This document shows positions 1-64,000 of a DNA stretch of 64,000 nt, one piece after another. Position 1 is the stretch's first letter, and the number at the start of each line of letters is the position of its first letter. Source of the DNA: Providencia sp. PROV188 (GTDB lineage Bacteria; Pseudomonadota; Gammaproteobacteria; Enterobacterales; Enterobacteriaceae); contig NZ_CP097291.1 of NCBI RefSeq assembly GCF_027595165.1, positions 3,286,001 through 3,350,000 of the forward strand, written 5' to 3'. The notes below the pieces were generated by a model, which was not told the origin of the DNA, did no database searches, and saw only the letters and a program-made list of their open reading frames with translations. The position numbers and the translations under genes were made by a program.

Positions 1-2
1 TC

Positions 3-86
3 ACTAGCAGCAATATTTCAGAGACAATGCTCTACCAACTTGAGCTATTATTAAAAAAAATAGAAAGCATACAATATGATAAATAA
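3..86 (+). CDS. 3' tail of an upstream gene (partial, unidentified)
   Basis: An open frame enters from the left edge and runs 27 codons to a TAA at 84-86. The translated tail (ending LLLKKIESIQYDK) looks like a normal helical, lysine-rich C-terminus. It overlaps the start of the following MFS gene by 11 bases, as expected for translationally coupled genes in one operon. Too little is visible to name a family. The other two forward frames stop early, so this is the only candidate for a continuing gene. Confidence 0.5.
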   Translation, partial: TSSNISETMLYQLELLLKKIESIQYDK

Positions 87-1242
87 AATTATGACCACTC
101 GATTTTTATCGGGTACCTCTTTTTACAGTTTTCTACCTTTTTTCTCCCTCTATCTTATTCACTATAAAAATATCAGTGAGAGTGAAACCGCAATTATTAT
201 TTTTGTCTTCCTTTTCATTAGCCGTGCCTTTTCTCTCTTCACCCACTTTATTATTGATTTTCTTAATTATAAAAAAACGCTATTTTTAAGCTATCTAATT
301 TCCTCAACATCTATTATTTCACTCTATTTCATTTCAAATTTTTACCCAATTCTGTTATCTGCCGCATTGATTGGTGCGGGGTTTTCTATTGCGAATGTCA
401 GTACCAGTTTATTTATTGCTGAAAATAACAATCACTCAGAAAGAGTGAAAAGTTTTTCAATCTTAAATGTCATTGTGAATATTTCGTCGGCAGTCGGTGG
501 TGCTGTGGGCGAATGGTTTTATCATAGTTTTTATTCCGGAGTGATCTTTCTTCCTGCCGCCATTATGTTCATTGCTGCCCTGTACTCATTAACCTTAACG
601 AATACAAAACATACTCAACCACCACAAAGCCAACAAACGAAAGCCTCTGCCAGCTTTTTAGAATGGGGGATTTTTCTCTGTTATAGCGCCATTCCTTTCT
701 TTATGCTGGGGCTTGTATTCCGCAATTTGGCTTACTTATTTGAGCTAAATTATCAAAATGCTAGAGACTATATTACGGTTTCTTATCTATTCGCTTTGAA
801 TGCCTTTATGATCATTTTTTTGCAAATCAAAGTGACCCAATATATTGATAAACAGAAAAAATCCCATCAATCTATTATCTACAAATTCAGCCTTCTTCTG
901 ATTGCGAGCCTGCTTTTATTTTTAAACTTCAGCGCATTAATCACACTTTATTTGCTGATAATCCTATTTACCTTTAGCGAATTAATTTGGAGTCCCTATA
1001 ACAACAGTTTAGCGATTGAAAAATGCCCGTTCACCCGTAAAAAACTCTCGTTATCTATTTGTATATTCTGTTGGGGATTAGCTGAGTCCCTTGGTGCTTA
1101 TATTGGTATTATTGCTAATCACACTCAAATGCACACCTATATCCCTACTAGCCTACTTTTAATCCTCATTGTTCTATTCACCGCTGAATATTTTATCCAT
1201 TTAAGGAGCACTGATGAAAACCATCCTATTTCTCGAATGTAA
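76..1242 (+). CDS. MFS transporter, probable exporter in a small biosynthetic cluster
   Basis: 388-residue polytopic membrane protein with about 11-12 hydrophobic segments spread over the whole length, a glycine-rich stretch near residues 95-115 (LIGAGFSIANVS) and a polar central loop near residues 175-195, the usual two-bundle MFS layout. The start at 76 overlaps the preceding gene; an in-frame ATG at 91 is an alternative. The 3' end overlaps the ATP-grasp ligase by 29 bases, so the two are very likely co-translated. Next to a ligase of this kind, an MFS protein usually exports the ligase product or gives self-resistance; that is inference. Base composition is visibly AT-richer than the housekeeping genes further right, suggesting acquisition. 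The substrate cannot be told. Confidence 0.75.
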   Translation: MINKIMTTRFLSGTSFYSFLPFFSLYLIHYKNISESETAIIIFVFLFISRAFSLFTHFIIDFLNYKKTLFLSYLISSTSIISLYFISNFYPILLSAALIGAGFSIANVSTSLFIAENNNHSERVKSFSILNVIVNISSAVGGAVGEWFYHSFYSGVIFLPAAIMFIAALYSLTLTNTKHTQPPQSQQTKASASFLEWGIFLCYSAIPFFMLGLVFRNLAYLFELNYQNARDYITVSYLFALNAFMIIFLQIKVTQYIDKQKKSHQSIIYKFSLLLIASLLLFLNFSALITLYLLIILFTFSELIWSPYNNSLAIEKCPFTRKKLSLSICIFCWGLAESLGAYIGIIANHTQMHTYIPTSLLLILIVLFTAEYFIHLRSTDENHPISRM

Positions 1243-2077
1243 TATCTCCGGTACTGGCGTCAGCGCCATCAAATTGGCAAAAGAGAGAGGTTATCACACG
1301 GTTTTATTCACCAAAGAACGTCATTATTATGCTCAACTGGCTGATAACCCAATGCTCTATATTGATGAAGTTGTGGAACTAAATACAGACTCCATGGCAG
1401 CGATTTTAAGCCATGCCCTGGACTATAACCTGTACGGTATCGTCGCTTTCGATGACTATCGATTAATCAATGCTGCCGCAGCATCCCACGCCTTCAATTT
1501 ACCTTCGCCAAGTTTAATTGCCCTAACAGCCTGTCGTTACAAGCATCTGACTCGGCAGTATTTACACCAACATAATGCCAATTGTCGCTACAAAGTTGGC
1601 AATATCCATGACAAGTTTGACCTGAACAATATGCAGTTCCCTGTAGTGATAAAACCCTGCGATGACAGTGGTAGCAACCAAGTAACAATATGTTATTCAG
1701 AGGAAGATGCACTCACTGCTGTGCAGGCGTTATCTGAATTTCGGGTTAACCGTCGAGGATATCAGCTCTCCCCTCATTATCTTGTTGAAGAGTTCATTGA
1801 AGGGGATGAATACAGTGCAGAAGCTTACTGGGACTCTAAAGATAACGAGTGGACAATACTCGGTGTCACCAAAAAATACACCACATCAGGGCAATATGCT
1901 GTCGAAATTGGTCATGACTTTCCCGATGACACTCTTGATATCGAAAACATCACAAAAACGATCATAGCGTGGCTCACTCAAATCGGCTTATCCCACACCG
2001 TTGCTCACGTTGAATTCAAGCTTAGTCACAGTGAAATAAAACTCATTGAAATTAACCCCCGCGTTGCCGGGGGATGA
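1214..2077 (+). CDS. ATP-grasp carboxylate-amine ligase, N-terminal part (frameshifted)
   Basis: Starts at ATG 1214 behind AAGGAG. Residues 1-110 form a Rossmann-like preATP-grasp domain (FLECNISGTGVSAIKLAKERG). Then comes the ATP-grasp fold with PVVIKPCDDSGSNQV (ATP-binding lysine and small-residue loop), HYLVEEFIEGDEYSAEAY, and the metal-binding end IKLIEINPRVAGG. Enzymes of this family join a carboxylate to an amine through an acyl phosphate, as in dipeptide ligases and several peptide antibiotics. The frame stops at 2077 immediately after NPRVAGG, although the family continues for about 100 residues. The missing part is encoded in the -1 frame from 2074. The junction lies in a run of five G (2069-2073), so one lost base, a sequencing error, or a ribosomal slip are all possible. 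Confidence 0.75.
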   Translation: MKTILFLECNISGTGVSAIKLAKERGYHTVLFTKERHYYAQLADNPMLYIDEVVELNTDSMAAILSHALDYNLYGIVAFDDYRLINAAAASHAFNLPSPSLIALTACRYKHLTRQYLHQHNANCRYKVGNIHDKFDLNNMQFPVVIKPCDDSGSNQVTICYSEEDALTAVQALSEFRVNRRGYQLSPHYLVEEFIEGDEYSAEAYWDSKDNEWTILGVTKKYTTSGQYAVEIGHDFPDDTLDIENITKTIIAWLTQIGLSHTVAHVEFKLSHSEIKLIEINPRVAGG

Positions 2078-2421
2078 TTGATACCCTTTGCTATCAATCA
2101 ACAGGGTTTGATTTAGTTGAGTGCTACCTTTCTTTGCACGTCAAAGACATGGCGTACACCCCGAAACTCTGCGCCAATAAACAGTATACGTCGATTCGTT
2201 TTCTAACCTCAGAGAAACCAGGAACAATTATCGGGTTTCATGCCAATCCTCAATTAAGTACCCCTCTACTGTTTAATTTTGTTCCCACGCCAATACATGT
2301 AACAACCTTGAAAGACAGCTACAGTCGACTGGGTTACGTAATAACAACCGCCTCTGAGCGGTATTTAGCAGGGAAGAAAGCGGAGAGTTGGCTTAATCAT
2401 GTAAAACTCCTCTATAAATAA
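2074..2421 (+). CDS. ATP-grasp ligase, C-terminal part in the -1 frame
   Basis: 115 codons that continue the preceding ligase in the -1 frame. Adding one G to the run at 2069-2073 gives NPRVAGGMIDTLCYQSTGFDLVECYL, which matches the usual ATP-grasp ligase pattern (EINPR..GG..I......G.DLVE). The rest is the typical C-terminal lid region. Its ATG overlaps the upstream stop (ATGA), so separate initiation is formally possible, but a free-standing lid domain would be unusual. The restored protein would be about 402 residues, normal for the family. Either the gene is broken or it needs frameshifting to be made whole. Confidence 0.65.
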   Translation: MIDTLCYQSTGFDLVECYLSLHVKDMAYTPKLCANKQYTSIRFLTSEKPGTIIGFHANPQLSTPLLFNFVPTPIHVTTLKDSYSRLGYVITTASERYLAGKKAESWLNHVKLLYK

Positions 2422-2422
2422 A

Positions 2423-2458
2423 AAAACCCAGTACAAACGCAAATTCATACTGAGTTTT
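2423..2458. terminator. bidirectional terminator after the ligase / after the chemoreceptor
   Basis: 11-base stem with one mismatch (AAAACCCAGTA at 2423-2433 with TACTGAGTTTT at 2448-2458). The A/T-rich arms give a short U tract in either direction. It lies between the converging ligase and chemoreceptor genes. Confidence 0.6.
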
Positions 2459-2490
2459 GGCTTCTCAAACCGATGCAATGGTTGCCAATA

Positions 2491-4071
2491 TTAGGCAACC
2501 GTCACTTCGGTAAAATTACGCTCATTATTTGTTAACTGAAATTTACTGACTGATTCCTGCAGCTCTTCAGTTTGATGTTCTAATGAACTTGCTGCTGTTG
2601 CCACTTGCTCAACTAAAGACGCATTTTGCTGTGTCACACTGTCCATTTGAGTGATGGCAACCCCCACCTGTGCGATACCTTTACTCTGCTCCTCCGAAGC
2701 TGTCGTGATTTGTTTCATAATCGCCGTCACCTCGTTGATCCCTTGCAGAATATTGCTCATTGTCGAGCCCATTTCATGAACTAAATGCGTGCCTTTTTCC
2801 ACACACGAACTTGATTCCGCAATCAGCTTTTCAATTTCCATTGCCGCATCGGCACTGTGGCTAGCAAGCTTACGAACTTCGGCTGCAACCACCATAAATC
2901 CACGACCATGAACCCCTGCTCGCGCCGCTTCAATGGAGGCATTCAGTGCCAAAATATTGGTCTGGAAGCTGATGTCATTCATCATGCTGATGATGTCAGA
3001 GATTTTTTTGGCGCTCTGGGAGATCTCATCCATCGTGCTCACCACGGAATCAACAATCGCATCCCCTTGATTAGCCACTACAAAGGCCTCAGCGGCTAAT
3101 TGGTTAGCTTGATGGGTATTTTCCACATTCAGTTGTACTGCAGCTGTAATTTGCTCCATACTCGCTGCGGTTTCTTCCAACGCTGCGGCTTGCTCTTCCG
3201 TTCGTGAGGAAAGGTCACTATTGCCGTTAGATATTTCTGTCGCACCACGATAAATACTTTCGCTACCATTGCGGATCGTCAACACCGCATCACGTAAACT
3301 GTTCTGCATCTCTTCTAACAAAGGAAAAAGTTTACCCACACAGTTACGACCAAATGGCTCGATTGGCTGGCTTAAATCCCCTTTCGCAATCTTATCGAAG
3401 TATTGACGTATCAGCTCCAGCGGTCGTTGCATCATCTTAGCGAGATAGCGGTCAGTGAAGATCAAAATCAGCAAACCAAAAATGGTCGCAATAATAATCA
3501 CTATCCGCGTCATATTCATATGTTCATCAACTGCTTCTCGCGTGTGCTCAATCATCACATCCGCAGTTTGGTTAAACTGGGTGATAGCCGCGCCGAATGT
3601 ACGGCTCAATGCTGGCGTGACATTATGGGCATGTGCCAAATAAGCCGCCTTATCATCCCCCATGGAAATGGCTAATTGTGGTTTCACGCCTTCATCTAGC
3701 AGCGCTTGCCAGCTATTAATCACTTGATCGGAAATGGCTTTATCCATCGGGCCTGGGGAAATTGACTTCATCTCCTCAAGATAACGCTCCATGTTCACAA
3801 GCGCGTCTTTGACTAAGGCGTAATCCCCTTCTTTGCCCTCATTTTTGGTTTCCATCACACGGGTTAAGCGAGTGACAAAACGAAAATATTGGTCATTGCC
3901 CTGACTGAGTACCGTCATCTGTTTCACCAGTTGTCGGTCAACATGGATACCATCAGAAATGCGCGATAAGGACCAACCGCTATACAGGCTTATGCCCCCA
4001 AGGTTTAGGCATAAAATGCCAAGTAGTACGAGCATCACAGCACGTATTGAATAATTTCGAAGTTTCTGCAT
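2491..4071 (-). CDS. methyl-accepting chemotaxis protein
   Basis: 526-residue transmembrane chemoreceptor. An N-terminal membrane segment (residues 8-33) is followed by a periplasmic four-helix-bundle type sensor region to about 190, a second membrane segment (about 190-210), HAMP (about 212-265) and the long cytoplasmic signalling coiled coil. The CheA/CheW-binding hairpin tip is clear (NILALNASIEAARAGVHGRGF, near 370-390). The C-terminus ends NFTEVTVA, without the NWETF-type CheR-docking pentapeptide of high-abundance receptors. Length and layout match the Tar/Tsr/Trg group; the ligand cannot be assigned. It is transcribed from a FliA promoter about 40 bases upstream, so it belongs to the late flagellar/chemotaxis regulon although no flagellar genes lie nearby. 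Confidence 0.92.
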   Translation of the reverse strand: MQKLRNYSIRAVMLVLLGILCLNLGGISLYSGWSLSRISDGIHVDRQLVKQMTVLSQGNDQYFRFVTRLTRVMETKNEGKEGDYALVKDALVNMERYLEEMKSISPGPMDKAISDQVINSWQALLDEGVKPQLAISMGDDKAAYLAHAHNVTPALSRTFGAAITQFNQTADVMIEHTREAVDEHMNMTRIVIIIATIFGLLILIFTDRYLAKMMQRPLELIRQYFDKIAKGDLSQPIEPFGRNCVGKLFPLLEEMQNSLRDAVLTIRNGSESIYRGATEISNGNSDLSSRTEEQAAALEETAASMEQITAAVQLNVENTHQANQLAAEAFVVANQGDAIVDSVVSTMDEISQSAKKISDIISMMNDISFQTNILALNASIEAARAGVHGRGFMVVAAEVRKLASHSADAAMEIEKLIAESSSCVEKGTHLVHEMGSTMSNILQGINEVTAIMKQITTASEEQSKGIAQVGVAITQMDSVTQQNASLVEQVATAASSLEHQTEELQESVSKFQLTNNERNFTEVTVA

Positions 4072-4112
4072 GGAATTTCTCTTTTGATAAAATAAAATGA
4101 TCTTTGTTTAAT

Positions 4113-4139
4113 TTATCGGCGGTAAAAGAGAAAAATTTA
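4113..4139 (-). promoter_or_regulatory. sigma-28 (FliA) promoter of the chemoreceptor gene
   Basis: On the minus strand, TAAA (4136-4139), a 15-base spacer, then GCCGATAA (4113-4120): an exact match to the enterobacterial FliA consensus with the correct spacing. The predicted transcript starts near 4103, about 32 bases before the ATG at 4071. Confidence 0.85.
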
Positions 4140-4383
4140 ATTATTTTCAATTGCTTTCTAACTTTTAGACATCAAAAAAAGCTCAAAATAATCCGATTAA
4201 AAATTGGCTTAATGATTGATTTTAGAGACATAATGCCTGTTTCTTATCCATGTAAGTTCTATTTTTATACAATTACCCTATCTTCCAGTTTGTGATTGAC
4301 CTCCCAAAGTATTGCTCTGTTTCTGTAAGAAAACGCCATCATCAGGTTCTGTAAATATAAGCAAAAATCTGTTTTAGCTCTTG

Positions 4384-4426
4384 AGCTTCCCCCTACGGGA
4401 AGCTTTATGGTTCAGGGGTTCCATAA
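4384..4426 (+). other. two adjacent hairpins in the 4072-4518 intergenic region
   Basis: AGCTTCCC/GGGAAGCT (4384-4391 with 4397-4404, perfect 8 bp, 5-base loop) is directly followed by TTATGG/CCATAA (4405-4410 with 4421-4426). There is no T-run after either hairpin, so a classical terminator is unlikely. They lie about 90 bases before the DUF411 gene and could be part of its leader RNA. Apart from these and the FliA promoter, I see no gene in this 447-base gap; a 63-codon frame at 4104-4295 has no ribosome site and no recognisable features. Confidence 0.45.
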
Positions 4427-4518
4427 GAATTCAAATAAGAGAAATACAAACCTGCTTAAATTTCGCACCCTTATTTTTTATTTAAATAACAATGTCTTAT
4501 TTTTGGAGTAATACTGAT

Positions 4519-4956
4519 ATGAAAAAATTGTTATTCACTGCACTATTTGCGGCGTCATTTTCCTCTGTTGCAGCAAGCCAAGTTGTTGACCTGTACAAAG
4601 AAGAAAGTTGCGGTTGCTGCCATCTTTGGGGTGAAGCAGTAAAAGCCGCAGGTTATGACGTAAAAATTCACGATGTCACCTATCAAGAGATCGATAAAAT
4701 CAATCAAGAAGCCAATTTACCTAACTCATTACGCAGCTGCCATACCGCCAAAATTAATGGCAAGCTGGTTGTTGGTCACGTTCCTCTCGATAGCTTAGCG
4801 AAAATCAATACACTACCCGATGACGTTGCGGGTATTGCTGTCGGAGGCATGCCTGCAGGCAGTTTAGGAATGGAGCAACCAAGCGGATTTAAACAAGCCT
4901 ATTCAGTGATGAGTTTTAAAAAGGATGGTAGCCAATCCGTATTTGCTCGTTATTAG
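4519..4956 (+). CDS. DUF411 family periplasmic metal-binding protein
   Basis: 145 residues with a signal peptide (MKKLLFTALFAASFSSVAAS). The mature protein has the DUF411 hallmarks: a CGCC motif near residue 30 in a thioredoxin-like context, a second cysteine in LRSCHTAKINGK, and the VGHVP stretch. Members are small exported proteins often linked to copper handling; the cysteines suggest metal or disulfide chemistry. I chose ATG 4519 because GGAG lies just upstream and the signal peptide begins there; an ATG at 4492 would add nine residues that spoil it. The gene stands alone, followed by a terminator shared with the convergent tna operon. Confidence 0.8.
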   Translation: MKKLLFTALFAASFSSVAASQVVDLYKEESCGCCHLWGEAVKAAGYDVKIHDVTYQEIDKINQEANLPNSLRSCHTAKINGKLVVGHVPLDSLAKINTLPDDVAGIAVGGMPAGSLGMEQPSGFKQAYSVMSFKKDGSQSVFARY

Positions 4957-4964
4957 TTTTCCAT

Positions 4965-4997
4965 AAAAAAGGTACAGCAAACCCTCGCTGTACCTTT
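4965..4997 (-). terminator. terminator of the tna operon
   Basis: Perfect 11-bp stem (AAAGGTACAGC 4968-4978 / GCTGTACCTTT 4987-4997). On the minus strand it is followed by TTTTTT, a strong intrinsic terminator 30 bases after tnaB. On the plus strand only three T follow. Confidence 0.85.
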
Positions 4998-5028
4998 GGC
5001 AGTGATTACTGCATCTTAATTTGAAAAA

Positions 5029-6285
5029 TTAACGGTATATCGGTAATACATTAAACTGCGCTAACAACTGACAAATAATACCAACAACACCAAAGGCTAT
5101 AACTGCATAGATTAGCCCTTTGCCTCCCCACACTTTAAAGGTCGAGTTAGGGAAACGCTCTCTCACTTTTAATGCCATGACTGCCGGGCAAATAATTGCC
5201 CAGATACACGCCGCCATCCCCGCATAAGCAATCGCAATTAAGAAGCCATTTGGGAATAACATGCATAAAACTAGAGGAGGTATAAAACATAACAGTGCTG
5301 CTTTCATTCTGCCTGAAGAGTTATCATTAAAGTTTAGTGACGCCAGAATGTAGTCGAATAAACCAATCGCAACCCCTAAGAATGAACAAAATACAGCACT
5401 AATCGAGAACCATAATAAGAACGTCGCAATATGTGGGCTACTTAATACTGCATACAGTGACTCAATAAACGCATCGAGGTTTCCGCCTTTATTAATTATG
5501 GTGAGGAATTCTGTTCGAGGTAAATTTCCCATGGTGCCTAATATCCAAAGGAAATAGAGTATTAAAGCCAGTACACAACCAATCACACAACTTTTAACCA
5601 CTTTACGTTCATTTTCATGATACAGCTTATACAAACTACAGACGTTACCGTGATAACCAAACGAAGTAATGGCATAAGGAATAATAATAAAGACAAATGG
5701 TAGTAAAGATAACTGACTATCTCCCACTGGAGATGTTAATAATAAATCAGTTTTTACAATTAAGAATAACCCTGAAAAAGCGAGAATAAATAAAACAATT
5801 TTAATAAATAAAAATAATGATGTTAATCGACTTGCAGCAATACCACTCCACCAAATACTTGCGCCCAACAGTAAAGTGAAGACAACAAATATCACTCTTA
5901 AGTTAACATCAAATCCATATATTGCCGACGCTTCTTTGATAACGGATCCGGCTGCAGAAATATAAGCATATATCAATATATATAAAACAAATATTAATGC
6001 TGCATTGGCAATATAGCAGGCCCATTTAGGTAATAATTCTTTAGAGATATAAAAATAGTTAGTGCCGGCTCCATATTTGGATATACATTCTAAAATATAT
6101 ATCCCTGAGTGAAACATAAAGAAACAAACAATCAGTAATATTACAATCGAGTTAATAAACCAAGCCCCAGCCATAATTGTTGGCAAGCTAAACATACCTG
6201 CCCCGATCATGGCTCCGCCTAGCACAAAACCCCCTACCATTATGGAGGGTTCTTTCTTGGCTGCCGAATTGTTCATGTTGGTCAC
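5029..6285 (-). CDS. tnaB: low-affinity tryptophan permease TnaB
   Basis: 418-residue inner-membrane protein with about 11 transmembrane segments of the hydroxy/aromatic amino acid permease (HAAAP) family. The family signature GGAMIGAGMFSLPTI lies near the N-terminus (residues 18-34). It follows tnaA on the same strand with 70 bases between, the standard tnaA-tnaB arrangement, so it imports tryptophan for tryptophanase. Length agrees with E. coli TnaB. TyrP or Mtr paralogues are the alternatives, but position makes TnaB by far the best call. Confidence 0.92.
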   Translation of the reverse strand: MTNMNNSAAKKEPSIMVGGFVLGGAMIGAGMFSLPTIMAGAWFINSIVILLIVCFFMFHSGIYILECISKYGAGTNYFYISKELLPKWACYIANAALIFVLYILIYAYISAAGSVIKEASAIYGFDVNLRVIFVVFTLLLGASIWWSGIAASRLTSLFLFIKIVLFILAFSGLFLIVKTDLLLTSPVGDSQLSLLPFVFIIIPYAITSFGYHGNVCSLYKLYHENERKVVKSCVIGCVLALILYFLWILGTMGNLPRTEFLTIINKGGNLDAFIESLYAVLSSPHIATFLLWFSISAVFCSFLGVAIGLFDYILASLNFNDNSSGRMKAALLCFIPPLVLCMLFPNGFLIAIAYAGMAACIWAIICPAVMALKVRERFPNSTFKVWGGKGLIYAVIAFGVVGIICQLLAQFNVLPIYR

Positions 6286-6303
6286 CTTAAAAATAAGGGA
6301 TAA

Positions 6304-6326
6304 GGTTCCCGCATTGCACGGGAACC
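6304..6326 (-). other. hairpin between tnaA and tnaB
   Basis: Perfect 8-bp stem GGTTCCCG/CGGGAACC with a 7-base loop in the 70-base tnaA-tnaB spacer and no T-run after it. It probably protects the tnaA 3' end or tunes the tnaA:tnaB ratio; that role is inference. Confidence 0.5.
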
Positions 6327-6355
6327 CGCAGAGCTGCCTATTACAGAACTACCTA

Positions 6356-7759
6356 TTATTTGATAGGTTTTAATCTTGCAGTGAAGTGTCTTAATACTGG
6401 TGGCTCATATTCGAAATCTAAACCTTTCAGCGTTGCGAATTTATCTTTCAAGCCAATCAGAGCATCTGCAATGTAATCCATATGGTCGTTGGTATAAACA
6501 CGTCGTGCGATAGTTAAACGCATGAATTCCATATCAGCATGTTTTTGTTTGCCCGTTTCAGGATCACGACCTAATAGGAATGAACCAATTTCAACAGCAC
6601 GAACACCTGACTCTAAATACAGCGCGTTAATCACAGCTTGCGCAGGGAATTGGTCACCTGGGATCTGTGGAACCAGTTTTTTACAGTCCACGAATACAGC
6701 GTGTCCACCAGTAGGATACTGAATTGGAATACCGCCTTCACGTAAACGGTCACCCAGATATTTCACTTGACCGATACGATAATGCAGGTAATCTTCCCCA
6801 GCCCCTTCTTCTAAGCCTTGTACCATTGCCGCCATATCACGACCCGCTAAACCACCGTAGGTCACGAAGCCTTCCATTGGTACGCAGCGCTGTCTTGCCA
6901 ACGTAAAGATTTTCTCGTCATTCTTAATACAGACCAGACCACCAATGTTTAACAGTGGGTCTTTTTTCGCTGACATAGTGAGCGCATCAGCATATTTATA
7001 CATATCCAGAATGATTTCTTTAATTGTGGAATTTTTATATTTTGGATCACGCTCTTTGATGAAATATGCGTTTTCACAGAAACGTGCTGAGTCCATTACC
7101 ACAAAGATATTATGCTGTTTTGCGATTTCATAAACTTCTTTCAAGTTATCCATCGCAACTGGCTGACCACCCGCACTGTTACAGGTAATGGTAGAAACAA
7201 TTGCTACCACGTTTTCAGCACCATGTTTTGCAATATTATCTTTTAATTTTTGAATATCGAAATTACCTTTCCAATCATCATAAGTTTCTGAGTCATAGGC
7301 TTTTTCGGTAACAATGTTAATCGCTTTACAGCCATTTAATTCAACGTGAGCAGCAGTAGTATCAAAGTGGAAGTTAGAAATAAATACCGGCTTTTTCGCG
7401 CCGCCTTGTTCTTGTTTCACTTTCAGTAAAACAGGGAATAACATGTTCTCAGCACCACGACCTTGGTGAGCAGGAATAACATAGTCGTAGTCAAACATCT
7501 CTTTAACTTTATCTTTTAAATCATAATAGTTACGAGAACCCGCGTACGCTTCATCACCTGTGATCATCGCTGCCCATTGGTGGTCGCTCATTGCGTTAGT
7601 ACCAGAGTCCGTTAACAGGTCAATATATACAGCACTACTCGGTAACAAGAATGGGTTATAACCCGCCTCTTTTAATGCCGCTTCGCGTTCTTCTCTTGAT
7701 GGAATACGGATATTTTCTACCATTTTAATACGGAACGGTTCTACGATTCTTTTAGCCAT
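6356..7759 (-). CDS. tnaA: tryptophanase
   Basis: 467-residue PLP enzyme that splits L-tryptophan into indole, pyruvate and ammonia. The PLP lysine sits in [14 protein letters not shown] (about residues 261-274), and the N-terminal [20 protein letters not shown] is the typical tryptophanase opening. Length is close to the 471 residues of E. coli TnaA. It lies 94 bases after the tnaC leader peptide and before tnaB, so expression should depend on tryptophan-induced antitermination and on catabolite control. Its presence predicts an indole-positive organism. Confidence 0.98.
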
Positions 7760-7853
7760 GATAATACCTTTAATTTTTCATTAAATAATAAAAACAGAAA
7801 TTCGAAATTATAAAAATAAGCGAATAGATCTTAAGAGAGAGAAAAAAGAAAGG

Positions 7854-7955
7854 TTATTTGTGCGGAAAGAAAAAGGCTAAAGAAATATCAATATTGAACC
7901 ATTTCTTCAAATAGAAGAAGCGCCTCGACATTAACAACTCACTTAGAAGAAACAT
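7854..7955 (-). CDS. tnaC: tryptophanase leader peptide TnaC
   Basis: 33 residues read from the leader: MFLLSELLMS, then RRFFYLKKWFNIDI, then SLAFFFPHK and stop. The KKWFNID core with its single tryptophan (Trp19), followed by a proline near the end, is the conserved TnaC arrest motif. The extended C-terminus after the core resembles the Proteus-type leader rather than the E. coli one, which stops right at the proline. GGGAG lies 7 bases before ATG 7955; an ATG at 7931 is an internal alternative without a good ribosome site. With tryptophan bound, the ribosome stalls at the end of tnaC and masks the Rho loading region in the 94 bases before tnaA. Confidence 0.93.
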   Translation of the reverse strand: MFLLSELLMSRRFFYLKKWFNIDISLAFFFPHK

Positions 7956-8085
7956 ACTATGGCTCCCATTAGCAAGGAATTAGTACAACCTTGAGTATGG
8001 TATATAACAATTCTTAGATAAATATAATAGCAATTGTCTATTATTTGTATCCGCATCACAAAAAGCTTTAAATCCTACTCCGCAC

Positions 8086-8101
8086 TATGACTATGGTCAC
8101 A
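8086..8101 (-). promoter_or_regulatory. probable CRP site of the tna promoter
   Basis: TATGA-N6-TCACA, one mismatch to the CRP consensus TGTGA-N6-TCACA, centred about 138 bases upstream of the tnaC start. Tryptophanase operons are strictly catabolite-controlled, so a CRP site is expected here. I could not fix the -10/-35 hexamers. The remainder of 7956-8293 is very AT-rich and shows no gene. Confidence 0.55.
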
Positions 8102-8293
8102 ATATTATTTATTTTAATCACTATTAAATAAACGTTAATAAATTGAGGTTATTTTATAATTAAATAATAGATAGTAATCTTAAACTTAATTTTTTAACGT
8201 TAAAAAGTCATTTAAAGTTGAATTTATTTTAATTAAGTAAAGCCTTATACAAAGGCTTTACTTTTAGTAAGGATTTTAACAATCTAAATATAA

Positions 8294-8653
8294 CTATTGT
8301 TTTCCAAACAGTTTTTGAGTGTATTCTTTGGACTCTGCGCTTCGCTTACCATCCGCTTCAAAGTAACGGTCCACATAGCATTTTTGCTCGTTAATATCGC
8401 AGAAAATTCCATTGGCAAACGTCACGGCTGTTTTATCAAAATCGCCACCTTGCTCAATCGCTTTCGCTCGTTTATCACCTAGGTATTTTTTCGTTAGCGC
8501 AACAGAAACGCCCTCTTTGGCGCTAACGCACACATATTTATCGCATAACACATTCTTTTCTGGGGATTTTAATGCTGAAGTTGATTCTGCTGACGCCAAC
8601 ATTGGCAATGCTGCGATCGCAAACCCTACGAGACACACTGCTTTTAAGTTCAT
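8294..8653 (-). CDS. small secreted protein, YcgJ/Fels-1-prophage-like family
   Basis: 119 residues from ATG 8653, which has AAGGCG upstream and opens a clean signal peptide (MNLKAVCLVGFAIAALPMLASA). The mature part has four cysteines, in CDKYVC and GIFCDINEQKC, plus YLGDKRA and the ending FGKQ. The pattern VLCDKYVC...LTKKYLG...FANGIFCD resembles the YcgJ group of small exported enterobacterial proteins; that assignment is from memory of the family. No function is known to me. It is a single gene divergent from the MFS gene on its right. Confidence 0.6.
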   Translation of the reverse strand: MNLKAVCLVGFAIAALPMLASAESTSALKSPEKNVLCDKYVCVSAKEGVSVALTKKYLGDKRAKAIEQGGDFDKTAVTFANGIFCDINEQKCYVDRYFEADGKRSAESKEYTQKLFGKQ

Positions 8654-8910
8654 ATAACGCCTTTTTTTGAGTAATAACACAACTGCAATACCACATTAGA
8701 GTTTTATTTTGTGGATAAATTCCCAGGCGTCATCACTATTTCATATTTACTGCTAACTCTATCCACTTAGTGCATAATTTTAACTTTTAATTAACACTTT
8801 CAATTGTTATTTATTGCAGAAAAGATGAGTGTATAAGCGGCAATTTAAATAATAAAAATACCTGCAACTCTGCATTCAACCCAACAAAGCACCCCATAAG
8901 AGAGTGATGT

Positions 8911-10203
8911 ATGACAACAGAGACAGTCGCGATTAAATCTTTTGGCACCACAAAAACCACCTCGAAAGTGTTATTTATCTGCTGGATGAGCATTCTATTT
9001 GAAGGCTATGATGTTGGCGTGATGGGCGCTGTTCTTCCCACTCTCGCAGAATATAAACAGTGGAACCTCACCCCTTTAGAACTTGGCGCTCTCAGTAGCT
9101 ACGCTTTAGTCGGAATGTTTTTTGGGGCATTTATTATCGGTACGCTGAGTGAACTTTACGGACGCCGCCGTATGCTTTTAGCCTGCGTCACACTCTTTTC
9201 ATTGACGATGCTTGCCGCTGCCCTTGCCCCAACACCTTGGATGTTTGGGCTAATGCGTTTTATTGGTGGCATTGGACTCGGGGGTGTTATTCCCGTCGCA
9301 GCTGCGTTAACCATCGAATATTCTCCTGCTGAAAAACGTTCTTTTAACTATGGCATTATGTATTCCGGTTACTCATTGGGGATCCTCAGCGCAGCACTGG
9401 TCGCCATGTGGTTGCTAGAACAATTTGGATGGCGCAGTGTGATTGGCTTTGGCGCATTACCGCTTTTGTTAATTTGGCCAATGGCACGCATCTTGCCTGA
9501 ATCCCTTGAATTTCTGACCCACAAAGGGCGCCACACCGAAGCACAATCTCTGGCGCAGAAATTAGAGGTTGAATATCAAGCACCACCCGCACAGCAAAAA
9601 CAGCAACCTCAACGTTTAAAAGAGATAGTCTCCGTAGTTTTTGCGTGGACACATTTGCGCGCAACCGCATGTTTCTGGATAGCGCTATTTTGCGGCATGT
9701 TGCTGGTGTATGGCTTAAATACGTGGCTACCGTCGATTATGCGCAAAGAAGGCTATAACTTAGGTTCCAGCCTAACTTTCCTTGTGGTATTTAGCTTAGC
9801 ATCCGCATTGGGGGGCTTATTTTTAGGAAAAATTGCAGATAAACGCGGCGTTCGCGGTTCGGTTGCCTTTTTCTTCTTGCTCGGCGCAATAGGCATTGGC
9901 TGCATGGTTTTCAAACAAAATATCTATATTAACTATTTACTTGTAGCATTTGCTGGGGTCGGCAGTATTTCCGCAGCGCTGATTTTAACAGGCTACATCG
10001 CCAATTATTACCCATCAAAAGCCCGCGCTTCAGCGACCGGCTGGGCATTAAGTTTCTCTCGAATTGGTGCGATGACAGGGCCTATGTTTGGCGCGTATAT
10101 CGCCAGTTTGGGGATAGCGACCAGCTGGAACTTTATCGCCTTTTCGGTAGTGGCAGTGATAGCAGCAACAGCCGTGATTTTACTACCACGAAAACGCCCA
10201 TAG
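8911..10203 (+). CDS. MFS transporter of the aromatic acid:H+ symporter (AAHS) type
   Basis: 430 residues with 12 predicted transmembrane segments. The family hallmarks are visible: FEGYDVGVMGAVLP in helix 1 (the conserved D of AAHS proteins), GTLSELYGRRRML in the loop 2-3 motif A, and a related motif GKIADKRGVRG in loop 8-9. Members such as MhpT and PcaK import aromatic or other organic acids with protons. ATG 8911 is preceded by AAGAGAG. No catabolic gene is directly linked, so the substrate stays open; the acid-degradation cluster about 3 kb to the right is on the other strand but could be functionally related. Confidence 0.8.
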   Translation: MTTETVAIKSFGTTKTTSKVLFICWMSILFEGYDVGVMGAVLPTLAEYKQWNLTPLELGALSSYALVGMFFGAFIIGTLSELYGRRRMLLACVTLFSLTMLAAALAPTPWMFGLMRFIGGIGLGGVIPVAAALTIEYSPAEKRSFNYGIMYSGYSLGILSAALVAMWLLEQFGWRSVIGFGALPLLLIWPMARILPESLEFLTHKGRHTEAQSLAQKLEVEYQAPPAQQKQQPQRLKEIVSVVFAWTHLRATACFWIALFCGMLLVYGLNTWLPSIMRKEGYNLGSSLTFLVVFSLASALGGLFLGKIADKRGVRGSVAFFFLLGAIGIGCMVFKQNIYINYLLVAFAGVGSISAALILTGYIANYYPSKARASATGWALSFSRIGAMTGPMFGAYIASLGIATSWNFIAFSVVAVIAATAVILLPRKRP

Positions 10204-10221
10204 ATAACCGAGTAGTTAGCA

Positions 10222-10251
10222 AATAGGGGCATATCGCCCCTATTCTATTTT
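10222..10251 (+). terminator. terminator of the AAHS transporter gene
   Basis: Perfect 9-bp stem AATAGGGGC/GCCCCTATT (10222-10230 with 10236-10244) followed by CTATTTT, 18 bases after the transporter stop codon. Confidence 0.6.
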
Positions 10252-10269
10252 GAAACTAATACTTTGAAA

Positions 10270-11400
10270 TTAATACGCGAGACGATAATGCACCTTCTCG
10301 CCCGCGGTTAACTCTGGTGAGTCAGTGTAATTACTTGATAATTCGATGAATCCACGTAATTCAGGAATATATAATTTTTGATACCACTCTAACTCTGAAC
10401 GGCGGTGCAATTGATTGCTGGCAAAATCAAGGATCAAACATTTCTGTCCGCTTCTCGCTGATTCCATCACCAGCAAGCCATCACCCCAGATAACCATATC
10501 TTGCAGATGGTTATAACCCGCTTCTTTGATCAGCTTAAAATTGCCACCTTGATACTGATAAAGGGAAAACAATCGGCGGGAAGGCTCCTGAGCCGCCAAA
10601 TAAATATCCCCATTCTGATTCTGAACCGCCTCATTAATACGTATAGGCAACCATCGATGGCTCACCACGTTTTTCTGTACGATGTTCACCACCACTTCAA
10701 GAGACCCCATTTCGTTACCGTAGCTGTACCACACAATCACATTGCCATCATGAACCGCATAAGAAAATGTCGAATTATCCGCAATTTCTTCAGGATAAAA
10801 ACGCTTCACAAGCTCGCGAGGATCCATTAAATATTGCCACGTAAGCCCTTTATCCGCGCTGGTGAAGATCTTTTGGTTGTCGATCAGGACATAAGGTTCC
10901 CCCTGACCACTTTGGTACATTTTCCCGGTAATTGCCGCATAAATGTATTCACCATACCCATCTTTCCAAGGCGTTAGAGGCGTAATCGAATTACCCGCTA
11001 AGTTCACAATTCGATACCCATCGCGCACCATTAAAAGGCACTGAGACTCTTCACACACCGCGTTATAAAAACTGTCGCTAAATTGCGTGATAAAACGCAC
11101 GCCATCTTTATTGGCAAATAACACCTGATAACTATCTTCCTGTTCAGGCGAGAACAAATCTGACCGGTTGTAATAGTAGGATGAACGACCATTTTTCTGC
11201 GCAATAATCAGTGTGCCGTCTTTCGCAGGATACGTTTTGGCGTAATCATAATCCGCAATATAAGCATTGCTCTCTTGGCTGTTCTCTTTCCACTGCCATG
11301 ACGTATCATTTCCACCAAATACCAGTATCAGTGTTGATCCTAAACACACCAAGAAAACGGCACCCGTCACCAGAAAACGCCAACTTAGAAATGGATTCAT
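10270..11400 (-). CDS. membrane-anchored beta-propeller-like protein, function unknown
   Basis: 376 residues. One transmembrane anchor (residues 8-30) is followed by a soluble beta-rich region without further membrane segments. Near residue 185 lies KIFTSADKGLTWQYL, which contains an Asp-box (S-x-D-x-G-x-T-W) as in BNR/sialidase-type propellers. Catalytic residues of true sialidases are not recognisable. Its ATG shares one base with the stop of the upstream 417-residue gene (TAATG), so the pair is translationally coupled and the products probably act together at the cell envelope. I do not recognise the family. Confidence 0.65.
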   Translation of the reverse strand: MNPFLSWRFLVTGAVFLVCLGSTLILVFGGNDTSWQWKENSQESNAYIADYDYAKTYPAKDGTLIIAQKNGRSSYYYNRSDLFSPEQEDSYQVLFANKDGVRFITQFSDSFYNAVCEESQCLLMVRDGYRIVNLAGNSITPLTPWKDGYGEYIYAAITGKMYQSGQGEPYVLIDNQKIFTSADKGLTWQYLMDPRELVKRFYPEEIADNSTFSYAVHDGNVIVWYSYGNEMGSLEVVVNIVQKNVVSHRWLPIRINEAVQNQNGDIYLAAQEPSRRLFSLYQYQGGNFKLIKEAGYNHLQDMVIWGDGLLVMESARSGQKCLILDFASNQLHRRSELEWYQKLYIPELRGFIELSSNYTDSPELTAGEKVHYRLAY

Positions 11401-12653
11401 TAACGAACCTCCATGACATAAGTATCTTTACCTTGTTGGCGTCGTAATGCGCTCAGGACAGCTTGGGTTTGGTAATAGCCATTACCCCGTTTCGAAAACC
11501 GATAATACGCCGCCATACCAAGGGCAATTAAGAAACATATACCCAGGGTTATCGAGCTGGCAAAACCAATGAATATCAGGTCATTATCGAGTAAATACAG
11601 CCAATCCCAATAATCCCAGTGATTTCCCCTGTCGACAACATCGCTAATTGCTGTCGCGCCAAAAATCGCCAAGAATAGCGCCAAGATAATGCCCGTGATC
11701 CCCCACAACGCCAGATACAGGCCACGTTCTTGCGCCATACCTCGAGCAGACAGCGTATAAGCTAAATTATCTTGGTGGTTATATAGGCCAAATACGACGC
11801 TCTCGGGAAAACCATCTTCAACTTTGGAGTGATAGACTTCTACCTCATCCCCTTGAGCGAGAAAAAAGCTGTGGTTATTAAAGAAAGGTTTTGAGCCATC
11901 TAACTTGAGGTTCAAATGGCTTTTATTCACTTGAAGCTCTATTTCATTGCGGGTGTATGTTCCCCCGCGATAATAATATTCAATCGTCTTGATACTCTTA
12001 ATATTTACTTTGCCTTTTGTCACCTGTAATGAGGTTTCAGGGATAGGCTTTTGCTTTCGAGAATCTATTTTGAGCGGTTTGGGTTTCGGGTTTTTAATTC
12101 CCTCAATCTGAATCAGATTTTCGCCAGAAATTACCTGAAACTTGCCCGCTATGACTAAATCTAATGCGCGTAAGATGGTTTTTCGTTTTCGGCTAAAAAT
12201 AGTGAAGGTTTGTGAAATACACATCGACAGCAGAACGCCCCCCACAAAAGCTGCCATGCCTAATAATGACCCTAAAACAATTAACCATGTACTCTCTTCA
12301 TCATTAAACACGCAAAAAAATGCGGGGATAAAAAGTGCAGCAAGTCCAAATGATAGCAGGTATTGCTTTACTAACCCTTTGTCGAATTTAAGGTTTCTAT
12401 CGGGTTCCAAACGTCCATGTTCTGGGTGATACACCCAATTAAGCCAATAGCTCCCATCATTCAGTTGTTCAGCAGAAATAATCAACGTATCGTCTTTATT
12501 CAATCGTTCCAAAAATATTTGGCTGTTTTCAAAATCTTCAGCATTGAAAAAAAACACCTTATCCGAAGTTATTAGCCTCACCATGCCCTCAGGTGAAACC
12601 TGTTTATAATCGCACTGAATTAGCTTAACGTGAAAATATTGAACACCCATCAA
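11400..12653 (-). CDS. polytopic membrane protein, function unknown
   Basis: 417 residues. A soluble N-terminal portion (about 1-90) precedes two membrane segments (about 92-140), then a hydrophilic domain (about 150-300, with basic KPKPLKIDSRKQKP) and two further membrane segments (about 310-385). The N-terminal start MMGVQYFHVKLIQCDYK has no strong Shine-Dalgarno. It forms a two-gene operon with the following propeller-like protein. No enzyme motif is seen. The pair may be an envelope-associated accessory system; no function can be supported from sequence alone. Confidence 0.6.
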   Translation of the reverse strand: MMGVQYFHVKLIQCDYKQVSPEGMVRLITSDKVFFFNAEDFENSQIFLERLNKDDTLIISAEQLNDGSYWLNWVYHPEHGRLEPDRNLKFDKGLVKQYLLSFGLAALFIPAFFCVFNDEESTWLIVLGSLLGMAAFVGGVLLSMCISQTFTIFSRKRKTILRALDLVIAGKFQVISGENLIQIEGIKNPKPKPLKIDSRKQKPIPETSLQVTKGKVNIKSIKTIEYYYRGGTYTRNEIELQVNKSHLNLKLDGSKPFFNNHSFFLAQGDEVEVYHSKVEDGFPESVVFGLYNHQDNLAYTLSARGMAQERGLYLALWGITGIILALFLAIFGATAISDVVDRGNHWDYWDWLYLLDNDLIFIGFASSITLGICFLIALGMAAYYRFSKRGNGYYQTQAVLSALRRQQGKDTYVMEVR

Positions 12654-12934
12654 TGATGCCTATTTGTTATAGTTAATTTAACATTATGATAATAAATAAA
12701 GGTATATTGCCCTAGTTAAACTTACCCTATAATAGAACAATTCAGATAATTACAGATTCAAAGCTATATCAGTTAAAAGCTGATAAATGCCTGTTTTACT
12801 CTTAAAATGCAACCAGGCTCTAGTAAAGGAAATAATTACTGCTAGACTGGCACAGATGAGTTATTTTGAATACATTACATCCCAAGAAACCGTTATTTTA
12901 TCCCTACCGTTAACCACAAATTTGAATAAACGCG
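12654..12934. other. intergenic region upstream of hutC
   Basis: About 280 bases, AT-rich, holding the divergent promoters of hutC and of the unknown membrane-protein operon. I see no TGTATATACA-type HutC operator here, so autoregulation of hutC is not evident. A 67-codon frame at 12787-12990 runs into hutC in another frame and is unlikely to be a gene. Confidence 0.4.
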
Positions 12935-13648
12935 ATGACATCAAAACCGGCCTACAAGCAAATTCAATCTTACATTCTGCGGAGTATTGATTTAGGGATT
13001 TTCAAACCTGAAACTCAGATCCCCACTGAACTTGAGTTATGTGCCCAGTTTAATGTTAGCCGTATGACGGTAAATAAAGCGATTTCTGAACTCAGTCAAA
13101 AAGGCATCTTAAATCGGATTGCAGGAAAAGGGACTTTTGTCGCCACTCAAAAGCATGAGCTTCCCGTCACTAAAGCCTTTGATATTTTTGATGAAATTTC
13201 AGTTAGTGGGAATAAATATGCTGGTCACCAGTTACAGCTAAAAATCATCCCTGCCACCGCAGAAATTGCCCTACAACTTGGTGTCACAGAAGGCAGCGAT
13301 ATTGGCTACTGCAAAATGCTACATTTTGAAAATGACATTCCGCTGATGCTAGAAGAACGCTATGTAAATCATGGGATTGCCCCTGAATTTGTTCAGCAGC
13401 ATTTTGGCAATAGTGAAACCCCAAGCGGCTATTTACAGCGCCATTTCCCTGTTAGTGAAATGGAGCACACCATTGAAGCAATTTTAGCCAATAAGCCTAT
13501 CGCTCAGGCTTTATCCATCAAAGAACATGCTCCTTGTTTGCAGCTAAGTCGCCGCACATGGACGGGTAACACGTTGATCAGCTACGTCAATATGATCAGC
13601 GCAGGCTCACGCTATAAATTGAAATTACATTCCCGCATTGAGAATTAA
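12935..13648 (+). CDS. hutC: GntR/HutC-family transcriptional regulator
   Basis: 237 residues. Residues 1-70 are the GntR winged helix (PAYKQIQSYILRSIDLGIF, then IPTELELCAQFNVSRMTVNKAI and GKGTFVA). Residues 75-235 are a UTRA ligand domain of the HutC type (NDIPLMLEERYVNH, SRRTWTGNTLISY). HutC represses histidine-utilisation genes and is released by urocanate. Three HutC-type boxes lie in front of hutU about 10 kb away on the other strand, which fits this protein as their regulator. It converges on the ETF:QO gene. Because the surrounding operons combine hutU with acyl-CoA chemistry, its ligand could also be another imidazole acid. Confidence 0.85.
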   Translation: MTSKPAYKQIQSYILRSIDLGIFKPETQIPTELELCAQFNVSRMTVNKAISELSQKGILNRIAGKGTFVATQKHELPVTKAFDIFDEISVSGNKYAGHQLQLKIIPATAEIALQLGVTEGSDIGYCKMLHFENDIPLMLEERYVNHGIAPEFVQQHFGNSETPSGYLQRHFPVSEMEHTIEAILANKPIAQALSIKEHAPCLQLSRRTWTGNTLISYVNMISAGSRYKLKLHSRIEN

Positions 13649-13685
13649 TCTTCAGCGCTAAGCCGTCATAAAATATAACAAGCAT

Positions 13686-13709
13686 AAAAAATGGGGCACT
13701 CTGGCCCCA
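13686..13709 (-). terminator. terminator of the permease-ETF operon
   Basis: TGGGGC/GCCCCA stem (13692-13697 with 13704-13709). On the minus strand it is followed by TTTTTT, and it lies 108 bases after the ETF:QO stop codon in the convergent gap with hutC. Confidence 0.75.
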
Positions 13710-13816
13710 AAACGACTGATAAACAACTAAAATACCGTTCGATAATCTCCACATCACAGACATTACGTCAGGTATCAACACATCAACATCACAACAAACG
13801 ATATCGTCACAATAAA

Positions 13817-15499
13817 CTACATACCTTGATAAATAGGTCCTTCTCCCCCTTGAGGTGCTGTCCACGTAATATTTTGCAGAGGATCTTTAATATCACACGC
13901 TTTGCAATGCAGGCAGTTCTGTGCATTTATTTGCAGTTTCTCCTGCATCTGCTCACTCACTATTTCGTACACCCCCGCAGGGCAATATCGCGTTTCCGGT
14001 GAAGCATAAGTGGATAAATTCACGCGAATAGGAATTTCATTATCTTTTAAACGTAAGTGACAAGGCTGCTCTTCCGCATGGTTTGTATTGGATAAAAACA
14101 CCGATGAAGGTTTATCAAATGACAACTTGCCATCCGGTTTTGGGTAGTGGATCGGCTGAAATTCACTGGCAGGTTTAAGCCCTTGGTGGTCATCCAGTTT
14201 GAGCTTCAGTGTCCAAGGGCTACGCCCCTTTAATAACCATTGCTCTGCTCCGAACATCAACGACCCCATAACTAATCCTTTTTTCATATACGGCTTGAAA
14301 TTACGGGTCTGATAAAGCTCGTCATACAACCAGCTTTGTTCGAATTTTTGCTGAAATTGACGGGTAAATTCCACATAATCGACGACATCTTCGGCGAACG
14401 ATTCAAATAAAGCCTCTGCCGCTAACATGCCGCTTTTCACCGCACAGTGGCTGCCTTTAATACGTGCTGCATTCAAAAAGCCCGCATCATCCCCAATTAA
14501 TGCACCGCCAGGGAAGCTTAACTCTGGTAATGCGGGTAAGCCCCCCGCCACCATGGTACGCGCCCCATAACTCACGCGCTCCCCCCCTTGCAAAAAAGCA
14601 CTGAAGGCAGGATGGGTTTTCAAGCGCTGGAATTCATCGAATGGGGATAAATAAGGATTCTCATAATTTAGCCCTACCACCAGCCCCACCGCGACCAAGT
14701 TTTCTCCATAGTGGTAAGCAAATCCGCCCCCATAGGTTTGGTTATCCAGCGGCCAACCGATTGAATGTACCACTAGCCCCGCTTGATGTTGCTCTTTGGG
14801 AATTTGCCAAATTTCTTTGAGACCCAGTCCATAAGTCTGTTTACCGCGGTTTGCCGCTAAATCGAAGCGGGCAATTAACTGTTTACCCAGTTGCCCTCGG
14901 CATCCTTCCGCAAAGAAAGTCATTTTGGCTAACAGATTCATACCTGCTTGATACAAAGCCGTTGGGTTGCCCTGTTTGTCTAGCCCCATGTCGCCAGTGG
15001 TGACGCCAATAACCTGTCCTGCATCATCAAAAAGGATTTCGGTAGCCGCAAACCCTGGGAAAATATCGACACCGAGTTGCTCCGCTTCCGCTGCAAGTGC
15101 TGCGCTGACTTGCCCAAGGCTACCAATCACATTACCTTGGTTTTTCAGGCAAGTAGGTAACAAAGATAATGGCAACTTGCTGGTTTTATTTTCTTTGAGC
15201 CATAAAAAACGATCTTCACTGACGGAGGTGAGCGAAGCAGAAACGGTTTGCTGCCAGTCGGGTAATAACTCATTCAGTCCTCGGGGGTCGATCACTGCCC
15301 CCGATAAAATATGCGCCCCGACTTCGGCGCCTTTATCAATTAAGCAAACGCTGAGCTCCCGGTCTGTTTGTAACGAGAGTTGTTTAATGCGAATTGCCGC
15401 CGATAATCCTGCGGGCCCACCACCGACAATCAGGACATCAAACTCCATGGATTCTCGCGCACAAGACGTCGAAATATTCGCACTATTGTCGATAGTCAT
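13817..15499 (-). CDS. electron transfer flavoprotein:quinone oxidoreductase with fused ferredoxin domain
   Basis: 560 residues. The FAD-binding GGGPAGLSAA lies near residue 26; a membrane-associating quinone-binding central part follows. A C-terminal ferredoxin-like domain carries the [4Fe-4S] ligands (RYCPAGVYE ... CLHCKACDIKDP), ending in GGEGPIYQGM. This is the one-chain ETF:QO of respiratory acyl-CoA oxidation, which passes electrons from ETF to ubiquinone. It is unlike the split FixC plus FixX proteins linked to carnitine reduction. It is the last gene of the permease-ETFbeta-ETFalpha-ETF:QO operon, 11 bases after ETF alpha. Its fused form argues that the local acyl-CoA dehydrogenase works in the oxidative direction. 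Confidence 0.93.
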   Translation of the reverse strand: MTIDNSANISTSCARESMEFDVLIVGGGPAGLSAAIRIKQLSLQTDRELSVCLIDKGAEVGAHILSGAVIDPRGLNELLPDWQQTVSASLTSVSEDRFLWLKENKTSKLPLSLLPTCLKNQGNVIGSLGQVSAALAAEAEQLGVDIFPGFAATEILFDDAGQVIGVTTGDMGLDKQGNPTALYQAGMNLLAKMTFFAEGCRGQLGKQLIARFDLAANRGKQTYGLGLKEIWQIPKEQHQAGLVVHSIGWPLDNQTYGGGFAYHYGENLVAVGLVVGLNYENPYLSPFDEFQRLKTHPAFSAFLQGGERVSYGARTMVAGGLPALPELSFPGGALIGDDAGFLNAARIKGSHCAVKSGMLAAEALFESFAEDVVDYVEFTRQFQQKFEQSWLYDELYQTRNFKPYMKKGLVMGSLMFGAEQWLLKGRSPWTLKLKLDDHQGLKPASEFQPIHYPKPDGKLSFDKPSSVFLSNTNHAEEQPCHLRLKDNEIPIRVNLSTYASPETRYCPAGVYEIVSEQMQEKLQINAQNCLHCKACDIKDPLQNITWTAPQGGEGPIYQGM

Positions 15500-15510
15500 T
15501 TTGCTCTCTC

Positions 15511-16461
15511 CTACGCCAGCGCTTTATCGAATTCAGGTAAGATCTCAAACAGATCCCCCACAATGCCGTAGTCAGCCACTTGGAAAATAGGTGCTTCAGG
15601 ATCGCTGTTAATTGCGACGATCACTTTGCTCTCTTTCATGCCCGCAATATGTTGAATAGCACCCGAGATTCCAACCGCAATATACAGATCTGGCGCGACG
15701 ATCTTGCCCGTTTGTCCTACTTGATAATCATTTGGCACATACCCCGCATCCACTGCCGCACGTGAAGCCCCCACCGCAGCCCCTAGTTTGTCGGCAATGG
15801 TTTCCAGTAAAGCAAAATTCTCACCGGAACTTAAACCGCGTCCCCCCGAAATCACCACTTTGGCAGAGCTTAATTCCGCACGGCTCATCTGGGTTAATGA
15901 CTGGCTAGTCAGCTCCGAAAGTTGAGTTAACTGCGTAACAGAAACGGGTTCTATCACCACCGGTGATTGAGTCGCAGTCGTCCCTGAAAATGCCGAGCTA
16001 CGTACGGTGATCACCACTTGATTGCCATTGTTTTGCACCGTTGCCAATGCATTTCCAGCATAAATTGGGCGAACAAATGTTTGTGCATCTACCACTTGGA
16101 TAATATCCGATATCTGAGAAACACCCAGCGTGGCAGCGACGCGAGGGGCAATATTTTTACCAAATGTGGTCGCTGGGAAGATAATGTGGCTATAGCCCTG
16201 CGCCACGGCAACCACCGCGCTTGTCATTGATTCTGCCAGCACATTTTTGAGCGGTTCTGCATCGATGGTTATGACCTTTTCGACGCCGAGAATGGATGCC
16301 GCGGATTGTGCTACCGCAGCCACTTGGCTTCCCGCCACCAGCACATGCAGGCTTCCGCCCTGTGCAATGATTTCGCGTGCCGCCGTTATGCTGTTATAGG
16401 TTGAAGATTTAATGGTTTGGTTATCGTGCTCAACAACGACTAAAACGGATAATTGGCTCAT
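15511..16461 (-). CDS. electron transfer flavoprotein alpha subunit
   Basis: 316 residues. The N-terminal domain ([14 protein letters not shown]) is followed by the C-terminal FAD-binding domain with [35 protein letters not shown] and [13 protein letters not shown], all diagnostic for ETF alpha/FixB. It pairs with ETF beta, whose stop codon lies 14 bases before its ATG, to accept electrons from the acyl-CoA dehydrogenase of the neighbouring operon and hand them to the ETF:QO encoded directly downstream. Length is typical. Confidence 0.94.
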
Positions 16462-16475
16462 GTTCAGGCTCCCTG

Positions 16476-17231
16476 TTAAATCACTTCTTTAGCTTGCAGT
16501 TCAGTCACTAACGTGGCGGCATCATTCAACATGGTGCACTGCCCAGAACGCTTTTTCGGCTCAGTCACGTTGACGATTTTTACTTGCCCTAATGGGCTAA
16601 AATTCAGTGTAGAAATATCGATGATGTCTAATGGTTTTTTCTTTGCCTTCATGATGTTAGGTAATGTGGCATAGCGAGGCTCATTTAAGCGCAAGTCTGT
16701 GGTCACAATCGCAGGCAATCCCATAGATAAGGTTTCTAAGCCTCCATCGATTTCGCGAGTGACTTGCAGCTTCTCCCCCTCGACTATAATGTGCGAAGCA
16801 AAGGTGGCTTGCGCACAACCCAATAGTGCCGCAAGCATCTGCCCAGTTTGGTTGCAATCATCATCAATGGCTTGCTTGCCGAGTAAAATTAAATCCGGTT
16901 GCTCCTGACTCACCACCTGCTGTAAAAGGCGGGCAATATCCAGCGGCTCTAGTGCCATCTCGGTGGGTTTTTGAATCAAAATGGCTCGGTCAGCCCCAAT
17001 TGCCATCGTACTACGCAGCGTATCTTGCGCCGTGGCTTCACCGATGGAGACCGCCACCACTTCAGTGACTTTGCCTGCTTCTTTTAAACGTACCGCCTCT
17101 TCTACCGCAATCTCATCAAAGGGGTTCATCGCCATTTTGACATTCGTCAGCTCCACTCCCGAGCCATCGGCTTTAACCCGAACTTTAACGTTATGGTCAA
17201 TCACCCGTTTTACTGCGACTAAAATTTTCAT
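16476..17231 (-). CDS. electron transfer flavoprotein beta subunit
   Basis: 251 residues from ATG 17231 (AGGAG 5 bases upstream; [19 protein letters not shown] is the universal ETF beta opening). An in-frame ATG further upstream would add 24 residues not found in the family. Visible signatures are [16 protein letters not shown] and the AMP-binding/recognition stretch [44 protein letters not shown]. It is the second gene of the permease-ETF operon and forms the ETF heterodimer with the alpha subunit encoded next. Confidence 0.94.
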
Positions 17232-17369
17232 AACTACTCCTATCGCGTACTTTGTTACGGCTATTTTTGAGTTGAGGGAGCCCATAGCAGTGAATATTTT
17301 CACTGCTAGGACGCCATCACTGACTATTTTTATCGTTGGAAAATTAATATGTTACCTAAGAAATAAACC

Positions 17370-18809
17370 TTATTTGGTTTCTGGCAATATCAGGCTTGGC
17401 GCCACTGACATTGGCCAAATTTTTACCGCGACATAGTAGATGATACTGGTGGCAACTAAACCGACGATCCACGAAATATCCACGCCGCCCAAGCTATCAA
17501 CCAGAGGTCCGGTGTAGAAACCTGTGGCAATAAATGGCATTTGGATCAATACGCCAACCACATAGGTGATGATCCCCACTTTGTTCCAGCGACCATAACG
17601 GCCATTCGGATTGGATAATTGCGGGACATCGTAGCGACCTTTCGTCACCCAGTAGTAATCCACTAAGTTAATCGCACTCCATGGCGTAAAGAACGCTAAT
17701 AAAAACAGCAAGAAAGCCGAGAACAGTTTTAAGAATGAATGTTGCCCTGCCAGACCTAACGCCGTCGAAAAGCTCACCATAAGGATAATAAAGAACAGAC
17801 GCTGACCACGGGAAATCTGATGCTTACCACGGAAACCACACCAAATCGCTGCCATCGACATAAAGCTACCGTAAGCATTCAAAGCCGTAATCGTCACTTT
17901 GCCAAAGAAAATACTGATATACAGCAGCGCTGCAATTAAGCCCGTGCTGCCTAAACCAACAATGTAGGAAACTTCATGACCCGCAAATTGATTGCCAGCA
18001 AGCGCTGCCGCAAACACCCCTAGGATCATCGAGGCTTGAGTCCCAATCACTGTCCCTGAACCTACGGCTAAAAATGCTTTGATGGTTGGAGTTTTGGTCG
18101 GTAAATAACGGGAGTAATCCGCCACATAAGGACCAAATGCAATCTGCCAAGAAGCCGACAGCGACATAGCTAATAGGAAATTCGTCCAGCTGAAATGACG
18201 ATTCTCTAATAACACCGAAACATCATTCATATAGAACAGACGGAAGAATAGATAGAAGAAGGCGATAACGCCAACGACACTCGCCACTTTACCGAGAATA
18301 TGGATGATGCGGTAACCGCAGATAGTGATACCGATGATCACAATCCCGAAAATCACGATCCCCATCCAATCACTGACGTTCAGTAATTGCCCCACCGCCT
18401 GCCCAGCTAATACTGTCCCACTAGCAGAAAATCCGACGTACATCATACAGACCAATAAAATCGGGATGACGGCACCATAAACCCCAAATTGCACGCGGCT
18501 GGAGATCATTTGCGGCAGACCCAGCTTCGGACCTTGTACTGCATGGAGCGCCATAACCGCGCCCCCCAATAATTGACCGATAAACAAGCCAATCAACGAC
18601 CAAAATACATCCCCCCCCAACACAACCGCTAGGGCACCGGTGACGATTGCGGTGATTTGCAAGTTAGCCCCAAACCACAGCGTGAATTGGCTCGACAACG
18701 TCCCGTGTCGCTCAGATTCAGGAATATAGTCAATGGAACGTGCTTCGATAAGCGGAACATTATCTTGGCGAGACTGCTTTTGCCCGATGATATCGTTGGA
18801 AACTGTCAT
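17370..18809 (-). CDS. NCS1-family permease, candidate imidazole-acid (urocanate-type) importer
   Basis: 479 residues with about 12 transmembrane segments. Family features are the N-terminal EARSIDYIPESERHGTLSSQFTLWFGANLQ and helix 3 GPKLGLPQMISSRVQFG, the purine-cytosine/allantoin permease pattern. NCS1 proteins import nucleobases and related nitrogen heterocycles, and hut clusters of other bacteria can carry a permease of this kind for urocanate; that comparison is from memory. Here it heads the operon with the ETF genes, next to hutU and a CoA-transferase, so an imidazole carboxylate is the natural guess. A cytosine or hydroxymethylpyrimidine permease remains possible, but no matching enzyme is nearby. 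Confidence 0.8.
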   Translation of the reverse strand: MTVSNDIIGQKQSRQDNVPLIEARSIDYIPESERHGTLSSQFTLWFGANLQITAIVTGALAVVLGGDVFWSLIGLFIGQLLGGAVMALHAVQGPKLGLPQMISSRVQFGVYGAVIPILLVCMMYVGFSASGTVLAGQAVGQLLNVSDWMGIVIFGIVIIGITICGYRIIHILGKVASVVGVIAFFYLFFRLFYMNDVSVLLENRHFSWTNFLLAMSLSASWQIAFGPYVADYSRYLPTKTPTIKAFLAVGSGTVIGTQASMILGVFAAALAGNQFAGHEVSYIVGLGSTGLIAALLYISIFFGKVTITALNAYGSFMSMAAIWCGFRGKHQISRGQRLFFIILMVSFSTALGLAGQHSFLKLFSAFLLFLLAFFTPWSAINLVDYYWVTKGRYDVPQLSNPNGRYGRWNKVGIITYVVGVLIQMPFIATGFYTGPLVDSLGGVDISWIVGLVATSIIYYVAVKIWPMSVAPSLILPETK

Positions 18810-18991
18810 GGTAATTCCTCTTTAAGCAAGGCTGGCTTAAAGAATGGACCAATTAGTCGTCAGCAATGAATTCTCTATGTTGTGAGCACAGACATTTGAC
18901 GTGATGCAGGTATGTTATTGTTTTATCTACCCGTCATTAATAATTGAAATACATTCTTAAACCTGATTGTTGTTGTGTTTTTAAGTCCATG

Positions 18992-19007
18992 ATCCTGTTG
19001 TCAGGAT
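18992..19007. promoter_or_regulatory. inverted repeat in the permease promoter region
   Basis: ATCCTG-N4-CAGGAT, a perfect 6-4-6 palindrome about 185 bases upstream of the permease ATG, in the 282-base gap to the dehydrogenase gene. It could be an operator; the binder is unknown. No clear TGTATATACA box was seen in this gap. Confidence 0.35.
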
Positions 19008-19042
19008 AGTGCTCCTGTTATTGCTTAGATACTCATAGCTGG

Positions 19043-19076
19043 AAAAACCCCGATAAGTCCTGTCTTACCTATCGGG
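19043..19076 (-). terminator. terminator of the hutU operon
   Basis: 7-bp stem CCCGATA/TATCGGG (19049-19055 with 19070-19076). On the minus strand it is followed by GTTTTT. It lies 16 bases after the acyl-CoA dehydrogenase stop, so the hutU operon ends here and the permease-ETF genes need their own promoter. Confidence 0.8.
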
Positions 19077-19091
19077 TCGAACTCATCAAAA

Positions 19092-20228
19092 TTAAGCGTC
19101 GAGAACGGCGCGCGAAATAATGATTTTTTGAATTTCTGACGTCCCTTCAAAGATACGCAAAATACGAGCATCTCGTACATAGCGCTCTAGGGGTAGATCG
19201 CGAATATAACCATACCCCCCATGCAGTTGCAGCGCGGCATCCGTCACAAAACCTGCGCATTCCGCCGCAAATAGTTTTGCGGTGGCAGATTGCAAACTAA
19301 AGCGCTGCCCAGAATCTCGCAGCTCCGCCGCGTTCCATGTCAGCATTCGTGCCGCTTCCAGCTGTGTATGCATATCGGCGATTTTCCATTGAGTCCCTTG
19401 ATAGGCCGCCAGCGGCTTCTTACCAATTTGACGCTCTTTCACCCAGCCTAATGTGCTTTCCATGGCTGCACGAGCGATCCCCAATGACGTTGCCGCCACT
19501 TCCACACGACCTTTATCCAGCACTTCCATCGCCGTATGGAACCCTTTGCCCTCTTCTCCCAGCAATGCCGATTCAGGTAACCAGCAGTTGAGTGCTAATT
19601 CATAGATAGTGCTACCACGCAGCCCCATGGTTTTTTCTGGGTGAGAAAATGCCACGCCTTCTGTTCCTTTCGGGATCATAAACGCGCTAATGCCACGAGC
19701 ACCTGCTTCAACATCTGTTTTGGCGTACAGCACAATAAAATCCGCTTCTTTGGCATTGGTAATATAGTGTTTGTTACCGCGAATGCGCCAACCGCCATTT
19801 TCACGGGTTGCTGTCGTGCGCATATCCGCGGGGTTTGAACCTGCGGCGGGCTCTGTTAATCCAAACGCACCCAGTAATTCACCGCTTGCGGCTTTTGGTA
19901 ACCAATAATTTTTTTGCTCTTCTGTTCCGCCAATCAGGATAGAATCAGTCGCTAAGAAATGGGCGGTCAATGCGGATGATGTCGAGGCGCAGGCAGCCGC
20001 CACTGCTTCAACAATCATGCTCATGGCAATACTGCCAATGCCAAAACCACCGTATTGCTCCGGTAAGTTGATTCCCCAGCAGCCCATTTCACCCAGTGCG
20101 GTTAAGCTTTCCGCACAGAAAATTTCTTCTTCGTCATAACGTTGAGCGTTCGCTTGCAGAATATCGCGACACACTTTTTCAACGGCCTCTACAATGGCGT
20201 ATTCGGTTTCATTAATATCAAAACTCAT
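19092..20228 (-). CDS. acyl-CoA dehydrogenase
   Basis: 378 residues with the complete acyl-CoA dehydrogenase fold. Visible are the N-terminal helical domain, the FAD/substrate beta domain with FGLTEPAAGSNPADMRTTA and WRIRGNKHYITNA, and the C-terminal helices with QLHGGYGYIRDLPLERYVRDARI and the catalytic glutamate in RIFEGTSEIQ. It introduces a 2,3 double bond in an acyl-CoA and gives the electrons to ETF. Its ATG overlaps the CoA-transferase stop by 4 bases (ATGA), so the two are coupled; hutU is the first gene of the same operon. Substrate is not readable from sequence, but context points to a CoA ester leading to a urocanate-like acid. Confidence 0.93.
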   Translation of the reverse strand: MSFDINETEYAIVEAVEKVCRDILQANAQRYDEEEIFCAESLTALGEMGCWGINLPEQYGGFGIGSIAMSMIVEAVAAACASTSSALTAHFLATDSILIGGTEEQKNYWLPKAASGELLGAFGLTEPAAGSNPADMRTTATRENGGWRIRGNKHYITNAKEADFIVLYAKTDVEAGARGISAFMIPKGTEGVAFSHPEKTMGLRGSTIYELALNCWLPESALLGEEGKGFHTAMEVLDKGRVEVAATSLGIARAAMESTLGWVKERQIGKKPLAAYQGTQWKIADMHTQLEAARMLTWNAAELRDSGQRFSLQSATAKLFAAECAGFVTDAALQLHGGYGYIRDLPLERYVRDARILRIFEGTSEIQKIIISRAVLDA

Positions 20229-21421
20229 TGCATCGTCTCCGCGCTTTTTATTGTTGTGGTTATGGTAGTAGCTGCCGATTTATAGCGTTCATTGCCTTCC
20301 CCAAGAGCAGGGGCTCTTTGGGTGACTTTCGGTTTCACACCATTAAAGAAAACCGGCTGAGAAATCAGAGGGGTACCGCCATCATTTAAGTGGGTTAATA
20401 CCTGACGAACTTCGGCATGCTCGCTTTGCGTTGCTTGCTGTAAATTGTGAATCGGTGAGGCTGGAACCCCGGCATTCAGCAATAAGTCACACACTTCCTC
20501 GACACGCTTTGTTCCTGTCCAGCTTTCAATTTCTTGACGTAGCGCCGCTTGATTGATCGTACGAACTGGATCGCTCAAGTAACGCGCATCTTGGGATAAC
20601 TCCGGTTTCCCCATACATTCACAGAAACGTTGGAACAGTTTTTCACTGGCAATCGCAATCACCACCAAACCATCTTTTGCTTGGTAAGTATCAAATGGCG
20701 TTGAAACAGGATGGCGATTACCCACTAAACTTGGCGCCTTGCCATTGGCAAATAAATTAGATAGTCCAGTAAGCTGCATACTGAGCAGCACATCCACCAT
20801 GGCAACATCCAAATATTGCGCACCTTCACCATGACGTTCGCGAGCAAACAGTGCGCTGCTAATCGCCCATGAGGCAAATACGCCCGCACAGACATCCCCG
20901 ATGGATTCACCGCTGCGCGTAGGACCCGACTCAGGGGAACCTGTCACGCTCATCAACCCAGACATAGCCTGTGCCACAATGTCATAAGCTGGGTAGCTCG
21001 CAAGGGGGCTGTTTTGCCCAAATCCTGAAATGCTGGCGTAGATAATGTTGGGATTAAGCTGTTTAACGCTGTCGAAATCGATCCCAAGACGCTTGGTGAC
21101 GCCGGGGCGGAAGTTTTCCACCACCACATCACTCTCTTTGATCAATTGAAATAAAATCTGACGATCGCCATCGTCTTTAAGATCTAACTCAATGCTGCGT
21201 TTTCCGCGATTGATCAGCCCGTAATAAACACTTTCACCGTCAATAAAAGGACCAAGATGACGGCTATCATCACCATGATCAGGCACTTCGATTTTGATCA
21301 CTTCTGCGCCCAAGTCTGCCATCATGCCCGTGCAGTAAGGCCCTGCGAGCACACGGCTTAAATCAATCACTTTGATCCCAGCTAGCGGTCCGTGTGGTTT
21401 TTGAGTCATTGCCGCATTCAT
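20225..21421 (-). CDS. CaiB/BaiF class III CoA-transferase
   Basis: 398 residues from ATG 21421 (AAGGAA upstream); a longer frame to 21472 would add 17 residues of no family character. Visible motifs are GIKVIDLSRVLAGPYCTGMMADLGAEVIKIE, the KRSIELDLK segment, VVENFRPGV, and YPAYDIVAQAMSG with the catalytic aspartate that forms the aspartyl-CoA anhydride. Class III enzymes move CoA between two carboxylic acids. Placed between urocanase (57 bases upstream) and an acyl-CoA dehydrogenase (4-base overlap), it would activate the substrate acid using the CoA of the oxidised product, as CaiB does in carnitine metabolism. Confidence 0.92.
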   Translation of the reverse strand: MNAAMTQKPHGPLAGIKVIDLSRVLAGPYCTGMMADLGAEVIKIEVPDHGDDSRHLGPFIDGESVYYGLINRGKRSIELDLKDDGDRQILFQLIKESDVVVENFRPGVTKRLGIDFDSVKQLNPNIIYASISGFGQNSPLASYPAYDIVAQAMSGLMSVTGSPESGPTRSGESIGDVCAGVFASWAISSALFARERHGEGAQYLDVAMVDVLLSMQLTGLSNLFANGKAPSLVGNRHPVSTPFDTYQAKDGLVVIAIASEKLFQRFCECMGKPELSQDARYLSDPVRTINQAALRQEIESWTGTKRVEEVCDLLLNAGVPASPIHNLQQATQSEHAEVRQVLTHLNDGGTPLISQPVFFNGVKPKVTQRAPALGEGNERYKSAATTITTTIKSAETMQ

Positions 21422-21478
21422 CGTGAATTCCTTATGTGAGGCTAAAAGGTGCCGACTCCATAGAGCCGGCATTCGACA

Positions 21479-23146
21479 TTACTTGACCATTGGCAAGTTA
21501 AGACCTTGCTGCTTCGCACAGTTAATGGCGATGTCATAACCGGCATCCGCATGGCGCATGACGCCAGTTGCAGGGTCGTTGTGCAGCACACGAGCAAGAC
21601 GTTTGTCTGCGGCATCGGTACCATCACACACAATCACCACGCCAGCGTGTTGCGAGAAGCCCATTCCAACGCCGCCGCCGTGATGCAAGCTCACCCACGT
21701 CGCCCCGCCTGCGGTGTTCAACAGCGCATTAAGTAATGGCCAGTCAGAGACGGCATCAGAACCATCTTTCATGGATTCTGTTTCACGATGCGGGCTGGCA
21801 ACTGAGCCAGAATCAAGATGGTCACGCCCAATCACGATAGGGCCTTTTAGCTCCCCATTTTTCACCATCTCGTTAAACGCGCGCCCCAATCTTTCCCTGT
21901 CTTTCAGTCCCACCCAGCAAATACGCGCCGGTAAACCTTGGAATACAATACGCTCGCGCGCCATATCCAGCCAGTTATGAAGGTGTTTATCATCAGGGAT
22001 CAGCTCTTTGACTTTTTGGTCGGTTTTGTAGATATCTTCTGGGTCACCCGACAGTGCCACCCAACGGAATGGACCAATCCCTTCGCAGAACAGCGGACGA
22101 ATATACGCAGGCACAAATCCTGGGAAATCAAAGGCATTATTCACGCCTTCATCTTTGGCCATCTGGCGAATATTGTTGCCGTAGTCAAACGCTGCCGAGC
22201 CACGTTTTTGCATTTGCAGCATGGCATCCACCTGCACTGCCATGCTTTTCTTCGCGGCTTTCGTCACTTCAGCTGGCGCAGTTTGTTGCTTGTCACGCCA
22301 CTGGGCTAATGTCCAACCTTGTGGCAAATAACCGTGTACAGGGTCATGGGCGCTAGTTTGGTCGGTGACTGAATCCGGCGTGATATTGCGTTTGACTAAC
22401 TCGCTATATACATCCGCCGCATTGCCTAATAAACCCACGGAGACTGGCTTACCGCTCGCTTTGGCTTCTTCGATATAGCCCAACGCTTCATCTAGCGAAG
22501 TCGCTTTTTTGTCTACGTAACGGGTTCTTAAACGGAAATCGATACGGCTTTCATCGCACTCAACCGCAATCATGCTAAAGCCAGCCATGGTGGCCGCTAA
22601 AGGCTGTGCGCCCCCCATACCGCCTAATCCGCCAGTTAGGATCCAACGCCCTGCTGGGTTGCCGTTAAAATGCTGTTTTGCCAGTGAAACGAAGGTTTCA
22701 TAGGTACCTTGTACAATCCCTTGTGAACCGATGTAGATCCATGAGCCGGCAGTCATCTGCCCGTACATCATCAAGCCTTTGCGATCTAATTCGTTGAAAT
22801 GATCCCAATTCGCCCAATGAGGAACAATGTTTGAGTTAGCAATTAAAACGCGTGGCGCGTCTACATGAGTTGGGAACACTCCGACTGGTTTACCGGATTG
22901 CACCAGCAATGTTTGATCGTCTTCGAGGGTTTTTAAGACATCTAAAATCTTGTCGTAACATTCCCAGTCACGGGCTGCACGTCCAATGCCACCATACACC
23001 ACCAAGCTTTGCGGATGCTCAGCAACATCTGGATCTAAGTTATTTTGGATCATGCGGTAGACGGCTTCAGTCAGCCAGCTTTTGCAGCTCTTTTGGCTAC
23101 CGTGCGGGGCACGGATCACGCGCGTTGAATCTGTACGGTTTAACAT
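21479..23146 (-). CDS. hutU: urocanate hydratase (urocanase)
   Basis: 555 residues, the normal length. Seen are the N-terminal [21 protein letters not shown], the NAD-binding [51 protein letters not shown] (conserved cysteine) and [17 protein letters not shown]. All core motifs are intact. It converts urocanate to imidazolonepropionate in the cytoplasm, using tightly bound NAD+ as electrophile. It is the first gene of a three-gene operon with the CoA-transferase and dehydrogenase, and not next to hutH, which is absent from this window. HutC-type boxes lie 200-330 bases upstream. Confidence 0.97.
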
Positions 23147-23233
23147 TCTTTTATCCCCTATCCATCCACTTGGTTTAACGTAAAATTAACAATTTCGGTT
23201 ATTTATCATTGTTGAGTTAGTGGCTAACAGATC

Positions 23234-23252
23234 ATTCCCACACCGTGGGAAT
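23234..23252 (-). other. palindrome in the hutU leader
   Basis: Perfect 8-3-8 inverted repeat (ATTCCCAC ACC GTGGGAAT) about 90 bases before the hutU ATG and without a T-run. It could be a leader-RNA hairpin or a second operator. Confidence 0.5.
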
Positions 23253-23345
23253 CTTTGAATTTAACATTTAAATCAACTCATTAAATAAAAAAAAAGAACG
23301 ATTAAAAATGATCTTTTTGCCCTGTTTGCTTAGTTGATAATTAAA

Positions 23346-23377
23346 TATATATACATTTAATTCACAAAGTATATACA
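23346..23377 (-). promoter_or_regulatory. two HutC-type operators upstream of hutU
   Basis: TATATATACA (23346-23355) and AGTATATACA (23368-23377) each differ from the HutC-type palindrome TGTATATACA by one or two bases. They are 22 bases (about two turns) apart, so they would sit on the same helix face. They lie 200-230 bases before the hutU ATG. Confidence 0.6.
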
Positions 23378-23468
23378 TTGAAATTTGAATTTTTGTCGCA
23401 ACAGTGGAGAAGGGATGTGGAGAAAAGTTAGACAACAATAACTAGGATGCTGTTTCTACACAAAAACT

Positions 23469-23478
23469 TGTATATACA
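23469..23478 (-). promoter_or_regulatory. perfect HutC-type operator upstream of hutU
   Basis: TGTATATACA, the full palindrome. It is the third box of the 531-base gap 23147-23677, about 100 bases from the first pair. The stretch in between is AT-rich and contains no gene; the hutU promoter should lie here, but I could not pick hexamers with confidence. Confidence 0.6.
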
Positions 23479-23601
23479 TTTTATTTTCTATGCAGAAACA
23501 AGCAAATAACAAAAATGGGAGAAGCCTCACATTAAGCTGATAGCCGTTACAGGCGATACACGCGTTTCATACTTAACCTTCCGCATTAATCGCCACCAAA
23601 T

Positions 23602-23644
23602 AAAACACCCCATAAATATCCGATATATTTTATGGGGTGTTTTT
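23602..23644. terminator. terminator of the liv operon
   Basis: 15-bp perfect stem (AAAACACCCCATAAA 23602-23616 / TTTATGGGGTGTTTT 23629-23643) with T/A tracts on both sides. It ends livF transcription 34 bases after its stop and would also block read-through in the other direction. Confidence 0.9.
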
Positions 23645-23677
23645 GCTTGATGATTGTTAACTGACGATACGGTTAAA

Positions 23678-24379
23678 CTATCCGCCTAAATAAGCGCTGC
23701 GTACCGCTTCATTCGCCAGTAAGGCTTTTCCGGTATCTTCCAAAACAATATGCCCATTTTCTAGCACATACCCACGGTCAGCGAGTTTCAGTGCTTGGTT
23801 GGCATTTTGCTCCACCAAAAAGATGGTCATCCCCTCTTCCCGTAGCTGCAAAATGGTGTCAAATATTTGCATAATGATAATTGGCGCCAGCCCCAATGAA
23901 GGTTCATCCAATAACAGTAATTCAGGCTGACTCATCAGCGCCCGCCCAATGGCAAGCATCTGCTGCTCTCCACCGGACATGGTTCCTGAGCGCTGGCTAC
24001 GACGTTCATGCAACCGTGGAAATAACGAATAAACCCGTTCAATACGCTCGAGATATTGGTGGCGATCCGCAAAAAAACCACCCATCGCTAGATTTTCCTC
24101 AACGGTCATACGAGAAAATACCCGCCGACCTTCCGGCACTAGCGCAATGTCTTTGCGCATAATTTGTGGTGTCGGTAACTGAGTAATATCCGCTCCGCGA
24201 TAAAGCACCTGACCTGAGGAGGCGCGAGGGTCGCCACATAACGTACTGAGTAACGTGGTTTTTCCTGCACCATTGGCACCAATCAGCGTGACAATCTCAC
24301 CTTTTTGAATATTTAAGCTGACATCATGCAGCGCCTGTATTTTCCCATAATGGGTGGAAACTTGTTTAAATTCCAACAT
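23678..24379 (-). CDS. livF: branched-chain amino acid ABC transporter, ATPase LivF
   Basis: 233 residues. Walker A GANGAGKTTLL, signature MSGGEQQMLAIGRAL and Walker B LLLLDEPSLGLAP are all intact; the C-terminal VLENGHIVLEDTGKALL is typical of LivF. It is one of two ATPases powering uptake of leucine, isoleucine and valine through LivHM. It is the last gene of livKHMGF and its ATG shares one base with the livG stop (TGATG). Confidence 0.96.
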   Translation of the reverse strand: MLEFKQVSTHYGKIQALHDVSLNIQKGEIVTLIGANGAGKTTLLSTLCGDPRASSGQVLYRGADITQLPTPQIMRKDIALVPEGRRVFSRMTVEENLAMGGFFADRHQYLERIERVYSLFPRLHERRSQRSGTMSGGEQQMLAIGRALMSQPELLLLDEPSLGLAPIIIMQIFDTILQLREEGMTIFLVEQNANQALKLADRGYVLENGHIVLEDTGKALLANEAVRSAYLGG

Positions 24380-25170
24380 CAGTAAGCTTCTCCCAAGTAG
24401 GCTTTGATCACATCAGGATGCTGGCGAATTTCGTTTGGTGTTCCATTCGCCAGAGGTGTTCCTTGGTTCACCACATAAATTCGATCAGAAATGCCCATCA
24501 CCAATTTCATATCATGCTCTATCAATAAGATAGAGACATTATGATGGGTTCTCAGCTCCGCAATTAGCTCATCCAGATCGTTAGTTTCCTTCGGGTTTAA
24601 CCCTGCCGCTGGCTCATCCAACATCAAAATTTCAGGTCGCGTCACCATGCAACGGGCAATTTCTAGGCGACGCTGTTGACCATACGCCAGATTCCCCGCT
24701 TGGCGGTTAGCAAACTCAGAAAGATTGACCCGCTCTAGCCATTTCACCGCATTATCCACCGCTTCGGCTTCTGCTCGGCGAAATGCTGGCGTTTTCAGTA
24801 AGCCTGAGAAAATACCGCTTTTCAGATGTTGGTGCTGAGCCACTAATAAGTTTTCAATCACCGTCATCTCTTTGAATAAGCGAACATGCTGGAATGTACG
24901 GATCACCCCAAGGCGAGCAATAGCTTGACCCGGAAGCCCTTCAAGATGCTTATCTCGATAGAGGATCGCCCCGCTCGTTGGCTTATAAAATCCAGTTAAA
25001 CAGTTAAATATGGTGGTTTTTCCTGCACCATTGGGACCAATCAGTGAAACAATTTCCCCTTGGTTTAACGTCAACTCCACGTTGTTGACCGCAAGCAAAC
25101 CACCAAAGCGCATGGTTAAGCCACTGACTTGCAATAACGGTACAGCCGAAGGCTGAATAGGCGTCGTCAT
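24379..25170 (-). CDS. livG: branched-chain amino acid ABC transporter, ATPase LivG
   Basis: 263 residues. Walker [18 protein letters not shown], LivG-type [23 protein letters not shown], signature [16 protein letters not shown] and Walker [17 protein letters not shown]. It partners LivF on the cytoplasmic face of the permease. ATGA overlap with livM indicates coupled translation. Confidence 0.96.
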
Positions 25171-26435
25171 GATCCGCCTCCCTGCACATTTTTCAGCTTC
25201 ATTTGACGGCGCTGCATCGGCAATAAGCCTTGTGGGCGCCAGATCATCATCAGCACCATCAATGCCCCCAGCAGCAACATGCTGTATTCATTCAGATCGC
25301 GCATCATCTCCCTTGATACTACCAAGATGATCGCGGCTAGAATCACCGACATTTGCGATCCCATCCCACCCAGCACCACGATCGCCAGTACAAAGGCTGA
25401 TTCAGCAAAAGTGAAGGATTCAGGGCTGATAAACCCTTGTCGTGCAGCAAATAATGCTCCGGCAAACCCTGCAAATGTTGCACTGATCGTAAAGGCGGTT
25501 AATTTAATGCGCGTCGGGCTTAAGCCTAATGATCGACACGCAATTTCATCTTCACGTAGCGCTTCCCACGCACGTCCTAATGGCATCCGTAACAAGCGGC
25601 TGATCACGATCAAGGTGATCACCACCAGCAACAGCGCCACAAAATAGAGGAAAATGATCCGGTCACCAGGGTTGTAATCTAACCCAAAGAAGTTATGGAA
25701 TGTGTCCCAACCATCTTTAGCAGTACGGCTAAATTCTAAGCCAAAGAAAGTTGGTTTTGGCAGTTGGCTGATCCCGTTAGGGCCACCGGTGATCTCCGTA
25801 TTATTTAATAATAAAATACGTACGATCTCCCCAAACCCAAGGGTGACGATCGCCAAATAGTCACCCCGTAACCTCAGCACAGGGAAACCTAATAAGAACC
25901 CAGCTAATGCTGCCGTTAAGCCGGCAATCGGTAAGCTTTCCCAGAAACCAAAATCATAATAGTGATTGAGTAAGCCAAAGGTGTAAGCGCCGATAGCGTA
26001 GAAGCCCGCATAGCCGAGTACCAATAATCCTGACAATCCAACTACGACGTTTAAGCCTAGCCCCAACATCACGTAGATCAGGGTTAATGTGGCAATATCG
26101 ACGCTGCCGCGAGACACCAAAAATGGCCAGATGATCGCCCCAATAATGATAGCGATCCCAATAATTTTTTGTCTAAGCGAGCCACCGTCAAAATCCGGTA
26201 ACGCCCACGATTTTTTGGGTACGCCTTGCCACACTTTGCTTAATGCAGGGCGAATTAATTGATACACAAAGATAATGGCGATGCCGACAAAGATCCAATT
26301 CCAACGAACGTCTCCCCCTGATTCCACTATCAGCTTAGTCCCATCGAGTCCTAATTTTAGCCCCATCATAAATACGGCTAAAATAAAGAAGGTGACGGAG
26401 GCAATAATGGCACTGATCCAATTTTCTTTTCTCAT
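25167..26435 (-). CDS. livM: branched-chain amino acid ABC transporter, permease LivM
   Basis: 422 residues, very hydrophobic, with the LivM signatures [30 protein letters not shown] and [29 protein letters not shown] (the ATPase coupling loop). The long N-terminus with extra membrane segments is typical of the enterobacterial protein. ATG overlaps the livH stop by 4 bases. It forms the inner-membrane channel with LivH. Confidence 0.96.
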
Positions 26436-27358
26436 ACTTTTTCGACCTCCGGGCGACCCAGAATGCCAGTTGGCATGATCAACAGAACACCAATCAATAA
26501 ACCAAATGAGACGACATCTTTATATTCCGTACTTAAATACGCCGAGGTCATGGCTTCCGCTACACCAAGGATCAAGCCGCCCAGCATCGCGCCAGGAATA
26601 CTGCCGATTCCACCTAATACGGCTGCGGTGAAAGCTTTCATTCCCGCCATAAAGCCAATATACGGGTTAATTACGCCGTAGAATTGCCCTAGTAATACAC
26701 CTGCAACCGCCGCCATCGTTGCGCCGATCACGAATGTCAAAGAGATCACGCGGTCAGTGTTGATACCCAGCAGACTTGCCATTTTTAAATCTTCCGCACA
26801 CGCACGGCAAGCGCGTCCCATACGGGAATAGCGGATAAACAGCGTTAATGCCAGCATCGCAAGGAAGGTCACAATCCAGATAGTCAGCTGCATTTTGGTG
26901 ACAATGGCAGAGAAGCCATCACTTTCACCTAATACCCACTGCCCAGTAATCAGGCTTGGCAACGCTAGATCGCGGGATCCTTGAGATAAACTGACGTAGT
27001 TTTGTAAGAAGATGGACATCCCGATAGCTGAGATCAGCGCAATTAGGCGCTTAGAGTGACGAACGGGACGGTAAGCAACCCGCTCGATACTCCAACCATA
27101 GGAGCTTGATACCACAATTGCCGCCACAAATGCCGCTGCAATGAGGATCCACCCCACATCGATACCGAGCATCATTAAGCCCGCAATGACAATGAACGAA
27201 ACGTAGCTACCAATCATGTACACTTCACCGTGGGCGAAGTTGATCATCCCGATGATGCCGTACACCATGGTATAGCCGATAGCGATCAGCGCGTAAGTGC
27301 TTCCTAACGTTAGGCCATTGAGGAATTGCTGAATAAAATACAGAATTTGGTCTGACAT
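26432..27358 (-). CDS. livH: branched-chain amino acid ABC transporter, permease LivH
   Basis: 308 residues, same length as E. coli LivH. It begins with [36 protein letters not shown], the diagnostic LivH opening. About eight membrane segments, with coupling loop [24 protein letters not shown]. Second gene of the operon, 107 bases after livK. Confidence 0.96.
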
Positions 27359-27465
27359 AAGATTATCCTTTCAAACTACTGTCCCTCTATGGAGAGCAGA
27401 AGCTGGAAGCCCGTTACCAAGCTCCCAGCTCATCACTGAATATCATTTCTCAATACAGATGAGAG

Positions 27466-28575
27466 CTACTCTTGTGCAGTAGAGGTTCCGTCTTTGTGCC
27501 ATTCAAACACACCGAATTCGAAACCTTTCAGGTCACCATTTGGCTTCCAGCTTAATTGCCCCATGACGGTATCCACTGGATTAGCTTTCAGATCTTTCGC
27601 CAGCACATCGGGTTCCGTGCTGCCTGTACGCTGCATCGCCGTGGTTAAGCCTTGGATTGCGGCATAAGTTGTCCATACAAATGGTCCTGTTGGATCTTCT
27701 TTTTTCTTTTTAATCGCATCGACGATGGATTGGTTAGCTGGAAGTTGGTCATAACGTTTCGGTAATGTCACCAGCATGCCTTCAGAGGCGTCGCCTGCAA
27801 TATTCGACAACGAGGAGTTACCCACACCTTCAGGTCCCATAAAGCGAATGTTCAGACCCGATTGTTTCGCTTGGCGTAAAATTTGCCCCATTTCTGGATA
27901 GTAGCCGCCGAAATAGACAAAATCGACGTTCTCTTTTTTCAGCTTAGCGACCAGTGCAGAGAAATCTTTATCACCCGCAGTGACCCCTTCAAACATCACT
28001 TCTTTCACGCCCGCTTTGTTCAAGCTTTCACGTACTGAGCGAGCCAAACCTTCACCGTATTGCTGTTTATCATGTACCACTGCAATACGCTTAGGTTTGA
28101 TTTTTTCCATGATATATTTTGCTGCGGTTGGACCTTGGTCAGAATCCAAACCTGTTGTACGCATGATCAACTGGTAGCCACGTGTGGTTAAATCCGCATT
28201 GGTCGCCGCAGGGGTAATCATCAGAACGCCTTCGTCTTCATAAATATCTGAAGCGGGCTGAGTGGAGGAGGAGCATAGGTGACCAATAACATGTTTAATG
28301 CCATCGTTAATTACTTTGTTGGCGACCGCAACCGCTTGTTTTGGATCGCAAGCATCGTCGTATTCAACGGCAACCAATGTATCGCCGTTAATTCCACCCT
28401 TCGCATTAATATCCGCAATAGCTTGGCGAGCTCCCGTAAATTCCATATCTCCATACTGAGCAACGGGACCTGACATAGCGCCGACGACTGCAATTTTAAT
28501 CTCTTTCGCCCATCCTGCTGGGCTTAATGCCATTGCGATACAACCCGCTAATAATGCTTTATTAATATTCTTCAT
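27466..28575 (-). CDS. livK: branched-chain amino acid-binding protein LivK/LivJ
   Basis: 369 residues from ATG 28575, preceded by GGCGGGGA; a longer frame to 28638 would put 21 residues in front of the signal peptide and is rejected. The signal peptide [23 protein letters not shown] is followed by the type I periplasmic binding fold ([47 protein letters not shown]). It delivers leucine, isoleucine or valine to LivHM. E. coli has two such proteins (LivJ, LivK); only one is present here, so it probably serves the whole range. Confidence 0.94.
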
Positions 28576-28965
28576 TCGTGCGTCCCCGCCATCAATATTG
28601 TGTATGATTGTGAGTGTTTGTGATTGATTTATAATCAATTATTATAGGTGACAGGTTCAATGCCTGATATTTCAAAATATAGCCAATAAGGCTATATATT
28701 TCAGACTATTAAACAAGAGAATTATGCTAAATAGCAAATGAATGAGGCAGATATTTACATCAATTGCAGAATAAAAAGCTAATGATAAAACGTGTATTTT
28801 TTGTAAATGCTAGTGTTATATTCCGGTTAAATTTGGCTTAATCCGAGGGAAACTCGGAAAATTCATCAATACCAAATTTTTCTCTTTGAAATTAAAAAAT
28901 CGGTTACAGATCACTCTGCTGTTAGAATAGCGTGCAACATGCACCATGAAATGGATCAAAACAAC
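28576..28965. other. intergenic region between livK and panM
   Basis: About 390 AT-rich bases with the divergent promoters of the liv operon (minus) and panM (plus). A TAGAAT -10-like box at 28923-28928 would start panM transcription near 28935. I see no gene, strong hairpin or recognisable operator otherwise. Confidence 0.4.
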
Positions 28966-29382
28966 ATGAGACTTACCATCATCCCTCTGGTCAATCCTAC
29001 TGAGCAACAATACATCGACTTATCGAAAATCTGGCTAGACCAGAGTCGAACTCAACTCGAACAAAATCTTGAGTCTGGTGTACGTTTTTATGGAGCGCGT
29101 TTTAATGAGCGATTATTAGCAGCGGCTAAAGTGGTTATTTATCAACAACAAGGTACGATCTGTGATTTTAATGTCCGTGAAATCACTCGCCGTCGCGGAG
29201 TTGGGTTATATCTTTTACAGGAAATTTTCCGCCAACAACCTGAAATCCGCCATTGGATCTTTGACTTGCAGGGCGTGGAACCGCAAAACAAAATCGCTTT
29301 GGAGAAATTTCTTGTTGCTTGTGGTTTTCAACCCGCCGAAGAAACTCATCATTGGCAGCTAAATATTGAGCCATTAGTATGA
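28966..29382 (+). CDS. panM: PanD maturation/regulatory factor PanM (GNAT-like)
   Basis: 138 residues from ATG 28966 (MRLTIIPLVNPTEQQY). Starting at 28939 would leave almost no leader after the -10-like box at 28923. GNAT fold with the acetyl-CoA loop REITRRRGVGLYLLQEI and the conserved YGARFNERLLAA. PanM triggers self-cleavage of the PanD zymogen to active aspartate decarboxylase and, with CoA, represses it, linking beta-alanine and pantothenate synthesis to CoA level. The position between liv genes and rpoH is the same as in E. coli. The 3' end overlaps the VOC gene by 4 bases. Confidence 0.88.
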   Translation: MRLTIIPLVNPTEQQYIDLSKIWLDQSRTQLEQNLESGVRFYGARFNERLLAAAKVVIYQQQGTICDFNVREITRRRGVGLYLLQEIFRQQPEIRHWIFDLQGVEPQNKIALEKFLVACGFQPAEETHHWQLNIEPLV

Positions 29383-29765
29383 AACTTAATAAAATTCATC
29401 ACGTTGCTATTATTTGCTCCGATTTTGCTAAGAGTAAGCATTTTTACTGTCAGATCCTTGGATTGCAGCTTCTCTCAGAATATTACCGTCCAGAGAATGA
29501 CTCATGGAAAGCAGATTTAGCTTTTGGAGAGCATTATCAGATTGAGCTGTTTAGTTTCGCTAATCCGCCCAAAAGACTCAGTTATCCTGAAGCAACTGGA
29601 TTACGTCATTTAGCGTTTGAAGTGGATAATATCGAGGAATGGATTGCCTATTTGGCACAACATCAGGTGGTGTGTGAGGGGGTAAGAATCGATCCGTATA
29701 CTCAGAAGCGTTTTACCTTCTTAGCAGATCCAGATGGGCTACCTTTAGAGCTCTATTCTCGCTAA
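29379..29765 (+). CDS. VOC-family metalloprotein, YaeR-like
   Basis: 128 residues. One vicinal-oxygen-chelate module pair: IHHVAIICSDFAKSKHFYCQILGLQLLSE with the first metal histidine, GLRHLAFEVDNIEEW with the second, and DPDGLPLELYSR with the final glutamate. It closely resembles the E. coli glyoxalase-like protein YaeR (DPYTQKRFTF segment); no activity has been settled for it to my knowledge. ATGA overlap with panM makes a two-gene operon, an arrangement not seen in E. coli, where yaeR lies elsewhere. Confidence 0.82.
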   Translation: MKLNKIHHVAIICSDFAKSKHFYCQILGLQLLSEYYRPENDSWKADLAFGEHYQIELFSFANPPKRLSYPEATGLRHLAFEVDNIEEWIAYLAQHQVVCEGVRIDPYTQKRFTFLADPDGLPLELYSR

Positions 29766-29795
29766 CGAAAATTATCAAAAACAGTTAATGAATCA

Positions 29796-29847
29796 GTTAT
29801 CTGCATTTAAATTCCGGGCTAATAAAGCGGAAATAAATGCAGATAAC
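29796..29847. terminator. long hairpin between the VOC gene and rpoH
   Basis: 14-bp perfect arms (GTTATCTGCATTTA 29796-29809 / TAAATGCAGATAAC 29834-29847) with a second inner stem (TTCCG/CGGAA). It lies exactly in the convergent gap and probably ends transcription from both sides, although T-runs are short. Confidence 0.6.
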
Positions 29848-29865
29848 GTTGATAAACACGAGAGA

Positions 29866-30741
29866 TTACATCTCGTCGTCTTCATCTTCCATAGCAAGAC
29901 GCAGCTTTTTCATGGCGTTCTTTTCAAGCTGACGAACACGCTCAGCAGAAACGCCGTATTTGTCGGCAAGCTCTTGCAGCGTCGTTTTGTTGTCATCATC
30001 CAGCCAACGAGCACGAATGATATCTTGGCTGCGCTCATCTAATGAGGCTAACGCATCAGCTAAACGGTCAGTTGCGTGACTTTCCCAGTTATCATCTTCA
30101 ATGGTATTGGCAAAATCAGAAGACTTATCTTGAAGAAAAAGCACGGGTGCAACAGGTCCACCGAAATCACTGCTATCATCGTCATCAGACATATCAAATG
30201 CCATGTCTTGCGCCGCCATTCGGGATTCCATTTCCAGTACATCTTTGGTGCTCACGCCTAGCTCTTGCGCAACCATATCCACCTCTTCTTGGTTAAACCA
30301 ACCAAGGCGTTTTTTATTCTTTCTTAAGTTAAAGAATAACTTACGCTGGGATTTTGTTGTTGCGACTTTAACGATACGCCAGTTACGTAAAACGTATTCA
30401 TGAATTTCCGCTTTGATCCAATGCACGGCGAAAGACACCAGACGCACACCCACTTCAGGATTAAAACGACGCACAGCCTTCATCAGGCCGATATTGCCCT
30501 CCTGAATTAAGTCAGCTTGTGGTAAACCATAGCCTGCATAGCTACGCGCGATGTGAATAACAAAGCGCAAATGGGATAAAATCAGTTGCTTAGCAGCTTC
30601 GAGGTCACCATCGTAATGCAGCCTTTCTGCCAGTTCCTTTTCTTCCTCTGCGGTCAGCATCGGGTAAGCATTGGCAGCTCGCATGTAAGCTTCAATACTT
30701 CCTTGTGGAACAAGCGCTAATGATTGCATGTCTTTGGTCAT
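29866..30741 (-). CDS. rpoH: heat-shock sigma factor RpoH (sigma-32)
   Basis: 291 residues. Region 2 is nearly invariant ([51 protein letters not shown]). It is followed by the RpoH box ([13 protein letters not shown]) that binds core enzyme and affects FtsH/DnaK control, and by region 4 helix-turn-helix [28 protein letters not shown]. It directs transcription of chaperones and proteases after heat shock. The acidic C-terminal tail (EDEDDEM) is a few residues longer than in E. coli. It lies downstream of ftsYEX on the same strand, as in E. coli. Confidence 0.98.
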
Positions 30742-30901
30742 TAAGATCCTCTATGAATTGTACTGAAATGGGAGAGATTCGATACAGACAAACCGTAGTC
30801 TATCAGCTTAGCCGCGTTAAATAAATTATATACAAGAATAGTTAACCGCAGGTCAATATCTGACACATAATTAGAAAAGAAGTTCGTAGAAATTTATTTT
30901 T

Positions 30902-30933
30902 CCCATCGGGACCAATAAGTTAGCACCGATGGG
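30902..30933 (-). other. hairpin between ftsX and rpoH
   Basis: CCCATCGG/CCGATGGG stem (30902-30909 with 30926-30933) 10 bases after the ftsX stop. Neither strand has a T-run behind it, so transcription may partly run on toward rpoH. Confidence 0.45.
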
Positions 30934-30943
30934 AACAATTAAA

Positions 30944-31921
30944 TTATTCAGGTCTGAAATGGCGTAAGTGTTGTAATGTTGCCAGCCATGCTGCTACCCA
31001 GCCCACAATTGCAGACATTAGAATAATCAACAGAGCCTCTTCCCACAACAGCCCTTCAATGTGGAATTGCGTACCAAATACACTTGCTACTTGCGCCACT
31101 AAATCAGACAACTGCCACACAAGTAAGAATGTCATAATGAGGGCGATCACCGCACCCAATGCGCCTAACACAACCCCGCCATTCAAGAATGGCCGCATGA
31201 TAAAGCCATCAGTAGCACCAATTAGCTTCATCACATTGATGGTATCGCGACGGGCAAAGATATTTAACCGCACACTATTACCAATCACTAAGAACAATGA
31301 AACAATCATCAAAATGCCAATCACTGATGCAACTTGCCCTACCAACCGTGTTAATGCCGCTAGGCGTGAGAACCAGCTATCATCCATTCGAACTTCTTCA
31401 ATGCCGTTAACTTGACTGACACGGTCGCGCAGTGTTGCTAGAGCATTCGAACCTTCAAAATCCAGTTTCGGGGTGATAATTGCCACCGCTGGCAGTGGAT
31501 TCTCTTCTAGCATATCTAATGCGGTGCTAAAGCCAGACCAGCTACGGAATTCAGATATCGCTTGGTCGCGAGATAAGTAATTCACATGAGCAACACCATC
31601 AAGGGCTTCAAGCTGAGTCACCACATTTTGTCCACCTTGCTCATCGAGAGACTTATCCAGATAGACCGTCAACTGAGGCGTCGGGTACCACTGTTCAGCT
31701 GCTTGGGAAACGTTCTTCCAAACGATATAACACAGGCTTGGCAACGCTAATGAAATGGCAATGACCATCACAGTTAAAAAGGTTGCCAGCGGTTGACGTA
31801 GCATGTCAGCCAGTGCATTTAGCCAAGAGTAGCGCCACTGCTCACGCCAGCCGCCTTTGAGTGCTTTGCTTTTTGATTGCATGGCACGTTCTGGCTTCGC
31901 TTTGCGGACATTCTTAGCCAT
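30944..31921 (-). CDS. ftsX: cell division protein FtsX
   Basis: 325 residues from ATG 31921, which has GGAGG right upstream; the ATG at 31933 lacks this. A basic cytoplasmic N-terminus is followed by four membrane segments and a large periplasmic loop (about 75-195) containing YYP-type [15 protein letters not shown] and [17 protein letters not shown]. With FtsE it forms an ABC-like complex at the septal ring that activates murein hydrolases through EnvC. The start overlaps the ftsE end by 8 bases. The N-terminal tail is shorter than the E. coli one. Confidence 0.95.
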
Positions 31922-32579
31922 GTTGACCTCCAAGCATCCGACCTTCGCTTAAGGTCAATACACGCAAATTACGGCGTTCAATCAACGCAATATCATGGGT
32001 TGCCATTAATACGGTCACACCCACGCGGTTAAACTCTTCAAATAAACGCATAATGCCTTCAGATAACTCGTTATCAAGGTTACCTGTCGGTTCATCCGCG
32101 AGAAGCATCGTTGGCTTATTCACCACTGCACGCGCAATTCCCACACGCTGCTGTTCACCACCAGACAGTTGAATTGGGAAATTTCTCGCTTTATCCAACA
32201 AACCGACTTTATCCAATGCAGCGCTCACACGTCGGCGAATATCTTCGCTACTTGCACCAGAAATAATCAGCGGCATCGCCACGTTGTCATAAACTGTGCG
32301 GTCAAATAACAGATGGTGATCTTGGAAAATCATGCCGATCTGTCTGCGCAGAAAAGGGATCTCTCTGTCTTTTAGTCGGCTGATATCATGACCATTAAAC
32401 AGGATATGACCCGCGCTTGGGCGCTCAATACCACAAATCAGTTTAAGTAATGTACTTTTACCTGCGCCTGAGTGACCCGTTAAAAATGCCATTTCCCCAG
32501 GGCGTAGATGGAAATCTACCCCTTGGAGCGCTTGGCGGCCACCGCGATAAGCTTTACTCACATGTTCAAAGCGGATCAT
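31914..32579 (-). CDS. ftsE: cell division ATP-binding protein FtsE
   Basis: 221 residues. Walker [18 protein letters not shown]-loop [19 protein letters not shown], signature [16 protein letters not shown], Walker [13 protein letters not shown] and switch histidine ATHD. It works with FtsX in septation. It lies 6 bases after ftsY in the conserved ftsYEX operon. Confidence 0.97.
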
Positions 32580-32585
32580 CGAAAA

Positions 32586-34580
32586 TTATTCCTCTCGGGC
32601 AAATAGAGCCTCGATAAAATCATCGGCTTTAAATGGGCGTAAATCTTCAATACCTTCACCAATCCCGATATAACGGATTGGAATACCGAATTGATCAGCG
32701 ATTGAGAAGATTACGCCACCTTTTGCTGTACCATCGAGTTTTGTCAGTGTAATACCGGTTAAACCTACGGCGTCATTGAAAATTTTAGCCTGACTAACCG
32801 CATTTTGTCCCGTGCTCGCATCGAGGGTCAGCATAATTTCATGAGGGGCTGACTCATCAAGCTTTTTCATCACGCGGACGATTTTTTTCAATTCTTCCAT
32901 TAAGTGCGCTTTATTTTGTAAGCGCCCTGCAGTATCGGCGATCAACACATCGACACCTTTTGCTTGAGCGGATTGAATCGCATCAAAAATCACGGAAGCA
33001 GGATCAGCACCAGTATGCTGAGCAACAACTGAAATATTGTTACGATCGCCCCACACTTGCAGTTGTTCAACCGCCGCGGCACGGAATGTATCACCCGCTG
33101 CCAACATGACGGACTTACCTTCTGATTGATACTGACGTGCTAATTTACCAATCGTTGTTGTTTTACCCACACCGTTAACACCAACCATCAGAATAACATA
33201 AGGTTTTTTACCTTCGATCTCTAATGGTTTGTCTACCGTGGCTAAAATATCAGACATTTCTTCACGCAGCTTACCGTACAACGCTTCGGCATCTTTTAAC
33301 TCTTTACGGGAAGCGTGCTGAGTCAAGTTATCAATGATTTTACGGGTAGTTTCAACACCGACATCCGCAATTAATAACTGCTCTTCTAGCTCTTCAAAAA
33401 GATCGTCATCGATTTTTTTGCCCTTGAATAGACCAAGGAAACCCGAACCTAGATTTTGACGTGTTTTTAATAAGCCTTTCTTTAGACGGCTGAAAAAGCC
33501 TTCTTTTTTCGGTTTCTCTTGCTCAACTGGCTGAGCTTTAGCTGCTTCTTCCTCTGCTAAACGTGCCGCCTCGGCCTCTTCTTCTGCTATACGAGCAGCT
33601 TCTTCTTCCGCTAAGCGAGCTGCTTCCGCTTCTTGGCGTTCACGTTCCGCTTTTTCTTCCGCTAAGCGAGCCGCTTCCGCCTCTTGGCGTTCACGTTCCG
33701 CTTTCTCTTCCGCTTCTTTGATAGCAGCGAGTTCAGCTTGGCGTTGGCGCTCAGCTTCTTCTTCCGCTAAGCGAGCCGCTTCCGCCTCTTGGCGTTCACG
33801 TTCCGCTTTCTCTTCCGCTTCTTTGATAGCAGCGAGTTCAGCTTGACGCTGACGCTCAGCTTCTTCTTCCGCTAAACGAGCCGCTTCCGCCTCTTGGCGT
33901 TCACGTTCCGCTTTCTCTTCCGCTTCTTTGATAGCAGCGAGTTCAGCTTGGCGTTGGCGCTCTGCCTCTTCTTCAGCCAGACGGGTGATTTCCGCCTCTT
34001 GTCGTTCGCGATCAGCTTGCTCTTGCGCTAAACGAGCGGCCTCCGCTGCTTGGTATTCACGTTCCGCTTTTTCTTCTGCGGCTTTGATAACGGCTAACTC
34101 AGCTTGATGCTGACGTTCAACTTCTTCTTCGGCAGCTTTAATCGCAGCCTGCTCGATTTGACGTTGGCGTTCCGCGGCTTCTTCTGCTTGGCGTAAAGCC
34201 TGGGCTTCTAACGCTTCTCTAGCCGCTTTTTCTTCTGCTATACGCTTTTCTTCTGCTGCTTGACGCTCTTGCTCTGCATTTTCTGCCGCAATGCGCATCG
34301 CCTCTAATTGCGCTTTATGCTGGCGTTCTGCTTCTTCAGCAGCAGCCGTAATCGCATCTTGTTCAGCTTGATATTGGCGCTCTGCTTCATCTTCCGCCGC
34401 TTTAATTGCATCAAGCTCTGCCTGATGTTGGCGCTCAACTTCTACTGTGGCGGCATCCTGTTGCTCAGTATCATGAACAACATCATTTTTCAGTTCGACA
34501 TCAGGTTGCTGGGTTTCTTCTTCATTCTTACGACCAAATCCCAACCATGAGAAAAAGCCTTTTTTCTTATCTTTAGCCAT
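32586..34580 (-). CDS. ftsY: signal recognition particle receptor FtsY with an expanded repeat-rich N-terminal domain
   Basis: 664 residues, clearly longer than the 497 of E. coli FtsY. The C-terminal NG domain is complete (G1 GVNGVGKTTTIGKLA, G3 DTAGR, TKLDGTAKGG, GIGEGIEDLRPF). It binds the SRP and targets membrane proteins to the translocon. The added length is in the acidic A domain (about residues 25-350), a continuous charged helix of Ala/Glu/Arg/Gln heptad-like repeats. At its core are about three and a half near-identical 35-residue units (AERQRQAELAAIKEAEEKAE...). The opening KKKGFFSWLGFGRK and the second amphipathic motif KKEGFFSRLKKGLLKTRQNLG are the known lipid-binding helices. 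Confidence 0.97.
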   Translation of the reverse strand: MAKDKKKGFFSWLGFGRKNEEETQQPDVELKNDVVHDTEQQDAATVEVERQHQAELDAIKAAEDEAERQYQAEQDAITAAAEEAERQHKAQLEAMRIAAENAEQERQAAEEKRIAEEKAAREALEAQALRQAEEAAERQRQIEQAAIKAAEEEVERQHQAELAVIKAAEEKAEREYQAAEAARLAQEQADRERQEAEITRLAEEEAERQRQAELAAIKEAEEKAERERQEAEAARLAEEEAERQRQAELAAIKEAEEKAERERQEAEAARLAEEEAERQRQAELAAIKEAEEKAERERQEAEAARLAEEKAERERQEAEAARLAEEEAARIAEEEAEAARLAEEEAAKAQPVEQEKPKKEGFFSRLKKGLLKTRQNLGSGFLGLFKGKKIDDDLFEELEEQLLIADVGVETTRKIIDNLTQHASRKELKDAEALYGKLREEMSDILATVDKPLEIEGKKPYVILMVGVNGVGKTTTIGKLARQYQSEGKSVMLAAGDTFRAAAVEQLQVWGDRNNISVVAQHTGADPASVIFDAIQSAQAKGVDVLIADTAGRLQNKAHLMEELKKIVRVMKKLDESAPHEIMLTLDASTGQNAVSQAKIFNDAVGLTGITLTKLDGTAKGGVIFSIADQFGIPIRYIGIGEGIEDLRPFKADDFIEALFAREE
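33610..33975 (-). repeat. tandem 105-base repeats inside ftsY
   Basis: Three almost identical 105-base units start at 33661, 33766 and 33871, preceded by a 51-base partial copy (33610-33660). They encode 35-residue Ala/Glu-rich helical units. DNA identity is higher than protein function would need, pointing to recent unequal exchange; copy number probably varies between strains. Confidence 0.9.
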
Positions 34581-34797
34581 CAGCCACTACACTCCTCGCG
34601 GTAAAAACATGGCGTTTAAAAATTAAATCGCAATAAAATTACATGCAGTCTATCATTTCATCGCGCAGCAACACATATCTGAAAGAAAAATCCTGACAAT
34701 TTATTCTTATTTTTCTGTTAAAACCGTGAAACCGAAGCGCTACAATAGTCCCCAATAATTTATACATTCCTCAATGAACTAAGCAACTATACATATT

Positions 34798-35415
34798 ATG
34801 GCAAAAAAACCACAAACAGCCTCCTTGGGGCAAATTCGTATCATTGGTGGTAAGTGGCGTGGGCGAAAACTACCTGTACGCGATAGTGAGGGCTTACGTC
34901 CCACCACAGATCGCATCAAAGAAACGCTCTTTAATTGGCTAATGCCAGTGATCCGTGATGCTCGCTGTCTTGATTGCTTCGCAGGTAGCGGTGCTTTAGG
35001 TTTTGAAGCCTTATCTCGCTTTGCCGAGCACGTCACGTTTATTGAACTTGATAAACAAAATGCCAAGCTTCTTAGTGAGAACAAAGTTCGCTTAGAAGCT
35101 GATAATGCGAGCGTTATTAATAACAGCAGTCTCAGCGTTCTCAGCCAAATAGGAACGCCTTGTGATGTGGTATTTATCGACCCTCCTTTTCGTAAAGGGC
35201 TACTTGGAGAAACCATCACGCTCCTAGAAAAAAATCAGTGGTTAGCTGATGAAAGCTGGATTTATGTAGAGTCAGAAGCGGAGTTACCACTTACTGACAT
35301 TCCCGCAAACTGGCAGCTACACCGTGAAAAGGTCGCTGGCCAAGTTGCGTATCGTCTGTTTATTCGTCAATCTGTTCATTCATCAAGTATGCAGGGAGAA
35401 AAAGATGCTGATTAA
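34798..35415 (+). CDS. rsmD: 16S rRNA (guanine966-N2)-methyltransferase RsmD
   Basis: 205 residues. It starts with QIRIIGGKWRGRKLPV and contains GLRPTTDRIKETLFNWL, the SAM-binding LDCFAGSGALGFEALSR and the catalytic DPPF motif (VVFIDPPFRKG). It methylates G966 in the 30S subunit. It diverges from ftsY across a 217-base gap and overlaps yhhL by 11 bases, as in E. coli. Confidence 0.96.
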   Translation: MAKKPQTASLGQIRIIGGKWRGRKLPVRDSEGLRPTTDRIKETLFNWLMPVIRDARCLDCFAGSGALGFEALSRFAEHVTFIELDKQNAKLLSENKVRLEADNASVINNSSLSVLSQIGTPCDVVFIDPPFRKGLLGETITLLEKNQWLADESWIYVESEAELPLTDIPANWQLHREKVAGQVAYRLFIRQSVHSSSMQGEKDAD

Positions 35416-35689
35416 TATCGGACGTCTGCTTATGATTTGTGTTTGGGGCTTTATGATCTTTAATATTGTGCATCCATTCCCTAAGCCATTGAAATATTTT
35501 ATGGATGTCGCAATGGTATTTATGATTTTCATGCATGCATTGCAGACTATTTTCCTGAAAGCTAGCTTACCGAAAGATCAAAAGCTAACAGGGCTCCAGC
35601 AGACAAAAATTTTCTTTTTTGGCGTATTTGAAATGCTCGCCATGCATAAGAAAACAAAAGCGGCCATTGAAGCCGCTAAAAAGAAATAA
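35405..35689 (+). CDS. yhhL: DUF1145 membrane protein YhhL
   Basis: 94 residues from ATG 35405 (AGGGA upstream); a longer frame begins 27 codons earlier inside rsmD and is rejected. Three membrane segments and a basic tail (KKTKAAIEAAKKK). Conserved enterobacterial gene of unknown function, always downstream of rsmD. Confidence 0.88.
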   Translation: MLINIGRLLMICVWGFMIFNIVHPFPKPLKYFMDVAMVFMIFMHALQTIFLKASLPKDQKLTGLQQTKIFFFGVFEMLAMHKKTKAAIEAAKKK

Positions 35690-35693
35690 CCGA

Positions 35694-36047
35694 TTATTCA
35701 GAAGGTTCGAAGCGAATAAATCGCGTACCTTGTAGGGTTAGCTTACCTTTAGCACCCAATTCAACACCTTGGTACTGCTCTTCGCTGACGATCACCTTAA
35801 TCGTTTCTCCTGAAGCTTGAGTCTGAAAATAAAGTTCATAGCGAAAAGTTTCAGGGGATACCACATCGCGCTCCCGAGAACGCATATTTGGATAAGGGTA
35901 ATCTTTTTTCTCTTTCACGAGCACTAACTGACTGACAGGTAATGAATTATCGTTAATTTCATTTTGTTTCTTTTGGTCAAAAAAACGCTTAGTGGCTAAC
36001 ACGGCGATAATCGCAAGAACAATAATTAAGAGAATTGGCTTATTCAT
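35694..36047 (-). CDS. yhhM: DUF2500 protein YhhM
   Basis: 117 residues with an N-terminal membrane anchor (residues 4-20) and a small beta-rich domain (YELYFQTQ, GAKGKLTLQGTRFIRF). Same place and length as the conserved but uncharacterised E. coli YhhM. It converges on yhhL with only 4 bases between. Confidence 0.87.
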   Translation of the reverse strand: MNKPILLIIVLAIIAVLATKRFFDQKKQNEINDNSLPVSQLVLVKEKKDYPYPNMRSRERDVVSPETFRYELYFQTQASGETIKVIVSEEQYQGVELGAKGKLTLQGTRFIRFEPSE

Positions 36048-36205
36048 AATTTATATATTTAGCTTAGAATTATCATAAGTATATACCCTCTATCGCTCAA
36101 ATTGCAGATAAACGCCATACAATTTATGCGAGACACGGTATAGTTCATTTATATTTAATCGCTCTTGGTGATTTCTCTTTTCCAGAAACTTTTAAGGATA
36201 TGTGT

Positions 36206-36835
36206 ATGATTAGTTGGCCATTCCTCGCTGTTTTATTTTCTGGCTGGCTGTACGTTGATGCAGCCTATCGTGGTCCTGAGTGGCAACGTTGGTTATTCCG
36301 CCCTATCACTTTACTTCTTCTACTATTCTGGGGATGGAGTTCTGACGACTTAAATGCGCAAACCTATCTGATTTTAGGCGGTTTGGCGCTTTCCTTAGTT
36401 GCCGACCTTTCGAGAATGTTTTCTAGTGAGCACTTGCTTACTTCTTTGGGGCTCATGTTCTTAAGCTATTTGGTCTACACCATTAGCTTTGGAATGCAAT
36501 TCAACTTTGGTCTGTATCTGCCTTGGCTTATCGTCCCTATCGCTATCGCAGCCGTCACCTTGGTGCTGATTTGGGGAAAACTGGAAAGCCAACAGCCTGT
36601 AGTTTTCGCCTCTATTATTATGAGCATGATTATGATGTGGGTGGCAGGAGACCAATACTTTGGCTTAGGTCGAGAATTTAATTTCTCGATTATGGTGGGC
36701 GCTTCTATGCTGTTTTTATCTCACTGCATCTGGCTAATTGCCCATTTCCGTTTTCCATTCAAAGCCTCTAAAGCAGTTGTAGCCGCATTCTACTTCCTCG
36801 GTCAGTTCTTTATTGTTCGCGCCATTTATTTATAA
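36206..36835 (+). CDS. yhhN: YhhN family (TMEM86-like) membrane protein
   Basis: 209 residues. I prefer ATG 36206, 7 bases after AGGA, over the ATG at 36200. About eight membrane segments with conserved acidic residues in the family pattern (GGLALSLVADLSRMF, GAxxF-type SMLFLSHCIW). Eukaryotic relatives are lysoplasmalogenases; the bacterial role is not settled. Followed by a strong terminator. Confidence 0.85.
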   Translation: MISWPFLAVLFSGWLYVDAAYRGPEWQRWLFRPITLLLLLFWGWSSDDLNAQTYLILGGLALSLVADLSRMFSSEHLLTSLGLMFLSYLVYTISFGMQFNFGLYLPWLIVPIAIAAVTLVLIWGKLESQQPVVFASIIMSMIMMWVAGDQYFGLGREFNFSIMVGASMLFLSHCIWLIAHFRFPFKASKAVVAAFYFLGQFFIVRAIYL

Positions 36836-36841
36836 TTCCCC

Positions 36842-36884
36842 GCCAATTGATAAAACGTGCTATTTGAGAATTTTATCAATTGGC
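36842..36884 (+). terminator. terminator after yhhN
   Basis: 14-bp perfect stem GCCAATTGATAAAA/TTTTATCAATTGGC (36842-36855 with 36871-36884), followed by TTCCCCTTTTTC, 6 bases after the stop codon. Confidence 0.8.
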
Positions 36885-36898
36885 TTCCCCTTTTTCAT

Positions 36899-36930
36899 TT
36901 GACTCTAGAGTCTACTCCAAAGTGTAGACT
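36899..36930 (+). promoter_or_regulatory. zntA promoter with ZntR operator
   Basis: TTGACT (-35, 36899-36904) and TAGACT (-10, 36925-36930) are separated by an overlong 20-base spacer that carries the dyad ACTCTAGAGTCTACTCCAAAGT (36902-36923 region). This is the MerR-family layout and differs at only a few positions from the E. coli ZntR operator. Zinc-bound ZntR would untwist the spacer and switch the promoter on. Confidence 0.88.
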
Positions 36931-36983
36931 TAACCTTAATTAGAGAACATGGTTAAAAACGCATCTAGAAAAAGGGGGCGCTT

Positions 36984-39326
36984 ATGCACTCACACTCTCA
37001 TAAAGATACCCATGCACACAGCACGTCTTGCTGCTCAGGAAACACTTGCGCATCCGCAGCCGTAGAGAATAGCAAAGCTGTGAGCCATGACGCATCATCC
37101 CATGAACATCATCATGGCGATGACAAAAATCATGCTCATGATGATGACGATGAAAAATCCCATCAACATGGTAGCTGCTGCAGCTCAACATCCGCTGCAA
37201 ATGATGACGTAGAGCCTACCCAAACCGCTAAACAGCGTTTTAGCTGGATTGTACGCGGGATGGACTGCCCAAGCTGCGCTGCTAAAATCGAAAACGCGAT
37301 TTCCCAAATTCGCGAAGTCGCTCAAGCCAAAGTCCTCTTTGCCACTGAAAAACTCGTCGTGGACGCTGACAAAGACGTCACTGCCGTCGTTCGTTCAACT
37401 GTTGAAGCCGCAGGTTACGAACTACATGATGTGGGTAGCGCTAGTGCAACATCAGCACCGCCACCCAGCTTATTGAGTGAAGCGAAGCCCGTCATCATTT
37501 TAGCTATCCTGATGGCAATCAGCTGGGGACTTGAGTTTGTTAATCCACAGCTAGGTAACGTGGCGTTTATCCTAACCACGTTATTTGGGTTATACCCTAT
37601 CGCGCGTAAATCGTTACGTTTGATTCGTACTGGTACACCATTTGCAATTGAAACCTTGATGACCGTTGCCGCTGTAGGGGCGATTTTCATCCAAGCAACT
37701 GAAGAAGCCGCCATGGTTATCTTGCTGTTTATGCTGGGTGAAATGCTTGAGTCCTACTCTGCGGGACGCGCTCGCCGAGGTGTTAGCGCACTCATGGCTT
37801 TAGTCCCTGAAGATGCCGTGCTTATCAAGGATGGACAAAAAACGTCAGTTCCTGTGGCACAGTTACGCCCTGGTGACATCATTGAAATTGCACCAGGTGG
37901 TCGATTACCAACCGATGCGGTGCTGGTTGCAGGATTTGCGAGTTTTGATGAAAGCGCATTAACGGGTGAATCCGTCCCTGTAGAACGCAGTGCTGGGGAA
38001 AAAGTGGCTGCGGGCTGTTTGTCTGTCGATAAAGCCGTACAAATGGAAGTGGTATCAGAGCAAGGTCAAAATGCTATCGACCGCATCTTGCAACTGATTG
38101 AAGAAGCAGAAGAGCGTCGTGCGCCAATTGAGCGATTTATTGACCGCTTCAGCCGCATCTATACTCCAATTATCATGCTGATTTCGGCCTTAGTGATAGT
38201 GATCCCGCCAATGTTCTTCGGTGCAGCATGGGATACTTGGATTTACCGTGGTTTGACTCTGTTGTTAATTGGTTGCCCTTGCGCATTGGTTATCTCAACC
38301 CCTGCAGCAATCACCTCAGCACTGGCAACCGCCACTCGCCGTGGAGCTTTAATTAAAGGTGGTGCTGCATTAGAACAATTGGGAACTGTCACTACAATTG
38401 CACTGGATAAAACGGGCACACTAACGGAAGGCAAACCACACGTCACCGATATCGTTCCCGTTGAAGGTCTGAGTGAAAGCGAGTTAATTCGTATCACTGC
38501 ATCAGTTGAAGTCGGCTCTCATCACCCACTGGCTAAAGCTATCGTCAACAAAGCTGAAGAGTTATCTATCACTGTTGAAGAAGCGTTAGAGCGTAAAGCA
38601 CTAGCAGGTAAAGGGGTTGAAGGCTCTTTTAATGGTAAACAAGTGTTAGTCAGCGCACCATCAAGGGTTGAGCCTCCATTAAGCAGCCAATGGCAAGCGA
38701 AAGTAGAAGCGTTAGAGGCGCAAGGTAAAACGGTTGTCGTCACGTTAGAAGATGACCAAGTTATCGGCTTAACCGCCCTGCAGGATACCTTACGTGGCGA
38801 TGCTGCTGATGCAATGGCTATGTTGAAATCACTGAATGTTAATGCCGTGATGCTAACAGGTGATAACCCACGTGCCGCCAGCGCCATCGCAAATCAGCTA
38901 GGCATGGAGTTCCGTGCAGGATTATTACCAGAAGATAAAGTCACCGCGGTGATGGAGCTTAATCGCGATCACAACACCATGATGGTAGGTGACGGTATCA
39001 ACGATGCTCCAGCCATGAAAGCGTCAAGCATTGGTGTTGCAATGGGTGGCGGTACTGACGTTGCTTTAGAAACTGCGGATGCCGCTTTAACCCATAACCG
39101 TTTGACTGGATTACCTGAAATCGTCGCATTATCCAGAGCCACACGGAAGATCATCCGCGAGAACATCACTATCGCCTTAGGCTTAAAAGCCGTTTTCTTG
39201 GTAACGAGCTTGTTAGGTATCACTGGGTTATGGGTTGCTGTGTTAGCGGATTCTGGCGCCACGGCATTAGTCACAGCCAACGCGGTTCGCTTACTGCGCG
39301 TTAAGTTGCCCGAAATCAAAAAATAG
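36984..39326 (+). CDS. zntA: Zn(II)/Cd(II)/Pb(II)-exporting P1B-type ATPase ZntA
   Basis: 780 residues, about 50 more than E. coli ZntA. The extra length is an N-terminal His/Asp/Cys-rich segment (about residues 1-80, with many HxH pairs and two CC pairs) that should bind zinc. Then come one HMA domain with GMDCPSCAAKIE, eight membrane helices with the CPC ion-binding motif (IGCPCALVIS), phosphorylation site DKTGTLT, the SHHPLAKAI nucleotide-binding motif and the hinge MVGDGINDAPAMK. It pumps toxic divalent metals to the periplasm. The ZntR promoter lies upstream and a terminator downstream, so it is monocistronic. Confidence 0.97.
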   Translation: MHSHSHKDTHAHSTSCCSGNTCASAAVENSKAVSHDASSHEHHHGDDKNHAHDDDDEKSHQHGSCCSSTSAANDDVEPTQTAKQRFSWIVRGMDCPSCAAKIENAISQIREVAQAKVLFATEKLVVDADKDVTAVVRSTVEAAGYELHDVGSASATSAPPPSLLSEAKPVIILAILMAISWGLEFVNPQLGNVAFILTTLFGLYPIARKSLRLIRTGTPFAIETLMTVAAVGAIFIQATEEAAMVILLFMLGEMLESYSAGRARRGVSALMALVPEDAVLIKDGQKTSVPVAQLRPGDIIEIAPGGRLPTDAVLVAGFASFDESALTGESVPVERSAGEKVAAGCLSVDKAVQMEVVSEQGQNAIDRILQLIEEAEERRAPIERFIDRFSRIYTPIIMLISALVIVIPPMFFGAAWDTWIYRGLTLLLIGCPCALVISTPAAITSALATATRRGALIKGGAALEQLGTVTTIALDKTGTLTEGKPHVTDIVPVEGLSESELIRITASVEVGSHHPLAKAIVNKAEELSITVEEALERKALAGKGVEGSFNGKQVLVSAPSRVEPPLSSQWQAKVEALEAQGKTVVVTLEDDQVIGLTALQDTLRGDAADAMAMLKSLNVNAVMLTGDNPRAASAIANQLGMEFRAGLLPEDKVTAVMELNRDHNTMMVGDGINDAPAMKASSIGVAMGGGTDVALETADAALTHNRLTGLPEIVALSRATRKIIRENITIALGLKAVFLVTSLLGITGLWVAVLADSGATALVTANAVRLLRVKLPEIKK

Positions 39327-39348
39327 CCTTTCTTTAGTTTGATATCTC

Positions 39349-39382
39349 AACGCCGTAATGGTCATCATTACGGCGTTTTTTT
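39349..39382 (+). terminator. terminator of zntA
   Basis: 12-bp perfect stem AACGCCGTAATG/CATTACGGCGTT (39349-39360 with 39366-39377) with a run of T after it, a strong intrinsic terminator. Confidence 0.9.
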
Positions 39383-39524
39383 ATGCGAAAGAAATCTAAA
39401 ATAATCAGTTATAGCAAAGAGTTACACAAACCATTCACCAACTGAATTTAAGACTAACTTTTCTCCCGCACACAGAAATATTGGGTAATATCTCGGTCAT
39501 TGACAACATTTGCTGAGCGTGGAT

Positions 39525-40415
39525 ATGACTAATAATGCAAGTTCAATACCCCATGATGCCGCCTTTAAAGGCTTTATGACAAAGCAGAGTAATGCCCGAG
39601 ATTTCTTTGAGCTTCATTTACCTGAACACATTGAACGCTTGTGCGATTTCGATACGCTTACCCTCATTAATTCAGCTTTTATTGATAGCAAATTGAGAAC
39701 CCGGTTTTCCGATGTTCTCTATTCTGTTCAAACAAAAACGAGGGGTAGTTATATCTATCTGTTAGTCGAACATCAGTCGACACCTGACAAGTTGATGGGC
39801 TGGCGTTTAATGCACTACGCGTTTATGGCAATGAATCAACATCTACAGCAAGGGCATAAAACCTTACCGCTCGTTGTCCCCATTCTGTTTTATCATGGGG
39901 AAACATCCCCCTATCCTTATGAAGGTACATGGACACAATGCTTGCCCCACGCTGAAATAGCTCATGATCTGTATAGCAGCCCTTTCCCGTTGGTGGACAT
40001 CACCGTAGTTGAGGATACCGAAATAGTTAGTCACCGCAAAATCGCTGTGATGGAACTCGCAATGAAACATAAAAAACTACGAAATGACCACCAGAGAGTC
40101 ACTGAGCACTTCGTTCAAATATTAAACAGCCACTATAATGACAAAGATGATGTGATCACTATCTTGAATTACTTATTTATCATCATGGATTCACCCTACT
40201 ACACATACATTGTCGAGACATTAATCGACCAAGCCGAAAACCATCGAGAAACTATTATGAATATTGCACAGCGGTTAAAAAACGAAGGAAAAGAAAAAGG
40301 AAAAGAAGAAACCTTACAACAGGTTGTATTAAAGAGCTTACAACTTGGTTTAAGCATTGACGTTATCCGCAAACTCACTGGGTTATCAGACAGTGAAATT
40401 CAAGCCCTTAATTAA
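39525..40415 (+). CDS. Rpn family (recombination-promoting) PD-(D/E)XK nuclease
   Basis: 296 residues from ATG 39525 (a TTG at 39510 is possible but lacks a ribosome site). The N-terminal PD-(D/E)XK domain shows DAAFKGFM, FSDVLYSVQTKTRGSYIYLLVEHQSTPD (catalytic D and E-x-Q) and PLVVPILFYHG. The C-terminal part is a charged linker (EGKEKGKEET) and a helix ending GLSDSEIQAL. Rpn proteins are DNA endonucleases related to transposases and have been reported as toxic anti-phage factors held in check by a small protein made from their own 3' end. It interrupts the normally adjacent zntA-tusA pair, so it is an accessory insertion. Confidence 0.9.
   Translation: MTNNASSIPHDAAFKGFMTKQSNARDFFELHLPEHIERLCDFDTLTLINSAFIDSKLRTRFSDVLYSVQTKTRGSYIYLLVEHQSTPDKLMGWRLMHYAFMAMNQHLQQGHKTLPLVVPILFYHGETSPYPYEGTWTQCLPHAEIAHDLYSSPFPLVDITVVEDTEIVSHRKIAVMELAMKHKKLRNDHQRVTEHFVQILNSHYNDKDDVITILNYLFIIMDSPYYTYIVETLIDQAENHRETIMNIAQRLKNEGKEKGKEETLQQVVLKSLQLGLSIDVIRKLTGLSDSEIQALN
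40257..40415 (+). CDS. possible internal small protein of the rpn gene (RpnS-like)
   Basis: In-frame ATG 40257 at codon 245 of the nuclease gene would give a 52-residue C-terminal product (MNIAQRLKNEGKEKGKEE...). GAGAAA lies 5-11 bases before it. Internal starts at this place have been described for Rpn genes, where the short product inhibits the nuclease. The next gene starts with nearly the same residues (MNIATRLRYEGYKKG), which supports this Met as a true start. Direct proof needs expression data. Confidence 0.5.
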   Translation: MNIAQRLKNEGKEKGKEETLQQVVLKSLQLGLSIDVIRKLTGLSDSEIQALN

Positions 40416-40450
40416 ACAACAAATTATGTAAGCATCGGGGATAAATAGTT

Positions 40451-40744
40451 ATGAATATTGCCACACGTTTAAGATATGAAGGATATAAGAAAGGATTTGC
40501 ACAAGGATTTGTAGAAGGATTTGAGGAAGAATTCACAGTGGGACTACAAACAGCGCTCAAAGTAGGTAAAGCCATCTGCCAACAAGAGATAACCTTAAAT
40601 GCACTACAACTTGGCTTAAACATAGAAACTATCAGTAAAATCACTGAATTATCACTCAGTGAAATTCAAGCTCTTATGGATCGCCCATCAACAATAGCCT
40701 CCTGCGAAGCAAAAAGGCTATCTCTCATCAATGCCGCTGACTAG
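40451..40744 (+). CDS. stand-alone Rpn C-terminal domain protein (RpnS-like, putative antitoxin)
   Basis: 97 residues, ATG 40451 about 11 bases after GGGG. The start (MNIATRLRYEGYKKGF) and the helix LQLGLNIETISKITELSLSEIQAL align with the C-terminal 52 residues of the Rpn nuclease gene ending 35 bases upstream, but with a longer charged linker and an extra tail. No nuclease motif is present. Either it is a free-standing antitoxin for the nuclease, or the intact remnant of a second rpn gene that lost its catalytic part. The preserved start, ribosome site and length favour a functional small protein. Confidence 0.65.
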   Translation: MNIATRLRYEGYKKGFAQGFVEGFEEEFTVGLQTALKVGKAICQQEITLNALQLGLNIETISKITELSLSEIQALMDRPSTIASCEAKRLSLINAAD

Positions 40745-40747
40745 GTA

Positions 40748-41002
40748 TTACAGGCCGCTGGCTTTTTTGCGCAATAAATAACGATACGGTGCATTCTCCG
40801 CTTCAACCGCCAGCAGTTCGTGTTCCATAAAACGGCAAAAACCAGGAATATCGCGGGTGGTAGCGGGGTCATCTGCAATGATTAACAGCGTATCTCCGTC
40901 CGCCATATTGCGAACGGTTTTACGCACCAGCATCACAGGTTCAGGGCAGCGTAGCCCTAGCGTATCAAGGGTTTTCGTTGGATTAGAAAATAAGTCAGAC
41001 AT
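40748..41002 (-). CDS. tusA: sulfur carrier/sulfurtransferase TusA
   Basis: 84 residues. [20 protein letters not shown] carries the active cysteine (Cys19), and [22 protein letters not shown] is the family signature. TusA takes sulfur from IscS and passes it to TusBCD for 2-thiouridine in tRNA and to molybdenum cofactor synthesis. The gene lies next to yhhQ as in E. coli. Confidence 0.96.
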
Positions 41003-41123
41003 AACACCACATTCTCTTGGTCATCAATGCGCTTATTGTAAAGCCACGCGCAGTGGATGAACAGTTTTGATTTTGTTGCGCAACGAGAGTATGATGCGCT
41101 CTTCCCAATTTAGGGATGTTATT

Positions 41124-41158
41124 CATGGGTTCCCTCACCCCATTGCCACTAAAAAGGT
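41124..41158 (+). promoter_or_regulatory. preQ1 class I riboswitch in front of yhhQ
   Basis: P1 stem ATGGG/CCCAT (41125-41129 with 41139-41143) encloses the loop TTC-CCT-CAC, giving the preQ1-I hallmarks GGTTC and CACCC. The A-rich tail CTAAAAAGG follows, whose AGG (41155-41157) can pair with loop CCT (41133-41135) to close the pseudoknot. That AGG is also the yhhQ Shine-Dalgarno, 6 bases before ATG 41164. Ligand binding would therefore block translation. The controlled gene imports queuosine precursors, which fits. Confidence 0.82.
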
Positions 41159-41163
41159 ACAAT

Positions 41164-41832
41164 ATGTTTACGTTTACTCCGCAGCAAAAAGCCACTGCGT
41201 TAATTTGGCTATCGTTATTTCATATTTTAATTATTACATCCAGCAACTACTTGGTTCAGTTACCCATTAATATTTTTGGGTTTCATACCACTTGGGGTGC
41301 GTTTACCTTTCCCTTTATATTCCTTGCTACGGACTTAACGGTTCGCATCTATGGTGCGCCATTAGCTCGTCGAATTATCACTGCGGTCATGTTACCAGCA
41401 TTATTAATTTCGTATGTGATTTCTGCTCTGTTTTTCCAAGGAGAATGGCAAGGTTTCGCGGCTATCATGACATTTAACCTGTTTGTTGCGCGTATCGCGG
41501 CAGCAAGTTTTATGGCATATGTCCTCGGCCAAATCTTGGATGTCAGCGTATTTAACCGCCTGCGCCAAAACAAACGCTGGTTTGTAGCACCCGCCTGCGC
41601 CATGTTTTTTGGTAACTTGATTGATACTATCGCGTTCTTCTTTATCGCGTTTTATCAAAGCAGCGACCCGTTTATGGCAGCAAACTGGATGGAAATCGCT
41701 CTCGTTGATTACGTCTTCAAGTTATTAATTTGTATGCTGTTCTTCTTGCCAGCTTATGGTTTATTACTGAACTTTATTTTGAAGACTTTCTTCGCTACCG
41801 CCAGTAAGAAACAATTATCCCCGCAGCACTGA
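41164..41832 (+). CDS. yhhQ: 7-cyano-7-deazaguanine (preQ0)/preQ1 transporter YhhQ
   Basis: 222 residues from ATG 41164 (AAGG 6 bases upstream); a frame from 41116 would add 16 residues lying over the riboswitch. Six hydrophobic segments with the VUT-1 family motifs TTWGAFTFPFIFLATDLTVRIYG, FFGNLIDTIAFFF and VDYVFKLLICMLFFLPAYGLLLN. It salvages queuosine precursors from outside. Same length as E. coli YhhQ. Confidence 0.93.
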   Translation: MFTFTPQQKATALIWLSLFHILIITSSNYLVQLPINIFGFHTTWGAFTFPFIFLATDLTVRIYGAPLARRIITAVMLPALLISYVISALFFQGEWQGFAAIMTFNLFVARIAAASFMAYVLGQILDVSVFNRLRQNKRWFVAPACAMFFGNLIDTIAFFFIAFYQSSDPFMAANWMEIALVDYVFKLLICMLFFLPAYGLLLNFILKTFFATASKKQLSPQH

Positions 41833-41835
41833 GAT

Positions 41836-41867
41836 AAAAAAGGGAGATAAGCCATCACTTATCTCCC
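41836..41867 (-). terminator. terminator of glpABC (possibly also yhhQ)
   Basis: 10-bp perfect stem GGGAGATAAG/CTTATCTCCC (41842-41851 with 41858-41867). On the minus strand TTTTTT follows, 59 bases after the glpC stop. The plus strand lacks a T-run. Confidence 0.75.
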
Positions 41868-41925
41868 AAGGGGTTAACTTGATTAATACCTAACTACTTT
41901 TCACATTACTCAACACAACAATTGA

Positions 41926-43122
41926 TTATTCTAGCGCGCGAGCCAGTAGTGAAATTGGGTGTTCACATTTCTTACTGGTGGACATTTCAATTTGCCATTT
42001 ACAGGTTTCACAGTCAGTGATCACCATATCCGCACCGCTCTCTTCAATTTGACGGAACAGCCCAGCCCCAATACCTTGGGAAACTTCGTAGTTCTCTTTT
42101 TTGAACCCGTAAGTTCCTGCAATACCACAACATTGTGAATCTAAAACAATCAGCTCAACACCCGGTACACGCTTAATCAGCTCAAGGGTGTAGGACGTCC
42201 AACCCATTTTTTCCATATGGCATGGTGTGTGATAAGCCACTTTTAATGGTGTGTGTTTCAGTTTCAGTTCACGCCCTTCTTCCAGCAGACGATAAATATA
42301 GCGGGTCGCTAGCTCAATGTTATCGCGCATCTCAGAGGTATCGACATCCAGCACATGGGTATATTCATCACGAATGGTAAATGTGCAGGTCGATGAGGTC
42401 GCCACGACGGGAATATGTTTCTCCAGAATCGTCTCTTGGAGTGATTCCAAATTCACATTCGCTTGGCGTTTCGCTTGCTTCATAAATCCGTTTGCGATCA
42501 GTGCCACACCACAACATTTTTCACGTTTTAACAGCTGAACACCGATATTCATCCCGTTGAAAACTTTGATTAAATCTTTACCCAATTGTGGATGGTTATA
42601 GTTCACGTAACAGCCGTGGAAGAATGCCACCTGTTCCTCAAATTTCGCCTGCTCTGCGGCTTGTTTACCGTACCAACGACGGAAAGTCCCGAATGAGTAT
42701 TTCGGTAGCTCACGGCGATGGTCAATTTTAAGGGCTTTATCCAGAATTTGGCGAACGGGTTTTAAGCCTGTAATGGTGTTGACTACAGGGGCAAATGGGG
42801 TCGATAAAGAACCCATGATATCTGTATGGCTTAAAATCGCATCACGCAGTTTCGGTTTCTGCTGGCTATAGGTATTACGAGCGCGCGCGATAATGTCGCC
42901 TATCTTCACATCAGACGGGCAGGCTACTTCACAACGCTTACAGTTGGTACAGAATTTCAATGCATCATCGTACATCATCGGATCTTTTAAGCGTAAACGC
43001 TCACCATCAGGACCCGCTTGTTTTGGTCCCGGATACAGTGGGTTCGCTTTTGCCACTGGGCAATAGGTAGTACAAACGGTGCACTTTATACAGCTTTCAA
43101 AGCTTGCATCTTGAATACTCAT
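41926..43122 (-). CDS. glpC: anaerobic glycerol-3-phosphate dehydrogenase subunit C
   Basis: 398 residues. Two N-terminal [4Fe-4S] clusters (CIKCTVCTTYCPVAKANP and CTNCKRCEVACPSDV) and two CCG-type domains (REKCCGVALIANG, DSQCCGIAGTYGF) of the heterodisulfide reductase kind. It anchors GlpAB and passes electrons from glycerol-3-phosphate to menaquinone and on to fumarate reductase, which is also encoded in this window. ATGA overlap with glpB. Confidence 0.96.
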   Translation of the reverse strand: MSIQDASFESCIKCTVCTTYCPVAKANPLYPGPKQAGPDGERLRLKDPMMYDDALKFCTNCKRCEVACPSDVKIGDIIARARNTYSQQKPKLRDAILSHTDIMGSLSTPFAPVVNTITGLKPVRQILDKALKIDHRRELPKYSFGTFRRWYGKQAAEQAKFEEQVAFFHGCYVNYNHPQLGKDLIKVFNGMNIGVQLLKREKCCGVALIANGFMKQAKRQANVNLESLQETILEKHIPVVATSSTCTFTIRDEYTHVLDVDTSEMRDNIELATRYIYRLLEEGRELKLKHTPLKVAYHTPCHMEKMGWTSYTLELIKRVPGVELIVLDSQCCGIAGTYGFKKENYEVSQGIGAGLFRQIEESGADMVITDCETCKWQIEMSTSKKCEHPISLLARALE

Positions 43123-44414
43123 TGCGCCACCTCCGCCTGCATGGCTTTATCTTTAGCAAATTCATTCACGATTTCATTCGCGGCATATAAGCCACTGACC
43201 AGTGAAACCCCTGCGCCACAACCTTGAGTCAGCGGATCAAACCCGCTTAATACTGCACCCGCAACATACAGGTTTTCGATGGTTTCACCGTGTTTTTTAC
43301 CGCGTAAATTTTCATCGGTTTGTACACCAAACGCCATATACGGTTGGGAAGCAAAGAACTCTTTGTTCGTCCATTTGGCGCGGTCGCCGATTTCGCCTAA
43401 ATCCAAATGCATCAAGGGTTCATACACTTGGTCAAATTTCGCGACCAAGCCGTTATTAAAGAAACTTCCCGTCGCCAACACAAAATGTTTAGCTTTCAAT
43501 GAAATATTGCCGTGATTACGGGTTTGCACAGATTCAATACGTGACCCCACGAAATTGACGGAAGTGACTTTATCACCCGGCATCATGATCCCACCTTGAC
43601 GGCGGAACTGGCGTAATAGCATTTCATGAAGGCGGATACCTAATAAAGATGGCGGTAATGTTGGCAGTAAAAATAGCGGCTTACCTAAGCGTTTCTGCAA
43701 CTCTAACATTGGTTCTTCACTGTCAAGACCAATACACGCAGGCATAAACACCGCATCCGCGTTGGCGACTAATGGTGCAATTTCTTCCACGATTTGCGCC
43801 ATATTTTCAGGCCTATCTAACCAGCGCGCTACGTTAATCGCTCGGAACTCGCTTGGGTTTTCTCTTAAACGATCAAGCAGTGGCAAGTGGACATAGCACG
43901 CCTCAGCTTCTAATCCTTGGCGATCCAACTCATCCGCCACCATTTGCGGTTGAAAATCGAGAAAACCTTCAATGCCCACAACCGCAATTTTGCCTAATTC
44001 CATCGGTTGATGAAGTGCAGTTGTTGGCACCGATTCAGGACTGAGCCATGTCATTCGCTTATGGCCTAACGGCGTAATACGGTAATGATTTTCTTCGCAA
44101 GAACCTTTTAGATGTAGCCCTGCTTGCTGTAGTGTAGTCTGTGCCAATTGAGCCAGCTCAGCGACTTTTTCTGCCCCAATCAAACTGTACGGATGACTCG
44201 GTGCTTGTTGTTCTAGCGCTTCCAACATAGACAGCGGTTGCTCGACTTGAGTACCATCAGGAAGATGCGTTAATAAATCCAATGAACCCGACGAGAAATG
44301 CAGTGCGTTCTGCCCTGCACTCACGATGGCACAAGAAAGTCCTGATTGAGTCAGACGAATTCCACAGATAAGACCGGCAAGGCCTCCGCCCATCACTACT
44401 GCATCATATTTCAT
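43119..44414 (-). CDS. glpB: anaerobic glycerol-3-phosphate dehydrogenase subunit B
   Basis: 431 residues. FAD/FMN-binding N-terminus (DAVVMGGGLAGLICGIRL) and the C-terminal VAGAVLSGFDPLTQGCGAGVSLVSG typical of GlpB. It mediates electron transfer between GlpA and GlpC. Overlaps glpA by 11 bases and glpC by 4. Confidence 0.95.
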   Translation of the reverse strand: MKYDAVVMGGGLAGLICGIRLTQSGLSCAIVSAGQNALHFSSGSLDLLTHLPDGTQVEQPLSMLEALEQQAPSHPYSLIGAEKVAELAQLAQTTLQQAGLHLKGSCEENHYRITPLGHKRMTWLSPESVPTTALHQPMELGKIAVVGIEGFLDFQPQMVADELDRQGLEAEACYVHLPLLDRLRENPSEFRAINVARWLDRPENMAQIVEEIAPLVANADAVFMPACIGLDSEEPMLELQKRLGKPLFLLPTLPPSLLGIRLHEMLLRQFRRQGGIMMPGDKVTSVNFVGSRIESVQTRNHGNISLKAKHFVLATGSFFNNGLVAKFDQVYEPLMHLDLGEIGDRAKWTNKEFFASQPYMAFGVQTDENLRGKKHGETIENLYVAGAVLSGFDPLTQGCGAGVSLVSGLYAANEIVNEFAKDKAMQAEVAQ

Positions 44415-46059
44415 TCTCTGCCTCCTTCTGAGCAGGCTGGCTCAATGTACTTTCATTCATGCCACATAATCCGTGATACACCCAACTGGTAAACTCGCTT
44501 TCACGCAAAGCATCCCCCCAAGCAATTGGTCTCACCCCTTTCCAACGCTCATTTAAGAAGTGCCCCAGCTGCTGCTCGGTTTCATGTGGTGTAGTGACGT
44601 TAAAACGATTGAGTAATCCCGCCGCGCGGCAAGCACAAAGTTCACCTTGGCACGTACCCATACCCACACGGGTACGACGACGTAAATCAAGCAAGTTATT
44701 CACAGTTAAAGATTCCACCGCATAACGAACCTCACCTGCCGTCACCGCTTCACACTCACACACTAAGCTTTTATCTAAACAGTCGGCACTGAGGATCGCA
44801 GACGCTCTATCACCGTGACGATAAACCGCAGAACCGCGAATAGGTGCAGGGATAGAGACCACATTACGCAGCGCTTCTTCTGCACTGTGTTGAGAGCCCG
44901 GCAGTGGTGCTTCCGCCGTCGTGCATGGGGTTGTGACACCCAATTTTTCACAGACTTTATTGGTCGCCCATTCCGCCATTAAGCGATAAGTCATTAACTT
45001 ACCGCCCGTAATGGTAATGAAACCATCTAAACCATCGCGTTTTGCGTGGTCGAGTAACACGATACCGCGGCTTACGTTACGACCAGAAGGGTCATCATCA
45101 CTCGCCACTAATGGGCGAACACCCGCATACGCGCGTAAAATGCGCGTTGTCGCTAATGCTGGTGACAACATAGAACCTTCGCGGATCAAAATATCCACTT
45201 CTTCTGGTGTCACATACATATTATCGATTTGGTCATATTCGATGTGCGTTGACGTAGTACCAATCAGAGAAATGGTATCCCCCGGAACCAGAATGTCCGC
45301 ATCTGCCGGTTTACGACAGCGGTTGATCACCATATTGTTAAGACGGTGACCTAAAATAAGTAATGCCCCTTTCGCTGGGAACATTTTGATTTTCAGATCG
45401 GCGTATTCGGCAATTTTCTGTCCCCAAATTCCGCCAGCATTCACCACGATTTGTGCATGAATATCATATTGGCGCTTAGCTTGATGGTCATAAACCGTCA
45501 CGCCGCTGACTTTATCCCCTTGGCGGATCAAGCCAATCACTTCATGGTAAGTCAGCACTTTAGCGCCATGTTCGCGCGCATCGAGCATATTTGCAGCGGT
45601 TAGACGGAATGGGTCGACAGTACCATCAGGCACGCGAACCGCACCAATTAAACGCGGGTTAACTGAAGGCTCTAAGCGAATAGCTTCCGCGGGATCAATC
45701 GCTTGAGCATCGATGCCAGCGGATTGGCAAGCGGTGATAAATTGCTGCTGATATTCGAGACTATCTTCAGGTAGGGTAATAAAGAGTCCATCGGTTTTTT
45801 CAATACAATGATGGGCAATACGCTTAAGAATTTTGTTTTCTTCTATACACTCTCTTGCCGATTCACTATCTGTCACGGCATAACGAGCACCACTGTGTAG
45901 CAAGCCATGGTTACGCCCTGTTGCACCTGTCGCAATATCATGCCGTTCTAGCAAAACTGCTTTTAATCCACGGCGAGCGCAGTCACGAGCGACACCTGCA
46001 CCTGTTGCGCCACCACCGATAATGATGACATCCGTTTCAGTCACAGATGAGCCATTCAT
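44404..46059 (-). CDS. glpA: anaerobic glycerol-3-phosphate dehydrogenase subunit A
   Basis: 551 residues. FAD Rossmann motif DVIIIGGGATGAGVARDCARRGL, RNHGLLHSGARYAV substrate loop, and a C-terminal BFD-like [2Fe-2S] region with CECEAVTAGEVRYAVE and GMGTCQGELCACRA. Catalytic subunit oxidising glycerol-3-phosphate to dihydroxyacetone phosphate under anaerobic conditions. Divergent from glpT with shared control region. Confidence 0.97.
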   Translation of the reverse strand: MNGSSVTETDVIIIGGGATGAGVARDCARRGLKAVLLERHDIATGATGRNHGLLHSGARYAVTDSESARECIEENKILKRIAHHCIEKTDGLFITLPEDSLEYQQQFITACQSAGIDAQAIDPAEAIRLEPSVNPRLIGAVRVPDGTVDPFRLTAANMLDAREHGAKVLTYHEVIGLIRQGDKVSGVTVYDHQAKRQYDIHAQIVVNAGGIWGQKIAEYADLKIKMFPAKGALLILGHRLNNMVINRCRKPADADILVPGDTISLIGTTSTHIEYDQIDNMYVTPEEVDILIREGSMLSPALATTRILRAYAGVRPLVASDDDPSGRNVSRGIVLLDHAKRDGLDGFITITGGKLMTYRLMAEWATNKVCEKLGVTTPCTTAEAPLPGSQHSAEEALRNVVSIPAPIRGSAVYRHGDRASAILSADCLDKSLVCECEAVTAGEVRYAVESLTVNNLLDLRRRTRVGMGTCQGELCACRAAGLLNRFNVTTPHETEQQLGHFLNERWKGVRPIAWGDALRESEFTSWVYHGLCGMNESTLSQPAQKEAENEI

Positions 46060-46153
46060 GTCGCATTCCTCACGTTAATCAATCTTCACTATTCGATAAG
46101 TATAGTTTCTATTTTTATAGTCTATAGTTAATATAAGCTCAAAAAAGCGTTCA

Positions 46154-46170
46154 ATGTTTGATAAGGAACA
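46154..46170. promoter_or_regulatory. probable GlpR operator between glpA and glpT
   Basis: ATGTTTGATAAGGAACA, an imperfect palindrome two bases off the E. coli-type GlpR site (ATGTTCGATAACGAACA). It is 95 bases upstream of glpA; TATTCGATAAGTATA at 46090-46104 is a weaker second candidate. Glycerol-3-phosphate releases GlpR. The 434-base gap 46060-46493 contains no gene. Confidence 0.55.
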
Positions 46171-46308
46171 AAAACGAAAGTCAAAAGTACAAATTAGGCA
46201 CATCAAAGCGCGGAAGCGTGATAACCCTCACAAAATAATTCACAATTTTAGTTCCATTCTATTCACAAATCGCATTAACTATGCAGCCAGATAAACAAAA
46301 TCAATAAT

Positions 46309-46324
46309 TGTGCGTTAGATTACA
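46309..46324 (+). promoter_or_regulatory. possible CRP site for glpT
   Basis: TGTGC-N6-TTACA, two mismatches to the CRP consensus, 170 bases before glpT. The glp genes are CRP-dependent in E. coli; the match alone is weak. Confidence 0.3.
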
Positions 46325-46493
46325 GATAAAATGTTTTTTAACGATTAAGATTTAGCGCAATTAGAAAATAAAAGCGCTTAAAGAAACTCGATTGTTTTCG
46401 TTTTTGTTACTTCTCCCATAATAAACGCTCAACAACTTCACAACATATGTGAAATGAAGAGCATATAACTACTGACATGCCATCGGAGGCTTT

Positions 46494-47843
46494 ATGTTAC
46501 GCATGTTTAAACCCGCCGCTCATATCGAGAGGCTGCCAGCGGATAAAATAGACCCCGTCTATCGTAAATTACGTTGGCAGATTTTCCTGGGGATTTTCTT
46601 CGGTTACGCAGCATACTACTTAGTTAGAAAGAACTTCGCCCTCGCAATGCCTTATCTCGTTGAACAAGGTTTCTCTAAAGGTGACCTTGGTTTCGCATTA
46701 TCTGGGATTTCAATCGCCTATGGTTTCTCCAAATTTATCATGGGCTCATTTTCTGACCGTGCTAACCCTCGGTACTTCTTACCGGCAGGTTTGATCCTCG
46801 CTTCACTTGTCATGATATTCATGGGCTTCGTACCATGGGCAACGTCTAGCATCATGATCATGTTCGTGTTGTTATTCTTATGTGGTTGGTTCCAAGGTAT
46901 GGGTTGGCCTCCTTGCGGACGTACCATGGTTCACTGGTGGTCACAAAAAGAACGTGGCGGAATCGTCTCCGTTTGGAACTGTGCGCATAACGTCGGCGGT
47001 GGTCTGCCTCCATTACTGTTCCTGTTAGGTATGGCATGGTTTAACGACTGGAAAGCTGCGCTGTATATGCCAGCATTCGCGGCTATTTTAGTGGCAATGA
47101 TTGCCTTCGCATTAATGCGTGATACTCCGCAATCTTGTGGTCTGCCACCGATTGAAGAGTACAAAAACGACTATCCAACAGACTATAAAGCCTCTGATGA
47201 AGAAGAATTAACCGCTAAAGCTATCTTCATGAAGTATGTATTCCCTAACAAACTTCTGTGGATGATTGCTATCGCTAACGTGTTCGTATACTTACTGCGT
47301 TACGGTGTTCTAGACTGGTCACCAACTTACCTGCGCGAAGTTAAACACTTCACAATGGATAAATCTTCATGGGCTTACTTCCTGTATGAATATGCGGGTA
47401 TCCCAGGAACACTGCTGTGCGGTTGGATGTCGGATAAAGTCTTCCGTGGTAACCGTGGTGCGACAGGCGTGTTCTTCATGACCTTAGTGACTATTGCAAC
47501 TATCGTCTTCTGGATGAACCCAGCGGGTAACCCAGGCGTTGATATGGCATGTATGTTGATTATCGGTTTCTTAATCTATGGCCCTGTCATGCTGATTGGT
47601 CTGCACGCTCTTGAGCTTGCACCTAAGAAAGCAGCGGGTACCGCCGCAGGCTTCACCGGTTTATTCGGTTATCTTGGTGGTTCTGTTGCCGCAAGTGCTA
47701 TCGTCGGTTATACCGTTGACTACTTCGGTTGGAACGGCGGTTTTGCTGTGATGATCGGTGGTTCTGCACTGGCCGTTGTTTTACTGTTCATCGTTATGCT
47801 GAGCGAAAGTAAACATAAACGTGAACTTGCTAAAAATCAATAA
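46494..47843 (+). CDS. glpT: glycerol-3-phosphate:phosphate antiporter GlpT
   Basis: 449 residues, 12 membrane segments. Visible are [21 protein letters not shown] near the N-terminus with the substrate arginine, the OPA-family signature [21 protein letters not shown] and the second-half pocket around [13 protein letters not shown]. It exchanges external glycerol-3-phosphate for phosphate and also admits fosfomycin. The ATG follows GGAGGC. A strong terminator separates it from glpQ. Confidence 0.97.
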
Positions 47844-47877
47844 GCGACCGCTTATGTTGAGTTGATTAGCTAGATTG

Positions 47878-47916
47878 ATGGGTTATATCAAGAAAAGGAT
47901 ATAACCCATTTTTTTA
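47878..47916 (+). terminator. terminator between glpT and glpQ
   Basis: 12-bp perfect stem ATGGGTTATATC/GATATAACCCAT (47878-47889 with 47898-47909), followed by a run of seven T. It lies inside what is a glpTQ operon in E. coli, so glpQ expression would be reduced or need a promoter in 47917-48042. Confidence 0.9.
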
Positions 47917-48042
47917 CCCAAAATTTGTTATCGGCACCATTTTATATCTGCAAAAGTATTTATCTATAAATTTATCTACCTATAAAACTGTTTACCTACA
48001 AGTTCTTTACTTACAAAGAATGATTACCAAGGAGATTTACTG

Positions 48043-49116
48043 ATGAATTTTCAATTAAAAACATTAGTCGCAAGTATGGTCTTAGTGATGTCAGTGTCTG
48101 CGGCTGCCGAAACGGCAGGTAAAGTGGTGATTGCCCATCGTGGTGCAAGCGGTTATTTACCTGAACATACCCTTCCAGCGAAAGCGATGGCGTATGCGCA
48201 AGGTGCGGATTTCCTCGAACAAGATTTAGTGATGACCAAAGATAATGAACTGGTTGTTCTTCATGACCACTATCTGGATCGCGTCACTGATGTAGCAGAT
48301 AAGTTTCCAAATCGCGCACGTAAAGATGGTCGCTACTATGCCATCGACTTTACGCTGCCAGAAATTAAGTCTCTGAAATTCACGGAAGGTTTTGACATTG
48401 TTGATGGCAAAAAAGTCCAAAGCTATCCAAACCGTTTCCCTATGGGTAAATCTGATTTCCGCGTCCACACCTTCCAAGAAGAGATTGAATTTATTCAAGG
48501 TTTGAACAAATCAACGGGGAAAAATATCGGTATCTACCCTGAAATTAAAGCCCCTTGGTTCCATCAACAAGAAGGCAAGGACATCACCAAGAAAACCTTA
48601 GAAGTCCTGAAAGAGTATGGCTATACCAACAAAGATTCTAACGTTTATCTGCAATCTTTCGACCCGATTGACCTAAAACGCATCAAAACAAAACTGATGC
48701 CAGAAATGGGAATAGATTTAAAACTGATCCAATTAATCGCTTACACCGATTGGGAAGAGACGCAAGAGCAGAAGCCAGACGGTACTTGGGTGAACTATAA
48801 CTATGATTGGATGATGAAGCCGGGTGCGATGAAAGAAATTGCAACCTACGCAGATGGTATTGGCCCTGACTATCATATGCTCATTAGCGAAGATTCTACG
48901 CCAACCAATATCAAAGTGAACGGTATGGTGAAGGAAGCTCACGCGAACCATATGGCGGTGCATCCATTTACTATCCGTGTGGATAAACTGCCTAAGTACG
49001 CGAAAGATGGTCAGCAGTTATATGACATTATTTATAACCAAGCGGACGTTGATGGTGCCTTTACCGACTTCCCAGATTTAGGGGTTAAGTTCTTAGAGCA
49101 GCAAAAGCAGAAGTAA
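48043..49116 (+). CDS. glpQ: periplasmic glycerophosphodiester phosphodiesterase GlpQ
   Basis: 357 residues with signal peptide (MNFQLKTLVASMVLVMSVSAAA). Catalytic GDPD motifs: VIAHRGASGYLPEHTLPA, FLEQDLVMTKDNELVVLHDHYLDRVTD (metal-binding E/D and acid-base H), YPEIKAP. It cleaves glycerophosphodiesters to glycerol-3-phosphate plus alcohol for GlpT. AAGGAG precedes the ATG. Confidence 0.96.
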   Translation: MNFQLKTLVASMVLVMSVSAAAETAGKVVIAHRGASGYLPEHTLPAKAMAYAQGADFLEQDLVMTKDNELVVLHDHYLDRVTDVADKFPNRARKDGRYYAIDFTLPEIKSLKFTEGFDIVDGKKVQSYPNRFPMGKSDFRVHTFQEEIEFIQGLNKSTGKNIGIYPEIKAPWFHQQEGKDITKKTLEVLKEYGYTNKDSNVYLQSFDPIDLKRIKTKLMPEMGIDLKLIQLIAYTDWEETQEQKPDGTWVNYNYDWMMKPGAMKEIATYADGIGPDYHMLISEDSTPTNIKVNGMVKEAHANHMAVHPFTIRVDKLPKYAKDGQQLYDIIYNQADVDGAFTDFPDLGVKFLEQQKQK

Positions 49117-49125
49117 CTCTCCCTC

Positions 49126-49170
49126 ACTCTCTTGAGCCAATTGCAAGTCAATGACTCGAGAGAGTCTTTT
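49126..49170 (+). terminator. terminator of glpQ
   Basis: 11-bp stem with one G-T pair, ACTCTCTTGAG/CTCGAGAGAGT (49126-49136 with 49155-49165), then CTTTTC. Confidence 0.6.
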
Positions 49171-49201
49171 CAATCAGAATAACGACTCTCTTACTTAGAC
49201 T

Positions 49202-50326
49202 TTAAACCTGAATTTGCTGCAATAAAAGTTGCGTTTCATGTTGCTGAGCGATCAGACTGTGGTGCGAATATTCACACGCTAGTGACAACGCCACTACATG
49301 ACGCGCGATACCACCTTTACCTAAAAATGAATCGATATCATAAAGGTGTTCAGATAATTGAGGTACATTCTGTAGCGCATAACTTTCGATGTATTTCCCT
49401 TTATCACTCTCTTTCACGCCACTGTGCCAAACCCTATCCAGCTGCTCTCCTGAATATTGAAATTCACACTGTGTTTTTAATGCTTCAGGAAATGACGCTA
49501 AATCCGTGGATATTGGACGTAAAAGTTTCGCTTGAACTGGCGCTCGTAAACTCTCATAAACCCCTTGAGGGGCAAGTAACATACTGGCGGCTTCTTCACT
49601 CGCGGTCGAATCTAACTGAAACGCCAAAATAGCGTATAGCTTGGGTTCAAAGGCATTTTCATACAATGTTAATAACCATTGACTGAACGATTCTGAGGGT
49701 AATATCTCAACGGATTCCAGCGTCAATGACAAACGCGCAGCTTCCTGCTCAATCAGTTCCTGCCAATTAGACTCATTGTCTTCAGCTTGCCAATATAGGG
49801 CAATCGGCTGGTAGAGAGAATGTTGATGGTAATACTCAGCAATGGGTGCGAATAATTTTTGCACCACTATTTCTTGTTTTTCCCATGACGAAAGCGATTT
49901 CAATGATCTTAGCGTCAATACATTATCTTTATTGGGTGGCAATGAAGATAAAGAAATACCATTTTGCTGCTCTTCATCGATTTGCGTTAATCGAGTATGC
50001 GTTAGCACCCCAAGGTGCTTGCCTGCCCAGTAACGCCATTCTCTGCGAGCATCATCTAACATATTGGTAAAAAGTTGATGGCGATAAGCAGCTATTGAGT
50101 AGATAAAAAAACGAATAAACCCCACCAACAGTGCGGGGCAAATAACGAATACAATCATCAGCATGGTGTTGCTGGTAGTTGGCGATAGCATTTCATTTGT
50201 GGATAAATAGAGACTCAGCCCAAATCCAAGAGCCCCCACAATCAGCATAATCAAAAACCAAAGCATCCAACGGGGTACTTTAGGGGCTGAAGGGTGCTCT
50301 AATGATGGAGCTCTCCAGCTCATCAT
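49202..50326 (-). CDS. two-helix membrane protein of the T6SS module, function unknown
   Basis: 374 residues. Two membrane segments near the N-terminus (about 20-43 and 52-75) are followed by a long soluble, probably cytoplasmic, domain rich in Gln, Ser and Leu. No enzyme motif seen. Its ATG overlaps the PAAR stop (ATGA), so it is the last gene of the vgrG operon and co-translated with PAAR. Proteins in this place can be adaptors, immunity proteins or effectors; the membrane anchor and the lack of a toxin motif make an accessory or immunity role more likely than toxin. Confidence 0.6.
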   Translation of the reverse strand: MMSWRAPSLEHPSAPKVPRWMLWFLIMLIVGALGFGLSLYLSTNEMLSPTTSNTMLMIVFVICPALLVGFIRFFIYSIAAYRHQLFTNMLDDARREWRYWAGKHLGVLTHTRLTQIDEEQQNGISLSSLPPNKDNVLTLRSLKSLSSWEKQEIVVQKLFAPIAEYYHQHSLYQPIALYWQAEDNESNWQELIEQEAARLSLTLESVEILPSESFSQWLLTLYENAFEPKLYAILAFQLDSTASEEAASMLLAPQGVYESLRAPVQAKLLRPISTDLASFPEALKTQCEFQYSGEQLDRVWHSGVKESDKGKYIESYALQNVPQLSEHLYDIDSFLGKGGIARHVVALSLACEYSHHSLIAQQHETQLLLQQIQV

Positions 50327-50586
50327 GATTGTTCACCCGACGATGATAAGCTCGCAATAAGCGTACAACCACATTCAGTTTGAAAACCATTCAGTGCCGC
50401 CTGACGACCGGATATTAAAATGCGCGTTGAACCGGGTAAAATGGCATTAACGCCGTGTCCTTTTTTAGGGCAATTCACTTTGTCTCCCACTAAAGCAATA
50501 GGTTTACCATACATAACAGAGCCAGATGCAGTAATCACTTCACCGCCATGAGTGGTTTTGTCACCTAAACGAACAAGTGCGCGCAT
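50323..50586 (-). CDS. PAAR-domain spike-tip protein
   Basis: 87 residues, a complete single PAAR domain: LVRLGDKTTHGGEVITASGSVMYGKPIALVGDKVNCPKKGHG with the conserved zinc-coordinating His and Cys residues, and a C-terminal ECGCTLIA. PAAR proteins cap the VgrG trimer as the sharp tip of the type VI needle and help mount effectors. No C-terminal toxin is fused, so the cargo is the separate phospholipase encoded upstream. Confidence 0.92.
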   Translation of the reverse strand: MRALVRLGDKTTHGGEVITASGSVMYGKPIALVGDKVNCPKKGHGVNAILPGSTRILISGRQAALNGFQTECGCTLIASLSSSGEQS

Positions 50587-50598
50587 GATAAAATCCTT

Positions 50599-51606
50599 TT
50601 ATTGATTATCCTGTTGTTTTTTATATTCAAACGTACCATCCCATTCAGGGAGTTCAGCAGGGGGAAGTGGAACGATTTTATCGATATCGGGGAACTTGGC
50701 GGTTTCGTCAGAAGCGTCAATTTCTTTGACTATAGCCGCATAGCGAGCTGAGCGTTCTGGATCAGGTTTAACTGCGAGATAATAATAATTTTGAGGGGTG
50801 GTATTAGGCTCAAATGCTTGATTAAGTTTTGAGGCAGCCCTTCGAAATCCATTCTTGATGGATCGTTGATAATTTGTTAGTGCGTCATTAAAATTTTTAT
50901 CAACAGTATGTAAGTAAAAAGCTAAATTATATGCCGCTTCACCGTTGCCTTGATTTGCTGAACAGTCTAACATTTCTTTCCCAATATCAGGGTGATAAGC
51001 CGGATTTTCCTTATCTGATAAACGTTTAGAAATGAAGATATTACCAACCACATTTTGGGCTTCGGGGCTACCTAAATCTGCTGCTTGACGAAAATACGCT
51101 AAAGCTTTAGTACGATCAGCTACGACACCATAACCCGTGTCTAGATAATGCCCCATTTGGTAATAACCATAGCTGATGTTTAATTTTGCCATTTTTTGGA
51201 TAATATCCCAAACCTCTTGAGCTGAACCTTTTCCCTCAATCGGTGGTACCTTACCGTAACTGATTAAATTACTTAAATTAAGCATCGCTTTAGGATGGTT
51301 ACGCTCTGCGGCTCTACGGTATAGAACACCAATTTCCGCATAATCTCTTTGATATTTATTGACTTTTTCAAGTGCACGAGCTTGTTTAAACCAAATTTCC
51401 GCTTCAGGATCAACGGGAGGCAAGGTGTCTTTTTCATACACACAAGTGAAGGCTAAGTCGGGTTCTGTTTTTTGAGCCGGCGGCGACTCTTCTTTTTTAT
51501 CCATCGGGTTGCAAGCGCTCAGTATCAACATGCTACAAGTCAATGCACCACATTTAAATATGCCGCGAGCAATGGATTGATGATGAAATAAAAAGGAGAG
51601 ATTCAT
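50599..51606 (-). CDS. Sel1-repeat lipoprotein, putative immunity protein (copy 2)
   Basis: 335 residues. Signal peptide with lipobox LILSAC (lipidated Cys32), then Sel1-like alpha-helical repeats (LYRRAAERNHPKAMLNLSNLIS; GYYQMGHYLDTGYGVVADRTKALAYFRQAADLGSPEAQNVVG). It is a tandem duplicate of the next upstream gene. N-terminal (LAFTCVYEKDTLPPVDPEAE) and C-terminal (ASDETAKFPDIDKIVPLPP) parts are almost identical; the middle, about residues 190-290, has diverged. Periplasmic lipoproteins with Sel1 repeats are known partners of Tle5-type phospholipase D effectors, guarding the producer against its own toxin. Confidence 0.8.
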   Translation of the reverse strand: MNLSFLFHHQSIARGIFKCGALTCSMLILSACNPMDKKEESPPAQKTEPDLAFTCVYEKDTLPPVDPEAEIWFKQARALEKVNKYQRDYAEIGVLYRRAAERNHPKAMLNLSNLISYGKVPPIEGKGSAQEVWDIIQKMAKLNISYGYYQMGHYLDTGYGVVADRTKALAYFRQAADLGSPEAQNVVGNIFISKRLSDKENPAYHPDIGKEMLDCSANQGNGEAAYNLAFYLHTVDKNFNDALTNYQRSIKNGFRRAASKLNQAFEPNTTPQNYYYLAVKPDPERSARYAAIVKEIDASDETAKFPDIDKIVPLPPAELPEWDGTFEYKKQQDNQ

Positions 51607-51611
51607 CTTGG

Positions 51612-52577
51612 TTATTTCCCCTCCGCCTGTTTTTTATATTCAAACGTGCCATCCCATTCAGGGAGTTCAGCAGGTGGGAGCGGGACGATTTTATCGATAT
51701 CGGGGAATTTAGCTGTTTCATCAGAAGCATCCATTTCTTTGACTATTGCATAATAACGTAATGAACGTTCTTTATCAGGTTTTACGCCAAGATAATCAAT
51801 ACTTCCTAATATTGTTTTTGGATCAAAAGCGCCAGTTAAAATTGATGCAGCATGTCGATACCCATTTTTCGTTGATAATTGATAATATTTTAATGAACCA
51901 TGTAAGTCCTCATTTACATTTTTCAAATAACTTGCTAATCGGTACGCCGCTTCCCCATTACCTTGATTTGCTGCACAATCTAACATCTTTACCCCAATTT
52001 CAGGGCGATAGGCTGGGTTATCTCTATCCGATAAGCGTTGAGCAACAAAAATTCTCCCAAGGACATATTGGGCTTCAGGGCTACCTAAATCAGCTGCTTG
52101 ACGAAAATAAGCTAAGGCTATGGTGCGGTCTGCAATAACTCCATAGCCCGTATCGAGATAGTGCCCCATCTGGTAATAACCGTAACTGATATTCAATTTA
52201 GCCATTTTTTGAATAATATCCCACACCTCTTGGGCTGGACCTTTACCTTCAATGGGGGAGACCTTGCCATAACTGATTAAGTTACTTAAGTTAAGCATGG
52301 CTTTGGGGTGATTACGCTCTGCCGCTTTACGGTAGAGAACACCAATTTGAGCATAATCCCGTTGAGATTTATTGACCTTTTCAAGTTCTCGCGCCTGCTT
52401 GAACCAAATGTCGGCTTCAGGATCAACGGGAGGTAGCGTGTCTTTTTCATACACACAGGTGAAGGCTAAATCGGATTCTATTTTTTGAGTCATTGCTTTC
52501 TCTTTTTCTTCTACAGGTTTGCAGCTAGCAAGTAGCACTAGAGCACACAGTAATAAACAAGGTTTAATTAGTGACAT
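51612..52577 (-). CDS. Sel1-repeat lipoprotein, putative immunity protein (copy 1)
   Basis: 321 residues. Lipobox LLASC (Cys19) after a short signal peptide, then the same Sel1-repeat array as its neighbour. It directly follows the phospholipase gene with 3 bases between and precedes copy 2 by 5 bases, so all three are one transcript. The position immediately after the effector makes this copy the likely cognate immunity protein, with the diverged second copy perhaps protecting against a related toxin. High identity at both ends suggests recent duplication or gene conversion. Confidence 0.82.
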   Translation of the reverse strand: MSLIKPCLLLCALVLLASCKPVEEKEKAMTQKIESDLAFTCVYEKDTLPPVDPEADIWFKQARELEKVNKSQRDYAQIGVLYRKAAERNHPKAMLNLSNLISYGKVSPIEGKGPAQEVWDIIQKMAKLNISYGYYQMGHYLDTGYGVIADRTIALAYFRQAADLGSPEAQYVLGRIFVAQRLSDRDNPAYRPEIGVKMLDCAANQGNGEAAYRLASYLKNVNEDLHGSLKYYQLSTKNGYRHAASILTGAFDPKTILGSIDYLGVKPDKERSLRYYAIVKEMDASDETAKFPDIDKIVPLPPAELPEWDGTFEYKKQAEGK

Positions 52578-52580
52578 AAT

Positions 52581-54527
52581 TTAATCCGAATTTTCTAACC
52601 CAATTGTTTTATCCTCAAAGGGAATTAAAGCACCTTGGGGCATTTTTTTATCTTCTTTATAACCAGAATTATCAGTTATAATTTTTTTCCAACTTTTAAA
52701 TTCTTCTGTCAAATCATCAGAAACACTCCCCGTTCCTTTATGCATTCCCCACAATTTTTCGCGCAGTGGCTTCACGATAGGAAATATATCCGTATCTTGC
52801 AGTATCACCGCAATTTCAGTGTCAAATGCCATACTGCGTAAATTGATATTGGCAGAGCCTTGGATTAAAAAGGTGTCATCCACTAAGGTTAGCTTGCTGT
52901 GGACATACACCGATTGCCAGCGGTCAGAATCGGGCGAAACCAAGGTACAAATGACGCTCTTAAACCCGTCAATCTCTTCTTCTTGAATATCATCGGGTTC
53001 TACAACCTGAATGGGTTTGAGTAAGCTCTCTTGTGTGGAAACCATGATATTTTTAAAGGTGCCATCAAACGCTGCATGCTCACGCATGAGGTCACGGCGG
53101 CCTAACGTCTCTAGCATTTTATAGGTTTGATAACCGCCCACGTGGTTGGAGTCGCCAATCTCTGCTTTCGAGGTGGAGTTCGTCACCACAAACAAATAGA
53201 ATGGTGGCAGTTTTTCTCCTTGCAGTTTAGGGTCGGTTGCAGCGGCTTCTGCAAAGTATTTATTCCGCTCCTCGACCATATTGCGCACATCTCGCCCGAT
53301 TGACGATAACCGGAAATATTGATTTTCAAAATAGAGATAATTACGCGCATGTTTAACACCATGGTCGTAAGACTTTAAAATATCGTATTCATTATATTCC
53401 GGTTGAGTGCGGCAAATTTTTCCTGATGTTGGAATTAATGGGTTTTGGGCTAAAAAGGTATAGCGTTCATTAAGTACATCAATGAACGCAATAGTGGGCG
53501 TATATTGGCTGCGCGTAAGGGACTTCCGCTGTTCTAAAAGTTGAGCACCTTCATTACCCGTTGTCAAAAAGCCTTCAGTTTCATTCCATGCCGTAACAAA
53601 ATTATCATTTAAATCACACAATACTTCGCCATATACGCAGTTCGACGTATCTTGCCATGCTGTCGGGCCATCACGCCCTAACCATGACATATCTTTATGT
53701 TGAACAATCGAGTGTTTATCATCATCCCAATACTGCGAATGCATGTTGTGACCCATCACAAAGCCAATCGCTAATTCGGGCTCTTCATAATCAATCAAAA
53801 CCGCTTTTTGATGGTGAGTAGGAACCACTGCAAGGGCAGCTAAACGTAAACTGAATTCGACATCATCGCTACCAAATTGGTGTTTGGTTAATTCAGCAAC
53901 CTTACTTAAGCGAGATGAAGGGCTGTTGATAGCCATCGAACGTGTACGAACTGATAAATTTTTAATTTGATTATTTTTAGCTCGAATAAGCCATTCTTTA
54001 TCAAAGGTATACTGTTTATCAGACTCATAATCTAATTTAGCCCCAATGGTCTGCATCATATCTGAAGGTAGTTCAACCTTTTGCCGTGGCGTAAAATACG
54101 TTTGCTTAGGCCAGCCGGGTAAACTGGTTTCACCCAGCTTAGCTATCTCATCAAACCACACCAGAATACGTACCTTCACACCTTCTTTGGCTTTTTGCTC
54201 AAGAAGCTCCGCAATATTAGGAAATTGCCCCTCTCTAATCCCACTTGAGCGTTCAAAATACATGGAGGGCTGAAAGCCCCATGTGATAATCTCAATACTC
54301 TTTTTCGCTTTACGAATCGCCTCTGCAACCGCTGCAAAAGTTTGCTTCCCATTCACCAGTGGCGCATACACAAATAAACTCATGGGGTATTTGGTGCGCT
54401 CAGGTATCCAACTTGGCGTCATTTGCAGCACCATACACGTCGAGACGGGTAAACGTATTTTCTGCTCGGTTGCTGGTATGGGTAACTGCACAGAAGCGGG
54501 GAATCCCCCAGATTGATTTCCTGACAT
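52581..54527 (-). CDS. phospholipase D-family T6SS effector (Tle5-like)
   Basis: 648 residues with two HxKxxxxD catalytic motifs: THHQKAVLIDYE (about residues 236-247) and YVHSKLTLVDD (about 555-565), the latter followed by GSANINLRSMAFDTE. The pair is diagnostic of the phospholipase D superfamily. No signal peptide, as expected for cargo loaded on VgrG. Starts one base after the vgrG stop. Tle5 enzymes are injected into the periplasm of rivals and degrade membrane phospholipids such as phosphatidylethanolamine. The immunity genes follow directly. A cardiolipin synthase is excluded by length, missing membrane helices and context. Confidence 0.9.
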   Translation of the reverse strand: MSGNQSGGFPASVQLPIPATEQKIRLPVSTCMVLQMTPSWIPERTKYPMSLFVYAPLVNGKQTFAAVAEAIRKAKKSIEIITWGFQPSMYFERSSGIREGQFPNIAELLEQKAKEGVKVRILVWFDEIAKLGETSLPGWPKQTYFTPRQKVELPSDMMQTIGAKLDYESDKQYTFDKEWLIRAKNNQIKNLSVRTRSMAINSPSSRLSKVAELTKHQFGSDDVEFSLRLAALAVVPTHHQKAVLIDYEEPELAIGFVMGHNMHSQYWDDDKHSIVQHKDMSWLGRDGPTAWQDTSNCVYGEVLCDLNDNFVTAWNETEGFLTTGNEGAQLLEQRKSLTRSQYTPTIAFIDVLNERYTFLAQNPLIPTSGKICRTQPEYNEYDILKSYDHGVKHARNYLYFENQYFRLSSIGRDVRNMVEERNKYFAEAAATDPKLQGEKLPPFYLFVVTNSTSKAEIGDSNHVGGYQTYKMLETLGRRDLMREHAAFDGTFKNIMVSTQESLLKPIQVVEPDDIQEEEIDGFKSVICTLVSPDSDRWQSVYVHSKLTLVDDTFLIQGSANINLRSMAFDTEIAVILQDTDIFPIVKPLREKLWGMHKGTGSVSDDLTEEFKSWKKIITDNSGYKEDKKMPQGALIPFEDKTIGLENSD

Positions 54528-54528
54528 A

Positions 54529-57237
54529 TTATTTTCTCTTATTCCATTCAGTAATAAACTGGGAAAGCCCTTCCCCCCACGCTTGGCCTATTCGCGAGCT
54601 TTCTCGCTCTTGGCTAGGCGCACTGGTTCGAAAACCAACATTAACGGGTTCGACGTTTTCTGCTTCTTGCGACTCCGCAGAAGGAACATCGATATCGTAA
54701 CGATCCCCATTCAATAGACGCAGTTGGTAGCTGTCCGTGGGAATATCATGGTCAATTTGCACATTTCCTTGCGCATCACTCATGCCTTTTAGGATAAGAA
54801 CCCCATTGGCATACAATTCATACGGCTCAAACGCACGCGCCTTCATGGGGCTTTGCGGCGACGAACTTAGTTGAAAACGCAAGGTTTGTTTTGGCATTGA
54901 TTGTGGAAATTGTGGATGAGTGACATCCATGGAGGCGGCACCCTCAACCACCCAGTTGGTCGCTTTCACCGTTTGGTTGCTGGGGCTGCCGTACTCTATC
55001 TGCCCGCCTTTTAAGCGAATATAGGCACCGCCACAGGTCAATAGCAGTTCATCTTTGGCTGCAACCACGGTTTTACCACCGGTACTGGTGACCGTCATGT
55101 CCTTGAGTGAGGTAAGGTGCATTTCATCGCTTTGGGCTTGGATCTCTACCTTGCCTTTTGCGGCAAAGGCTTTAATTCCTAGGGTGTGAGCAAATAAACT
55201 GATGGCTTTACCTGCCGCTAAGGTGATTTTTTTCCCCACTGAAATATCTGCCTGTTTGTTAGCGGTTAGGGTGATATTTTCACCGCTGTGAGCCTGTACG
55301 GTTTTGGGTGAAGTTAATGCGATACCCGCAGGGGAACTGAGTAACATTGCCGCTTGTTGCAGTTCATTAATCGATTGGTTGAGTAAGGTTTGTTGAGTGT
55401 TTAAATCTGCCAGTTCGGCTTTCGCCACTTCGGCAGCCTCCCGTAAAGAACTCACCAAGTTCAGCGCATCATCCAATTGCTGCTTGGCTTCGCGCATATC
55501 CAGTTGTTCAGAAGCGGCTTTCGTGCGTAAGTCGGTGCTGATAAACAGCCCTTTCCCTGCTCGTATTGCCCCCCAACTGTCAGTGCGAAGTTCAAAACCA
55601 TCCCCACGTTTTTCACGCCCTTGGTTAACCAAATGCCCTAAATTAAGTTGGGATTTACCGCCGTATTCGGTGCTGAGCTTGATGTGCTCTTCCCCGCGCT
55701 TATCTTCCATACGAAGCTTATTATTTGCCGGCGTACGAATCACGTTGCGAGTATTATTTTTGTCAGTGATGTGGTCGGGGCGATGGGAATCATGCAAGGC
55801 ATGGGCGATATACGGTCTATCTGGGTCGCCTTCATGGAAGGCAATCGCCACTTCCGTTCCTTGAATTAACGGGAAGTGTATTCCGTAGGTATCGCCTGCA
55901 TAGGGTTTTGCCAGCCGCACAAGCATGCTTTCATAGCCCGTCGGTTTTTCATCACGGTCTGCATCGAATTTCACCCAATAGAAACCGTGCTCATTTTGGT
56001 GGGCATAGATATCATGGGATTTTGCACTGGTAATGCGTGCCATCAAAGTCCCTGCAATCACAGGGCGAGGCTTTAGAACAGGCCGCCAGCACAGTGCTTC
56101 AGTGTACGGTGCAGCATCAAACTGAATCACTAACGCGCTGCTGCGACTGCCTGAAAAACGCAATCGCGTGATTAAGATTTCGGATTGAAAGTCCGTGGGT
56201 AAGATTGACGGCAACTGGCTATCGATGACTTTAAAAATCATCAACGGCGTTAAGCGCGGTGAATTGCTTTTGCCTCGCAGCAGTGTTTGACGTGCGAGAA
56301 AGCGTTCATGGTCTAGCCGTGACCAAAAATGGGCGGTTTCCGTTTCAGGTTGGTATTTCTCACCGCGCTCAAGATGGCGGGCTTTGTAGTGGTAAACGTC
56401 GCCATAGTTTATATCGTCCCCATCTCCGCGAGTCATGTCCGTTTCAATGGATAGCAACGTTTGCATCGCTTGCCGGTGATTATAATCTTTAGTCACGACG
56501 CTGCGTTCCACCACTTGGTGACGTAGCGATAGCCCCCACACGCTTTCAACGCCATTGTCATTCATGCCAGAAGGGCTATTGAGTGGCAGTTGTAAATCAT
56601 ACACATAGGCGCGCTGGCTATCGCCAAAATGAATAATTTCCGTCTTGGTATCGGTTTGCAGACTAAAGGAATAGAAAATGCCCACTTCACTGAGCAAACG
56701 CTCAATAAATTGCCAGTCACTCTCATTGATTTGGTTTATTTGCTCCCGCTTGGGATATTGTCGTTGCAGGTGAAACTCAAACTCCCAGCCCTGAATTTTG
56801 TGTTCACGCAAGATAAACTCAATCACTTCCGGTACAGATTTATTGAGGAAAAAGCGATGGGAACGCATCTGATGACGCAGCAACGAGACAAACGGCTCAA
56901 TCACAATTTGGTACTGGGCTTCATCTGCTGAACCAGATAACCGCTTAAAATGTGTGACGACCCCATGAATTCGCTTTTGCGGTTCACTCAGTGAATCTAA
57001 TGCCGCCAGCGGAATAGTGGGAGATGAAAAGGTAAAATGGGCGGTACGACGAAGAAACTGTTGGGCTAGTAGGTTTTGGGCTGAGGAGGTGAATGTTATC
57101 TGATAGCGATAGGTTTCACTAATGGCTTCTCGCCCAATGAAAGATTCAACATCCAATGGAACGCTACAACCTTGAACGCCCAATTGATAGCGATTATGGA
57201 GTGGAGCGATTTTTAAAGCGAGATCCTGTAAGCCCAT
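54529..57237 (-). CDS. vgrG: type VI secretion tip protein VgrG
   Basis: 902 residues from ATG 57237, about 10 bases after AAGGAG; ATGs at 57246 and 57273 are alternatives. The gp27-like part (to about 380) shows FIGREAISETYRYQITF and the GIFYSF segment. Then come the gp5 OB-fold (GTEVAIAFHEGDPDRPYIAHALHD, LRMEDKRGEEHIKLSTEYGGKSQLNLGH), a predicted coiled coil (about 590-640), the DUF2345 beta-helix needle, and a C-terminal extension (about 790-900, ending in a polar tail) that resembles a transthyretin-like cargo adaptor. No lytic domain is fused. First gene of an orphan vgrG-effector-immunity-PAAR operon; no sheath or baseplate genes are in the window. Confidence 0.95.
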   Translation of the reverse strand: MGLQDLALKIAPLHNRYQLGVQGCSVPLDVESFIGREAISETYRYQITFTSSAQNLLAQQFLRRTAHFTFSSPTIPLAALDSLSEPQKRIHGVVTHFKRLSGSADEAQYQIVIEPFVSLLRHQMRSHRFFLNKSVPEVIEFILREHKIQGWEFEFHLQRQYPKREQINQINESDWQFIERLLSEVGIFYSFSLQTDTKTEIIHFGDSQRAYVYDLQLPLNSPSGMNDNGVESVWGLSLRHQVVERSVVTKDYNHRQAMQTLLSIETDMTRGDGDDINYGDVYHYKARHLERGEKYQPETETAHFWSRLDHERFLARQTLLRGKSNSPRLTPLMIFKVIDSQLPSILPTDFQSEILITRLRFSGSRSSALVIQFDAAPYTEALCWRPVLKPRPVIAGTLMARITSAKSHDIYAHQNEHGFYWVKFDADRDEKPTGYESMLVRLAKPYAGDTYGIHFPLIQGTEVAIAFHEGDPDRPYIAHALHDSHRPDHITDKNNTRNVIRTPANNKLRMEDKRGEEHIKLSTEYGGKSQLNLGHLVNQGREKRGDGFELRTDSWGAIRAGKGLFISTDLRTKAASEQLDMREAKQQLDDALNLVSSLREAAEVAKAELADLNTQQTLLNQSINELQQAAMLLSSPAGIALTSPKTVQAHSGENITLTANKQADISVGKKITLAAGKAISLFAHTLGIKAFAAKGKVEIQAQSDEMHLTSLKDMTVTSTGGKTVVAAKDELLLTCGGAYIRLKGGQIEYGSPSNQTVKATNWVVEGAASMDVTHPQFPQSMPKQTLRFQLSSSPQSPMKARAFEPYELYANGVLILKGMSDAQGNVQIDHDIPTDSYQLRLLNGDRYDIDVPSAESQEAENVEPVNVGFRTSAPSQERESSRIGQAWGEGLSQFITEWNKRK

Positions 57238-57446
57238 TCTATTCATGCTCCTTTTCTGCTTATTCCATAGCAACCTGTCATAGAAGCAAAGGCAGAAAGG
57301 TCACCAATCCAAATTCATTTTATTTAGCTTAAGTCAAACAGAAGACCAGCAAATGAACTTGAAATCAACCATAATTTTCAGGAATGGGACTTATAGAAGA
57401 ATTATCCGAAAGCATTTAATCCGTTTTTGGTAGAACGGGCAGGAAA

Positions 57447-57492
57447 GAAAAAGCACCTTCGTCAATCAATGATCAACGTTCAAGGTGCTTTT
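57447..57492. terminator. terminator of epmA
   Basis: 12-bp perfect stem AAAAAGCACCTT/AAGGTGCTTTTT (57447-57458 with 57481-57492), symmetrical, so active both ways; 25 bases after the epmA stop. Confidence 0.85.
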
Positions 57493-57517
57493 TAATGTCA
57501 TAGATAGAAACTGAGTT

Positions 57518-58495
57518 TTAAGCAATCGTCACAGGGAATGCAATCACATCACTGATTCGTTCGGCATTCAGTGCCAGCATGATTAAGCGATCAACACCAA
57601 CAGCCACACCGGAACATGCCGGTAAACCGTGCTCAAGCGCTGCAAGCAAGTTTTCATCAATCGGTTGAACGGGTAAACCCATTGCAGCACGCTTGCGGTT
57701 ATCTTGCTCAAAACGTTGGCGCTGTTCGCCCACATCGGTCAGTTCATGGAAGCCATTCGCCAGCTCCATGCCCTTAAAATAGACTTCAAAACGTTCGGCT
57801 ACACGGTGATCTTCTGTGCTAATTACCGCTAATGACGCTTGCGTTGCAGGGAAGTGGTAAACCACCGCAGGCTTCTCTTTACCAATGTGTGGCTCCACGC
57901 CCATGGTAAACAGTAGTTGCAATAAGGTGTCGCGGTCTTCTTCATTGTCCGCCACATTGCTTAAATCTAAGCGGGCAGCCACTTCGCGTAGCTCGCTTTT
58001 TTCCGCAGAGAGCGGGTCAATATCTAAGTGGCGTAAAAATGCTTGCTGATAAGAGAGTAGCTCAGCACTTTCGCATTCCAGCACTTGTTGCAGAAGGTCA
58101 TCCACTTCATTGATTAAGCGATACATATCAAAGTGTGGGCGGTACCATTCCAGCATCGTAAATTCAGGGTTATGGTGTCTTCCCGCTTCTTCATTACGGA
58201 AACTGCGGCACATTTGATAGATAGGCCCACTTCCCGCTGCCAGTAAGCGCTTCATATGGTATTCAGGGCTAGTCATCAAATATAAATTGATGCCCTGAGC
58301 CGCGCCAGGTCCCACAAAGCGAGTTTCAAATGGAACAAGATGAATGTCAGTCACCGTGGCCTGACTCATTGCGGGTGTATCTACCTCAAGTACACAGCGA
58401 TCAGCGAAAAAACGTCTGATTTCCGCAACAATTTTTGCGCGCTGTAACAGGTTAGCGATGGGGGCTGTAGGCAGCCAATTCGCTACTTCACTCAT
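57518..58495 (-). CDS. epmA: elongation factor P beta-lysyltransferase EpmA
   Basis: 325 residues, same length as E. coli EpmA. Class II lysyl-tRNA synthetase catalytic core without the anticodon domain: motif 2 [26 protein letters not shown], motif 3 [13 protein letters not shown]. It attaches (R)-beta-lysine to elongation factor P so that ribosomes can pass polyproline stretches. Divergent from frdA as in E. coli. Confidence 0.97.
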
Positions 58496-59281
58496 TAAAA
58501 TAACTCCAAAATAAACTTAGTCGTGCAGTGTACTCACCTCCCCCTTAACACACAATGGAATATTGTGGATATTATGCGCTATCTGAGTATCGATAGGGGA
58601 TATGATTCAAGGCGAGAAAAGATGATGTGATTATCTCCTGCTTTATACGATTAGGCAAAAAAGCTTTATTATTAACTTTTAACATTTGGTTAAAAAAAAA
58701 CAAAAACATGATTTTTTCTTATCGCTTGTGATGCAAATGTTAAAACCAAACTTCACTACTCACCTTATTGATACAATTTAAATCTGTTTTTTAGCATTAA
58801 AAATTAAGCGACTTTCTAAACAGTGAACTCTTTCGCAATTTTATCTTCGATATGATTCTAGAATTTCCTCGAGGAACACCAGATTATCCACTGTTAGAAA
58901 GAAAAACCTGACGATTTTAGTTGGTTTTAAATGCTAGGAATTCCGTTAAATTTAATGATAATTATTTGAAATTCCTTTTTATTATTTTCGGTTTCTCTGC
59001 AATTTCTTGACACCCAAAAACAATTTACAAAAAGAAGACGCAGATCACACTTTAGGGGTAATATCACCCAAAACACCTTTCTATATCAAATTTATCCCCG
59101 CCACTATTCGTTATAATTCCCAACATAATAAGTCGTTATTAGCTATTATATATTTACGATTAAAAAAAGATTCTTTGCAGATTTGCCTAAAGGCAAACCG
59201 AAACTGAAATAGCTAAGCACTAAAAGTATTTAAAAGAATTTATTAATTTAACACTTTACACTTGAACAATGGAGAAGCGCA
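58496..59281 (+). promoter_or_regulatory. epmA-frdA intergenic region with a likely FNR-dependent frd promoter
   Basis: 786 very AT-rich bases without a convincing gene; a 66-codon frame at 59007-59207 has no ribosome site. TATAAT at 59112-59117 would start transcription near 59124. An FNR half-site ATCAA (59085-59089, full element centred at 59082.5) sits at about -41.5, the class II position, but the other half (CCTTT) is poor. The exact spacing makes it worth noting. Confidence 0.35.
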
Positions 59282-61078
59282 GTGCAAACCTTCAATGCCG
59301 ATTTAGCGATTATCGGGGCCGGGGGCGCAGGCTTACGTGCAGCAATTGCTGCTGCTGAAGCAAATCCCAATATCAAGATTGCTCTGGTCTCAAAAGTTTA
59401 CCCAATGCGTAGTCACACCGTGGCCGCAGAGGGGGGATCAGCAGCAGTTACTCAAGCCCATGATTCCTATGACTATCATTTTAATGATACCGTTTCTGGT
59501 GGTGACTGGCTGTGTGAGCAAGATGTCGTCGATTATTTCGTCGAACACTGCCCAACAGAAATGACCCAGCTGGAACAATGGGGATGCCCTTGGAGCCGTA
59601 AACCAGATGGTTCAGTTAACGTTCGCCGTTTCGGTGGGATGAAAATTGAACGTACTTGGTTCGCAGCCGATAAGACTGGCTTCCACATGCTGCATACCCT
59701 GTTCCAAACTTCATTAAAATATCCTCAAATCCAACGTTTCGACGAGCACTTTGTTCTCGACATCATTGTGGACGAAGGTCAGGCGCGTGGTCTGGTTGCT
59801 CTGAACATGATGGAAGGTACGAAAGTTCAAATTCGTGCCAATGCTATTGTTATGGCAACAGGTGGTGCGGGTCGTGTTTACCGCTATAACACCAACGGCG
59901 GTATCGTAACCGGTGACGGTATGGGTATGGCACTGCGTCATGGTGTGCCATTACGTGATATGGAATTCGTTCAATATCACCCAACAGGCCTGCCAGGTTC
60001 CGGTATCCTGATGACTGAAGGTTGTCGTGGTGAAGGCGGTATCTTGGTCAACAAAGATGGCTATCGCTATCTGCAAGACTACGGCATGGGCCCTGAAACA
60101 CCACTGGGCAAACCAGAAAACAAATATATGGAACTGGGTCCTCGTGACAAAGTTTCACAAGCATTCTGGCACGAATGGCGTGCAGGTCGCACCATCAGTA
60201 CTCACCGTGGTGATGTTGTGTATCTGGATCTACGTCACTTAGGTGCTGAAAAACTGCATGAACGTCTACCATTTATCTGTGAGCTGGCAAAAGCTTACGT
60301 GGGTGTTGACCCTGTAAACGAACCAATTCCTGTTCGTCCAACAGCTCACTACACCATGGGTGGTATTGAAACTGACCAACGCACCGAAACTCGTATTAAA
60401 GGTCTGTTCGCGGTGGGTGAATGTTCATCTGTTGGCTTACACGGCGCAAACCGTTTAGGTTCTAACTCACTGGCAGAATTAGTGGTATTTGGTCGCTTAG
60501 CGGGTGAAGAAGCGGCACGTCATGCTGCTGAAGCTACCCCTGCAAATGCAAGCGCTATCGAAGCACGTACTCGTGACATCGAAAATGACCTGCAAAAACT
60601 TCTGAACCAAAAAGGTAAAGAAAGCTGGTCGAAAATCCGTGATGAAATGGGTATTTCGATGGAAGAAGGTTGCGGTATCTACCGTACACCTGAATTAATG
60701 CAGAAAACTGTTGATAAACTGGCAGAGCTGAAAGAGCGCTTCAAGCATGTTGAAATCACTGACCATAGCAGCGTCTTCAACACTGACTTACTGTACACCA
60801 TCGAATTAGGCTTTGGCTTAGACGTGGCGGAATGTATGGCTCACTCTGCGATTAACCGTAAAGAGTCTCGCGGTGCGCACCAACGTCTTGACGAAGGTTG
60901 CACTGAGCGTGATGACGTCAACTTCCTGAAACATACTCTGGCATTCTATAACCCAGAAGGTGCACCACGCCTTGAGTACTCTGATGTGAAAATCACTAAA
61001 TCACAACCAGCGAAACGTGTGTATGGTGCTGAAGGGGCAGCTCAAGATAAGGCGAATAAGGAGCAAGCTAATGGATGA
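59282..61078 (+). CDS. frdA: fumarate reductase flavoprotein subunit
   Basis: 598 residues, GTG start at 59282 preceded by GGAG, as in E. coli frdA. FAD site [22 protein letters not shown], flavin-linking histidine in [14 protein letters not shown], catalytic [21 protein letters not shown] and [10 protein letters not shown]. It reduces fumarate to succinate as terminal step of anaerobic respiration. It overlaps frdB by 8 bases. Confidence 0.98.
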
Positions 61079-61805
61079 TATGAAACACTTAAAAATGGAG
61101 ATCATGCGTTTCAATCCAGAAACGGACAATGAACCCCATTTAGTGACTTATGATGTCCCTTATGACGAGCAAACCTCTTTGTTAGATGCTTTGGGCTACA
61201 TCAAAGATAACCTCGCGCCAGACCTGTCTTACCGTTGGTCTTGCCGTATGGCTATCTGCGGCTCTTGCGGCATGATGGTGGACAATGTTCCTAAACTGGC
61301 TTGTAAAACATTCCTGCGTGACTATCCGCAAGGAATTAAAGTCGAGCCACTGGGTAACTTCCCTATCGAGCGTGACCTTGTTGTTGATATGACAAGCTTT
61401 ATCGAGCGTTTAGAAGCTATCAAACCTTACATTATTGGTAATGATCGCAAACCTTCTGACGGTCCGAACAAGCAAACTCCAGCTCAAATGGAGAAATATC
61501 ATCAGTTCTCTGGCTGTATTAACTGCGGTCTGTGCTATGCAGCGTGTCCACAGTTTGGTCTGAACCCTGAGTTCTTAGGCCCTGCGGCAATCACCTTAGC
61601 AGAGCGCTACAACCTCGATAACCGTGACCACGGCGCGAAAGAGCGTATGCCATTATTAAATGGTGACAACGGTGTATGGAGCTGTACGTTTGTAGGTTAC
61701 TGCTCTGAAGTCTGTCCTAAGCATGTCGACCCGGCGGCGGCTATCCAACAAGGTAAAGTTGCGAGTGCGCAAGACTTTGTTATCGCCATGCTGAAGCCAC
61801 GATAA
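61071..61805 (+). CDS. frdB: fumarate reductase iron-sulfur subunit
   Basis: 244 residues from ATG 61071; a longer frame to 61017 lies within frdA. The [2Fe-2S] ligands are in [16 protein letters not shown], and the [4Fe-4S] and [3Fe-4S] ligands in [15 protein letters not shown] and [17 protein letters not shown]. It carries electrons from menaquinol in FrdCD to FrdA. Same length as E. coli. Confidence 0.98.
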
Positions 61806-61819
61806 GGAGAATTGAAGTC

Positions 61820-62215
61820 ATGACAACTAAACGTAAACCCTATGTCAGGGAAATGAAAGGCGACTGGTGGCAAAAGCTGGGTTTCTACCGCTTTTACATC
61901 ATGCGTGAAAGTACTTCCGTGCTTCAGGTTTGGTTCAGTATTTTAGTCCTGTACGGCGTATTTGCTCTGAAAAATGGACCTGAATCATGGGCGGGCTTTG
62001 TTGGGTTCTTAAGTAACCCAATCATTCTGATCATTAACATTGTGACACTGGCTGCGACGCTGCTGCATACCACAACGTGGTTCAAACTGGCGCCAAAAGC
62101 TGTCGCTATCATTGTTAAAGATAAGAAACTGCCAGATGAGCCAATTGTAAAAGGCTTCTGGGCACTCACTATAGTCGTGACTGCGGCTATTTTAGCAATC
62201 GCATTATTATTTTAA
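61820..62215 (+). CDS. frdC: fumarate reductase membrane anchor subunit C
   Basis: 131 residues, three membrane helices. [29 protein letters not shown] is the conserved FrdC start, with the quinone-site glutamate. 14 bases after frdB. Confidence 0.97.
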
Positions 62216-62230
62216 TCGAAGGAGAATCTG

Positions 62231-62584
62231 ATGAATCTAACGCCTAAACGTTCCGATGAGCCGATTTTCTGGGGATTATTTGGTGCAGGTGGTATGTGGA
62301 GCGCCGTTATTGGCCCTGCAATCATTCTCTTACTGGGTATTTTAATCCCATTAGGTGTCGCACCAGAAATGCTGAGCTATGAGCGCATCATGGCATTTAG
62401 CCAAAGCTTTATTGGACGCATTTTCTTATTACTGATGATTATTCTGCCTGTATGGTGCGGTATGCACCGTATTCACCACACCCTGCACGATTTTAAAGTG
62501 CATGTTCCAGCTACAAAATGGGTGTTCTACGGCAGCTCAGCAATCATTAGCGTTATCGCAATCATCGGTGTATTCACACTGTAA
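62231..62584 (+). CDS. frdD: fumarate reductase membrane anchor subunit D
   Basis: 117 residues, three membrane helices. [20 protein letters not shown] and [19 protein letters not shown] are diagnostic for FrdD. Forms the menaquinol site with FrdC. Last gene of the operon, 15 bases after frdC. Confidence 0.97.
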
Positions 62585-62615
62585 TTGTTGATTAACTAAG
62601 TAAATTGATAGCAAG

Positions 62616-62652
62616 TACCCCGTCAATGCACTGCATGATGGGGTATTTTTTT
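62616..62652 (+). terminator. terminator of frdABCD
   Basis: TACCCC/GGGGTA outer stem (62616-62621 with 62640-62645) with further inner pairing (ATGCA/TGCAT), then seven T. It lies 31 bases after frdD and just before the end of convergent tetR. Confidence 0.88.
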
Positions 62653-62655
62653 GCA

Positions 62656-63315
<660 letters not shown>

Positions 63316-63318
63316 AAC

Positions 63319-63337
63319 TCTATCGATGATAGAGAAA
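63319..63337. promoter_or_regulatory. tet operator 2
   Basis: ACTCTATCGATGATAGAGA, near-perfect palindrome around TCTATC-GAT-GATAGA, 9 bases after operator 1 and 9 bases before the tetA ATG. Two-operator layout as in Tn10. Confidence 0.88.
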
Positions 63338-63346
63338 ATATATTAT

Positions 63347-64000
63347 GAACAAAACCGCTGTTATTGCTTTAGTCATCACCGCCCTCGACGCGATGGGAAT
63401 TGGGCTGATCATGCCTGTCTTACCCACACTGTTACGGGAATATGTCACGCTGGAGCAGCTCGCTAACCACTACGGTGTATTGCTGGCGCTGTATGCCGTG
63501 ATGCAGGTCTTCTTTGCGCCACTGTTAGGAAAATGGTCGGATAAATGGGGACGCCGCCCGATTTTGCTACTCTCCCTTGCCGGCGCCGCGATGGACTACA
63601 CCTTGCTCGCGCTTTCTAGCACACTTTGGATGCTCTATTTAGGGCGCTTAGTTTCAGGGATCACTGGGGCAACGGGAGCCGTGGCCGCTTCGGTTATCGC
63701 CGATTCCACAAAACCTGAAGAGCGTACAACTTGGTTTGGTCGCTTAGGTGGCGCGTTTGGTATTGGTTTAATCGCAGGTCCTGTAATTGGTGGATTTGCG
63801 GGGAATTATTCTGCACATTTGCCGTTTATTATTGCAGCGATCTTAAATGCATTTACCTTCATCATGGTATTCACCCTGTTTAAAGAGCCAAAGAAAAACG
63901 TAGAATCCGAAAATCATGTAGATGCGCCACAAAACAGTCTCTCATTTATGCAGGTTGCTAAGCCTATTTTGCTGCTACTTACAGTCTTCTTCACTGCACA
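63347..64000 (+). CDS. tetracycline efflux MFS protein, class B-like (partial, cut by window end)
   Basis: ATG 63347; 217 complete codons before the window edge. It opens MNKTAVIALVITALDAMGIG and continues with LIMPVLPTLLREY, motif A GKWSDKWGRRP, and LGRLVSGITGATGAVAASVIAD, all shared with TetA drug:H+ antiporters. From memory of Tn10 Tet(B), many positions differ (for example SDKWGRRPILL where Tet(B) has SDRFGRRPVLL), so it is a distinct class B relative and not the transposon gene. The location next to frdD with no insertion sequence in view suggests an intrinsic chromosomal determinant. Confidence 0.9.

Follow-up and report, generated by a model that had tools for sequence, protein, structure and literature searches.

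A candidate CoA-dependent side entry from imidazole propionate into histidine degradation in Providencia and other bacteria

Introduction

Why should a bacterium that already carries an ordinary set of histidine utilisation genes keep a second urocanase in one operon with a CoA-transferase and an acyl-CoA dehydrogenase? The question is raised by a locus of Providencia sp. PROV188, a strain whose closest named relatives are P. alcalifaciens, which we analysed within a 64 kb stretch of its genome (hereafter the window, to which all coordinates refer). An initial annotation had read the locus as a candidate pathway that oxidises imidazole propionate to urocanate. Imidazole propionate is a diabetes-linked gut metabolite that is commonly regarded as a dead end; it is studied as a product of microbes with links to cardiometabolic disease, and the accessible passages describe only its formation, by UrdA. 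Coote and Hassall, in a 1973 study, reportedly found imidazolylpropionate to be degraded by Pseudomonas testosteroni. Among the matches listed in our literature search, whose coverage mostly excludes subscription journals, none concerned genes for imidazole propionate degradation.

Results

The positions and gene families that had been proposed for the locus hold throughout. The gene for the second urocanase, HutU2 (21479–23146, minus strand), leads an operon that continues with a class III, CaiB-type CoA-transferase (20225–21418, minus) and an acyl-CoA dehydrogenase (ACAD; 19092–20228, minus), with HutC-like boxes upstream. The neighbouring operon, also on the minus strand, encodes an NCS1-family permease (17370–18809; PF02133, 168.2 bits), EtfB (16476–17231), EtfA (15511–16461) and a fused, mitochondrial-type ETF:quinone oxidoreductase (ETF:QO; 13817–15499; PF05187 and PF21162), to which the gene for HutC2, a second HutC-type GntR/UTRA repressor (12935–13648, plus), is convergent. 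Between the operons lies a terminator-like hairpin (19049–19076, minus) of 10 pairs followed by GTTTTT, a consensus match of a kind found 11 times in that stretch against 11.9 expected. The hutU and hutC of the cluster are second copies, since the ordinary set, hutH-hutU1-hutC1-hutI, sits 0.9 Mb away, with hutG at another site. A search of the host genome for hutH, hutI and hutG had been suggested, and as all three are present outside the cluster no step between urocanate and glutamate is missing.

HutU2 has the N-terminal, Rossmann and C-terminal domains of a urocanase and scores 978.6 bits against TIGR01228 (cut-off 375). It is 75% identical to HutU1, its nearest solved structure is urocanase 1uwl (975.6 bits), and its Cys410, which we take to be the catalytic cysteine, lies within a segment, ARICWVGL, that is identical in the alignment with 1uwl. 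The transferase belongs to the class III CaiB/BaiF family (PF02515, 399.9 bits) and has YfdE as its nearest solved structure (4hl6, 315.5 bits); its Asp175, presumably the nucleophile by comparison with formyl-CoA transferase, is invariant in an alignment of 21 sequences. The ACAD has the N-terminal, middle and C-terminal domains of its family together with the C-terminal glutamate, Glu361, presumably the catalytic base, which is present in all 48 sequences with that column filled (49 aligned). A carnitine system was considered and rejected, as the cluster scores 123.5 bits against the carnitine CoA-transferase model (cut-off 413) and 178.9 bits against that of crotonobetainyl-CoA dehydrogenase (cut-off 540).

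Two further ACAD positions were compared. With the window's own protein included, Asp95 is kept in 28 of 28 hut-linked sequences and in 46 of the 49 aligned, the exceptions being L030, L080 and L081; residue 243 is Glu in 37, Asp in five and another residue in seven. One idea is that Asp95 and Glu243 may be pocket residues for the imidazole ring. In the four Bacillaceae enzymes Glu243 is replaced by Gly, which counts against our main reading. L030, whose ACAD lacks Asp95, has a CaiB that falls inside the branch described below.

HutC2 scores 242.7 bits against TIGR02018 (cut-off 220) and accompanies boxes at the hutU2 promoter, although it falls under the cut-off of a second HutC model (NF011575, 175.7 bits against 424); it shares 35% identity with the other HutC of the host. 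The boxes comprise one exact copy of TGTATATACA (23469–23478) and two copies with one mismatch each (23368–23377 and 23346–23355), every one of which has a counterpart in all four Providencia loci scanned, and they make up three of the four matches at up to one mismatch in the whole window. The exact word occurs at five places in the 4.02 Mb genome, against one for a backwards control, and three of the five precede hutU1, hutI and hutU2. When two mismatches are allowed, its frequency does not differ from chance (28 matches in 64 kb, 31.65 expected), so these matches were left out of the evidence, as was most of a further two-mismatch list. Even at this setting the window scan found no box before the NCS1-etfBA-ETF:QO operon, which counts against our main reading. 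With the hairpin between ACAD and NCS1 as well as the missing box, co-regulation of the second operon finds no support here.

The initial annotation had also proposed a search of other genomes for hutU together with CaiB and ACAD, and this association proves to be conserved across phyla. A random class-wide draw was too thin, a close homologue (E up to 1e-120) being present in 1 of 369 genomes, the window's own; we therefore compared the loci of the best 80 of at least 596 relatives. In a tree of the resulting 81 CaiB rows, all 33 hut-linked rows fall within one branch of 54, which reaches across Proteobacteria, Actinobacteria and Bacillaceae, against none of the 27 rows outside it (Fisher p 2e-8, for rows that are not independent). 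The support of this branch (SH-aLRT 92, quick tree) is below the 95 mark and counts against the reading. Of 53 clade loci, 31 have hutU within the fetched stretch, and 28 of these 31 carry it on the same strand as CaiB; an ACAD is present in 46 of the 53 and an NCS1 permease homologue (score above 70 bits) in 17. CaiB is carried by 23 of 24 Providencia genomes, the host's own included; an E. coli collection, searched with megablast only, gave no near match, and each of 56 plasmid matches had less than 60% identity.

Were hutU placed beside CaiB and ACAD by chance, or merely under a common regulator, the latter two could serve an unrelated acyl-CoA pathway, and the 21 of 54 clade rows whose fetched stretch (uncut for 17, cut for 4) yielded no hut call point that way and count against ours. 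Yet the genomes of 19 of these 21 unlinked loci hold a hutU above cut-off, compared with 13 of 27 outside the clade (p 0.002), and in Pseudomonas (L015) and Acinetobacter (L017) it is CaiB itself that exact HutC boxes precede. Set beside a hut linkage that is confined to the branch and spans several phyla, these observations leave mere adjacency very improbable.

A further comparison is with two draft genomes, those of Acinetobacter tianfuensis and Halomonas sp. KAO: hutH was detected in neither, against 18 of 18 other genomes probed. Since hutU, hutI and hutG are clustered with CaiB and ACAD in both drafts and hutH went undetected, the CaiB–ACAD pair, on gene content, occupies the place expected of histidase. 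The draft state of both genomes, and an uptake of urocanate that could feed them as well, count against the reading. In A. tianfuensis exact HutC boxes precede NCS1, CaiB, hutU and hutC, and only one hutU was found in the genome, inside the cluster together with hutI and hutG. This arrangement points to plain urocanate and bears on whether the substrate might be a related imidazole acid, for instance an N-methylated or ring-thiolated one, whose urocanate counterpart HutU2 would then take. Several clade genomes do hold second hutU copies, some clade loci combine a diverged hutU with an extra MmgE/PrpD-type gene, and thiourocanate hydratases are an existing family. However, HutU2 is a strong hutU match that stays under the thiourocanate hydratase cut-off (NF058530, 700.4 bits against 930), and the second hutU proteins of L027 and L028 likewise remain under the cut-offs of the thiourocanate and S-methyl-thiourocanate models. 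We consider a related acid unlikely to be the true substrate.

The direction of the pathway depends on its electron carriers. EtfA is nearest to mitochondrial ETF (326 bits) and 1efp (294.5 bits), with the remaining solved structures at 174 bits or less; EtfB is nearest to 1efp (280.3 bits) and 1efv (265.2 bits), followed by 1o94 (107.6), CarD (96.5), 4kpu (81.2) and 5ol2 (78.2); and ETF:QO scores 622.8 bits with ETF-QO 2gmh against 75.4 with FixC. The three proteins are thus of the respiratory type (326, 280 and 623 bits against at most 174, 97 and 75 for bifurcating ETFs and FixC), in line with the initial annotation, in which a fused ETF:QO feeds quinone. The only other EtfA of the host is part of a separate fix locus. 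Unlike these Fix proteins, the ETF and ETF:QO of the cluster should pass electrons to quinone. ETF:QO was also rejected as a FixC (53.3 bits against a cut-off of 610), and on the types of ETF and ETF:QO a Fix-type reductive system was rejected.

The same enzymes might nonetheless run in reverse, with urocanate and CoA giving urocanoyl-CoA and then imidazolepropionyl-CoA, and imidazole propionate being excreted as an electron sink, as with CaiB and CaiA on carnitine or with acryloyl-CoA reductases. In NCBIfam, ACAD, EtfA and EtfB do match the Clostridium acryloyl-CoA reductase models best, all under cut-off, and this counts against an oxidative reading. So do five clade loci (L035, L037, L047, L052 and L053) that have CaiB and HutU without an ACAD. 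In L053 and L052, the two of these that were classified, a zinc-type dehydrogenase lies upstream of CaiB instead, nearest to the PIG3 quinone-oxidoreductase family and with weaker matches to acryloyl-CoA reductase, all under cut-off; for an NAD(P)-linked enzyme of this kind, general redox reasoning would favour reduction. Against reversal stand the far closer resemblance of the ETF to respiratory than to bifurcating structures, a mitochondrial-type quinone partner in a genome with its own fix locus, and a hutU in the same operon that would use up urocanate. The cluster, moreover, is present in the aerobic genera Acinetobacter and Brevibacterium, and in the two genomes without a detected hutH a reverse pathway would need urocanate from outside. 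We judge reductive operation improbable.

Discussion

The cluster most likely opens a second way into histidine degradation, through the oxidation of imidazole propionate, a reading in which we infer from sequence and gene context the substrate and its transport, the source of CoA, the direction of the reaction and the mode of induction. The conserved neighbourhood, the hut genes elsewhere, the drafts without a detected hutH and the respiratory ETF and ETF:QO all favour the oxidation first proposed. We envisage the following mechanism. The NCS1 permease, a candidate importer of imidazole propionate or urocanate, would take up imidazole propionate (dihydrourocanate); our literature search for a urocanate transporter family gave nothing usable. 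The class III transferase, a candidate imidazole propionate CoA-transferase, would then place CoA on the acid, the steady-state donor probably being the product urocanoyl-CoA, as none of the eight genes resembles a CoA ligase or thioesterase. The ACAD, a candidate imidazolepropionyl-CoA dehydrogenase, would introduce the 2,3 double bond to give urocanoyl-CoA, and electrons would reach quinone by way of a dedicated EtfAB and ETF:QO. Urocanate freed by the transferase would be hydrated by HutU2, and HutI and HutG, encoded elsewhere, would complete the route to glutamate. Urocanate would also relieve HutC at the boxes before hutU2; in Pseudomonas aeruginosa, according to the accessible part of one report (PMC12977541), it releases HutC from DNA.

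The scheme combines features of several described systems. With the Hut pathway (hutHUIG and HutC) it shares urocanase, a HutC-type repressor, TGTATATACA boxes, the urocanate node and downstream hutI and hutG, whereas at its entry a saturated acid would be activated with CoA and then dehydrogenated, in place of the histidase step. Like CaiTABCDE with FixABCX, it combines an acyl-CoA dehydrogenase and an ETF with a class III transferase through which substrate and product would exchange CoA, but a respiratory ETF and fused ETF:QO replace Fix and the oxidative direction is expected. The acryloyl-CoA and caffeyl-CoA reductase-Etf complexes use related ACAD and ETF families for 2,3-enoyl-CoA chemistry, yet are bifurcating and reductive, while the ETF of the cluster scores far higher with respiratory ETFs. 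UrdA, as far as the accessible accounts go, works on the same pair of urocanate and imidazole propionate but reduces free urocanate, whereas the cluster would oxidise CoA thioesters. UrdA is CoA-independent. The degradation reported in 1973 for Pseudomonas testosteroni involves the same substrate and is likewise bacterial; Comamonas, which we take to be the genus of that degrader, does not appear among the named matches in the best 120 listed for a Paraburkholderia homologue query, and this counts against the reading.

More broadly, there is probably a dedicated CoA-dependent pathway from imidazole propionate through urocanate to glutamate that is present in nearly all sampled Providencia and has a patchy distribution across Proteobacteria, Actinobacteria and Bacillaceae. 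It would occur in quinone-linked forms, with ETF:QO or, in Bacillaceae, an Fe-S oxidoreductase, and possibly in an NAD(P)-linked form, and some bacteria would have lost histidase and kept hutUIG only for imidazole propionate. If so, the cluster would supply genes for the degradation reported in 1973 and be a further case of a carnitine-type transferase and dehydrogenase module run oxidatively. Hut-linked CaiB and ACAD would then be a genetic marker for finding candidate consumers in metagenomes. In that case, bacteria able to inhabit guts could lower imidazole propionate, whose level there would reflect a balance between UrdA-bearing makers and cluster-bearing consumers.

Organisation and regulation of the cluster

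Judged from sequence, the oxidation of imidazole propionate to urocanate, with both the reaction pair and its direction, is the best explanation of the cluster, and a quite probable one: the compound would be imported, activated with CoA, oxidised to urocanoyl-CoA and released as urocanate for HutU; we are less sure of the CoA donor and of the permease cargo. The source genome (4.02 Mb, two contigs) carries on the minus strand a second copy of hutU (HutU2; 21479-23146), a CaiB-type class III CoA-transferase gene (20225-21418) and an acyl-CoA dehydrogenase (ACAD) gene (19092-20228), the last two with a four-base overlap. A gap of 282 bases leads from ACAD to an NCS1 permease gene (17370-18809), followed on the same strand by etfB (16476-17231), etfA (15511-16461) and the ETF:quinone oxidoreductase gene (ETF:QO; 13817-15499), towards which a HutC-type regulator gene converges on the plus strand (12935-13648). 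Every gene listed in the initial annotation is present, and its observation of urocanase-linked acyl-CoA oxidation genes was right. The nearest named relatives of the CaiB protein are from Providencia, with 98% identity to one P. alcalifaciens protein. Genes resembling a branched-chain amino acid type ABC transporter (by eye; 23678-28638) adjoin the cluster, as they do in four other Providencia loci.

The hutH, hutI and hutG genes that the initial annotation had proposed seeking elsewhere in the genome were all found. hutH and hutI are grouped with another hutU and another hutC 0.9 Mb from the cluster, and hutG lies at a separate site (TIGR01227, 301.5 bits; cut-off 229). The two HutU proteins are 75% identical and the two HutC proteins 35%. 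Histidine degradation therefore has its own set of genes, and the cluster its own urocanase.

HutC-like boxes do head the hutU operon, as initially annotated: upstream of hutU there is an exact TGTATATACA at 23469, together with one-mismatch copies at 23368 and 23346. Genome-wide, the exact sequence occurs at 5 places, against 1 for the backwards control; three of the five are upstream of hutU1, hutI and the cluster hutU, and no hut gene was found near the remaining two. These, at L088:3894 and L089:4015 in two fetched stretches of the genome, comprise one box 42 bases before an ORF that looks methyltransferase-like by eye and one within an ORF. Counterparts of the three boxes precede hutU in all four other Providencia loci scanned (L008-L011). 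Exact boxes also stand ahead of NCS1, CaiB, hutU and hutC in Acinetobacter tianfuensis, of CaiB (one box) in a Pseudomonas locus (L015) and of hutI in Halomonas; the scan found none in L013, L014 and L016, whose contigs start just upstream, and none within two mismatches ahead of the second operon (NCS1-etfBA-ETF:QO) of the window. An excerpt of a report on P. aeruginosa HutC states that urocanate frees this regulator from DNA (PMC12977541).

Linkage of CaiB to hut genes across genera

A profile search of genome contigs with the CaiB alignment returned at least 596 relatives, of which the best 80 were kept; their neighbours were placed by tblastn with the proteins of the window and the hut locus, and a row was called hut-linked if hutU, H, I or G exceeded 100 bits in the fetched stretch. 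Among these best 80 of at least 596, a quick tree of 81 rows places all 33 hut-linked rows inside one branch of 54 (SH-aLRT 92, below the 95 mark), together with 17 rows without a hut gene in the stretch and 4 cut rows, while the 27 remaining rows (17 uncut, 10 cut) include no hut-linked one (Fisher p 2e-8, for rows that are not independent). The label changes 11 times on the tree against a shuffled mean of 25.8, a value as low being reached in 0 of 500 shuffles, and near-copies help this number. Within the same best-80 set, the window aside, 46 of 53 clade loci have an ACAD over 200 bits and 31 have hutU, which is on the CaiB strand in 28 of the 31 and joined by hutH within the stretch in 11. 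The hut-linked hosts include Providencia, Citrobacter, Pseudomonas, Acinetobacter, Halomonas, Brevibacterium, Paracoccus, Gemmobacter, Chelatococcus and Bacillaceae. The neighbourhood check proposed in the initial annotation, for hutU with CaiB and ACAD elsewhere, came out in favour of the reading. Close to the Citrobacter copy is a gene encoding a PapD-type pilus chaperone domain (L012:4969-5691), in surroundings that by eye resemble a pilus operon.

Where clade loci have no hut gene in the stretch, the genome holds hutU over the cut-off in 19 of 21 cases (4/4 plus 15/17), compared with 13 of the 27 non-clade genomes (p 0.002; completeness unstated for both sets). Of the two exceptions, one is the L016 genome, where hutU appears solely as fragments at the ends of contigs, including one at the edge of L016; the second, which carries L045, is a metagenome bin of 2.6 Mb. 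A figure of 35/37 was left out of this test because 16 of its genomes had been picked as linked. CaiB was found in 23 of the 24 Providencia genomes searched, the source genome included, and not in G403. One of the 23 matches is partial with two internal TGA codons (G407:C2:554922-555503), and one Providencia genome has a second CaiB-like gene, 45% identical (G406:C1:3257953-3259062). At E up to 1e-120, a sample of 369 genomes from the class contained CaiB in only 1, the window's own.

Clusters without histidase and variant loci

A single stretch in A. tianfuensis holds NCS1, CaiB, ACAD, hutU, hutI, hutG, glutamate dehydrogenase, hutD and hutC, and the Halomonas sp. KAO locus holds hutC, a transporter-like gene with a Gate domain, hutI, hutG, hutU, CaiB, ACAD, etfB and etfA. 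In these two draft genomes hutH was not found at E up to 0.001, and the one hutU of each maps to the coordinates of the cluster copy; hutH is over the cut-off in all 18 other genomes probed. Imported urocanate could feed hutU in these two organisms instead; we predict that CaiB and ACAD stand in for histidase as their urocanate source.

Against a uniform oxidative route stand five loci (L035, L037, L047, L052 and L053, at about positions 8,000-12,900 of each), in which ACAD is replaced and an IclR-type regulator (tested in L035), a zinc-type dehydrogenase nearest PIG3 (tested in L053 and L052), CaiB and HutU follow in a row, the other assignments being by eye; hutH is nearby in L037 and L053. 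The zinc-type dehydrogenase could run reductively, and such loci possibly represent an NAD(P)-linked variant of the route or another pathway altogether. In L032 and L034 (about 6,900-11,100), hutU is followed by an MmgE/PrpD-type gene (tested in L034) and then CaiB, and ACAD is encoded on the opposite strand; each of the two genomes has two hutU, one lower scoring, and these loci may serve another imidazole acid. Two Bacillaceae loci (L028:12365-15749; L027:4878-6518 and 12809-14473) carry two different hutU in one cluster, the second being by cut-off neither a thiourocanate nor an S-methyl-thiourocanate hydratase.

Electron transfer and enzymes

As to the direction of the proposed imidazole propionate reaction in the window, EtfA is nearest mitochondrial (326 bits) and Paracoccus-type ETF (294.5 bits), with all others at or below 174, and EtfB likewise (280 and 265 bits; next 1o94, 107.6; bifurcating ETFs at most 96.5). 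For the quinone oxidoreductase, ETF-QO 2gmh scores highest (622.8 bits, versus 75.4 for FixC). Pointing the other way, ACAD, EtfA and EtfB each match the Clostridium acryloyl-CoA reductase models best in NCBIfam, though none reaches the cut-off. Outside the cluster the genome has a single EtfA match, in a fix locus where FixC is over its cut-off (837.7 of 610) and the FixB-type protein just below (517.2 of 549); the cluster ETF is thus the genome's one respiratory-type ETF, placed with the cluster ACAD. The fix genes (L090; G000:C1:898000-907000) are accompanied by a CaiT-like permease (by eye), a Fix-type system beside the respiratory ETF. In both Bacillaceae loci etfBA is followed by an Fe-S oxidoreductase-like protein, plausibly the menaquinone partner.

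Among solved structures, CaiB is nearest YfdE, and its Asp175 is invariant in 21 sequences. The closest solved structure to ACAD, which retains the C-terminal Glu361, is the 5ol2 dehydrogenase. All 28 hut-linked ACAD sequences, window included, have Asp95, as do 18 of 21 unlinked ones; at position 243, 23 of the 28 have Glu, 1 has Asp and 4 have Gly. Three aligned solved structures have Trp, Gly and Gly at the place of Asp95 and Gly at that of Glu243, and a functional role for the two residues would be a guess.

Relation to published work

Excerpts of a 2026 preprint on histidine competition describe the conversion of histidine to imidazole propionate via HutH and UrdA, and those of a 2024 mini review have UrdA reducing urocanate in one direction only. 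Our search, which scarcely covered subscription journals, found no report pointing to genes for imidazole propionate oxidation. As cited elsewhere, Coote and Hassall (1973) reported that Pseudomonas testosteroni degrades imidazolylpropionate, so the ability itself had been described before; what appears to be new, within the literature searched, is a gene cluster likely to underlie it.
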